From a virus, in the IMG/VR virus record IMGVR_UViG_3300011009_000010, positions 1 to 28,502 of that record: a stretch of DNA of 28,502 bases. One strand, given 5' to 3'. The notes under the pieces were generated by a model. It saw nothing but the letters and a program-made list of their open reading frames with translations, made no database searches and had not been told where the DNA came from. Numbering within the stretch: the first letter of the stretch is position 1; every line of letters begins with the position of its first letter. This document shows positions 1 through 28,502 of this stretch, one piece after another. A program made the translations under genes and the position numbers.

Positions 1-57
1 GAATTATAAATTAATTAGTATATTTGTATTTCATAATATTTGTGTTTGTAGTAATTA

Positions 58-90
58 ATCCGATTAGTTGAGGGACTGGTCGGATTTTTT
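58..90 (+). terminator. Intrinsic terminator at the left edge
   Basis: An 11-bp stem pairs 58-68 with 75-85 (two T-G wobbles), with a 6-base loop TGAGGG and a run of Ts at 85-90. This is a standard rho-independent terminator reading rightwards. It would stop transcription entering from the left and isolates the leader at 125. No gene is visible between base 1 and this hairpin. Confidence 0.8.
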
Positions 91-124
91 ATTTATACCT
101 ACTTGTTAAATATTTGTTAAAGAA

Positions 125-180
125 TAATATAATAGTAGAATATTAATAAAAGAGTTGTAAATTTGAATATTATTAACAAC
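125..180 (+). promoter_or_regulatory. Candidate early promoter-leader module 1
   Basis: TAAATTTG at 158-165 matches the Bacteroidetes -7 consensus TAnnTTTG. TATTAAT lies 17 bases upstream of it (141-147) and AACAAC 10 bases downstream of its last base (175-180). The same elements recur at the same spacings at 5885-5940, with no gaps. No TTG-type -33 element is visible at the usual distance, so recognition may be non-standard. The module ends just before the first small gene at 197. Confidence 0.5.
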
Positions 181-196
181 TAAAAAAATAGAAATT

Positions 197-370
197 ATGC
201 TTTACGTTAAAATTACAAAAAAAGAATCGGAATTAATAGGAGCTAAAAAAACAGGTTATACTTCTGGAAAAAAAGATAAAATAACAGGTAAAAGAGAAGA
301 AATAAGATTTTGTTCAAATTTAGTTTTTATTCAAAATTTTGAAAGAGAAAAAGAATTTATAGCAATATAA
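197..370 (+). CDS. Small hypothetical protein (57 aa)
   Basis: This is an open frame from ATG to TAA, directly downstream of the promoter-like module and preceded by an AT-rich leader ending TAGAAATTATG. The same leader ending precedes the gene at 5956. The product is lysine- and glutamate-rich, begins MLYVKITKKE, and has a hydrophobic stretch (LVFIQNF) near the C-terminus. I recognise no family. Position as first gene of the early run suggests an early-expressed accessory protein. Confidence 0.55.
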   Translation: MLYVKITKKESELIGAKKTGYTSGKKDKITGKREEIRFCSNLVFIQNFEREKEFIAI

Positions 371-448
371 CAATTAAAAATGTGGTGTAAAAGCCCAATT
401 ATTAAACAGATAACAACAACGAAGTTATTATCACTAAAAATAAATATT

Positions 449-628
449 ATGAAAACATTAGCAACATTAAAATTAGAAAGAATTGTTTTGAAATTAGAAG
501 CAATGGGAATGGATAATGAAACAGCTACAACTTTAGCTAGCAATCAGATTGAAAGAGAAAATTATGTAAGACCAATGAGCAATAATAATGAAGTATCTTT
601 TAAATTTGATGGAACACCAAGAGCATAA
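449..628 (+). CDS. Small hypothetical protein (59 aa)
   Basis: The frame is open from further upstream (380), but I chose the ATG at 449. It follows an AT-rich leader resembling others here, and the upstream extension encodes low-complexity sequence. The product starts MKTLATLKLE, is helical in its first half and carries an acidic NET motif. The leader contains CAGATAACAACAA (407-419), also found at 5930-5942 before another small gene. The stop overlaps the next start by one base (TAATG). Function unknown. Confidence 0.55.
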   Translation: MKTLATLKLERIVLKLEAMGMDNETATTLASNQIERENYVRPMSNNNEVSFKFDGTPRA

Positions 629-738
629 TGGCATACTCAAAAAACCCACTACCAAAAAGAGTCACAATTTTTGAACAAGAGAAATTAAACAGGCTAAAAG
701 CAATTGAATATTTAAAACAACTAAAACAGCAAAAATGA
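628..738 (+). CDS. Micro-ORF, basic helical peptide (36 aa)
   Basis: The ATG overlaps the preceding stop (TAATG) and its own stop overlaps the next start (ATGA), which is the tight coupling typical of phage operons. The peptide begins MAYSKNPLPKR and ends in a lysine/glutamine-rich helix. No family recognised. It is too short for strong coding evidence beyond its junctions. Confidence 0.45.
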   Translation: MAYSKNPLPKRVTIFEQEKLNRLKAIEYLKQLKQQK

Positions 739-824
739 AAAAGCAAACACAATTAAACATAGGCTTTATAATATCAGCTTATTTTATCGGTAGAATTTTA
801 CTAACATTAATATTTAACATTTAA
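735..824 (+). CDS. Micro-ORF, single-pass membrane peptide (29 aa)
   Basis: This starts at an ATGA overlap with the gene before it. After a short basic head (MKKQTQ) the rest is hydrophobic (about residues 8-29), enough for one inner-membrane helix. The next ATG follows its stop immediately. A second membrane micropeptide is at 5352. Role unknown; small membrane peptides in early phage operons can act on host envelope functions, but nothing here proves that. Confidence 0.45.
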   Translation: MKKQTQLNIGFIISAYFIGRILLTLIFNI

Positions 825-971
825 ATGAAACACGAAAGGGCAGGAAAACCAAACAAATTTAAAACAGGTACAGCGGTAAAAAGACTTCAAACTTTAGTAC
901 CAATAGAAAAATTAGAGCAAGTAAAAAACTGCATAGAAGTGATTTGTGCGGATGAATTAAACAAAAAATAA
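825..971 (+). CDS. Small basic hypothetical protein (48 aa)
   Basis: The ATG directly abuts the preceding stop. The product has a basic N-terminus (GKPNKFKTGTAVK), a short strand-like segment (LQTLVPI) and then a helix (EKLEQVKNCIEVI). That resembles a minimal ribbon-helix-helix or other small DNA-binding fold, but the match is only a pattern impression. It sits in the run of small early genes. Confidence 0.5.
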   Translation: MKHERAGKPNKFKTGTAVKRLQTLVPIEKLEQVKNCIEVICADELNKK

Positions 972-977
972 ATTAAG

Positions 978-1142
978 ATGGAAACAAAAGTAACACACGT
1001 AATTGAGACAAAAAAAGATGGAACTACAATAGTAAGAAACTTCTTTTTTAATGAATACAAAACAAATTATTTAGTAAAAGCACAAAGCTATTTTACAAAG
1101 CACGAAAAAAAAGTAGCTAAATTAAAACATAAAAACAATTAA
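978..1142 (+). CDS. Small basic hypothetical protein (54 aa)
   Basis: Six bases after the preceding stop, an ATG opens a frame ending at TAA, one base before the gene at 1144. The product begins METKVTHVIE and ends with a lysine-rich helix (KHEKKVAKLKHKNN). Family not recognised. Its net positive charge would fit nucleic acid binding, which is inference only. Confidence 0.5.
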   Translation: METKVTHVIETKKDGTTIVRNFFFNEYKTNYLVKAQSYFTKHEKKVAKLKHKNN

Positions 1143-1143
1143 G

Positions 1144-1611
1144 ATGGAAATTACAAAAGAGCAAGAAGAAAGAATTATAGCATTAGATGCAAACTTTTTT
1201 AAATCAAAATTAGAAGTTGGAAAATGGTATCGTTACAGAAATAAAAATACTGATTGGATTATGAATTATCAGAAAGGAGAAAATAATTGCTACGGATTTA
1301 ATTCAATTAAAGATTATGGAAATTTCTACGTTATGAACAGCGGAACTAATTGGATACCAGCAACCAACCAAGAAGTAGAAGATGCTTTATTTTCAGAAGC
1401 TAAAAAAAGAGGGTATAAAAAAGGGAATTATGTTTGCTTAATTAATAAAAAAGTAGAATTGTATGCTGGTTATTTAATATCGTACAACAATCACAATAAT
1501 AATTTATGGATTGAAAACGGGTGCGTTTTTCAAAACGGAGAATGGGCGAAAATTATAGAAACAATTACAAAAGCAGAGGCAGAAAAACTATTAAATAAAA
1601 TTATAATATAA
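1144..1611 (+). CDS. Hypothetical phage protein (155 aa)
   Basis: A well-formed gene of 155 residues rich in aromatic and asparagine residues (WYRYRN, GNFYVMNSGTNW, NNNLWIENG). The pattern suggests a small beta-rich domain, roughly residues 25-75 and 90-140, perhaps with internal duplication. I have seen similar sequences only as hypothetical proteins in Bacteroidetes phages. The stop overlaps the next ATG by one base, so translation is probably coupled. Function not assigned. Confidence 0.75.
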   Translation: MEITKEQEERIIALDANFFKSKLEVGKWYRYRNKNTDWIMNYQKGENNCYGFNSIKDYGNFYVMNSGTNWIPATNQEVEDALFSEAKKRGYKKGNYVCLINKKVELYAGYLISYNNHNNNLWIENGCVFQNGEWAKIIETITKAEAEKLLNKIII

Positions 1612-1826
1612 TGGCAAAAGCACACGAAAACTGGGGAAGTAAAGAATTAGTAAACTATTTAAGTCAAAGCAATGAAGCTTTAAGGATAGTAAACACACGT
1701 CTAATGGACGAAAACGAAAGATTGATAGATAGTATTGAAGTTGCAGATGCAATGAATGTAAGTAATGAAATGAGCAACTACTATCAATTTATGAATAACT
1801 TTAATTATACACTTAAAAATAAATAA
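1611..1826 (+). CDS. Hypothetical protein, mostly helical (71 aa)
   Basis: It is coupled to the previous gene through TAATG. The product begins MAKAHENWGS and contains a leucine/asparagine-rich helix (residues about 15-45) with weak heptad character, followed by an aromatic tail. It could be a small oligomerising or adaptor protein. No known domain recognised. Confidence 0.65.
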   Translation: MAKAHENWGSKELVNYLSQSNEALRIVNTRLMDENERLIDSIEVADAMNVSNEMSNYYQFMNNFNYTLKNK

Positions 1827-1827
1827 A

Positions 1828-2238
1828 ATGAAAAGACCAATAACAATAAAATGCAACCAAGAGCAATTTGATTCAGTTAAAGATAGGTTGTATAAATTAG
1901 AAGAATATAAAGAATCAATTGGGTTTGTTGGAGAAACTAAGTTATTAACTAATAGATTTTTAGGAGATGAAAATAGTTTTGCAACATTTAATTTAAGTTT
2001 TTACCACGAGGATTATTTACCAGTAGGAGACTGGAATGAAGAAATTTTCTTAAACGCTTGTGGTATAGAAGCTGAAAGGATATTTAAAGGCAGTGAGCTG
2101 CAATATAAAACATTTCACCATAGTGAATGGAATGATTGTTCTTGTTATGAATATAGACTTAAACCTGATAACACTTTAAAAAAGCAAGAATTAGAAAGTC
2201 AAATTTTAGAATTACAAAACCAATTAAAAAACTTATAA
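1828..2238 (+). CDS. Hypothetical protein with C-terminal coiled coil (136 aa)
   Basis: This starts two bases after the preceding stop. The first 115 residues mix strands and helices with several aromatics (FYHEDYLPVGDWNE). The last 20 residues form a likely coiled coil (LESQILELQNQLKNL), suggesting self-association. I do not recognise the family. It lies immediately upstream of the recombination genes and may be co-transcribed with them. Confidence 0.7.
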   Translation: MKRPITIKCNQEQFDSVKDRLYKLEEYKESIGFVGETKLLTNRFLGDENSFATFNLSFYHEDYLPVGDWNEEIFLNACGIEAERIFKGSELQYKTFHHSEWNDCSCYEYRLKPDNTLKKQELESQILELQNQLKNL

Positions 2239-2239
2239 A

Positions 2240-2395
2240 ATGGAACAAGGTCAAGCATTAGAAGTATTATTACAAGTTGCTAATTTAGCACAATCAAAAG
2301 GAATTTTATCTTTACAGGATGCGGTTATAGTAGCGCAAGCAGTTGAGGTATTTTCAAAAAAAGAAGAAGTATTAATAGAAGAAAAAATAGACTAA
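2240..2395 (+). CDS. Small hypothetical protein (51 aa)
   Basis: An ATG one base after the preceding stop opens a 51-residue frame ending one base before the ERF gene. The sequence is strongly amphipathic (LEVLLQVANLAQ, LQDAVIVAQAVEVF) with an acidic tail, so probably two helices forming a dimer. Its fixed place before the single-strand annealing gene hints at a partner role, but that is inference. Confidence 0.6.
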   Translation: MEQGQALEVLLQVANLAQSKGILSLQDAVIVAQAVEVFSKKEEVLIEEKID

Positions 2396-2396
2396 A

Positions 2397-2960
2397 ATGG
2401 AATTAGGAGAAAAATTAGCAAAGATTCAATTTGAATTTAAAGCAAAAAAGAGCAAGTATAATTCATTCGGAAAATATAATTTTAGAAGTGCTGAGGATAT
2501 ATTAGAAGCATTAAAACCATTTATTAAAGAATACAAAGTCTACTTTACAATTAACGAACAACTAATAAACGCTAACCCACCAATGATGTCAAGTGTAGCT
2601 ACTATTTGGGATTGCGAGAGTGCAAGTTCAATAGATTGTCAAGCGGTTGTTGGAATTGATTTAAACCAAAAAGGAATGCAAGTACCTCAACAGTTTGGGA
2701 CTGCAAGTTCATACGCTAAGAAATACGCATTAGGTAACTTACTATTAATAGACGACACTCAGGATGTAGACCACGCAAAGCCAGTTGAACCAAAAAATCC
2801 AGTTGAACCAAAAGAGCCAAAAGAAAAAACTATTTTAATTTTAGATTCACCTGAGTTTTTAAAAGTAAAAGAATACATTACAGGAGGTGGTGATTTAGCA
2901 ATGGTAGAAAAGAAATACACATTAACAGCTGAAGTAAAAACAGCACTAACAAATAAATAA
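2397..2960 (+). CDS. ERF-family single-strand annealing recombinase
   Basis: The product of 187 residues matches the ERF superfamily, which anneals complementary single strands in phage recombination and genome circularisation. The N-terminal block (residues about 20-46, with FGKYNFRSAEDIL) and the block at 100-125 (GTASSYAKKYALGNLLLID followed by DTQDVD) are the characteristic family signatures. A proline/glutamate/lysine linker (about 128-145) joins a small C-terminal domain, as in other ERF proteins. Two genes downstream is an SSB-like protein, then an ATPase, so this is a recombination/replication module. No Gam- or exonuclease-like gene lies directly beside it; the 5'-3' exonuclease is at 7058. 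Confidence 0.88.
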   Translation: MELGEKLAKIQFEFKAKKSKYNSFGKYNFRSAEDILEALKPFIKEYKVYFTINEQLINANPPMMSSVATIWDCESASSIDCQAVVGIDLNQKGMQVPQQFGTASSYAKKYALGNLLLIDDTQDVDHAKPVEPKNPVEPKEPKEKTILILDSPEFLKVKEYITGGGDLAMVEKKYTLTAEVKTALTNK

Positions 2961-2962
2961 AA

Positions 2963-3280
2963 ATGGAAATTACAGACGAACAAATTAAAAAGTTAATTAA
3001 AATAGTTGGGGAAAAAAGATTAAGAGAAATAATTCCAAATATACCAGAATATTTTAACGAAAATAAAATATATGGTTTTATTGGAATTACTAATGTATTT
3101 AAACTACATAGAGTTGGATTAAACGAATATGCTTGGATAGATTTAGAAGGTTCGGAATGTTTTGCAAATGGTATAGGAACAGCTAATGAAATGATTTTAT
3201 ACGCTGGAAAAGATATAAAAGTTTTTGATAATTACAGAGAATTTATAGAATGGAATTATAATAATTTAACAAAAAAATAA
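2963..3280 (+). CDS. Hypothetical protein (105 aa)
   Basis: It lies between the ERF and SSB-like genes with gaps of two and one bases, so is probably translated from the same message. The product begins MEITDEQIKK, has a helical N-terminal third and then alternating strands with conserved-looking aromatic positions (YAWIDLEG, FIEWNYN). Its first residues resemble those of the 1144 gene (MEITKEQ), possibly only by convergence. Function unknown. Confidence 0.65.
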   Translation: MEITDEQIKKLIKIVGEKRLREIIPNIPEYFNENKIYGFIGITNVFKLHRVGLNEYAWIDLEGSECFANGIGTANEMILYAGKDIKVFDNYREFIEWNYNNLTKK

Positions 3281-3281
3281 A

Positions 3282-3641
3282 ATGAACGTACAAGGAAAGA
3301 TTAAAGTTATCGGAACAACTGAAACTATTGGAGCGAAAGCATTTAGAAAAAGATTAGTAGTAATTGAAACAGCAGAGCAATACCCGCAGTTAATTCCGAT
3401 TGAATTTACACAGGATAAAACAAGTTTGTTAGATAATTTCAATGTAGGAGATGACGCAAACGTTTCAATCAATTTAAGGGGTTCTGAATGGCAAGGGAAG
3501 TATTACGCAAACATACAAGGTTGGAGAATTGAAAAAAGTGAATCAGAAAAAGAGTCGCAAAGAACGCCACCTTTTGACGGCAAAGAGCCAATAAATAACG
3601 CTTTGCAACAGGAAACAGAGGAATCAGATTTGCCCTTTTAA
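3282..3641 (+). CDS. DUF3127-type single-stranded DNA-binding protein
   Basis: Residues about 2-86 read as an OB-fold-like domain of the DUF3127 type (VQGKIKVIG, RLVVIETAEQYPQ, FNVGDDANVSINLRG, YYANIQGWRIEK). The tail is acidic and ends EESDLPF, resembling the acidic tip (DDIPF-like) by which bacterial SSB recruits partner proteins. I infer that it coats single-stranded DNA for the ERF annealase. The 119-residue length suits the family. The assignment rests on recognised sequence pattern rather than alignment. Confidence 0.8.
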   Translation: MNVQGKIKVIGTTETIGAKAFRKRLVVIETAEQYPQLIPIEFTQDKTSLLDNFNVGDDANVSINLRGSEWQGKYYANIQGWRIEKSESEKESQRTPPFDGKEPINNALQQETEESDLPF

Positions 3642-3653
3642 TATTAACTATAT

Positions 3654-3682
3654 ATCGGCAGTAAATCAATATTGCTGCCGAT
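3654..3682. terminator. Strong hairpin between SSB-like and YopX genes; possible terminator
   Basis: An 11-bp stem (3654-3664 with 3672-3682, one wobble) contains the perfect core ATCGGCAG/CTGCCGAT and a 7-base loop. It is unusually GC-rich for this genome. On the + strand it is followed by TTATTAAAA rather than a T-run, so it may act as a weak terminator, an RNA stability element or an attenuator between the two genes. Confidence 0.5.
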
Positions 3683-3701
3683 TATTAAAACACAATAAAT
3701 T

Positions 3702-4067
3702 ATGAGAGAGTTAAAATTTAGAGCATATTTAAAGCAAGAGAAAGAAATGCGTGAAGTGTTTTCTTTCTGTGATAAATTCATAAAAGTAATCGTAGGTATG
3801 GGAACTGCTTGGAAATTACCTATAAATGAATTTGAACCTATAATGCAATTCACAGGATTAAAAGACAAAAACGGAGTTGATATTTACGAGGGTGATATTA
3901 TAGACCATTATGCTATTAGTGGTTACATAATTTTTGAAAATGGTATGTTTTCAATTAGCAATAATGCTAATACACAGTTTTGTAATTGCAAACAGCCTTT
4001 TGCTTACCACGATGTAAGAGAAATGAAAGTAATAGGAAATATATACGAAAACCCTGAATTATGCTAA
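3702..4067 (+). CDS. YopX family protein
   Basis: The 121-residue product begins MRELKFRAYLK and contains the block QFTGLKDKNGVDIYEGDII (about residues 49-67), the signature of the YopX family common in phages of Gram-positives and Bacteroidetes. The C-terminal part (MKVIGNIYENPEL) also fits the usual ending. The biochemical role of the family is not known. It overlaps the next gene by 7 bases, so translation is probably coupled. The hairpin at 3654-3682 lies in its leader. Confidence 0.85.
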   Translation: MRELKFRAYLKQEKEMREVFSFCDKFIKVIVGMGTAWKLPINEFEPIMQFTGLKDKNGVDIYEGDIIDHYAISGYIIFENGMFSISNNANTQFCNCKQPFAYHDVREMKVIGNIYENPELC

Positions 4068-4972
4068 TAGACTACAAACAACAACTTGGCATTATCGGTC
4101 AAATAAGAAGCGGTAAACTAAAGCAAGGGTATAGACTTGGAATAAAAGAAATAGATGACTATTTAGTATTTAAACCGACTAATTTTAATATTATACTTGG
4201 TCACGCAAACGTAGGTAAAACAACAGCAATACTATATCTTATGTTATGTTATACAGTTAAACACGGTAAGAAGTGGTTAATATGTTCAACTGAAAACGAA
4301 AGTTATAGTTTAATTAGAAAATTAGTTGAGTTCCTGGATGAAAATATGATTGAATCCGTAACCGATGCGGATTTTAAAACACACACTGACTTCATAAACA
4401 AACACTTTAAATTTGTAGATAATTCAAAGATGTACACTTATGTAAGTGCAATCGATATGTTTAAGCAAGTTAAAAAGGAATTTACGTACGATGGAATATT
4501 GCTTGACCCTTATAATAGTTTAGCAAAAGAGCAGGAAATGATGAAAAATTTGGGCGGTCACGAATACGATTATCAGGCGTGCACGGAGTTAAGAATATTC
4601 TGCAAAGAAAATAAGGTATCAATTTGGCTAAATACACACGCTAATACAACAGCTTTGAGAATGGAATACCCAATGAATCATCCTTTCGCTGGATACCCAA
4701 AGCCACCAATGGCAAGTGATGTTGAGGGTGGTGGAAAGTTCGTAAATAGAGCTGATGACTTTATTGTAATTCATAGGCTTATCGGTCACTCAGGTTACAA
4801 AAAAACAACTATGATACACGTTCGTAAAGTTAAAGAAACTGAAACGGGTGGCGACACAACTATAAACGATAAACCTATTGAAATTATTTCGATGCAAGAA
4901 AACGAGGGTTTTATGATAAACGGAAAATCAATATTAAGAACTATAAAAGAATCACAATTAAACTACTTATAA
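4061..4972 (+). CDS. RecA/DnaB-type P-loop ATPase, probable replicative helicase
   Basis: The product of 303 residues has a Walker A motif GHANVGKT (47-54) and a Walker B-like strand GILLDP with D149. A downstream strand, IWLNTHAN (188-195), corresponds to the motif with polar Gln/His in DnaB-like enzymes. It covers only a RecA-fold core and lacks a DnaB N-terminal or a primase domain. The best reading is a stand-alone helicase C-terminal domain or a RepA/RadA-like ATPase that unwinds or remodels DNA during phage replication. It follows the ERF, SSB and YopX genes. Whether it translocates as a hexamer cannot be told from sequence. Confidence 0.75.
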   Translation: MLIDYKQQLGIIGQIRSGKLKQGYRLGIKEIDDYLVFKPTNFNIILGHANVGKTTAILYLMLCYTVKHGKKWLICSTENESYSLIRKLVEFLDENMIESVTDADFKTHTDFINKHFKFVDNSKMYTYVSAIDMFKQVKKEFTYDGILLDPYNSLAKEQEMMKNLGGHEYDYQACTELRIFCKENKVSIWLNTHANTTALRMEYPMNHPFAGYPKPPMASDVEGGGKFVNRADDFIVIHRLIGHSGYKKTTMIHVRKVKETETGGDTTINDKPIEIISMQENEGFMINGKSILRTIKESQLNYL

Positions 4973-4973
4973 A

Positions 4974-5165
4974 ATGAAACACAATTTATACAATCAATTT
5001 AGCCCAATAGAAAGAGCACAATTATTACTAGACAAATATCCATTACAATACGTAAAAGATGTAGTAAACGGCAATATTGAACAAGCAAAAAAGAATACTG
5101 AAATAGACACATTAAACTATTGGAATGAAGTTAGTTTAGCAATTAAATCAAAAATAACTAAATGA
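4974..5165 (+). CDS. Small hypothetical protein (63 aa)
   Basis: This starts one base after the helicase-like gene and overlaps the next gene by ATGA. It is largely helical (SPIERAQLLLDKYPLQYVKDVV). Its position immediately behind the ATPase suggests a co-translated partner such as a loader or modulator, but I recognise no family. Confidence 0.6.
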   Translation: MKHNLYNQFSPIERAQLLLDKYPLQYVKDVVNGNIEQAKKNTEIDTLNYWNEVSLAIKSKITK

Positions 5166-5395
5166 AGCCCTCAGAAGTTAAATCAAAGCAAATTGATATA
5201 AAAGTATCACCAAATGAAATAGAACGCTTTGGAGGGTTGCAGAATATCAAAAACCTATTAAGGGCGGTAATTCGTGATGTATCAATTGAACCGAATGTAA
5301 AAATGGAGTTTGTTAAGCGTTATGAAAAACAAAAATTAAATCAAATTAATTATGACACCAAAAGAAAAAATACTAATTCAAAAATTAACATTTGA
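5162..5395 (+). CDS. Small basic hypothetical protein (77 aa)
   Basis: Coupled to the previous gene by a 4-base ATGA overlap. The N-terminal half alternates strand and helix (KQIDIKVSPNEIERFGGLQNI); the C-terminal half is lysine/asparagine-rich and overlaps the 5352 micro-ORF in another frame. Net positive charge would suit nucleic acid binding. Unknown family. Confidence 0.55.
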   Translation: MKPSEVKSKQIDIKVSPNEIERFGGLQNIKNLLRAVIRDVSIEPNVKMEFVKRYEKQKLNQINYDTKRKNTNSKINI

Positions 5396-5459
5396 ATTTT
5401 TAACAAGCGTTTCAATTATCACTTTTTTAGGCGCATTAATAATGTTTGTATTATGTTAG
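5352..5459 (+). CDS. Micro-ORF, single-pass membrane peptide (35 aa)
   Basis: ATG to TAG, overlapping the end of the preceding gene by 44 bases and the start of the next by 7. A basic head (MTPKEKILIQK) is followed by a hydrophobic helix (residues about 14-35, LTSVSIITFLGALIMFVLC). It fills the gap before 5453. The coding evidence is modest: overlap pattern and the coherent head-plus-helix layout. Confidence 0.4.
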   Translation: MTPKEKILIQKLTFEFLTSVSIITFLGALIMFVLC

Positions 5460-5860
5460 ATAAAACCCACATTTGGGAGCAAGGAATTGTCCAACTTCTA
5501 AACCTTGATGGTTGGGAGTTGGAGTGGTGCGGTGGGTCGTTTGAACACTACGACGCAATAGGTAAAACCCCAAAAGGTTTTGATTGTGTAATTGAATTTA
5601 AACTTAGATCCGCTTACTATCCGACTAAGGTATTGGAAGTTTATAAATACGATAAGCTAATGAGCGAAAATAAAGCGCATAAATTTTATTTTGTATTTGA
5701 TTGTAAGGGAAACTATTTATATCATTTAAACACGCTTAAACTACCTGAGAAAGAAACATTAACAGCAAGTTCAACTACTTACTTTGAAAACACTAATAAG
5801 ATAAACAAGCCAGTGTATATGCTGTCAGAAAGTCAAGCGAGTATATTAGTTAAATACTAA
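5453..5860 (+). CDS. Candidate PD-(D/E)XK nuclease
   Basis: The 135-residue product has the layout of a compact restriction-endonuclease-like fold. An N-terminal helix is followed by YDAIG with D34, then FDCVIEFKLR carrying E48-F-K50, an ExK arrangement 14 residues after D34. Beyond it are a helix (VYKYDKLMS) and a strand (FYFVFDCKG). This resembles small resolvase/VRR-like nucleases that process branched DNA, fitting its place beside the replication genes. The exact subfamily is not clear and the active-site assignment is by eye. An alternative is a catalytically inactive relative. Confidence 0.6.
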   Translation: MLDKTHIWEQGIVQLLNLDGWELEWCGGSFEHYDAIGKTPKGFDCVIEFKLRSAYYPTKVLEVYKYDKLMSENKAHKFYFVFDCKGNYLYHLNTLKLPEKETLTASSTTYFENTNKINKPVYMLSESQASILVKY

Positions 5861-5884
5861 ATGTTAAAGTTTTCTTAATTTATT

Positions 5885-5940
5885 TAATAAGATAGTATTT
5901 TATTAATATAGTTGATGTATATTTGTACTCAGATAACAAC
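5885..5940 (+). promoter_or_regulatory. Candidate early promoter-leader module 2
   Basis: TATATTTG at 5918-5925 matches the TAnnTTTG -7 box. TATTAAT at 5901-5907 and AACAAC at 5935-5940 have the same distances to the box as in module 1 (125-180). By hand count, 38 of 56 positions agree without gaps. It lies in a 95-base gap and precedes the small gene at 5956, whose leader ends TAGAAATTATG exactly as at 197. Confidence 0.5.
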
Positions 5941-5955
5941 AAACAAATAGAAATT

Positions 5956-6126
5956 ATGAAAACAGAAATGAACTACACAGGAACAAGCATTAAATATGAT
6001 AACGGAAATGTTTTTGGAATTTATACTAAAATGACTAAAGCAGGATTAAGATATTATAAATATTTTAGAGGTAGATTTTCTCCAATATCACAAATTGAAA
6101 TAAATAACTATATAATTTTAAATTAA
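5956..6126 (+). CDS. Small hypothetical protein (56 aa)
   Basis: The frame is open from 5923, but translation would have to begin at a TTG inside the -7 box. The ATG at 5956 lies after the conserved leader and is preferred. The product begins MKTEMNYTGT and has strand-rich tyrosine-containing sequence (GLRYYKYFRGRF). It is the first gene behind promoter module 2, parallel to the 197 gene behind module 1. Family unknown. Confidence 0.6.
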   Translation: MKTEMNYTGTSIKYDNGNVFGIYTKMTKAGLRYYKYFRGRFSPISQIEINNYIILN

Positions 6127-6127
6127 T

Positions 6128-6349
6128 ATGAAAACAATTTTAAATGAAATTTATGAACATTTAAATACAAATGATAATACAAAAGAAATGTATTTAATAC
6201 AATGGTTTGAAATAAACAAAATAAAATTATTAGAAGCAGAAAAAGAGCAAATTGAAACTGCATTTTCTTTTGGATATAAGCAAGGTTATGAAAGAGATTT
6301 AACGGCTAACGGTAAAAAATATTACAATACTAAATTTGAAAAAGAATAA
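6128..6349 (+). CDS. Small acidic hypothetical protein (73 aa)
   Basis: Begins one base after the preceding stop and shares TAATG with the next gene. It is helical and acidic (LNEIYEHLNTND, KIKLLEAEKEQIETAF) with a C-terminal tyrosine-rich segment. I do not recognise it, although small phage proteins of similar composition are common in Bacteroidetes phages. Confidence 0.6.
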   Translation: MKTILNEIYEHLNTNDNTKEMYLIQWFEINKIKLLEAEKEQIETAFSFGYKQGYERDLTANGKKYYNTKFEKE

Positions 6350-6516
6350 TGACAGCAGAAACTTGGCAACAAATATACGTTGAAATGATAGACGTAATTA
6401 AAAGAGATTCAACTATTACACATATAGACTTATCGTTTCATATATCGAAAGTAACAACCGAACCAAAAAGAGCAAAAATAAACATTAAAACATTTAAAGA
6501 TGAGCACAAAAAGTAG
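6349..6516 (+). CDS. Small hypothetical protein (55 aa)
   Basis: The ATG overlaps the previous stop by one base and the frame ends 17 bases inside the next gene. The product begins MTAETWQQIY and contains an amphipathic helix and two strands (ITHIDLSFHIS, AKINIKTF). The tight junction on both sides is the main evidence that it is translated. Confidence 0.5.
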   Translation: MTAETWQQIYVEMIDVIKRDSTITHIDLSFHISKVTTEPKRAKINIKTFKDEHKK

Positions 6517-6712
6517 TATTAATTACAAAGGATTCGATTTTGATTTTGAATATAACCATTACAAAGGTTTACCAGCAACTTGGGATGATCCAGAAGAGTT
6601 CGAAGAGTTTGAAATTTACAACATAACTTTAAACGGTATTGATGCTGAGGAGTTATTAGAGAATGAAATTGAAAGATTTGAAAGTGAAATAATAGCACAT
6701 TTAAAAGAATAA
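6500..6712 (+). CDS. Small acidic hypothetical protein (70 aa)
   Basis: The product is strongly acidic (WDDPEEFEEFEIY, EELLENEIERFESEI). The N-terminal beta hairpin pattern (INYKGFDFDFEYNHY) is followed by a C-terminal helix. Highly acidic small phage proteins sometimes mimic DNA or bind host nucleic-acid enzymes; that is only a suggestion here. No family recognised. Confidence 0.6.
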   Translation: MSTKSSINYKGFDFDFEYNHYKGLPATWDDPEEFEEFEIYNITLNGIDAEELLENEIERFESEIIAHLKE

Positions 6713-6715
6713 ATT

Positions 6716-6850
6716 ATGATAGTATCAGAAATAAAATTTAATATTTGGAGATTAGAAAATTGGTGGGTATTTTGTAACTCCCCTGAGTTTTATCCTAAAG
6801 GTAGAAAACATTTAATAGGTAATTGGTTTTTTAAAATTAAAAATAAATAA
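6716..6850 (+). CDS. Small tryptophan-rich hypothetical protein (44 aa)
   Basis: ATG at 6716 to TAA, in a gap otherwise without a gene. The product has five tryptophans (NIWRLENWWVFC, GNWFFKIKNK) and a single compact beta-like pattern. Spacing to both neighbours is 3-4 bases. Coding status is plausible rather than certain. Confidence 0.45.
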   Translation: MIVSEIKFNIWRLENWWVFCNSPEFYPKGRKHLIGNWFFKIKNK

Positions 6851-6854
6851 TATT

Positions 6855-7061
6855 ATGAGCCAAAATAAACGCTGGGTTTTATTAGAAAACAACGAACCAC
6901 ATACAGTCTTACTAAATAGAATACAAGTAATGCAAGCAATGGTTAAATATCAGTCAATGTATCCAAAAAAAAGATTTACTTTATTTTATGACGAATATTA
7001 CGAATACATAGACTACTATTCCCCTGAAGAGAAAGAGAAAATAAACCGATTAATACCGTGA
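6855..7061 (+). CDS. Small hypothetical protein (68 aa)
   Basis: Starts at ATG after a TATT spacer. It carries a helix (RIQVMQAMVKYQSMYP) followed by a tyrosine/glutamate-rich segment (FYDEYYEYIDYYSPEE). Its stop overlaps the GTG start of the exonuclease gene (GTGA), so expression of the two is probably linked. Function unknown. Confidence 0.6.
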   Translation: MSQNKRWVLLENNEPHTVLLNRIQVMQAMVKYQSMYPKKRFTLFYDEYYEYIDYYSPEEKEKINRLIP

Positions 7062-7768
7062 TAGTCTTAGTAGATGCAGACAGCTTAATATGGTCAAGCT
7101 GCTATAAGCGAAAAGAGCAACCCGATGACGAACAATATCACACAATCGAAAATGCTAAATTAAAGTTTGATGAAGTGTTTATGAAAATTATAAACACCAT
7201 TGAAGAAATCCACGAAATAGACAAGGTTTTAACTTTTGCAAATGCTTTAGGTAACTTTCGTAAACAAATTTCAAAGAGCTATAAAGCAAACAGAATAGGT
7301 CGAGAAATACCACCTATTTTAAACGAATTACAATCATACGTAAAAGAGCAATACGAAAGCATAGCGGGTTACGGAGTTGAAACCGACGATGTAGTTGCAA
7401 CCTACTGGACAAACTTAACCAACACATTCGGTCGTAATGAAGTTATAATAGTTAGCATAGACAAAGACTATAAGCAATTACCTTGTTTGATGTATGACTA
7501 CCATATTAAGAAACAATGTTATTACGATATAAGCAAAGAGCAATCATTATACAACTTTTACGAGCAAATGATAATAGGAGATACAGCAGACAATGTAAAC
7601 TTTTGCAAAGGTTATGGTTTAAAGTACGTTCAAAAAGCATTTAAAGACTGTTTAAGCGAATATTCTTTAGTCAAGGTAACATTTAGCCTATTTAAAAAGA
7701 TATACAAGCACAAGGCACGTGAGAAGTTTATCGAATGTAAATTATTATTAAAATTAAAAACTAATTAA
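7058..7768 (+). CDS. FEN-family 5'-3' exonuclease
   Basis: The 236-residue product carries the full set of flap endonuclease/5' nuclease metal ligands in order. They are D6 and D8 (LVDADS), the arch-region basics (GNFRKQISKSYKANR, R68/K76/R79), TDD at 109-111, and SIDKD (D135, D137). D175 and D178 (GDTADN) follow, then the helix-hairpin-helix-type GYG (185-187). It resembles T5/T7-type stand-alone exonucleases and the polymerase I N-domain, without a polymerase domain. The likely job is removal of RNA primers and flaps, or end resection for the ERF annealase. Start is GTG, overlapping the previous stop as GTGA; no better ATG is near. Confidence 0.88.
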   Translation: MIVLVDADSLIWSSCYKRKEQPDDEQYHTIENAKLKFDEVFMKIINTIEEIHEIDKVLTFANALGNFRKQISKSYKANRIGREIPPILNELQSYVKEQYESIAGYGVETDDVVATYWTNLTNTFGRNEVIIVSIDKDYKQLPCLMYDYHIKKQCYYDISKEQSLYNFYEQMIIGDTADNVNFCKGYGLKYVQKAFKDCLSEYSLVKVTFSLFKKIYKHKAREKFIECKLLLKLKTN

Positions 7769-7769
7769 A

Positions 7770-7922
7770 ATGGAATGTGAAAATATAAATTGCACAAGAA
7801 ATGCGACTATTAAAAATAAACAATACCATCCTGATAAATGGTTATGTACTTTTCACGCTAATAAATTAAAAATTAAAGGGAGACAAGATAGAAAATTATT
7901 AAAATTAAAAACAGAAATATGA
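7770..7922 (+). CDS. Zinc-finger-like microprotein (50 aa)
   Basis: ATG one base after the exonuclease stop, ending in an ATGA overlap with the next gene. Cysteines C3 and C8 plus C26 and H29 (CENINC and CTFH) give a C-x4-C-x17-C-x2-H arrangement suited to one zinc ion, followed by a lysine-rich tail (LKIKGRQDRKLLKLK). This pattern recurs in phage microproteins. A nucleic-acid-binding role is inferred from the fold and charge. Confidence 0.55.
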   Translation: MECENINCTRNATIKNKQYHPDKWLCTFHANKLKIKGRQDRKLLKLKTEI

Positions 7923-8146
7923 AAATTACTAAAATAGAAAAAGAAAAGATAACTTTTACAGTAACACTAACTCCAAATTGGTTAGAAAAGATATTTGGTT
8001 ACAAAGAAAAAACAAAACACTTTAAAAAAACTTGGTCAATTTTCACTTTTGGAGGAGGAAATGTTTATATAAACGAAAAAGGAGAAAAGTTAAACAATGG
8101 AGATTATATCGGAGTGAATTTAGATAATTGGTTGCGTAAGTTTTAA
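7919..8146 (+). CDS. Small hypothetical protein, beta-rich (75 aa)
   Basis: Coupled by ATGA to the zinc-finger-like gene. The sequence alternates strands (KITKIEKEKITFTVTLTP, TWSIFTFGGGNVYIN) and ends with NGDYIGVNLDNWLRKF. It might be a small SH3- or OB-like barrel. No family recognised. Confidence 0.6.
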   Translation: MKITKIEKEKITFTVTLTPNWLEKIFGYKEKTKHFKKTWSIFTFGGGNVYINEKGEKLNNGDYIGVNLDNWLRKF

Positions 8147-8156
8147 AAACAGAGTA

Positions 8157-8360
8157 ATGAAAACAAATTTTAAATTCAAGATACAATTAATTGCTTTTAT
8201 TTTTGCATTATCGATTACATCCTGCAAAGACCTTCAGGATTCAAAAATAAAAACTAAAAACAATATAGATAGTATTGAGGTGGTTACAACAATTGGAGAT
8301 ACTGTAGTTATATTTAGTGGCAATTATACAATTATTGCTAAAAAGAATTTTAGAAAATAG
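8157..8360 (+). CDS. Small phage lipoprotein (67 aa)
   Basis: A type II signal peptide is clear: basic start (MKTNFKFK), hydrophobic core (IQLIAFIFALS) and lipobox ITSC with C23. The mature part is about 45 residues, beginning CKDLQD and predicted beta. An acidic residue soon after the lipidated cysteine with a preceding lysine recalls surface-export signals described in Bacteroidetes, but the match is partial. Lipoproteins outside lysis cassettes in phages (T5 Llp is the known case) can block superinfection at the outer membrane, so that role is worth considering. Confidence 0.7.
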   Translation: MKTNFKFKIQLIAFIFALSITSCKDLQDSKIKTKNNIDSIEVVTTIGDTVVIFSGNYTIIAKKNFRK

Positions 8361-8362
8361 CA

Positions 8363-8488
8363 ATGAAAGTATTAATATTAATAAACAATATTCCTAAATA
8401 TTATATTAAAAATGGATTTATTTACGAAACCAAAACTAATAAAAAAATTAATAAAGAAAATAAATCAAAATTAAAAAAAATCAAGTAA
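8363..8488 (+). CDS. Micro-ORF, lysine-rich (41 aa)
   Basis: ATG two bases after the lipoprotein stop. The product starts MKVLILINNIPKYY and ends in a run of lysine and asparagine. Composition is dominated by AT-rich codons, so it could be a chance frame; its close spacing is the only support. Confidence 0.35.
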   Translation: MKVLILINNIPKYYIKNGFIYETKTNKKINKENKSKLKKIK

Positions 8489-8512
8489 ACAAAAAATAAT
8501 ACATAAAGAGTA

Positions 8513-8740
8513 ATGAAATTATATACAGCTAAAGAAATGTGTGGCTTTTTAGAAATAAAATTAACAACTTTTTACAAGTTACGATTTGAAAAAAACATAA
8601 AGCCTGTAAAAACAGTTAAGAATTTCAATTACTTTTACAAAGAGCAATTTGAAATTGACGTACCAAGATACTACCCTATCAAAACACACGAGGTTTATTA
8701 TATTTATGAATCTAAAATGAATACAAATAAGCAACTATAA
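8513..8740 (+). CDS. Helix-turn-helix protein, Xis/MerR-like
   Basis: The first 25 residues (LYTAKEMCGFLEIKLTTFYKLR) form a winged-helix start of the MerR/excisionase type: YTAKEM helix, turn, and TTFYKLR recognition helix. The 75-residue length fits Xis-like or small regulatory DNA-binding proteins. Placed directly before the sigma-like gene, it may regulate the early-to-late switch. No integrase is in this window, so an excisionase role has no support here. Confidence 0.65.
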   Translation: MKLYTAKEMCGFLEIKLTTFYKLRFEKNIKPVKTVKNFNYFYKEQFEIDVPRYYPIKTHEVYYIYESKMNTNKQL

Positions 8741-8762
8741 AATAAAAGTTGTACATTTGTAT

Positions 8763-9194
8763 ATGATATTAAAAGAATTAGCTAAAAGTGATGTTAAATG
8801 GCGTGAAATGGCTTATAATATTTGCCGTGATAGAACATTAGCAGATGAGTTGGTGCAAGATATGTATATTAAGTTACATAGCATAGATAAAACCGTAACC
8901 GATGGATATATTTTTGTTACGTTACGGTCAATCTTTTACGATGGAATACGAAAGAGCAAAAAAGAAATACTTTTTGAAGATTTTGATAGGTTTATAATAG
9001 AGGATGAGCCGTATATCGAAGAGCCACAACCAGACTATGAAGAGCTAATAAAAGATTTAACGTGGTATGAAAAAACTACTTTTGAATTATCAACTTTAGT
9101 AGGGCAAAGAGAACTAGCAAGACAAACAGGAATACATATACAAACTATACACAGGGTTGCAAAAACAGTTAAAAATAAATTAAAAAATAAATAA
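8763..9194 (+). CDS. Sigma-70-like RNA polymerase sigma factor
   Basis: The 143-residue product from ATG 8763 has a region-2-like segment (residues about 12-65: WREMAYNICRDRTLADELVQ, then DMYIKL and FVTLRSIFYDGIRK). A region-4 helix-turn-helix follows at 104-140 (QRELARQTGIHIQTIHRVAK). This two-domain plan is like ECF-type sigma factors, with a weakly conserved, acidic linker (EEPQPDYEE). In phages such genes direct host RNA polymerase to late promoters. It stands just before the terminase and structural block. An upstream TTG (8757) is in frame but inside a TACATTTG sequence and was not chosen. Confidence 0.78.
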   Translation: MILKELAKSDVKWREMAYNICRDRTLADELVQDMYIKLHSIDKTVTDGYIFVTLRSIFYDGIRKSKKEILFEDFDRFIIEDEPYIEEPQPDYEELIKDLTWYEKTTFELSTLVGQRELARQTGIHIQTIHRVAKTVKNKLKNK

Positions 9195-9195
9195 G

Positions 9196-9549
9196 ATGAT
9201 AGGATTAATTATAGGGTTAGCAATATTAATATTTGGAATAGTTTTATGTTTTAAAGATTTTGATTTTTTAGGAATTATATTTTCTATTTTATCATTATTA
9301 TTTTTATTATTACATATTCCAACGTGGTTATTTTCAAGTTACGATTATGAATTAACTGTAACAGAGAGAAATTCAATTATTGAAACGTTAGAAGTTGCAA
9401 GAGCTAAAGAAAATAATTTAGAATTAACAGCTATAACAAAAGAAATAGTAGAATTTAATAAAAAATTAGCAAAAGGAAAATATAATAATACAACTATATT
9501 AGATTGTTATATTGATAATAGAATTATGAATTTAAAACCAATAAAATAA
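9196..9549 (+). CDS. Two-helix membrane protein (117 aa)
   Basis: Hydrophobic helices at about residues 3-18 (GLIIGLAILIFGIVLC) and 24-47 (FLGIIFSILSLLFLLLHIPTWLF) precede a 70-residue soluble part with helical, charged sequence (VTERNSIIETLEVARAKENN). It is likely an inner-membrane protein with a cytoplasmic tail. It starts one base after the sigma-like gene. It is not near the lysis genes, so a holin role is less likely than a host-interaction role. Confidence 0.7.
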   Translation: MIGLIIGLAILIFGIVLCFKDFDFLGIIFSILSLLFLLLHIPTWLFSSYDYELTVTERNSIIETLEVARAKENNLELTAITKEIVEFNKKLAKGKYNNTTILDCYIDNRIMNLKPIK

Positions 9550-9550
9550 G

Positions 9551-9634
9551 ATGGAAGGAATAAAATTTTTATGGAGAAAAATAATAACAATAAAATTATT
9601 TAACAATTGGAATTTAGAAATTAGATGGAAATAA
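9551..9634 (+). CDS. Micro-ORF (27 aa), doubtful
   Basis: ATG one base after the preceding stop, giving a basic, aromatic peptide (MEGIKFLWRKIITIKLF). It ends three bases before the preferred start of the next gene. It could be a leader peptide or a chance frame. Only the spacing supports it. Confidence 0.3.
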   Translation: MEGIKFLWRKIITIKLFNNWNLEIRWK

Positions 9635-9636
9635 AG

Positions 9637-10008
9637 ATGGCAAAGAAGAAAAAAGAAACACAAGGGCTTGGAGACGTTATAGAAAATATCACTTCAGCAG
9701 TAGGGATTGAAACGTGCGTAGGTTGCACCGAAAGAAAATTTACTTTAAATAGGTTGTTTAATTTTAAGAAGCCTAAAAGCGAAATGAGCCAAGATGACAA
9801 AGATATATTTTCAGTATTTTTAGAAACAATAGGGCACGATGTTATAAATGGAAGTAGAAGTAAGTTAAACGATGAGCAAGTAAAATTCTTAAATGAGCTA
9901 TACTTAAACTACTTTAATTTAGACTTAACAGAAACAATAACATTTTCTAAAATTCATATTACAATAATAAAAGACTTAATAAAATTATCGAGCTATGCAT
10001 CCAACTAG
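9637..10008 (+). CDS. Conserved-type protein upstream of terminase (123 aa)
   Basis: The frame opens at 9625, but I prefer the second ATG at 9637 (MAKKKKETQGLG), preceded by AATAAAG. Residues 10-35 carry GLGDVIENITSAVGIETCVGC followed by TERKFTLNRLF, with a CxxC pair. I have seen this motif in Bacteroidetes phage proteins located near terminase. The rest is helical. It overlaps the small terminase gene by 14 bases, suggesting a packaging or head-related role, which is inferred from context only. Confidence 0.7.
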   Translation: MAKKKKETQGLGDVIENITSAVGIETCVGCTERKFTLNRLFNFKKPKSEMSQDDKDIFSVFLETIGHDVINGSRSKLNDEQVKFLNELYLNYFNLDLTETITFSKIHITIIKDLIKLSSYASN

Positions 10009-10399
10009 AATTTTTAAAGAGCCCAAAGACTTAATGCAAGCGTGGGAAGAGTTCAAAGACGACGTTAAAAAACAATCATTAGAATGGGTTAAGGTTCAAT
10101 ACGTAGGTAAGGACGCAGTAAGAGTTGAAGAACCACAAAAAGTTCCATTAACTATGGAGGGGTATAAAAGATTTTGTCGTTTTAAATATGGTGAAGTTGA
10201 ACAATATTTTACTAATCAGGATAATTATTATGAAGACTTCATTGGTATCTGTCGCGCGATAAAAGAAGAGATAAGAGAAAACCAAATTATAGGCGGACTA
10301 TTAGGTTTTCATAATCCAAGTATAACACAAAGATTAAACAGCTTAGTTGAGAAAGTTCAAACGGATGTAAGCGTTACTAAATTTGAATTTGATGAGTAG
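9995..10399 (+). CDS. Terminase small subunit
   Basis: The 134-residue product contains the sequence blocks of a phage DNA-packaging small subunit: FKEPKDLMQAWEEFK at the start, VPLTMEGYKRFCRF in the middle (about 51-64) and QIIGGLLGFHNPSITQRLN (about 97-115). It binds the packaging site on the concatemer and loads the large subunit. It is directly followed by, and overlaps by 8 bases, the large subunit gene. The residues resemble known Bacteroidetes phage small terminases. Confidence 0.85.
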   Translation: MHPTRIFKEPKDLMQAWEEFKDDVKKQSLEWVKVQYVGKDAVRVEEPQKVPLTMEGYKRFCRFKYGEVEQYFTNQDNYYEDFIGICRAIKEEIRENQIIGGLLGFHNPSITQRLNSLVEKVQTDVSVTKFEFDE

Positions 10400-11585
10400 T
10401 GTAAAAGGATATAAACCGCATATAAATCAAAAAGTAATACACGATAGTATAAACAACGACCCGTATAAATATTATATCTTAAACATAGGTAGGCAGTTCG
10501 GAAAAACTATGTTAGGTATTAATCAAATGTTATACTGGGTAATCAATAATAAAGGTTGTAATATAGCGTGGGTAACACCAGTTTATAAGCAAGGAAAAAA
10601 AGTATTTGCGGAATTAGAAAAGGCTACTCGATTGAGTGGTCTTTTTGAGTTTAATCAAAGCGAACTAACTGTTAAAGGTTTTGGAAGTACTATATCTTTT
10701 TTTTCAGGTGAGAGACCCGATAATATTCGTGGTAATACATTTGACTATTTAATAATAGATGAGACCGCATTTACACGTGAGGAACTTTGGAGCGAGGTAC
10801 TTTCTGCAACCGTATTAGTAAAAGGTAAAAAGGTTTTATTTATTAGCACACCAAAAGGTAAAAACCATTTTTATAAACTATCATTGCAACCAAATTACGA
10901 TGAGCGATATAAATACTTTCATTTTACAAGTTATGATACACCATTTATTAATTCATTAGATTTAGAAGAACGTAAAAGAAGTTTACCAAGTCATATATTC
11001 AAACAGGAATATTTAGCTGAATTTTTAGATAATGCAAGTGGTTTATTTTCAAACGTTAGGGAGTGTATTAAAGAGCCTACAGACTCAACTAAATATCACG
11101 GTGGTTTAGATATTGGAAGAGCAGACGATTACACTGTATTGACTATTATAAACGAACATAAACAAATAGTATTTATAGAACGTTGGAGACAGGATGAGTG
11201 GACCAGCATAATAAATAAAGTAGCAGCTAAAATAAATGAATATAACGCACGGGTATTTGTAGAGGTAAATAATCAGGGTGACGTATTTTATGAAATGTTA
11301 AAAAAGTTATGCGGACAAAAAGTATATCCTTTTGTAACTTCAAGTAAAAGTAAACCGATAATGATTGAAGAGTTAGCAGTTTGCTTTGAGCAAAAAGATA
11401 TAAGTATCTTAGATATAAATTGGCTAATAGATGAGTTAGAAGCATTTACTTACATATATAACCCAAACACTCGTAACGTTCAATACAGCGCACCTACAGG
11501 CGTACACGATGATAGTGTAATTAGTTTAGCATTAAGTATTCAGGCACATAAGCAATTAAGAGCAAGAGAAGTTAGAATAACATAA
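10392..11585 (+). CDS. Terminase large subunit (ATPase-nuclease)
   Basis: I chose ATG 10392 (397 aa) over a TTG nine bases earlier. The ATPase domain has a Walker A-like NIGRQFGKT (31-39), Walker B YLIIDE (119-124) and the coupling motif FISTPKG (150-156). The nuclease domain shows LDIGRADDYT with D240 and D245/D246, VEVNNQGD with E291, and HDDSVISLAL with D373/D374, the expected RNase H-like acidic set. The motor translocates DNA into proheads at the portal and cuts it. The 397 residues are short but within range. Unusually, the next gene is a tail gene rather than the portal. Confidence 0.93.
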   Translation: MSSVKGYKPHINQKVIHDSINNDPYKYYILNIGRQFGKTMLGINQMLYWVINNKGCNIAWVTPVYKQGKKVFAELEKATRLSGLFEFNQSELTVKGFGSTISFFSGERPDNIRGNTFDYLIIDETAFTREELWSEVLSATVLVKGKKVLFISTPKGKNHFYKLSLQPNYDERYKYFHFTSYDTPFINSLDLEERKRSLPSHIFKQEYLAEFLDNASGLFSNVRECIKEPTDSTKYHGGLDIGRADDYTVLTIINEHKQIVFIERWRQDEWTSIINKVAAKINEYNARVFVEVNNQGDVFYEMLKKLCGQKVYPFVTSSKSKPIMIEELAVCFEQKDISILDINWLIDELEAFTYIYNPNTRNVQYSAPTGVHDDSVISLALSIQAHKQLRAREVRIT

Positions 11586-11599
11586 ACAAACATAAAAAT

Positions 11600-11614
11600 A
11601 AACGTTATAAGATT
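11600..11614 (+). promoter_or_regulatory. AAACGTT motif upstream of the tail block
   Basis: AAACGTT at 11600-11606 lies so that AACGTT starts exactly 14 bases before the ATG at 11615. The same motif with the same spacing occurs before 19374 and 22151. The gap between terminase and this gene (29 bases) is among the longer gaps of the late cluster. It may be a late promoter element, operator or translation element. Confidence 0.5.
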
Positions 11615-12307
11615 ATGAAGATAATAATTCCAACAGAGTTAAAAGATATAAGACTATCACAGTACTTGAGATACGTTCAAGTGGTAAAAGACAATCCAGA
11701 CGACGAGACTTTTATTTGTATTCAAATGGTTGCTATCTTTTGTAATTTAGATGTTAAGGAAGTAATGAAAATACCAGTTAATAATTTTACTGAAATTGTA
11801 GAAACAATTGCAAAGATGCTGGACCAAAAACCTAAATTAGTTCATACGTTTAAACTTAATAAAATCGAATATGGGTTTATTCCAAACTTTGATAAAATTA
11901 GTTTAGGTGAACACGCAACGATTGATACACTACTTGGTGACACTGATAATTTAGCTTTATTAATGTCAATACTTTACAGGCCAATTACAAAGAAAGCCTT
12001 ACCGTTTTATTCGATTGAACCATACGATGGAGACGAGAGTAAAGGCGAACTATTTAAAGAAGTTACAATGGATATTGTAAACGGTTCGCTACTTTTTTTT
12101 TGGACTTTAAGCAAAGAATTATTACCCAATATCCTTTGGCATTTGGAGAGCAAATCGAAGAGGGAGGGCGTGAATTTGGAGGAGGTTTTGGTGAACGCTG
12201 GGGGTGGTATTGGGCATTTATTAGAATTGCGAGAGAGCTTAGAATCAATGTACGAGAAGTTGGAAAAGAGCCTTTACACGAATCACTCACGCTATTATCT
12301 TTCTTAA
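11615..12307 (+). CDS. Tail assembly chaperone, short (zero-frame) product
   Basis: The zero-frame product is 230 aa. It is shared with the longer frameshift form up to residue 162 (FF at the T-run), after which it reads WTLSKELLPNIL and an amphipathic helical C-terminus ending in NHSRYYLS. I place it with lambda gpG-like chaperones, which coat the tape measure during tail assembly, on the basis of the frameshift layout and the neighbouring tail genes. The N-terminal 160 residues mix helices and strands (LRYVQVVKDNPDDETF, LLMSILYRPI) and recall Bacteroidetes phage proteins annotated as hypothetical. AAACGTT lies just before the start. Confidence 0.72.
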   Translation: MKIIIPTELKDIRLSQYLRYVQVVKDNPDDETFICIQMVAIFCNLDVKEVMKIPVNNFTEIVETIAKMLDQKPKLVHTFKLNKIEYGFIPNFDKISLGEHATIDTLLGDTDNLALLMSILYRPITKKALPFYSIEPYDGDESKGELFKEVTMDIVNGSLLFFWTLSKELLPNILWHLESKSKREGVNLEEVLVNAGGGIGHLLELRESLESMYEKLEKSLYTNHSRYYLS

Positions 12308-12357
12308 CAGACGAATCAAACGAGGAGCAAAAGAACATTAAAAAACATATCAAATGA
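11615..12357 (+). CDS. Tail assembly chaperone, -1 frameshift product
   Basis: A -1 slip at T TTT TTT (12094-12100) joins residues 1-162 to an 85-residue extension encoded by 12100-12354, stop TGA at 12355-12357, for 247 aa in total. The extension contains RWGWYWAFIRIARELRI and VGKEPLHESLTLLSFLTDE, which I recognise as typical of phage tail chaperone C-termini. It has no ATG of its own, so slippage is the simplest route to expression. The stop overlaps the next ATG (ATGA), as expected if ribosomes really terminate there. A homopolymer error in the sequence could mimic this. Confidence 0.7.
12094..12100 (+). other. Slippery heptamer for programmed -1 frameshift
   Basis: Within a T9 run (12093-12101) the zero frame reads CTT TTT TTT TGG. 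The heptamer T TTT TTT fits the X XXY YYZ rule, so both tRNAs can re-pair after slipping one base back. A GC-poor stretch follows with only a weak CCAA/TTGG stem at 12125-12138, and no strong pseudoknot is obvious near the site. Confidence 0.65.
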
Positions 12358-12815
12358 AATCATTCTATAATTCAATAGACTACATAAAAAGCACGCTTGA
12401 AAAGGCACCACTTTTAAATACAATTACGCACGGTACAGATATAATCGACAATACTAAAAAAAGTATTTTCCCTTTAGCACATATCAATATATTAAGTTCA
12501 AGCATTGGCCAAGGCGAAGTTAAATTCACTTTTGAAGTTGCAGTAGTAGATATAAGAAACGTATCTAAAATTAAAGTAAATGATAAGTTTTTAGGCAATG
12601 ATAATGAATTAGATAATTTGAACACGTGCCACGCAATATTAAACTTTATGATTACTAATATGCGACTGCAAAGAAATGAATTTGATATTGAATTATTAAA
12701 CGAGCCAAACTTACAACCTATTTTAATGGCATTTACTAATATGTTAGACGGATGGAAATGCGAGATAGAACTAAGTGTACCTAACAACCAAATAGAAGCT
12801 TGTAATGGATGCTAA
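12354..12815 (+). CDS. Probable tail terminator/neck protein (153 aa)
   Basis: It overlaps the chaperone frameshift stop by 4 bases (ATGA). The product has an N-terminal helix (YNSIDYIKSTLEKAPLLN) and then strands (AHINILSSSIG, VKFTFEVAVVDI), a helix (CHAILNFMITNMRLQ) and a final strand (GWKCEIELSVP). This alpha/beta order recalls gpU/gp15-like tail terminators that close the tail tube and meet the head. The assignment uses fold pattern and neighbours rather than a clear signature. It precedes a gp10-like protein, as expected for head-tail joining genes. Confidence 0.5.
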   Translation: MKSFYNSIDYIKSTLEKAPLLNTITHGTDIIDNTKKSIFPLAHINILSSSIGQGEVKFTFEVAVVDIRNVSKIKVNDKFLGNDNELDNLNTCHAILNFMITNMRLQRNEFDIELLNEPNLQPILMAFTNMLDGWKCEIELSVPNNQIEACNGC

Positions 12816-13329
12816 ACTAACTGAACAAGCATTAGCTGAGTTCGGAAATTACGTAATTGAAAGAGCCCAAGATAATTTAAAAAAGGGCGGGAAATATGGA
12901 ACACATAACACGAGCGGAAATCTTTCACGTTCGTTAACTTTCAAATCAAAAGTAAGTAAGAATTCTATTGCTTTTGACTTCTTTGCTGAAGACTATTGGA
13001 AGGAATTAGATTTCGGAACAAAGGGGAGTAAGTCGAGTAATAAAGCACCAAAAAGCCCTTACAAAGCACACGCAGAAAGAGGTAAAATTGATAAGTGGGT
13101 AGTTCGTAAAGGATTGCAAGGAGTAAGAAATCCAAACGGTAAGTTCACAGCACGTAAATTAATGGTAGCATCAATAACCAAATCAATAAATGAAACGGGA
13201 ACACCTGAGACTAAATTCTTTCGTAATGCTTTTGATTTAGAATACCAAAAGTTTGATGACACAATAGCAGAAAAATACGGATTAGATTTAGAAACATTCT
13301 TAAAATTCACACTAAAAAATATACAATGA
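12805..13329 (+). CDS. HK97 gp10-like tail completion protein
   Basis: The 174-residue product shows the gp10-like pattern: an N-terminal helix (LAEFGNYVIERAQDNLKK), TSGNLSRSLTFKSK, then a strand pair ending DYWKELDFGTKGSK (about 62-75). A C-terminal part with the typical FFRNAFD (about 138-144) follows. Proteins of this family sit at the head-tail junction and finish the tail. It overlaps its neighbours by 11 and 4 bases. An insert rich in K, G and P (76-115) is usual for the group. Confidence 0.75.
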   Translation: MDAKLTEQALAEFGNYVIERAQDNLKKGGKYGTHNTSGNLSRSLTFKSKVSKNSIAFDFFAEDYWKELDFGTKGSKSSNKAPKSPYKAHAERGKIDKWVVRKGLQGVRNPNGKFTARKLMVASITKSINETGTPETKFFRNAFDLEYQKFDDTIAEKYGLDLETFLKFTLKNIQ

Positions 13330-14384
13330 TAGTAATTAGCGCACGTTCACCATATCACATTACAATAAACGAATCAGGACAAACAGGTAGTAAGGTAGAG
13401 TTATTCATTTGGAACAAAGGAACAACCGAACCAACAGTACCTATATACACTTTAAGCGAACCAATTGCAAGTGTTACTCAAACGCAAACAAATTATAATA
13501 TATCACCATATGTAGCTGAATATATAAACCAAGTTCACGCAGATGCGGTTAGTAATATTACGTATGAAAATGACACGGATTGGTGCTTGGTAAAAGTTAA
13601 AAGATATAAGCTAATTAACGATATAGCTACTTTATTAAACACGGTAGAATACGTTGGAGTAAATGGATTCACACAATATTTAAACGGGGTAAACCTAAAC
13701 AAAACACTAGGAGAAAACTATTTATTATTAGCGAATGAAAGTATTAAAAATCAATGGAACACAACGGCAACTTTTTATAATTTTATAGTTCAAAGAGCTG
13801 ATTTAGATTGGAAGGTAAAATATTACGATAATGCAAATTTATTATTATATACTGAAACTTTTTTGACTTCAGGAGCAACAGAATTTTATAATTTTAGAAT
13901 ACCATTAGTATTTACTACTTCGGTTAAAGCCGAAATAGAAAACAGTGCAGATGGAGTTATTTATACAATTCATACAGAGCAAGTAGAGGAATGTAAATAC
14001 ACGCCTGTTAATTGTTCATTTGTAAATTCATTTGGAGGTTGGCAAAACTTAGTATTCTTTAAAGCAAAAACTAACAGCATAACTGTTAAAAGTTCCGAGT
14101 ATAATTTAATGCAGGAAAATGTAAGTTATGATATTCATATAGGACAAAAAAGAACAATGAATACAAACGGAAATGAAAATGTAAAACTAAACACTGGGTG
14201 GGTTGCTGAGAATTACAAAGAGCTATTAAGAGATTTATTGCTTAGTGAAATAGTTTTGTTAAACGACGAACCCGTAACGGTTAAAACGCAATCATTAACC
14301 TATAAAACACAATTAAAAGATAAGATGATTAATTACGAAATTGAATTCGATTATGCTTTTAACTTATTAAATAACGTATCATAA
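13326..14384 (+). CDS. Tail/baseplate structural protein (352 aa)
   Basis: A beta-rich 352-residue protein starting with MIVISARSPYHITI and containing repeated strand segments (GSKVELFIWNKG, NYNISPYVAEYINQ, WKVKYYDNANLLLY). I have seen related sequences as hypothetical tail proteins in Bacteroidetes siphophages. Position between the gp10-like gene and the 877-residue tail protein supports a distal tail or baseplate place. Start overlaps the previous stop by 4 bases, and the end by one base with the next gene. No enzymatic motif is seen. Confidence 0.65.
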   Translation: MIVISARSPYHITINESGQTGSKVELFIWNKGTTEPTVPIYTLSEPIASVTQTQTNYNISPYVAEYINQVHADAVSNITYENDTDWCLVKVKRYKLINDIATLLNTVEYVGVNGFTQYLNGVNLNKTLGENYLLLANESIKNQWNTTATFYNFIVQRADLDWKVKYYDNANLLLYTETFLTSGATEFYNFRIPLVFTTSVKAEIENSADGVIYTIHTEQVEECKYTPVNCSFVNSFGGWQNLVFFKAKTNSITVKSSEYNLMQENVSYDIHIGQKRTMNTNGNENVKLNTGWVAENYKELLRDLLLSEIVLLNDEPVTVKTQSLTYKTQLKDKMINYEIEFDYAFNLLNNVS

Positions 14385-17017
14385 TGGTAACAGCTGAAAT
14401 ATACATAAAGAAAAACACACTTGTTTATTCAGGAGTTGCAACCGATGATAATACAGACCCTTATTTAACAATTACAGAAAGTTCTGCAGGGTTTGGAGTA
14501 AACGAATATAAAGGTCACTACATTAAAATAACTAAGGGAACGGGCTTAGGTTTAGTAGCGTGGATTGCTTCAAATACAAGTACTGTATTCACTTTACAAA
14601 CACCGTTACAAGTTTCTAACGGTTCTAACTTTGAAATTTATAGAAGTGATTATCAAAAATTAGATTTATTCAACGATGAGAAAATAAGTTTAACAAGTTC
14701 ATTACAAAATGCAAATGATTTAGGGAAAATATATACAGACTATTCGCAATCATTTACTATTCCTGCATCTAAAAGAAACAACAAAATACTATCACATTGG
14801 CACGATAGTTCATTGGACAATGGTTACGACCACAGGATACGTTACGATGCTTATATCGAACTAAATACAGCTAGGTTTAAAGATGGCAACATACAGTTAG
14901 AGAAAGCAAATAAGAAAAACGGATTTATTGAAAGTTACACTATTACTTTTTATGGAAATTTAACACAGCTAAAAGATAAATTTAAAGATACAAAGTTAAG
15001 GGATTTAGTAGGATGGAATGATTTGAACCATTTGTACAATTCTGGCGAAATTAAAGACCGTATAACAAACGTATTAAATTACAATGTTAACTATCCTTTA
15101 ATTGGTTCGACTAAAAAATACTACTATAAGAATGGAGTAGCCGACCAGGATATTACATTACCAACAGCTAAAATAGTTTGGAGTGAATTGTTCCCAGCGG
15201 TTAAGTTACCTAAAGTTTTTGATATAATTCAACAAGCTTTTGGAGTTACTTTTACAGGTTCATTTTTCAATTTACAACAGTGGACAAAGTTAAATTTATA
15301 CTTGAAAAACGCTGAAGAAATGAAGGCACAAAGTTCAAAATTAGATATTGACTTTGTAACTTCGACTTCTTTACCTGAGTTAAACCTTACCACAAATGCG
15401 CTTACAAACACTTGGAGTTGGGGTGCGGGATTGAACAGACCAACGATAAATATTTATTTAACTATTACGCCACAAACAGGATTTACAACGATACCATATA
15501 GTATTTATGTGTACAGAGATGGAAACGAATACAGACGGTTTGACTTTGCTACAGGAGGAACCCAAACGGTTGAGTGTGAGGGTTTGAGAAAAGAAAACGA
15601 CCCAGCTACACATACATATACATTTAAAATAAGTTCACAAAGTTTATTGACTTTTAAGCCTACTTTAAGACTTCAAAGAAGTTGGAATGTTGGTATTTGG
15701 GGTTATTCAAATGGGTACGCTTACAACACGTCGGGACAGTCAACACAAGCAGATATTCAAATAGCAAACTTTGTACCCGATATTACTGTGGATGCTTTTA
15801 TAACGGGAATTATTAAGACTTTCAATTTAATGATTTTACCAACAGCAAAAGACACTTATAATTTTGTACCGTTGGAGACTTTTTACGGTGAGGGTAAAAC
15901 AATCGATATAACTAAATATGTTTATTCAGATGAAGCGGATATTGAAAGACCAAAACTATTTAAAGCAATTAATTTTCAGTATGAAACTAGCAATAATGTT
16001 TTAAACAACAAGTTCAAAGGTTTATATAATACTGAGTACGGTGACTTAATTTACACAAATAACAATAGTAATGAAAGTTCTAATTATGATATTAAACTAC
16101 CATTTGAAAATGTTTTATTTGAAAGAACAGTAGGGGAAAACTTTTTAACAGCAAGTATAATTGATAAGGATTTAAAACCTTACACGCCAAAACCTATGTT
16201 AATTTATGCAAACGAATTGACAAGTTTATCCACGCCCGTAATAATGACTACCGAATTATCTACAACGACTTTTAATTCTTATTTACGATTTTCAAATGAA
16301 GTGAACTTACTACCTACAGACTTGACGTATTCACAGCTATACACAATGAATTTTAGCAATGAACAAAGTCCTTGGTATAATGTATTAGCACCTCAAGGAT
16401 TGTATTATCGTATGTATAAAAACTACATTGATAATCTGTACAATATTAAAACAAGAGTAATAAAAATAAAAGCAATTTTACCATCAAGTTTATTAAATTC
16501 AAGTGTAAAAAATAGAGCGGGCAGACCTATTGGAATAGCTTTAAATGATAGGTTAATAATTCGTAATAAAAGGTACATAATAAACAACTATACGATTGAT
16601 TTAACGAGCGGTGAGACAACCTTTGAACTAATCACAGACTACAGAGGAATTAATGCTAAAAACAGCGTAGGTTATAGGTTTGCGAGTATAGACAATGTAC
16701 AAGTTGACTACACTGAACAAGAAATTGAAGAGGTTATTTACTTAAATGATTACGATTATTTTCATATTAAAGGAGCTACTAATTTTTTAGTGTACCCAGA
16801 CAGCCTAAACAATACAGCAGATGTTGCGTTAACTGTATTGATACCATTAAATGATACAGGAGTTGACAGAACAGACGTAATAGGTATTGAATATTATACA
16901 AACGATATACTGCAAACTACCGAATATATAACAGTTTTACAGCAAACAGACTATTTAATGACAGAAATGAACGAAATATTAACAACAGAATCAGACGAAC
17001 CAATAACTTTAAATTAA
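14384..17017 (+). CDS. Large tail/baseplate protein (877 aa)
   Basis: The largest gene in the window. The segment near residues 75-120 (LDLFNDEKISLTSSLQNAND, SQSFTIPASKRNNKIL) and the following beta domain match a tail protein family seen in many Bacteroidetes siphophages, where it takes the place of the tail hub or host-contact protein. A further block (about 470-560) resembles hub-like sequence (FITGIIKTFNLMILPT), and the C-terminus is beta-sandwich-like. It is expected at the tail tip. No peptidase or glycosidase motif was recognised. Unusually, it lies before the tape measure gene. Confidence 0.72.
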   Translation: MVTAEIYIKKNTLVYSGVATDDNTDPYLTITESSAGFGVNEYKGHYIKITKGTGLGLVAWIASNTSTVFTLQTPLQVSNGSNFEIYRSDYQKLDLFNDEKISLTSSLQNANDLGKIYTDYSQSFTIPASKRNNKILSHWHDSSLDNGYDHRIRYDAYIELNTARFKDGNIQLEKANKKNGFIESYTITFYGNLTQLKDKFKDTKLRDLVGWNDLNHLYNSGEIKDRITNVLNYNVNYPLIGSTKKYYYKNGVADQDITLPTAKIVWSELFPAVKLPKVFDIIQQAFGVTFTGSFFNLQQWTKLNLYLKNAEEMKAQSSKLDIDFVTSTSLPELNLTTNALTNTWSWGAGLNRPTINIYLTITPQTGFTTIPYSIYVYRDGNEYRRFDFATGGTQTVECEGLRKENDPATHTYTFKISSQSLLTFKPTLRLQRSWNVGIWGYSNGYAYNTSGQSTQADIQIANFVPDITVDAFITGIIKTFNLMILPTAKDTYNFVPLETFYGEGKTIDITKYVYSDEADIERPKLFKAINFQYETSNNVLNNKFKGLYNTEYGDLIYTNNNSNESSNYDIKLPFENVLFERTVGENFLTASIIDKDLKPYTPKPMLIYANELTSLSTPVIMTTELSTTTFNSYLRFSNEVNLLPTDLTYSQLYTMNFSNEQSPWYNVLAPQGLYYRMYKNYIDNLYNIKTRVIKIKAILPSSLLNSSVKNRAGRPIGIALNDRLIIRNKRYIINNYTIDLTSGETTFELITDYRGINAKNSVGYRFASIDNVQVDYTEQEIEEVIYLNDYDYFHIKGATNFLVYPDSLNNTADVALTVLIPLNDTGVDRTDVIGIEYYTNDILQTTEYITVLQQTDYLMTEMNEILTTESDEPITLN

Positions 17018-17022
17018 AAATT

Positions 17023-17412
17023 ATGAGAATTTCAGAATTACCAGAATATACAGGAGCACCAAGCGAAACGGCACAATGGCCAGCAAATATTGGAGGTACA
17101 ACTTATAGAGTACCACTTTCGAAAATGTCATTTGATGTCATAAATCTACCTTATACCTATACGGCAGTAGGTACAACTACAGTACAAACAATTAATAAAG
17201 CATCTGGAAGTGTTAATGCTGCAATCGCTACATTATCAGTTACGGTTAATAATAATAAAGTAACTGCAAATTCTATGGTATTCGCGGTTTTTATGACAAA
17301 CGATGCAGCGGGTGCGGTTAAGAATGTTGTTTGTGGAAGTGGCACTTTTACAATTAATTTTACAGCGGGATTAGCAGGGGAAACACGAGTAGGATTCTTT
17401 GTAATTAATTAA
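17023..17412 (+). CDS. Small beta-sandwich tail or fibre-associated protein (129 aa)
   Basis: The N-terminus (MRISELPEYTGAPS) looks like the ISELP segment that often begins phage fibre or baseplate proteins. The remainder is beta-rich (TVQTINKASGSVNAAI, KVTANSMVFAVFMTN, GTFTINFTAGLAGE). It resembles a single C-terminal fibre domain without a shaft. It may decorate the tail tip encoded by the gene before it. Five bases separate the two genes. Confidence 0.55.
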   Translation: MRISELPEYTGAPSETAQWPANIGGTTYRVPLSKMSFDVINLPYTYTAVGTTTVQTINKASGSVNAAIATLSVTVNNNKVTANSMVFAVFMTNDAAGAVKNVVCGSGTFTINFTAGLAGETRVGFFVIN

Positions 17413-17414
17413 TT

Positions 17415-17561
17415 ATGATACAACACATAATAGAAATGCTAAAATTAGCAGAGCAGTACGAGTACAACGAAATAATTTCAATTGCAAAAGGGAAATATGA
17501 ATATCCAAAATCTAACTATCAACTTTTTAAAAAGTTATTAAAAATCAAATTAAATAAATAG
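17415..17561 (+). CDS. Small hypothetical protein (48 aa)
   Basis: ATG two bases after the preceding stop, TAG two bases before the tape measure start. The product is one or two helices (HIIEMLKLAEQYEYNEIISI) with a basic C-terminus (FKKLLKIKLNK). It fills a gap in the tail block neatly, so it is likely expressed. Chaperone or tape-measure partner is possible but unproven. Confidence 0.5.
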   Translation: MIQHIIEMLKLAEQYEYNEIISIAKGKYEYPKSNYQLFKKLLKIKLNK

Positions 17562-17563
17562 AA

Positions 17564-19336
17564 ATGATAGAGAAAGTTATTGATTTACAAATAAAAAGCA
17601 ACGCAGACCAAGCCGTTGGTAGTCTTAAAAGCCAATTACGGGAAGCACAGGCTGAAGTCGCTACATTATCAGATAAGTTTGGAGCAACTTCGCAAGAGGC
17701 TATTAATGCTGCTAAAAGAGCGGGGGAGCTTAAAGATAGGATAGGAGACGCAAAAGCATTAACCGATGCATTTAACCCCGATGCTAAATTCAAAGCTTTA
17801 AGCGCTTCTTTGAGTGGCGTAGCGGGTGGGTTTGCAGCGGTACAAGGCGGTATGGCTTTATTTGGTAGTCAATCGGAAGACGTAGAGAAAACTTTACTAA
17901 AAGTTCAGTCTGCAATGGCACTTTCGCAAGGCTTACAATCAATTGGTGAAAGCGTAGATTCATTTAAGCAGTTAGGAGCGGTATTAAAAAGTACGTCTGT
18001 AATACAAGGTATTTATAATTTTGTACAAACAGGTAGTTTAACAGCATTAAAAGCGAATACAGTAGCAACAGAAGCTCAAACAGTAGCAACAGAAGTTGGA
18101 GCAGTAGCAACAGCAACAGCAAGTGGTGGATTGAAACTATTTAGGTTAGCATTAATCGGTACTGGAATTGGTGCTATTGTTGTAGGTTTAGGATTATTGA
18201 TTGCTAATTTCGATAAGGTAAAAAAGGTAATAATGAACCTTATACCGGGTTTAGCATCAGTAGGGGATTTTATAGGTGGTATTGTAGATTCAGTAACTGA
18301 CTTTGTCGGTGCAACTTCAGACGCTACAAGAGCCGTTGATAAACTTAAAAAAGAAGCTGAAACAACACTTTCAGTTAATAAAAAGTTTATGCAGGAACAC
18401 GGCGACCAAGTAGATGAGTATACAAAGAAAAAAATAGATGCAAAAAATGCGTATGCTGAAGCGGTAAAAGAAGACGGAGCAAATCAAACTGAATTAGCTA
18501 AAAGACTAAACAGAGAATTAGCAGAAATAGAATATTCAAGAGGCGACGAAAAAAGGAAAATTCAAAAAGAGGCAAACGAAAAAGCAAACGCAGATAAAAA
18601 AGCCGATAATGAAAAAGCAATTGAATTAGAAAAAGAAAACCAAAAGAAATATGCTGAAGAAACAAAAACAGGATTACAAATATTAACCCAAGCAAATTTA
18701 GATAATCAAGCTCAAATAAAATTAGATAAAAGAAATTTATTAGATGAACAAATAGCATTATTAAACGAGGGCGTTGACGCTGAACAACAAGCTGAAACAA
18801 AAATAACTGAAAATTCAAAAACAAACGCAGATGCAAGGGTAAAACTTTCAGAGGCTGAAGCAGCAGCAAAACAAGCCTTATTTGCAAAAAGTGCCGATGT
18901 ATTATCAAAGGGTGCTGATTTGTTAGGTAAGAATACAGCAGCAGGAAAATCAATGGCAGTTGCAGCAGCATTAATAAACACATATCAAGGTATTACAACT
19001 GAATTAGCAACTAAAACAGTCACGCCATTTGAAATAGGTTTGAAAATAGCGAACGTTGCTATAATAGCAGCTACAGGATTTAAAGCGGTTAAAGATATTA
19101 TTGCCGTTAAAGTGCCTGGGGGTGGTGGCGGTGGAGCAGTACCAAGCGGTGGGGCTATGGGTGGCGCACCAAGCCCACCAAGTTTTAATATCGTAGGAGC
19201 AAGCGGAACAAATCAAATAGCTCAAGCAATAGGAGGGCAACAACAACAACCTGTACAAGCCTATGTAGTTGCAGGGGCGGTAACAACGGGACAAAGTTTA
19301 AATAGAAATATTATTGCAAACGCATCAATGGGTTAA
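17564..19336 (+). CDS. Tape measure protein
   Basis: At 590 residues, it has long coiled-coil helices at the start (LKSQLREAQAEVATLSDKFG, about 21-40) and a hydrophobic helix (LALIGTGIGAIVVGLGLLIA, about 195-214). A charged central rod rich in K, E, A and Q (255-430) follows, then a glycine-rich segment (GGGGGGAVPSGG) and an alanine-rich C-terminus. These are standard tape measure features; the protein sets tail length and is ejected into the cell. Using about 0.15 nm per residue, the tail would be near 90 nm. It lies downstream of the tail-tip genes rather than beside the chaperone. A 21-base tandem repeat lies at 18059-18121. Confidence 0.88.
   Translation: MIEKVIDLQIKSNADQAVGSLKSQLREAQAEVATLSDKFGATSQEAINAAKRAGELKDRIGDAKALTDAFNPDAKFKALSASLSGVAGGFAAVQGGMALFGSQSEDVEKTLLKVQSAMALSQGLQSIGESVDSFKQLGAVLKSTSVIQGIYNFVQTGSLTALKANTVATEAQTVATEVGAVATATASGGLKLFRLALIGTGIGAIVVGLGLLIANFDKVKKVIMNLIPGLASVGDFIGGIVDSVTDFVGATSDATRAVDKLKKEAETTLSVNKKFMQEHGDQVDEYTKKKIDAKNAYAEAVKEDGANQTELAKRLNRELAEIEYSRGDEKRKIQKEANEKANADKKADNEKAIELEKENQKKYAEETKTGLQILTQANLDNQAQIKLDKRNLLDEQIALLNEGVDAEQQAETKITENSKTNADARVKLSEAEAAAKQALFAKSADVLSKGADLLGKNTAAGKSMAVAAALINTYQGITTELATKTVTPFEIGLKIANVAIIAATGFKAVKDIIAVKVPGGGGGGAVPSGGAMGGAPSPPSFNIVGASGTNQIAQAIGGQQQQPVQAYVVAGAVTTGQSLNRNIIANASMG
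18059..18121 (+). repeat. 21-base tandem repeat in the tape measure gene
   Basis: Three copies begin at 18059, 18080 and 18101. The first two share ACAGTAGCAACAGAAG exactly and the third has diverged. They encode 7-residue units containing VATE/VATA (about residues 166-186). In-frame repeats in a tape measure can change tail length by small steps. Confidence 0.8.
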
Positions 19337-19356
19337 AGTTTATAACAATTAATTTA

Positions 19357-19373
19357 TAAAACGTTTTAAAATT
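19357..19373 (+). promoter_or_regulatory. AAACGTT motif upstream of the capsid block
   Basis: TAAAACGTTTTA at 19357-19368 is a perfect 12-base palindrome. Its AACGTT core starts 14 bases before ATG 19374, the same spacing as at 11615 and 22151. The 37-base gap here is one of the few in the structural cluster. No terminator precedes it. Confidence 0.5.
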
Positions 19374-20450
19374 ATGGAAACATACACAGTTTTATTTAAC
19401 GAACAAGACAATCAGGGGGTTTATGCTATATCCTTAGTAAACGACCCCGCAATAGGCGTTAATTTCATTACACTATCTAATCAAAAGGAATTAAAACTAG
19501 CTACTGTAAACGAAGAGCAACGTATCTTAATGGGTGCTATATTAATTCCTGAACAGCCTATTTATAGAAATCAGGATGGTAAAGAATTTAACATAGTATT
19601 TCCAAAAGAAACTATTAAACAAGTTCAACAAAACTTTGCATTAAAAGGCTATCAAAACAATTCAACATTAGAGCACTCAGGCGAACAAATTGAAAATGTA
19701 ACCTTTGTTGAAAGTTGGATAAAAGAAGACGAAGTACACGACAAATCAGTGCATTATGGTTTTAATGAACCCGTAGGTACTTGGTTCGGATTAATGAAAA
19801 TAAATAACGATGTTATTTGGAATGAATATGTTAAAACAGGAAAAGTAAAAGGCTTTAGTATTGACGGAGTCTTTGATATGCAGAAAATTGATTTAAACAA
19901 TGAACAAATGGATTTAAAAACAATCGTAGATGCGATTAAAGAGGGGTTTGCATCGGTAAAATTATCGAATGAACCAGAAGTACCAGCAGTTGTAGAATTG
20001 GCTACAATGAAGTTAAAAGACGGAGTAACCGTATTAGAAGCAGAAAGCTTTGAAGTAGGTCAATCAGTGTTTATCGTTGCTGAAAATGGCGACAAAGTAC
20101 CAGCACCAGTTGGAGAACACGAATTGGAAGACGGTAGAATTTTGGTAATTACTGAAGAGGGTAAAATCGGAGAAATTGCAGAGGCTAAAACTGAAGCGGT
20201 AGAGGAAGAGGTAGCAATGACAAACACCGACCAATTTACTGAAATGATTAAACAAATTATTACTTCTATGTCGGTTGAAGTTGCTAGACAAATTGAAACA
20301 GTAAAAACCGAATTAAAAGCTGAAATTGCAGAAACAAAAACAAAAGTTGAAGTAAAAGCTTCGACAAAATCAAAACCTGAAACTTTCGTAGAAAAAAGTT
20401 ATTCAGAAATGACAAACTTTGAAAAATTAAAATTTAACAGAAACAATTAA
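19374..20450 (+). CDS. XkdF-like prohead protease with C-terminal scaffold-like region
   Basis: Residues 49-168 match the XkdF/S78-type prohead protease: RILMGAILIPEQPIYR, LEHSG with H101, VESWI (113-117) and KGFSIDG with S162. H101 and S162 are the likely catalytic pair. Residues about 208-265 form a second conserved block (LKDGVTVLEAESFEVGQSV, PVGEHELEDGRILVI). Residues 285-335 are helical and charged, like a scaffolding domain. The protease would cleave scaffold and capsid precursor during maturation. It sits directly before the major capsid gene, as expected. Confidence 0.82.
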   Translation: METYTVLFNEQDNQGVYAISLVNDPAIGVNFITLSNQKELKLATVNEEQRILMGAILIPEQPIYRNQDGKEFNIVFPKETIKQVQQNFALKGYQNNSTLEHSGEQIENVTFVESWIKEDEVHDKSVHYGFNEPVGTWFGLMKINNDVIWNEYVKTGKVKGFSIDGVFDMQKIDLNNEQMDLKTIVDAIKEGFASVKLSNEPEVPAVVELATMKLKDGVTVLEAESFEVGQSVFIVAENGDKVPAPVGEHELEDGRILVITEEGKIGEIAEAKTEAVEEEVAMTNTDQFTEMIKQIITSMSVEVARQIETVKTELKAEIAETKTKVEVKASTKSKPETFVEKSYSEMTNFEKLKFNRNN

Positions 20451-20462
20451 ACAAAAAAAACA

Positions 20463-21497
20463 ATGGCAGTATCATTTACAGGTGCGAAAACCGCACAATC
20501 AGAGTACCCAGAAATTATAAAAGAAGTTTATGCAGATTCACCAACTTTTAGAGGTGAAACAATAGAACTTGTTGAGGGGCATAAATCAGGAATGGACATT
20601 TACGAAAGTTCCGCAGAGGTTACATTTTCAAGTGCAAATTACGGTCCAGTAACAGCTGACAACGTAGCGTTGAAATCACAAAAATCAACAGTTAACTTAA
20701 AGACTTTCAATGTTGAAGGAATTATAGATGAAAGTTCTTTGTTGGGTACACGCTACCAAAAATCAATGAAAGCGGGAGCTTTTGAAGTTGTTTCAGACGA
20801 ATTCGACCAAAAGGTTTTAATTCAAGTTCAACCAGCAACTTCTGCAAAATTAGAAAGCGGAGTTTGGAATGGTGCAACTACAGCAACGAAAGCAGCTATT
20901 GCAGCATTAACACCTGGAGCAGCACAAGGTTCAATTAGTGCAGGTGCACAAACTTTAGTAGCAGCAATGCCAACTACTTTGTTTGACTCAGTACCAGCTA
21001 CAATGTTGTACAATGATTCACAATCAAAAGCAGTACCGGGAGCAGGTTTAGGAGACTACAAAAAAGTATTGTCAATTGCAGCTGTTACAAGTGCTACAAT
21101 TGTTGCAGAATATGTAAAAATATTTAATACTATTCCTGACGAAGTTTTAGTATTAACTGGAGACGATGCACCAGTTATTTATGCACCAAAAGGTGACTAT
21201 AAATTAATCAAAACTGTAAACAGAGTTCAAGGGGCAGCGTTGCAAGAAAACTTCGTAGGAAGTACTTTTAACGATATGTATTTCAACGATGTTAAAATTG
21301 TGTTCGTTGACTTGGTAGGATTTAGAATTGCAGCACAAAAATTCAACTTGAAATTGGTTATGGATTTACTTTCTGACTCAAGTCAATTGATTATCGAGAA
21401 AGAAGCTAACGCATCTACAAGACGTATCATTAAAATTATCAACACAATGACTACTTGGGTTGTTAAACAAAAATGGAACGTACTTTACGCAGGATAA
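20463..21497 (+). CDS. Major capsid protein
   Basis: The 344-residue product follows the protease gene and is itself followed by a strong terminator, the usual setting for a HK97-fold major capsid gene. Its composition (Ala, Val, Thr-rich; few Cys) and less AT-biased, regular codon use also suit an abundant structural protein. N-terminal residues 1-60 look like an N-arm and E-loop region (SSAEVTFSSANYGPVTAD). The C-terminus (FRIAAQKFNLKLVMDLLSD) resembles capsid A/P-domain strands. No cleavage site is obvious. Fold is inferred from context. Confidence 0.8.
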   Translation: MAVSFTGAKTAQSEYPEIIKEVYADSPTFRGETIELVEGHKSGMDIYESSAEVTFSSANYGPVTADNVALKSQKSTVNLKTFNVEGIIDESSLLGTRYQKSMKAGAFEVVSDEFDQKVLIQVQPATSAKLESGVWNGATTATKAAIAALTPGAAQGSISAGAQTLVAAMPTTLFDSVPATMLYNDSQSKAVPGAGLGDYKKVLSIAAVTSATIVAEYVKIFNTIPDEVLVLTGDDAPVIYAPKGDYKLIKTVNRVQGAALQENFVGSTFNDMYFNDVKIVFVDLVGFRIAAQKFNLKLVMDLLSDSSQLIIEKEANASTRRIIKIINTMTTWVVKQKWNVLYAG

Positions 21498-21505
21498 TAT
21501 TAATC

Positions 21506-21534
21506 AAAACCGCTTATTAATTTAAGCGGTTTTT
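21506..21534 (+). terminator. Intrinsic terminator after the major capsid gene
   Basis: An 11-bp perfect stem (21506-21516 with 21523-21533), loop TTAATT and a T-run at 21530-21534. It starts 8 bases after the capsid stop. It would raise capsid message over downstream genes. Confidence 0.88.
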
Positions 21535-21547
21535 AATAAAAAAATAT

Positions 21548-22072
21548 ATGAGTTGTTTAATTAGCAAGGGTAAATTGTTGGCTTGTAAAGACCAACGAGG
21601 TGGAATAAAAAATATATATTTTGCAAACTATTTAGACTATTCTTTTGTAATTGCAGCACACGCAATTACGAGTTTAGGAAGTTTAACTGAGGTTTTCAAA
21701 TATGAAGTTAAAGCAACGACCAACGCTTTGACTGAAACGGGTACAAGTTCAGAAGACAATGGAACTTTTTTAAATGCACAATCTTTAGCAGTTACTTTGC
21801 CTAAATTAGGTACTGACTTACAAGCTCAAGTACAATTGATTTGTCTAGGAAGACCTTATGTGTTTATCGAAGACTATAACGGTAACGTTTTATTGGTTGG
21901 CGCAACGAATGGAACAATGGCTAATTGTACTAAGGCTTCAGGCGGTGCAGGTGGTGATTTAAGCGGTTATACACTAACTATTACAGCTGAAGAGGGTAAT
22001 TTGTCACCTTTCTTAGACGCTACTACTAAAACAGCGTTACAAGCGTTGGTTTCAGATGTCGTAGTTTCTTAA
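21548..22072 (+). CDS. Probable major tail (tube) protein
   Basis: The 174-residue product begins MSCLISKGKLLACKDQRGG and has strand-rich sequence with a C-terminal helix (FLDATTKTALQALVSD). It resembles a group of Bacteroidetes phage proteins in the position of the tail tube gene. A size near 170 residues, a single beta-barrel-like domain and its own terminator behind it all suit an abundant tube subunit. It lies apart from the tail block. An alternative is a capsid decoration protein. Confidence 0.55.
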   Translation: MSCLISKGKLLACKDQRGGIKNIYFANYLDYSFVIAAHAITSLGSLTEVFKYEVKATTNALTETGTSSEDNGTFLNAQSLAVTLPKLGTDLQAQVQLICLGRPYVFIEDYNGNVLLVGATNGTMANCTKASGGAGGDLSGYTLTITAEEGNLSPFLDATTKTALQALVSDVVVS

Positions 22073-22091
22073 ATTACAATAGATTAAAATT

Positions 22092-22118
22092 AAAAAGCTA
22101 CTTCGGTGGCTTTTTTTT
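22092..22118 (+). terminator. Intrinsic terminator with UUCG tetraloop
   Basis: A 10-bp stem (22092-22101 with 22106-22115, one T-G wobble) is closed by the very stable C(TTCG)G loop. Eight Ts follow at 22111-22118. It lies 20 bases after the probable tube gene and closes the capsid/tube unit. Confidence 0.92.
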
Positions 22119-22135
22119 GTTACAATAACTAAGTA

Positions 22136-22150
22136 AAACGTTTAACAACT
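22136..22150 (+). promoter_or_regulatory. AAACGTT motif upstream of the portal-to-lysis block
   Basis: AAACGTTT at 22136-22143; AACGTT begins 14 bases before ATG 22151. It directly follows the TTCG terminator, so a new transcript must begin about here. That makes this the best of the three sites to be a promoter element. Confidence 0.55.
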
Positions 22151-22459
22151 ATGAACATATTTAACTTAACAAAACCGTATAGACTTAATTGCATACCTAG
22201 AGCGTATAACGACGGGGTTATTACGTTGCTTTTAAGGGACGAATTAAAGGATTTAACACATATAATTAGCGTAGATAGTATATACTACCAAAATAGCGTT
22301 TTAATGCTTAGTTTTGAGGATATAACACTAAAAGAGGGTCAATCATTTGAGGTAATAATCAAAGAAAACGACCAATTAATATACAGAGGCAAAGCATACG
22401 CAACGGCACAAACAGATTTTGAGAATTTCGAACTAAATAAAGGGGTTTTAAAAGCCTAA
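22151..22459 (+). CDS. Hypothetical structural-region protein (102 aa)
   Basis: First gene after the second terminator, preceded by AAACGTT. The 102-residue sequence is beta-rich (YRLNCIPRAYNDGVITLLL, QSFEVIIKENDQLIYRGKAY) and ends in an acidic helix. I know similar sequences only as hypothetical neighbours of portal or capsid genes in Bacteroidetes phages. It is likely a virion or assembly protein by position. Confidence 0.6.
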   Translation: MNIFNLTKPYRLNCIPRAYNDGVITLLLRDELKDLTHIISVDSIYYQNSVLMLSFEDITLKEGQSFEVIIKENDQLIYRGKAYATAQTDFENFELNKGVLKA

Positions 22460-22464
22460 AAGAT

Positions 22465-24369
22465 ATGGAAAAACTACAATTATTAACACTATCTAACTAT
22501 ATAAGACCTGAAATTAAGGAAGTTTCTGGTAAAAAGTGGGTATTAAATGGTAAAAACAACGAATTTTATAAAACAATTATAGATGCTTATAACGGTTCGC
22601 CTACAAATTCCGCTATTATAGACAGTTATAGTCAGTTTATTTACGGCAAAGGTTTAACTTCAACTGACAAATTAGCTAAGACTTCAGAATGGGCAACTAT
22701 TGTTTCTTTGTTTTCAAAAAAAGACTTAAGAAAAATTTGTAAGGACTTCGAAATGTTTGGGGAGGCTTCAATTGAAATCAAATATTTAAACAATAAAATA
22801 CAAAAGTGTTTTCACGTAGCAAAACAAAAGATTGCGCCTGAGGTTGCTAATGAAGATGGTGATATTGCAGGTTATTATTTTAGCTATGACTTTACAAATA
22901 CTAACAAATATAAACCTGAAAGATTTGACGCTTTTGGATTTGGTTCAGGCGGTGGCGAACGTTCTGAAATTTATGTAATTAAAGACTATCAGGTAGGTCA
23001 ATTCTATTACAGCAACCCAAGTTATGTAAGTGGTATTTCGTGGGCTAAAATGGAAGAAGAAATTTCTAACTATTCAATTAACCATATACAAAATGGTTTG
23101 TCTTTTGGGCATATCATAAATATGAATAGTGGAGTTCAACAATCAGAAGAAACTATTATCGAAAATACAAGAGCTATTAGAGACAAACTTACAGGCTCAA
23201 GTAATGCAGGTAAATTCTTTTTAAATTGGAATGACAATAAAGATAGCGCAATTACAATTGAAGCTTTAGAAGTATCAGAAGCGCATCAACAGTATATTTA
23301 TTTAAGTACCGAAGCAAGACAGCAATTATGTACGTCTCACAAACTTACTTCCCCTATGTTGGTTGGAATAAAAGAGGCGAGTGGTTTTAGTTCAAATGCT
23401 GAAGAAATAAAAGTGGGTTTTGCGGAATTAATGATTAACGTAATTAAACCAAAACAAGAAATTATTTTAGATGGTTTAATGGAAATTTGTGCGGTAAATG
23501 GAATTACTTTACAATTGGATTTTGAAAGTTTAAGAGCTGAAGACGTAGTAGATAATGTAGCAGGAGTTGACGCAGGAGTTACAGATGCAGCGGTTTCATA
23601 TAACGGTGCGCAAATTTCAAGTGCAATTGATATTTTCGCAAAAGTTAAAGAGGGAATTTTAACAACAGAACAAGCGGTTGTATTTTTAGTTCAATTTTTG
23701 AACATACCTGCAAGTGTAGCAACTTCTTTATTTTCGCCAACGGTTGCACCTATCACACAATTAGAAAATCAGAAAGTTTGTTGTTCTAACGATAATACAG
23801 ACCTTACAAGCATAGCTGATGCACTTATTGAAATGGGGGAAGTTGTAGATGAGAATGAATGGGAAGAGGTAGATTCAATACCCGTAACTGAACAATTAGA
23901 AATAAACGAAATTACTTTAAATTTAGCTAAAACATTTTCAAGTTTTCCAAACGTAAAAAGCGACCAAGATACTTCATTATTTAAAATTAGATATTCGTAC
24001 GAGGGTGCGCTTGGAGCAAAAAGAGACTTTTGTCAAAAGATGGTAAGTGCAAGTAGAACTTATCGTAAAGAGGATATAACGTTAGCTGAAACTAAAACAG
24101 TTAATAAAGGTTTTGGAGCAAGTGGAGCAGATAACTATTCTATATGGTTATATAAAGGTGGAGTTAATTGTAATCACTTTTGGATGCGCAAAATTTACTT
24201 AAGAAAAAACAATACACAACTTACAGTTAATGAAGCTAGAAAAATGATATTAGAACTAGACCCGAAAGACCGACCAGAAGCAAAGTGGCAACAAAATGAA
24301 AATGAAGTAGCGCAAATTGCAAGTGCAAGTAATAATTTTTGGAGCTTAAAACCTAACTACCGTAAATAA
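22465..24369 (+). CDS. Portal protein with C-terminal CxH domain
   Basis: The 634-residue product has portal-like sequence: an N-terminal clip/wing region, FEMFGEASIEIKY (about 95-107), FNSGV-like helices (SFGHIINMNSGVQQSEE), and the EARQQLCTSHKLTSPMLVGI segment (about 286-305), which corresponds to the conserved stem/crown region. Residues about 504-575 form an extra domain with YSYEGALGAKRDFC (C523) and KGGVNCNHFW (C569, H571, W573), which resembles MuF-type head morphogenesis C-termini. Portal and MuF-like domain joined in one chain would link the packaging channel with an internal head protein. It overlaps the next gene by one base. No separate MuF gene is seen. Confidence 0.8.
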   Translation: MEKLQLLTLSNYIRPEIKEVSGKKWVLNGKNNEFYKTIIDAYNGSPTNSAIIDSYSQFIYGKGLTSTDKLAKTSEWATIVSLFSKKDLRKICKDFEMFGEASIEIKYLNNKIQKCFHVAKQKIAPEVANEDGDIAGYYFSYDFTNTNKYKPERFDAFGFGSGGGERSEIYVIKDYQVGQFYYSNPSYVSGISWAKMEEEISNYSINHIQNGLSFGHIINMNSGVQQSEETIIENTRAIRDKLTGSSNAGKFFLNWNDNKDSAITIEALEVSEAHQQYIYLSTEARQQLCTSHKLTSPMLVGIKEASGFSSNAEEIKVGFAELMINVIKPKQEIILDGLMEICAVNGITLQLDFESLRAEDVVDNVAGVDAGVTDAAVSYNGAQISSAIDIFAKVKEGILTTEQAVVFLVQFLNIPASVATSLFSPTVAPITQLENQKVCCSNDNTDLTSIADALIEMGEVVDENEWEEVDSIPVTEQLEINEITLNLAKTFSSFPNVKSDQDTSLFKIRYSYEGALGAKRDFCQKMVSASRTYRKEDITLAETKTVNKGFGASGADNYSIWLYKGGVNCNHFWMRKIYLRKNNTQLTVNEARKMILELDPKDRPEAKWQQNENEVAQIASASNNFWSLKPNYRK

Positions 24370-24881
24370 TGGAAACGACTATTTTATTAAGAGAAAACGA
24401 ATTAACTAAAAATACTTTGTTAGGTGGGAATATAGACATAGACCTTTATATTCCGTGCATTAAAGATGCTCAAATTATAAGACTTGAAGAAATTTTGGGT
24501 GAGACATTATACGATAAGATTTGTTTAGACTTTGAAAACGACGATTTAAGCGGGCTTTATTTAACGTTACACGAAAAATACATAGTTCCTTTTTTAGTTG
24601 CAGCAGCAGCCGTTGAATATCTTTTAATAGGTGCGTACAAAGTAAATAACAATGGTATCTTTAAGGCACAACCTGAAAATAGCGTAGCAATCGAAAAAAA
24701 CGAAGTAGATTACTTAGTTAATAATATGCGGTTAAAATCAGAAATGTATAGTGATAGAATGACTAGATGGTTAATTTTAAATAATCTACCTGAGTGGCAG
24801 CCTAATGCTACAAACGTTGTAAATCCTTTAAGTAGTAATTTAATGTTTGGGCGTTGGTTTATTGGCGAGGACAAAATTTAA
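24369..24881 (+). CDS. Head-tail connector (adaptor) protein
   Basis: This starts in the last base of the portal stop (TAATG). The 170-residue sequence (LIRENEL-like start, CIKDAQIIRLEEILGETLYDK, YIVPFLVAAAAVEYLLIGAYKV) is predominantly helical. It resembles the DUF6712-like and gp6-like adaptors found next to portal genes. Its role would be a ring below the portal that carries the neck. The closing part (MTRWLILNNLPEWQP) is common in this group. Confidence 0.65.
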   Translation: METTILLRENELTKNTLLGGNIDIDLYIPCIKDAQIIRLEEILGETLYDKICLDFENDDLSGLYLTLHEKYIVPFLVAAAAVEYLLIGAYKVNNNGIFKAQPENSVAIEKNEVDYLVNNMRLKSEMYSDRMTRWLILNNLPEWQPNATNVVNPLSSNLMFGRWFIGEDKI

Positions 24882-24886
24882 AAGTT

Positions 24887-25021
24887 ATGAGAAAAACAGA
24901 TAAAAGAACAATTGAAAATATTAAAAAACTTAAACAATTTATAAAAAATGGGAACTTTAAACTTAACAGCCAAGAGGGGGGACACGTTTCTAGAGGTGCC
25001 GTTTCAAATAGTAATAAATAG
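24887..25021 (+). CDS. Micro-ORF (44 aa) overlapping the next gene
   Basis: ATG five bases after the connector stop, reading a basic peptide (MRKTDKRTIENIKKLKQF). The frame continues 74 bases into the next gene. The first half looks like a plausible helix; the second half is composed by the overlapping gene. It could be a leader that couples translation to 24948 or simply a chance frame. Confidence 0.3.
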   Translation: MRKTDKRTIENIKKLKQFIKNGNFKLNSQEGGHVSRGAVSNSNK

Positions 25022-25268
25022 TGTACCGCTTAATTTAACGGGTGCGGTTATTAGAATGCAAGTGCGTAAAGATGCGGGCACACCTATTGTTTTCGAGCCT
25101 ACAATAACTATTACAAACGCTTTAACGGGTAGTTTTAAAATTGCCGAACAGATTTTTAATGTGCCAGCGTGCATTTATAAATATGATATTGAAATTGAAC
25201 AAACTACAGGCGAGGTTAATAGTTGGATTTATGGTATTTTTGAAATTACTAACGATATAACACGTTAA
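24948..25268 (+). CDS. Beta-rich fibre adaptor-like protein (106 aa)
   Basis: The sequence starts MGTLNLTAKRGDTFLEVPF and continues as regular strands (NLTGAVIRMQVRK, FKIAEQIFNVPACIYKYDI). This pattern fits the immunoglobulin-like N-domain of BppU-type baseplate proteins, in which RGDTF followed by LTGA is common. Two bases separate it from the tail fibre gene, so it probably attaches the fibre to the tail tip. The call rests on motif resemblance. Confidence 0.6.
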   Translation: MGTLNLTAKRGDTFLEVPFQIVINSVPLNLTGAVIRMQVRKDAGTPIVFEPTITITNALTGSFKIAEQIFNVPACIYKYDIEIEQTTGEVNSWIYGIFEITNDITR

Positions 25269-25270
25269 CT

Positions 25271-26866
25271 ATGAGTACAATTGTAGATATAAATATAAGT
25301 CAAACACTTGAAGAGGTTATAATAATTGCAACCCCTACAAACTATGTTGTTAATATAATTCGGGAAGAGGGTGGGAGCGGAGTAAGTTCGGTAAACGGGC
25401 TTACAGGTGCGGTAACAATTCCAATTTCAGAAGAGAATTTCACGACTGTTTTAAAAACAAAATTAGATGGAATTGAAGCGGGCGCTGAAGTTAATGTAAA
25501 TGCGGATTGGAACGCTATAAGTGGTGACTCAGAAATATTAAACAAGCCAGATTTAAGTGTTTACGTGCCTTATACAGGGGCTACTCAAGATGTTAATTTA
25601 GGCGAGTTCGGTTTGCAAACTGGAAATATTGAGTTCGATACAAGCCCTACAAATGCACCTACAAGTATAGGGTCAATGGTTTGGAATGACACAGCGGGAA
25701 CTTTAGATTTAAAACTTAAAGGCGGTGCAGTAACTTTGCAAATCGGACAGGAAACAGTCGCAAGAGTAGTTAATAAAACAGCTACAAATATAACTTTATC
25801 AGAGGCTAATTACCAAGCGGTTAGAGTTACAGGAGCGCAAGGACAAAGACCAAAAGTTGATTTAGCTCAAGCTAATAATGACTTAAATAGCACTACTACT
25901 TTAGGACTTGTAACAGAAACAATTTTAAACAATGCTGAGGGATTTATTACTACTTCGGGTCAAGTTCAACAAATCAATACAACGGGTTCGTTACAAAGCG
26001 AAACGTGGGCGGATGGTGACGTATTATACCTTAGTGGTACTGTAGCGGGTAGAATTACAAACATTAAACCTATTGCACCTATTCATACTGTAATAATTGG
26101 CTTTGTAGAATATGCACACGCAGTAAATGGTAAAATATTTGTTAAAGTAGATAACGGTTACGAATTGGACGAGCTTCATAATGTTAGCGCAATTGCACCA
26201 AACAACAACGAAGCTTTGGTTTACGATACGGCTACTTTACTATGGAAACCTAAGGCACTTGTTACTGATGCAATAGTTGACGGAGTTACAACCGTTGCAC
26301 CGTCACAAAATGCGGTTTTTGATGCTTTGGCTACAAAACAAAATAATTTAACAGGAACGGGACTTGTAAAATCTACAGCGGGCGTTATAAGCTATGACAC
26401 TAATAGTTATACAAAAAAAGTAATAAAAGACGTTACAAGATACACGCTTACAGGAACAGTTGCAAATACAATTGTATCTAGTTATTTAATTCCAGCTGAT
26501 ACATTTACAGCAGATGATTTTTTTAGAATTGCAAGTTTGCAAACTACTAAAACAGGAACTGCTTTATGGATAGTTAAATGTTACTTAAATAGTTCTGTAA
26601 GTTTAACTGGTGCTTTACAAGTTGTAAATTGTTCAAATTCATTAGGAAATGCTTATTCACAATTATCGCGAAATTTATTTTTAAAAGCAGGCAGTATTTT
26701 GGGAAGTCCATTTAGTGGTTCTATAAATTCAGACATAAGTACCTCTACAAATATTTTATCTTCTGGGGCTTATAACCCAGCAAATCCTATTTATTTTATA
26801 GTAGCAATACAGCCTAGTTTATCGACAGATATTTGCACACAGGAATCACTTTTAATAACAAATTAA
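25271..26866 (+). CDS. Tail fibre / receptor-binding protein
   Basis: The 531-residue product has typical fibre modules: SSVNGLTGAVTI (about 38-49), LDGIEAGAEVNVNADWNAIS (about 66-85) and YVPYTGATQDVNLG (about 98-111). A central region follows with DVLYLSGTVAGRITN, and a coiled segment (TVAPSQNAVFDALATKQNNL). The last 145 residues form a beta-sandwich likely to bind the host surface. It is a trimer candidate. Fibre and lysis genes are adjacent at the 3' end. The C-terminal domain has no recognised ligand. Confidence 0.82.
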   Translation: MSTIVDINISQTLEEVIIIATPTNYVVNIIREEGGSGVSSVNGLTGAVTIPISEENFTTVLKTKLDGIEAGAEVNVNADWNAISGDSEILNKPDLSVYVPYTGATQDVNLGEFGLQTGNIEFDTSPTNAPTSIGSMVWNDTAGTLDLKLKGGAVTLQIGQETVARVVNKTATNITLSEANYQAVRVTGAQGQRPKVDLAQANNDLNSTTTLGLVTETILNNAEGFITTSGQVQQINTTGSLQSETWADGDVLYLSGTVAGRITNIKPIAPIHTVIIGFVEYAHAVNGKIFVKVDNGYELDELHNVSAIAPNNNEALVYDTATLLWKPKALVTDAIVDGVTTVAPSQNAVFDALATKQNNLTGTGLVKSTAGVISYDTNSYTKKVIKDVTRYTLTGTVANTIVSSYLIPADTFTADDFFRIASLQTTKTGTALWIVKCYLNSSVSLTGALQVVNCSNSLGNAYSQLSRNLFLKAGSILGSPFSGSINSDISTSTNILSSGAYNPANPIYFIVAIQPSLSTDICTQESLLITN

Positions 26867-27027
26867 TGAAAACAATTATAAACAAGTTTACGGGTCAAGT
26901 TCTATATGCTACAATAGTTGAAGTAGAACTTTTAGAAAATGAAATTATGATAGAAGAAATTTTAACAGTATATTTTGAGAATCCTTATTTTGATTTTAAA
27001 AGTAGAACTTTTTACGATAAGATATGA
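26866..27027 (+). CDS. Small hypothetical protein between fibre and holin (53 aa)
   Basis: A longer frame opens at 26833 with a TTG inside the fibre gene, but the ATG at 26866 overlaps the fibre stop by one base and is preferred. The product starts MKTIINKFTGQVLYAT and has an acidic middle (EVELLENEIMIEEIL) and an aromatic tail. Its stop overlaps the holin start by 4 bases. It could be a fibre-associated chaperone or a small tail protein. Confidence 0.6.
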   Translation: MKTIINKFTGQVLYATIVEVELLENEIMIEEILTVYFENPYFDFKSRTFYDKI

Positions 27028-27458
27028 AATACTTAAATTATTTTTTCGCATCAATTGCTTTATTTTTCGTGCCTATATACGGGCTTTTAATAGCCGTAGG
27101 AGTTGCTATCTTATTAGACACTATTACAGGCGTTTTTAAGAGCATAAAATTAAATGGGTGGCGAAGTATCAAAAGCAGAAAATTATCTAATGTAATCAGT
27201 AAGATGGTGCTTTACGAAATATGTATCTTACTATTATTTATTATCGATTATCATATATTGAATAAGTTTGTAATTAAGACTTTTAATATAAAGTTTATGT
27301 TTACAGAATTATGTGCAATTATGCTTATCTTTATTGAATTAGTTTCAATTAAAGAAAATATAGAAGCGAGTTTCAATATTGATATTTGGAAATTATTAAA
27401 AAAGACGTTTAACAGAGCAAAAGAAATTAAAACAGATATAAATGAAATTACTGGATAA
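27024..27458 (+). CDS. Holin
   Basis: The 144-residue protein has three to four hydrophobic helices: about 5-30 (possibly two), 62-79 and 91-109. The segment LLDTITGVFKS (30-40) is typical of the phage holin family (Phage_holin_4-like), and it is directly followed by a lysozyme gene. It would open the inner membrane to end the infection. It overlaps the lysozyme gene by 17 bases and the preceding gene by 4. The C-terminal 30 residues are charged. Confidence 0.8.
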   Translation: MKYLNYFFASIALFFVPIYGLLIAVGVAILLDTITGVFKSIKLNGWRSIKSRKLSNVISKMVLYEICILLLFIIDYHILNKFVIKTFNIKFMFTELCAIMLIFIELVSIKENIEASFNIDIWKLLKKTFNRAKEIKTDINEITG

Positions 27459-27891
27459 CAAAGGATATTTAATGATTTGTGAGTTTGAGGGTTTGAGTTT
27501 AAAACCTTACCTATGCCCTGCAAAAATACCCACTATTGGATATGGTAACACATATTACAGCAATGGTAAAAAAGTAACGTTATTAGATAAACCAATTACA
27601 AAAATTGAAGCGTTTGAAATGTTTAAAACAATAGCTGACAAATTTGCTTTGGCTGTTTCTAAATGTTTGAAAAAAGAAGTAAACCAAAATCAATTTAATT
27701 CTTTGGTATCTTTTGCTTATAACGTTGGAGTGGCTAATTTTATGAATAGTACACTATTGAAAAAAGTAAATTTAGATCCAAACGACGAGACTATATTTAA
27801 TGAGTTTTGCCGATGGAATAAGGTTAATAAAAAAGAGGTTGCAGGATTAACCAAAAGACGAAATTATGAAGCAGTTAGTTATTTTAGTTAG
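27442..27891 (+). CDS. GH24 lysozyme (endolysin)
   Basis: The 149-residue product is a T4/P22-type lysozyme. EFEGLSLKPYLCPAKIPTIG gives E16, C25 and T31, which fits the E-8aa-(D/C)-5aa-T catalytic triad with Cys in place of Asp. Later blocks QNQFNSLVSFAYNVG (about 82-96) and GLTKRRNYEAVSYF close the family pattern. It cleaves peptidoglycan in the periplasm. There is no signal peptide or SAR helix visible, so release through the holin is expected. It overlaps the spanin-like gene by 26 bases. Confidence 0.92.
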   Translation: MKLLDNKGYLMICEFEGLSLKPYLCPAKIPTIGYGNTYYSNGKKVTLLDKPITKIEAFEMFKTIADKFALAVSKCLKKEVNQNQFNSLVSFAYNVGVANFMNSTLLKKVNLDPNDETIFNEFCRWNKVNKKEVAGLTKRRNYEAVSYFS

Positions 27892-28348
27892 TTTAATTTT
27901 AATCGGTTGTGGCAGTCGTAAAGTTGCTATTCAAGAAACAAAAAAAGATAGTTTGTCACAAATAGAAACTAAAATTGTTACAGATGAAAAAATCAACGAA
28001 AATAAAGCAATTGAAACAAATATAAATACTATTTCGGATGTTGAGGAAACTATTTTCACCCCTATTGATAATAACAAGGAAATAATCATAAATGGTAAAA
28101 GCTATTTTAACGTTGTTTTAAAGGTTAAAAAACTTAAAAGCAATACTTTGTATAACAACAAAGAAACTATTGCTAAAACAGCCTTAAAATCAACTAAAAC
28201 TGCTACTAAAGCTAAAACTTTGGTAAAAGAAAACAGTAAGATTAAAAATATAGACAAAAAAGCTAATTACTGGGGTTGGTTATGGTTGCTATTAATACCT
28301 ATTGTTTATTATCTTTACAAAAAATATAATTTCTTTAATATAATTTAA
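27866..28348 (+). CDS. Candidate unimolecular spanin
   Basis: The product of 160 residues starts with a lipoprotein signal (MKQLVILVSLILIGC, lipobox LIGC with C15). It ends with a transmembrane helix (about 135-151, YWGWLWLLLIPIVYYLY) followed by lysines and a short tail. The middle is periplasmic, with charged helical sequence and one strand pair (EIIINGKSYFNVVLKV). Lipid anchor to the outer membrane plus inner-membrane C-terminus is the layout of u-spanins such as T1 gp11, which fuse the two membranes. It follows holin and lysozyme in the cassette, and no separate Rz/Rz1 pair is visible. Alternative: a lipoprotein that only blocks superinfection. Confidence 0.68.
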   Translation: MKQLVILVSLILIGCGSRKVAIQETKKDSLSQIETKIVTDEKINENKAIETNINTISDVEETIFTPIDNNKEIIINGKSYFNVVLKVKKLKSNTLYNNKETIAKTALKSTKTATKAKTLVKENSKIKNIDKKANYWGWLWLLLIPIVYYLYKKYNFFNII

Positions 28349-28358
28349 ACAAATAAAT

Positions 28359-28502
28359 ATGAATTTTGACTATTACAAATTAGAAGCGATAAAACATTTT
28401 GGTACAAACTTAAATAACAAACAAATAGCAGAAAAGATAATAGTTGAAAATAGCGACCTTACATTTGATACATTAAGAAAGAAAATCGGTACTTTAAGAA
28501 CC
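28359..28502 (+). CDS. Partial gene cut by the window end
   Basis: ATG at 28359 opens a frame that runs 48 codons to the edge without a stop. The start (MNFDYYKLEAIKHFGTNL) and NNKQIAEKIIVENSDLTFDT look like a helix-turn-helix (about residues 18-40), followed by basic residues (LRKKIGTLR). The rest is missing, so its function stays open; in some Bacteroidetes phages such an N-terminus precedes a phosphoesterase domain, which I cannot check here. Confidence 0.55.
   Translation, partial: MNFDYYKLEAIKHFGTNLNNKQIAEKIIVENSDLTFDTLRKKIGTLRT

Follow-up and report, generated by a model that had tools for sequence, protein, structure and literature searches.

Why should the same seven bases stand at the same distance before three late gene blocks of one phage? 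In the window, by which we mean the whole stretch of 28,502 nucleotides analysed here (IMG/VR virus record IMGVR_UViG_3300011009_000010), AAACGTT-N8-ATG is present in exactly three copies, at 11600, 19359 and 22136, as the original prediction from the sequence had it, and annotation of the genes starting at 11615, 19374 and 22151 agrees that these head the tail, capsid and portal-to-lysis blocks (Table 1). Chance would provide 0.08 copies on average and never more than 1 (300 first-order Markov simulations); the other strand and a reversed control each have none in the window. Among 7-mers with at least two G/C, solely AAACGTT recurs at a fixed gap before at least three of the 46 starts used, and AACGTT by itself is not enriched (17 in the window vs 13.6 expected). 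An A/T-rich octet with a terminal T follows AACGTT, as had been noticed, and the terminator ahead of the 22136 copy is real (stem 22092-22115), the terminator-promoter arrangement before the portal block being kept in nearly all relatives. The 12-base palindrome at 19357-19368 exists as well but is missing in most relatives (aaaaaGTTATAG), so we regard it as incidental rather than as a trait of the motif. Rfam returned no matches, megablast of the region against phages none either, a sigma-70 consensus scan gave no excess, and the host sigma-A type box TAnnTTTG has no plus-strand match just before any of the three head genes.

Table 1. Candidate promoters, terminator and associated genes, with positions in the window
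Feature	Position	Strand	Details
Candidate host promoter of sigma gene	8752..8762	+	TAnnTTTG box (TACATTTG) plus tat, then sigma ATG
Predicted ECF-type sigma factor, 143 aa	8763..9194	+	Region 2 plus region-4-like HTH
Tail-block late promoter (candidate)	11585..11614	+	aACAA 11585-11589, N14, -10 box CGTTA 11603-11607, T at -1, ATG 11615
First tail-block gene	11615..12307	+	phrog_32199; preceded by terminase
Capsid-block late promoter (candidate)	19344..19373	+	aACAA 19344-19348, N14, CGTTT 19362-19366, T at -1, ATG 19374
First capsid-block gene, protease-like	19374..20450	+	phrog_24921, phrog_15223
Intrinsic terminator, capsid block	22092..22119	+	T-run abuts portal-promoter upstream box tACAA
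Portal/lysis-block late promoter (candidate)	22121..22150	+	tACAA 22121-22125, N14, CGTTT 22139-22143, T at -1, ATG 22151
First portal-to-lysis-block gene	22151..22459	+	Portal next at 22465, endolysin later; orthologs in 79 loci

A conserved two-box unit before the block heads

Relatives were collected through the protein encoded at 19374 (8 viral contigs) and through the portal (80 viral contigs). Since hexamer-gap counts over all their ATGs were swamped by shared coding sequence, we compared the DNA before orthologous starts instead. This comparison reveals, in about 60 related viral contigs and before the same three genes, a conserved unit of the form WACAA-N14-GTTA/T-N6-T followed by ATG. 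AAACGTT is thus a genuine repeat but a lineage-specific spelling, the core being GTTA/T and the base at -12 being C in the clade of the window and A or T in other clades; and while the fixed distance of the original layout stands, the upstream WACAA box and the leaderless transcripts to which the geometry points had been missed. In the tail block of the window, this upstream box overlaps the end of the terminase stop codon.

Among the ortholog groups with enough sequences, only those of the three block heads have GTTA at -11. The two boxes are offset by exactly 18 bp at all three heads. The pair (ACAA, GTT) sits at (-29,-11) in 24 of 39 distinct ortholog upstreams of the capsid head, with a joint shift in 3, and in 39 of 52 of the portal head, with 3 at (-28,-10). 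In such displaced cases both boxes move jointly by one base, to (-30,-12) or (-28,-10), and because they shift together with one-base shifts of the ATG, we take them to form one DNA unit, a promoter rather than a ribosome signal. Searched as WACAA-N14-GTTW-N6-TATG, the unit gives 72 matches among the records of 38 relatives, 32 of which have it and the long ones mostly three times, as opposed to a single match for the reversed control. For the tail block, sigma-linked loci gave 65 further sites, 63 of which precede the ortholog of the 11615 gene; all 63 have the start aligned at residue 1, an identical length and T at -1 (63/63), a base that the search pattern did not demand. No second conserved promoter was seen in the head-gene upstreams. 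Measured in the manner of ECF promoters, whose AAC-like -35 and CGT-like -10 boxes stand about 16 bp apart, the tail and capsid promoters read AAC-N15-CGT; the portal one has TAC, and in many relatives AGT replaces CGT.

The start codon as a likely transcription start

All 95 distinct upstreams of head genes (95/95) have T at -1, a base that other genes of these phages, which mostly have A there, show in 120 of 370 cases. The usual initiator step pairs a pyrimidine at -1 with an A at +1, and if RNA began at the A of the ATG, the upstream box would span about -30 to -26 and the downstream one about -12 to -8, a normal promoter geometry; placed thus at about -30 and -10, the boxes resemble ECF promoters (AAC...CGT). 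In line with this, the capsid head of two relatives, L198 and L199, has its ATG one base further, and there a T-A step is still found equally far from the box. Because the distance from box to ATG is fixed and T at -1 is invariant, the mRNAs of the three block-head genes most likely begin at AUG and would have no leader.

The same type of reasoning has been used for leaderless genes elsewhere, inferred from a -10 box located 10-12 bp ahead of the start codon (PMC3160421). As here, leaderless transcription was deduced from a box that lies close to the start codon and at a constant distance; unlike here, those boxes are sigma-70 TANNNT elements, mainly in Actinobacteria and Deinococcus-Thermus and in only 1 of 37 Bacteroidetes/Chlorobi genomes (PMC3160421). 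Two observations on flavobacteria count against a leaderless reading, namely that leaderless mRNAs are a minority (5.5%) in F. psychrophilum (PMC9723704) and that 87% of F. johnsoniae transcripts have leaders of more than 10 nt (PMC6847099). One may envisage, then, that the promoters are correctly assigned to the phage sigma while their mRNAs have a few bases of leader. Sigma promoters of phages 7-11 and phiEco32 start 6-9 bp from the element (PMC8948821), which would allow starts at least one base upstream of the ATG. To our minds this has a real though minor chance of being right, given the invariant T beside the A of the ATG, as expected of a pyrimidine-purine initiator, and the case of L198, where the T-A step has kept its distance to the box.

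The sigma gene and the probable reader of the boxes

What, then, might recognise these boxes? We classify the protein encoded at 8763-9194 as an ECF-type sigma on the strength of its homology, with binding of core polymerase and a role in initiation predicted. TIGR02937 (sigma70-ECF) and NF058625 (ECF) are matched by all 21 of 21 orthologs, the TIGR02937 alignment spanning residues 16-143 and the window protein itself scoring under the curated cut-off. Sigma-70 region 2 (PF04542) is matched at E 4e-4 by the window protein, which is below the gathering score, and at up to 8e-9 by orthologs (15/21). The window protein also matches phrog_1740, and the sigma profile matches solved ECF sigmas in the PDB. 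An AlphaFold model of moderate quality (pLDDT 73, pTM 0.44) finds ECF sigma region 2 at a Z of about 10; where the ECF layout would have a region 4 HTH next, with no regions 1.1 and 3, helices are predicted at 101-141, and for region 4, or the C-terminal part of the model, there was no separate structural match. Next to the sigma gene, at 8513-8740, lies a gene for an HTH_17 protein.

Orthologs of the sigma are found in 26 of the 38 relatives' records, those lacking a match being mostly short contigs, and nearly every long record has the gene. The findings amount to a bipartite motif which, in sigma-encoding phages, is confined to the heads of late genes, and this supports the late promoter for a phage sigma factor put forward in the original prediction. 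The sigma gene itself is preceded by a box of the host sigma-A type (TACATTTG) that ends three bases before its ATG and is conserved in two relatives (L092, L093). TAnnTTTG at this place is limited to the clade of the window, other relatives having no such box just before the sigma start. Flavobacterial sigma-A promoters have TAnnTTTG, and those of an ECF sigma a -10 box with CGT (PMC9723704).

Further evidence comes from a concerted change among close relatives. At each of its three heads, L010 has GAGCCA-N13-GCATTA, a T at -1 and unchanged geometry; L198 and L199 have GATACA-N13-ACGTTA at the same three heads. Their portals are 93% identical to that of L010 and the terminator upstream of the portal is identical, while the sigma is the most diverged among the proteins compared (75% vs 77-93%) and differs in the region-4 helix (RKMGIGRGTV vs LRMQISPTTV). 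Between capsid and portal promoters of 42 distinct genomes, agreement exceeds that of shuffles, which ignore relatedness among these genomes, at the box positions -32, -31, -28, -27, -13, -12 and -8 and also in a few non-box columns (-41, -23 to -21, -6, -5, -2); the inner spacer (-20 to -14) of the 42 genomes has no agreement above shuffles. Three separate sites that change together therefore point to a common trans-acting reader, for which the phage sigma is the obvious candidate.

A host factor could nonetheless be the reader: late promoters of the same geometry would then be served by a host sigma, such as a host ECF that uses a CGT -10 box, or by host polymerase together with another phage protein, and the phage sigma-like gene would do something else. 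In F. psychrophilum there are indeed seven ECF sigmas as well as a promoter class with a CGT box (PMC9723704), and what ties the phage sigma to the boxes is linkage and correlated change. Still, a sigma gene in nearly every long relative record, and promoters that differ jointly between L010 and L198/L199 where structural proteins keep 77-93% identity and the sigma has diverged most, fit a phage-encoded reader better, and we rate the host-factor explanation as distinctly improbable, below that of a short leader.

Two other readings raised with the original prediction are disfavoured. That the GTTA-N6-T context recruits the ribosome in hosts which do without Shine-Dalgarno signals would suit the fixed distance to the ATG and the use of sequence context near the start codon by flavobacteria (PMC6847099), but it is hardly credible since it gives no account of an exactly spaced box 15 bases further out that moves with GTTA, internal genes of the same operons have no motif, and A at -12 and -13, which flavobacterial ribosomes favour, is rarer at head genes than at others. 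Equally far-fetched seems an operator for a phage HTH regulator overlapping a separate promoter: the palindromic capsid copy and an HTH_17 gene beside the sigma gene speak for it; against it, conservation does not extend to the palindrome, the boxes that relatives do share are asymmetric and in promoter spacing, and these upstreams hold no other conserved promoter or excess in the sigma-70 consensus scan.

A probable start-codon-locked variant of phage-sigma promoters

The motif, its geometry and conservation, the sigma homology, the linkage and the correlated box change form the basis on which we infer the reader, the exact start site and the timing. Taken together, it appears likely to us that the three sites are phage-sigma late promoters giving leaderless mRNAs, and a small phage-encoded sigma factor probably reads all three. 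In this view, WACAA, at about -30 to -26, and C/A-GTTA/T, at about -12 to -8, would be the contacts of host core RNA polymerase carrying this ECF-type sigma, and RNA would begin with the A of the ATG or with a base no more than about one position away from it. The start codon would double as the initiator, with T at -1 and A at +1, which would explain why its distance is fixed and why the block-head mRNAs should be leaderless. The sigma, in turn, may be made earlier by host polymerase via the TAnnTTTG box, resulting in an early-to-late cascade.

The nearest documented system is that of the late promoters of Salmonella phage 7-11, where sigma gp47 (gp36 in phiEco32) reads the bipartite late promoter GTAAtg-16-aCTA. 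In phiEco32, which has a distantly homologous sigma, the promoters are different (PMC8948821). Common to both are a phage sigma (here the predicted reader), bipartite promoters at a few late block heads and promoter sequences that differ with sigma divergence. Host phylum, boxes and gene order differ, as do the 143-aa ECF-type sigma and the start codon locked to the promoter that we describe here; the word "leaderless" is absent from the 7-11 paper (PMC8948821). Cellular ECF promoters (AAC -35, CGT -10; SM6 CGT-box class of F. psychrophilum, PMC9723704) appear similar in their AAC/CGT-like boxes, spacing and ECF-type sigma domains, whereas the promoters here are viral, precede structural genes and have an extended GTTA/T box and, in the clade of the window, a slightly shorter spacer.

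A further related system is that of Nonlabens phage P12024L (NC_018272), whose portal is 42% identical to that of the window, whose gp35 is annotated as a Sigma-70 region 2 protein and in which seven genes are preceded by CGTTA, placed at -11 or -10. Compared with the window it has more promoters and a box spacing one to two bases longer (N15-16 vs N14; N16-17 when measured from AAC to CGT), and its -1 base is not always T, being C in three promoters and A in one. We found no published description of the P12024L promoters, nor of the present late promoters in the literature searched, most subscription papers being outside its scope. Portal relatives in genome contigs, through which the host might have been identified, were not found; P12024L (host Persicivirga/Nonlabens) and the TAnnTTTG boxes suggest that the window phage has a host in the Bacteroidota. 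We regard the system in the window as a variant, in phages of Bacteroidota, of phage-sigma late promoters, one in which promoter and start codon are locked together.

Our findings provide a readable late promoter which predicts start sites to the base, and this for many uncultured phages, a large group with a Flavobacteriaceae phage as a relative. By extension, and with somewhat less assurance, we favour the notion of a widespread Bacteroidota siphophage group whose whole late programme runs from about three start-codon-fused phage-sigma promoters, with leaderless structural-gene mRNAs where leaderless ones are rare, and with sigma and promoters switching specificity together among close relatives (L010 vs L198/L199). 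Small orthogonal sigma-promoter pairs of this kind would be tools for Bacteroidota genetics. If true, the system would also be a natural experiment of compact size, with the specificity of a small sigma changing in concert with that of only about three promoters, and it would open to test how leaderless late phage mRNAs are translated in hosts that do without Shine-Dalgarno signals.

Probable late promoter spellings among relatives

At the same block heads (the first genes of the tail, capsid and portal-to-lysis blocks), close relatives spell the probable late promoter in two ways, GAGCCA/GCATTA versus GATACA/ACGTTA, with one spelling used uniformly inside each genome.

Terminator edge and second hairpin

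At window 22092-22125 the upstream promoter box is entered directly from the terminator T-run, a junction conserved across nearly all relatives; the stem sequence varies among them and the TTGTTACAA-like edge is constant. Another hairpin (21506-21533), scored terminator-like solely on the minus strand, separates genes 20463-21497 and 21548.

Host-type boxes

A TAnnTTTG-type host box, TACATTTG (window 8752-8762), ends 3 bases 5' of the ATG of the ECF-type sigma factor gene and is kept in two related contigs, L092 and L093. At the usual box-to-start distance of 4-5 nt, the sigma mRNA would likewise be leaderless or nearly so. Two further TAnnTTTG boxes are candidate host-type early promoters.

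Positions of compared promoter sites (related viral contigs) and of window features
Feature	Sequence	Position	Remark
Promoter sites compared for spelling	L010	2382, 9969, 12774	
Promoter sites compared for spelling	L198	5' of 12639 and 20232	
Promoter site compared for spelling	L207	317	
Promoter site compared for spelling	L208	300	
Small HTH_17 protein	window	8513-8740	weakly excisionase-like; immediately 5' of sigma gene
TAnnTTTG box	window	5918-5925	intergenic, 5' of early gene
TAnnTTTG box	window	158-165	intergenic, 5' of early gene

Follow-up and report, generated by a model that had tools for sequence, protein, structure and literature searches.

Does a run of nine thymines (T9) within a phage gene serve as a programmed frame switch that yields two proteins from a single start and, if so, which machine slips on it? 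The question is raised by a 230-residue frame located directly 3′ of the terminase gene (10383-11585) in virus record IMGVR_UViG_3300011009_000010, whose 28.5 kb (28,502 nucleotides; GC content of 31%) were analyzed as a whole and are referred to below as the window. The initial annotation, made from the letters alone, described the frame as a tail assembly chaperone gene with a probable programmed -1 frameshift at the T9 run.

The features of the locus are listed in Table 1. The run and its zero-frame codons, the 85-residue extension without an ATG that is joined at residue 162, and the ATGA overlap are all present as had been claimed, and the slip point, which had been put at about 70% of the zero-frame product, lies at 69% of it, where the run begins. 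The -1 frame is open from position 12058 to position 12357, and a slip would join zero-frame residue 162 to the extension to give a GT-like product of 247 amino acids. No other run of nine or more A or T residues occurs in the window. Two T8 runs are present, one at 10697-10704 (inside the terminase gene) and one at 22111-22118. An ATGA sequence at which the -1 frame ends and the next gene starts was found in 88 out of 127 relatives. A stop codon in the third frame is located no more than four codons past the run in 377 of the 384 loci among the matches listed; it would end any +1-frame product and the products of other slips, and the residues encoded in the two coding frames partly dictate its presence.

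Table 1. Coordinates of the features at the T9 locus (window numbering)
Feature	Position	Strand	Remarks
T9 run (putative slip site)	12093..12101	+	zero frame CTT TTT TTT TGG; in-phase heptamer T TTT TTT at 12094-12100
230-aa zero-frame gene; short, G-like form of a probable tail assembly chaperone	11615..12307	+	phrog_32199, E 1.1e-19
-1 frame extension, 85 codons, conserved WGWY motif	12100..12357	+	conserved in relatives
Dual-coding overlap of zero-frame tail (68 aa) and -1 extension, both constrained	12102..12304	+	
TAA stop of the +1 (third) frame, three codons past the run	12108..12110	+	
ATGA shared by the -1 frame stop and the start codon of the downstream gene (12354-12815)	12354..12357	+	

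An alignment of homologues had been proposed as a check of the frameshift. The virus collection was scanned with both protein sequences as well as N-terminal domain profiles, whose patterns exclude the run. Several hundred relatives were fetched, among them at least 384 distinct complete loci that reach past the site, and the family is larger. All 384 distinct complete loci among the matches listed carry the run, as T9 in 301 and as T10 in 83, and in every one of them it is positioned to lead into the same -1 frame. The flanks of these relatives, 659 kb in all, contain 15 T9 runs, and conservation of the run at the site is far beyond chance. The -1 extension is 79-91 residues long in the 384 loci, and both frames are kept in all of the loci listed save one in which the -1 frame is cut. 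This locus (L127/L111; L127, positions 528-665; contig IMGVR_UViG_3300010885_015316) is the sole relative among the matches listed with a nonsense codon in the extension, after 45 of 86 residues; its zero frame is intact, and the nonsense codon may be a real loss or a sequence error. The expectation that a T10 run would refute the frameshift did not hold, since many relatives with T10 keep both frames through a codon gained or changed beside the run.

The run is also found in distant relatives. Two cultured Nonlabens phages with ca. 30% protein identity carry both T9 and the -1 extension. T9 is likewise present in a Galbibacter prophage and in two far more distant Flavobacteriales genome loci (profile search, E 2.9e-4); copies with the same run in bacterial genomes number three. 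The WGWY region of the extension, which the initial annotation had singled out as RWGWYWAF, and a HESL-like region are conserved among relatives, and at larger distances the -1 frame is better conserved than the zero-frame tail. The bacteriophages that carry the run, marine and freshwater, form a large group, and the retention of T9 or T10 together with both frames supports a programmed frame switch through which two proteins that differ in their ends would come from one gene. Conservation down to ca. 30% identity thus bears out the switch into the -1 frame postulated at the outset; the ribosome is a possible agent of it.

The length of the run is restricted on both sides. Runs of seven or eight T, or of eleven and more, were found in none of the 384 loci listed. 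On a tree of 226 representatives (the C-terminal part of two outgroup loci was entered in the zero frame, which affects only the outgroup), codon 1 of the site underwent no fewer than 40 changes and codon 4 no fewer than 54, and the run still comprises 9-10 T. Flanking changes compensate for each other, a T lost on one side being gained on the other, in three states: TTT TTT TTT CTN in 14 loci, AGT TTT TTT TTT in four and GCT TTT TTT TTG in two distant genome loci. About four independent origins of such compensation are inferred. When codon 4 encodes leucine, all 14 loci with TTT as codon 1 use CTN and all 52 loci with another codon 1 use TTR, so that the run comes to 9-10 T; this choice of a leucine codon is not silent, since one residue of the -1 frame also changes. 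When left and right extensions were shuffled, the probability that all runs reach nine or more was at most 5e-5 at every clustering level (no more than one in 20,000 trials). Since related sequences are not independent, the case for a restricted run length rests on the four origins and not on this value. Phenylalanine codons at the site are TTT in 768 of 768 cases and never TTC (384 loci among the matches listed), while in the N-terminal portions of these genes TTC makes up 21% of the phenylalanine codons.

These properties can be set against what is known about RNA polymerase (RNAP). The T-run range reported for transcriptional realignment is above eight (PMC3711429), A/T runs of nine nucleotides have the length that is selected against in many bacterial genomes (PMC1088944), the RNA:DNA hybrid in RNAP is 9 nt long, and insertions prevail at A/T runs (PMC5574713). 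One inserted U would lead into exactly the -1 frame. An A/T homopolymer of about nine or more that is kept across several codon phases, as expected of programmed transcriptional realignment, is what is seen at this site. We infer from these sequence patterns that RNAP is the more probable machine to slip: transcriptional insertion of one U is moderately favored over a purely ribosomal -1 shift, because the range of 9-10 T, the compensating flanks and the absence of TTC are not needed by a ribosomal heptamer, whereas slippage by RNAP does require a run of this kind.

The strongest competing explanation is purely ribosomal -1 frameshifting at T TTT TTT, as in the G/GT genes of lambda and E/E′ of P2, the longer run only lifting the efficiency. 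An in-phase slippery heptamer (X_XXY_YYZ) is indeed present as T TTT TTT in all 384 loci among the matches listed, as it must be, because any T9 contains one. Both U_UUU_UUC and U_UUU_UUU are efficient ribosomal heptamers in E. coli (PMC4066793). All the published cases of tail chaperone recoding that we found are ribosomal, P2 uses T TTT TTG within a T6 run, and the compensations on which the case for RNAP turns amount to only about four independent events. On the other hand, this explanation predicts neither the lower bound of nine, nor the upper bound of ten, nor flank compensation, nor the absence of TTC. A hairpin 31 nt downstream of the run, which would suit a ribosomal mechanism, is predicted in the window's own clade only, and no conserved 3′ stimulatory RNA structure was found among the relatives: for a 60-nt segment starting 10 nt downstream, the mean z was -1.3, and the consensus structure was weak, at -2.8 kcal/mol. 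No Shine-Dalgarno-like site was seen by eye upstream of the run. A ribosomal slip on T TTT TTT is thus a possible mechanism that we hold to be real competition and yet not the probable one.

A small open reading frame at 8757-9194, upstream of the terminase gene, is positioned like a Nonlabens gene annotated with a σ70 region 2. If a phage σ factor is encoded there, it might drive late transcription across the T9 run.

To find out what the two frames downstream of the run encode, divergence was measured pairwise in the window's clade (39 representatives below 95% identity). The amino acid difference is 0.213 in the -1 extension and 20.5% in the N-terminal domain, i.e., equal, while synonymous differences amount to 0.207 in the extension and 0.425 in the N-terminal part. 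Wobble positions of the -1 extension differ by 0.235 within the overlap with the zero frame and by 0.424 past the zero-frame stop. The zero-frame tail has an amino acid difference of 0.298, compared to 0.47-0.54 in non-coding frames over segments of equal size, and it contains no stops per 67 codons where control frames contain 3.8-9.3. When codons were redrawn with the -1 protein kept fixed, the probability that the zero frame stayed open was, on average, 0.017 per sequence. The same pattern of constraint was observed, in smaller samples, in clades with zero-frame tails of 62, 56 and 55 residues. Both C-termini are therefore under constraint at the protein level, and the overlap of the frames, which extends over ca. 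200 nt downstream of the run, is dual coding. It follows that the switch would be a choice between two functional C-termini, of 68 or 85 residues. The initial annotation described the extension but missed that the zero-frame tail is itself selected, which makes the switch more than a read-through extension.

A rival to this reading is that the zero-frame tail has no function, only the -1 product being a real protein and the zero frame being open by chance. The tail is just 25 residues long in the cultured Nonlabens phages, an exception in the family, and the better conservation of the -1 frame at a distance points in the same direction. We nevertheless consider this explanation improbable: in every clade tested, the tail is stop-free and better conserved than a non-coding frame, the codon permutation leaves little room for an open frame by chance, and tail lengths are tightly clustered at 55, 56, 62 and 68. 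Structure runs were made without rows from the Nonlabens phages. In an AlphaFold2 model of the zero-frame protein (mean pLDDT of 79), a long helix, 152-183, spans the slip point, and the two products would therefore share the start of this helix and diverge within it.

It is still less probable, to the point of being hardly credible, that the -1 frame constitutes a gene in its own right, read from an internal start. The deposited annotation of Nonlabens phage P12024S does split the locus into two genes, and in the window, a TTG is found at position 12100. Among the 384 loci listed, however, only 102 have a codon immediately past the junction that could serve as a start, and ATG and GTG are absent from the opening of the frame to 30 codons past the junction in 352; an internal start is rejected because no start codon is conserved. 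Finally, homopolymers are error-prone, and an artefact of assembly or sequencing might be suspected, but this is ruled out by the same run in 384 independent loci among the matches listed, two cultured phages and three bacterial-genome loci.

The identity of the protein was approached by profile and fold searches. The gene family corresponds to phrog_32199 and phrog_38404, both annotated as of unknown function. The tail family phrog_166 is matched weakly by 17 of 54 members (best E 0.0013); the P2 chaperone gpE matches the same family with an E of 4e-7. Neither the proteins of the window nor the extensions matched Pfam, no chaperone model of NCBIfam was matched, and weak NCBIfam matches to σ factors and others were read as chance. 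No match was obtained in a PDB fold search. In BFVD, strong fold matches were to uncharacterised proteins only, and those matches of both domains that carry a function were to tail assembly proteins, weak, with probabilities of 0.16-0.89. Profile comparisons by hhalign, made with single sequences against lambda G, HK97 gp13 and P2 gpE, returned nothing.

The gene does not occupy the usual position of chaperone genes, between the major tail protein and tape measure genes, a position that is typical though not strictly defining. A probable tape measure gene is located 5.2 kb downstream; the same gene order is present in Nonlabens P12024S and, by eye, at a distant genome locus. In the surroundings of the tape measure gene, no further candidate for recoding stood out, and a search for the tape measure protein in named phages gave no match. 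The organization is that of lambda-type chaperone genes, with a single start, a shared N-terminal domain and a C-terminal extension reached through the -1 frame. Taken together, the weak homology, the weak fold matches and the gene order make the role of a tail assembly chaperone quite likely, and the functional assignment made at the start is plausible on the basis of phrog_166 and the folds, though unproven.

The order of modules at 10383-28348 of the window is unusual: terminase, tail genes and tape measure are followed by a protease-like gene, a possible capsid gene and a portal gene (22465). One of the weak fold matches, protein AGN89393 of Flavobacterium phage 6H, was examined as a contrasting case, in view of its short slip site, and set aside, its -1 frame stopping just after the site. 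An unannotated frame of 105 codons directly follows AGN89393 on the minus strand (L197, 10044-10361). The 6H gene may also be frame-split, because the matched phrog_25418 has 293 positions compared to 191 amino acids.

Like lambda G/GT, the locus has one start, a short product and a -1 frame extension that runs up to the next start codon, and the ratio of products is presumably set by the slip. Unlike lambda, whose slip site is GGGAAAG, it has a run of 9-10 T; the two families have no detectable sequence homology, and the gene follows the terminase gene, whereas lambda-type genes precede the tape measure gene. The candidate slip is also located ca. 200 nt upstream of the zero-frame stop, and the overlap that this creates is conserved and dual coding. 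Known tail chaperone frameshifts mostly occur 20-40 nt before that stop, the mean distance being 36 nt in the set of Xu et al. and 26 nt in that of SEA-PHAGES (PMC10885494). The E/E+E′ pair of P2 shares a T-rich slip site, read T TTT TTG, and the phrog_166 match of gpE noted above; it differs in that its run is T6 only and its stop lies ca. 20 nt further on, and the profile comparison was negative.

Programmed transcriptional realignment has been described for Thermus thermophilus dnaX (A9), Shigella mxiE and spa genes, Citrobacter tssM1 (A11) and IS elements (PMC5009743, PMC4256274, PMC1088944). The common features are a conserved A/T run of at least nine at the frame junction, a nearby stop in the third frame and a need for two length variants. 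The case described here, a candidate for this class, differs in that it concerns a phage structural-assembly gene and has long dual coding. We found no paper in the open-access literature that links transcriptional slippage to tail chaperones. The direct homologues are genes 38 and 39 of Nonlabens phages P12024S/L (AFM54699.1/AFM54700.1), which share T9, the -1 extension and the gene order, and differ in being annotated as two hypothetical proteins and in their 25-aa zero-frame tail. For the frames deposited as separate hypothetical genes at 23136-23830 of JQ823122.1, a joined feature would be more accurate.

We propose the following scheme. From a single start, most mRNAs and ribosomes would yield the 230-aa zero-frame product. 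A fraction would carry, or be read with, an extra U at the T9 run and give the 247-aa product, the 85-residue -1 domain taking the place of the final 68 residues. The host RNAP most likely slips on U9 and adds one U; the ribosome may contribute, since U UUU UUU, an in-phase heptamer, is part of the run. If the analogy with lambda G/GT holds, one product would be a tail assembly chaperone and the other its frame-shifted partner, and they would be produced at a fixed ratio. Considered as a whole, with one start, two proteins, slippage mainly by RNAP and a lambda-like chaperone pair, this scheme appears slightly more probable than an even call.

Recoding of tail chaperones is textbook ribosomal frameshifting, conserved across tailed phages. 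Published frameshift predictors give weight to a zero-frame stop that follows the slip closely, a feature absent from the T9-run family, and the split of the gene into two hypothetical proteins in the deposit of a cultured Nonlabens phage is a practical annotation issue. The long dual-coding overlap is a rare case in which both C-termini are visibly under selection, and their roles are therefore testable one by one. Whether phages of aquatic Bacteroidota type set the ratio of two tail chaperone forms transcriptionally, by slippage at 9-10 T within a two-base window, and keep two functional C-termini within 200 nt is, in our estimate, evenly poised. If so, the switch would have been moved to RNAP or doubled there, and evolution would keep the ratio of the products and not the machine that sets it.
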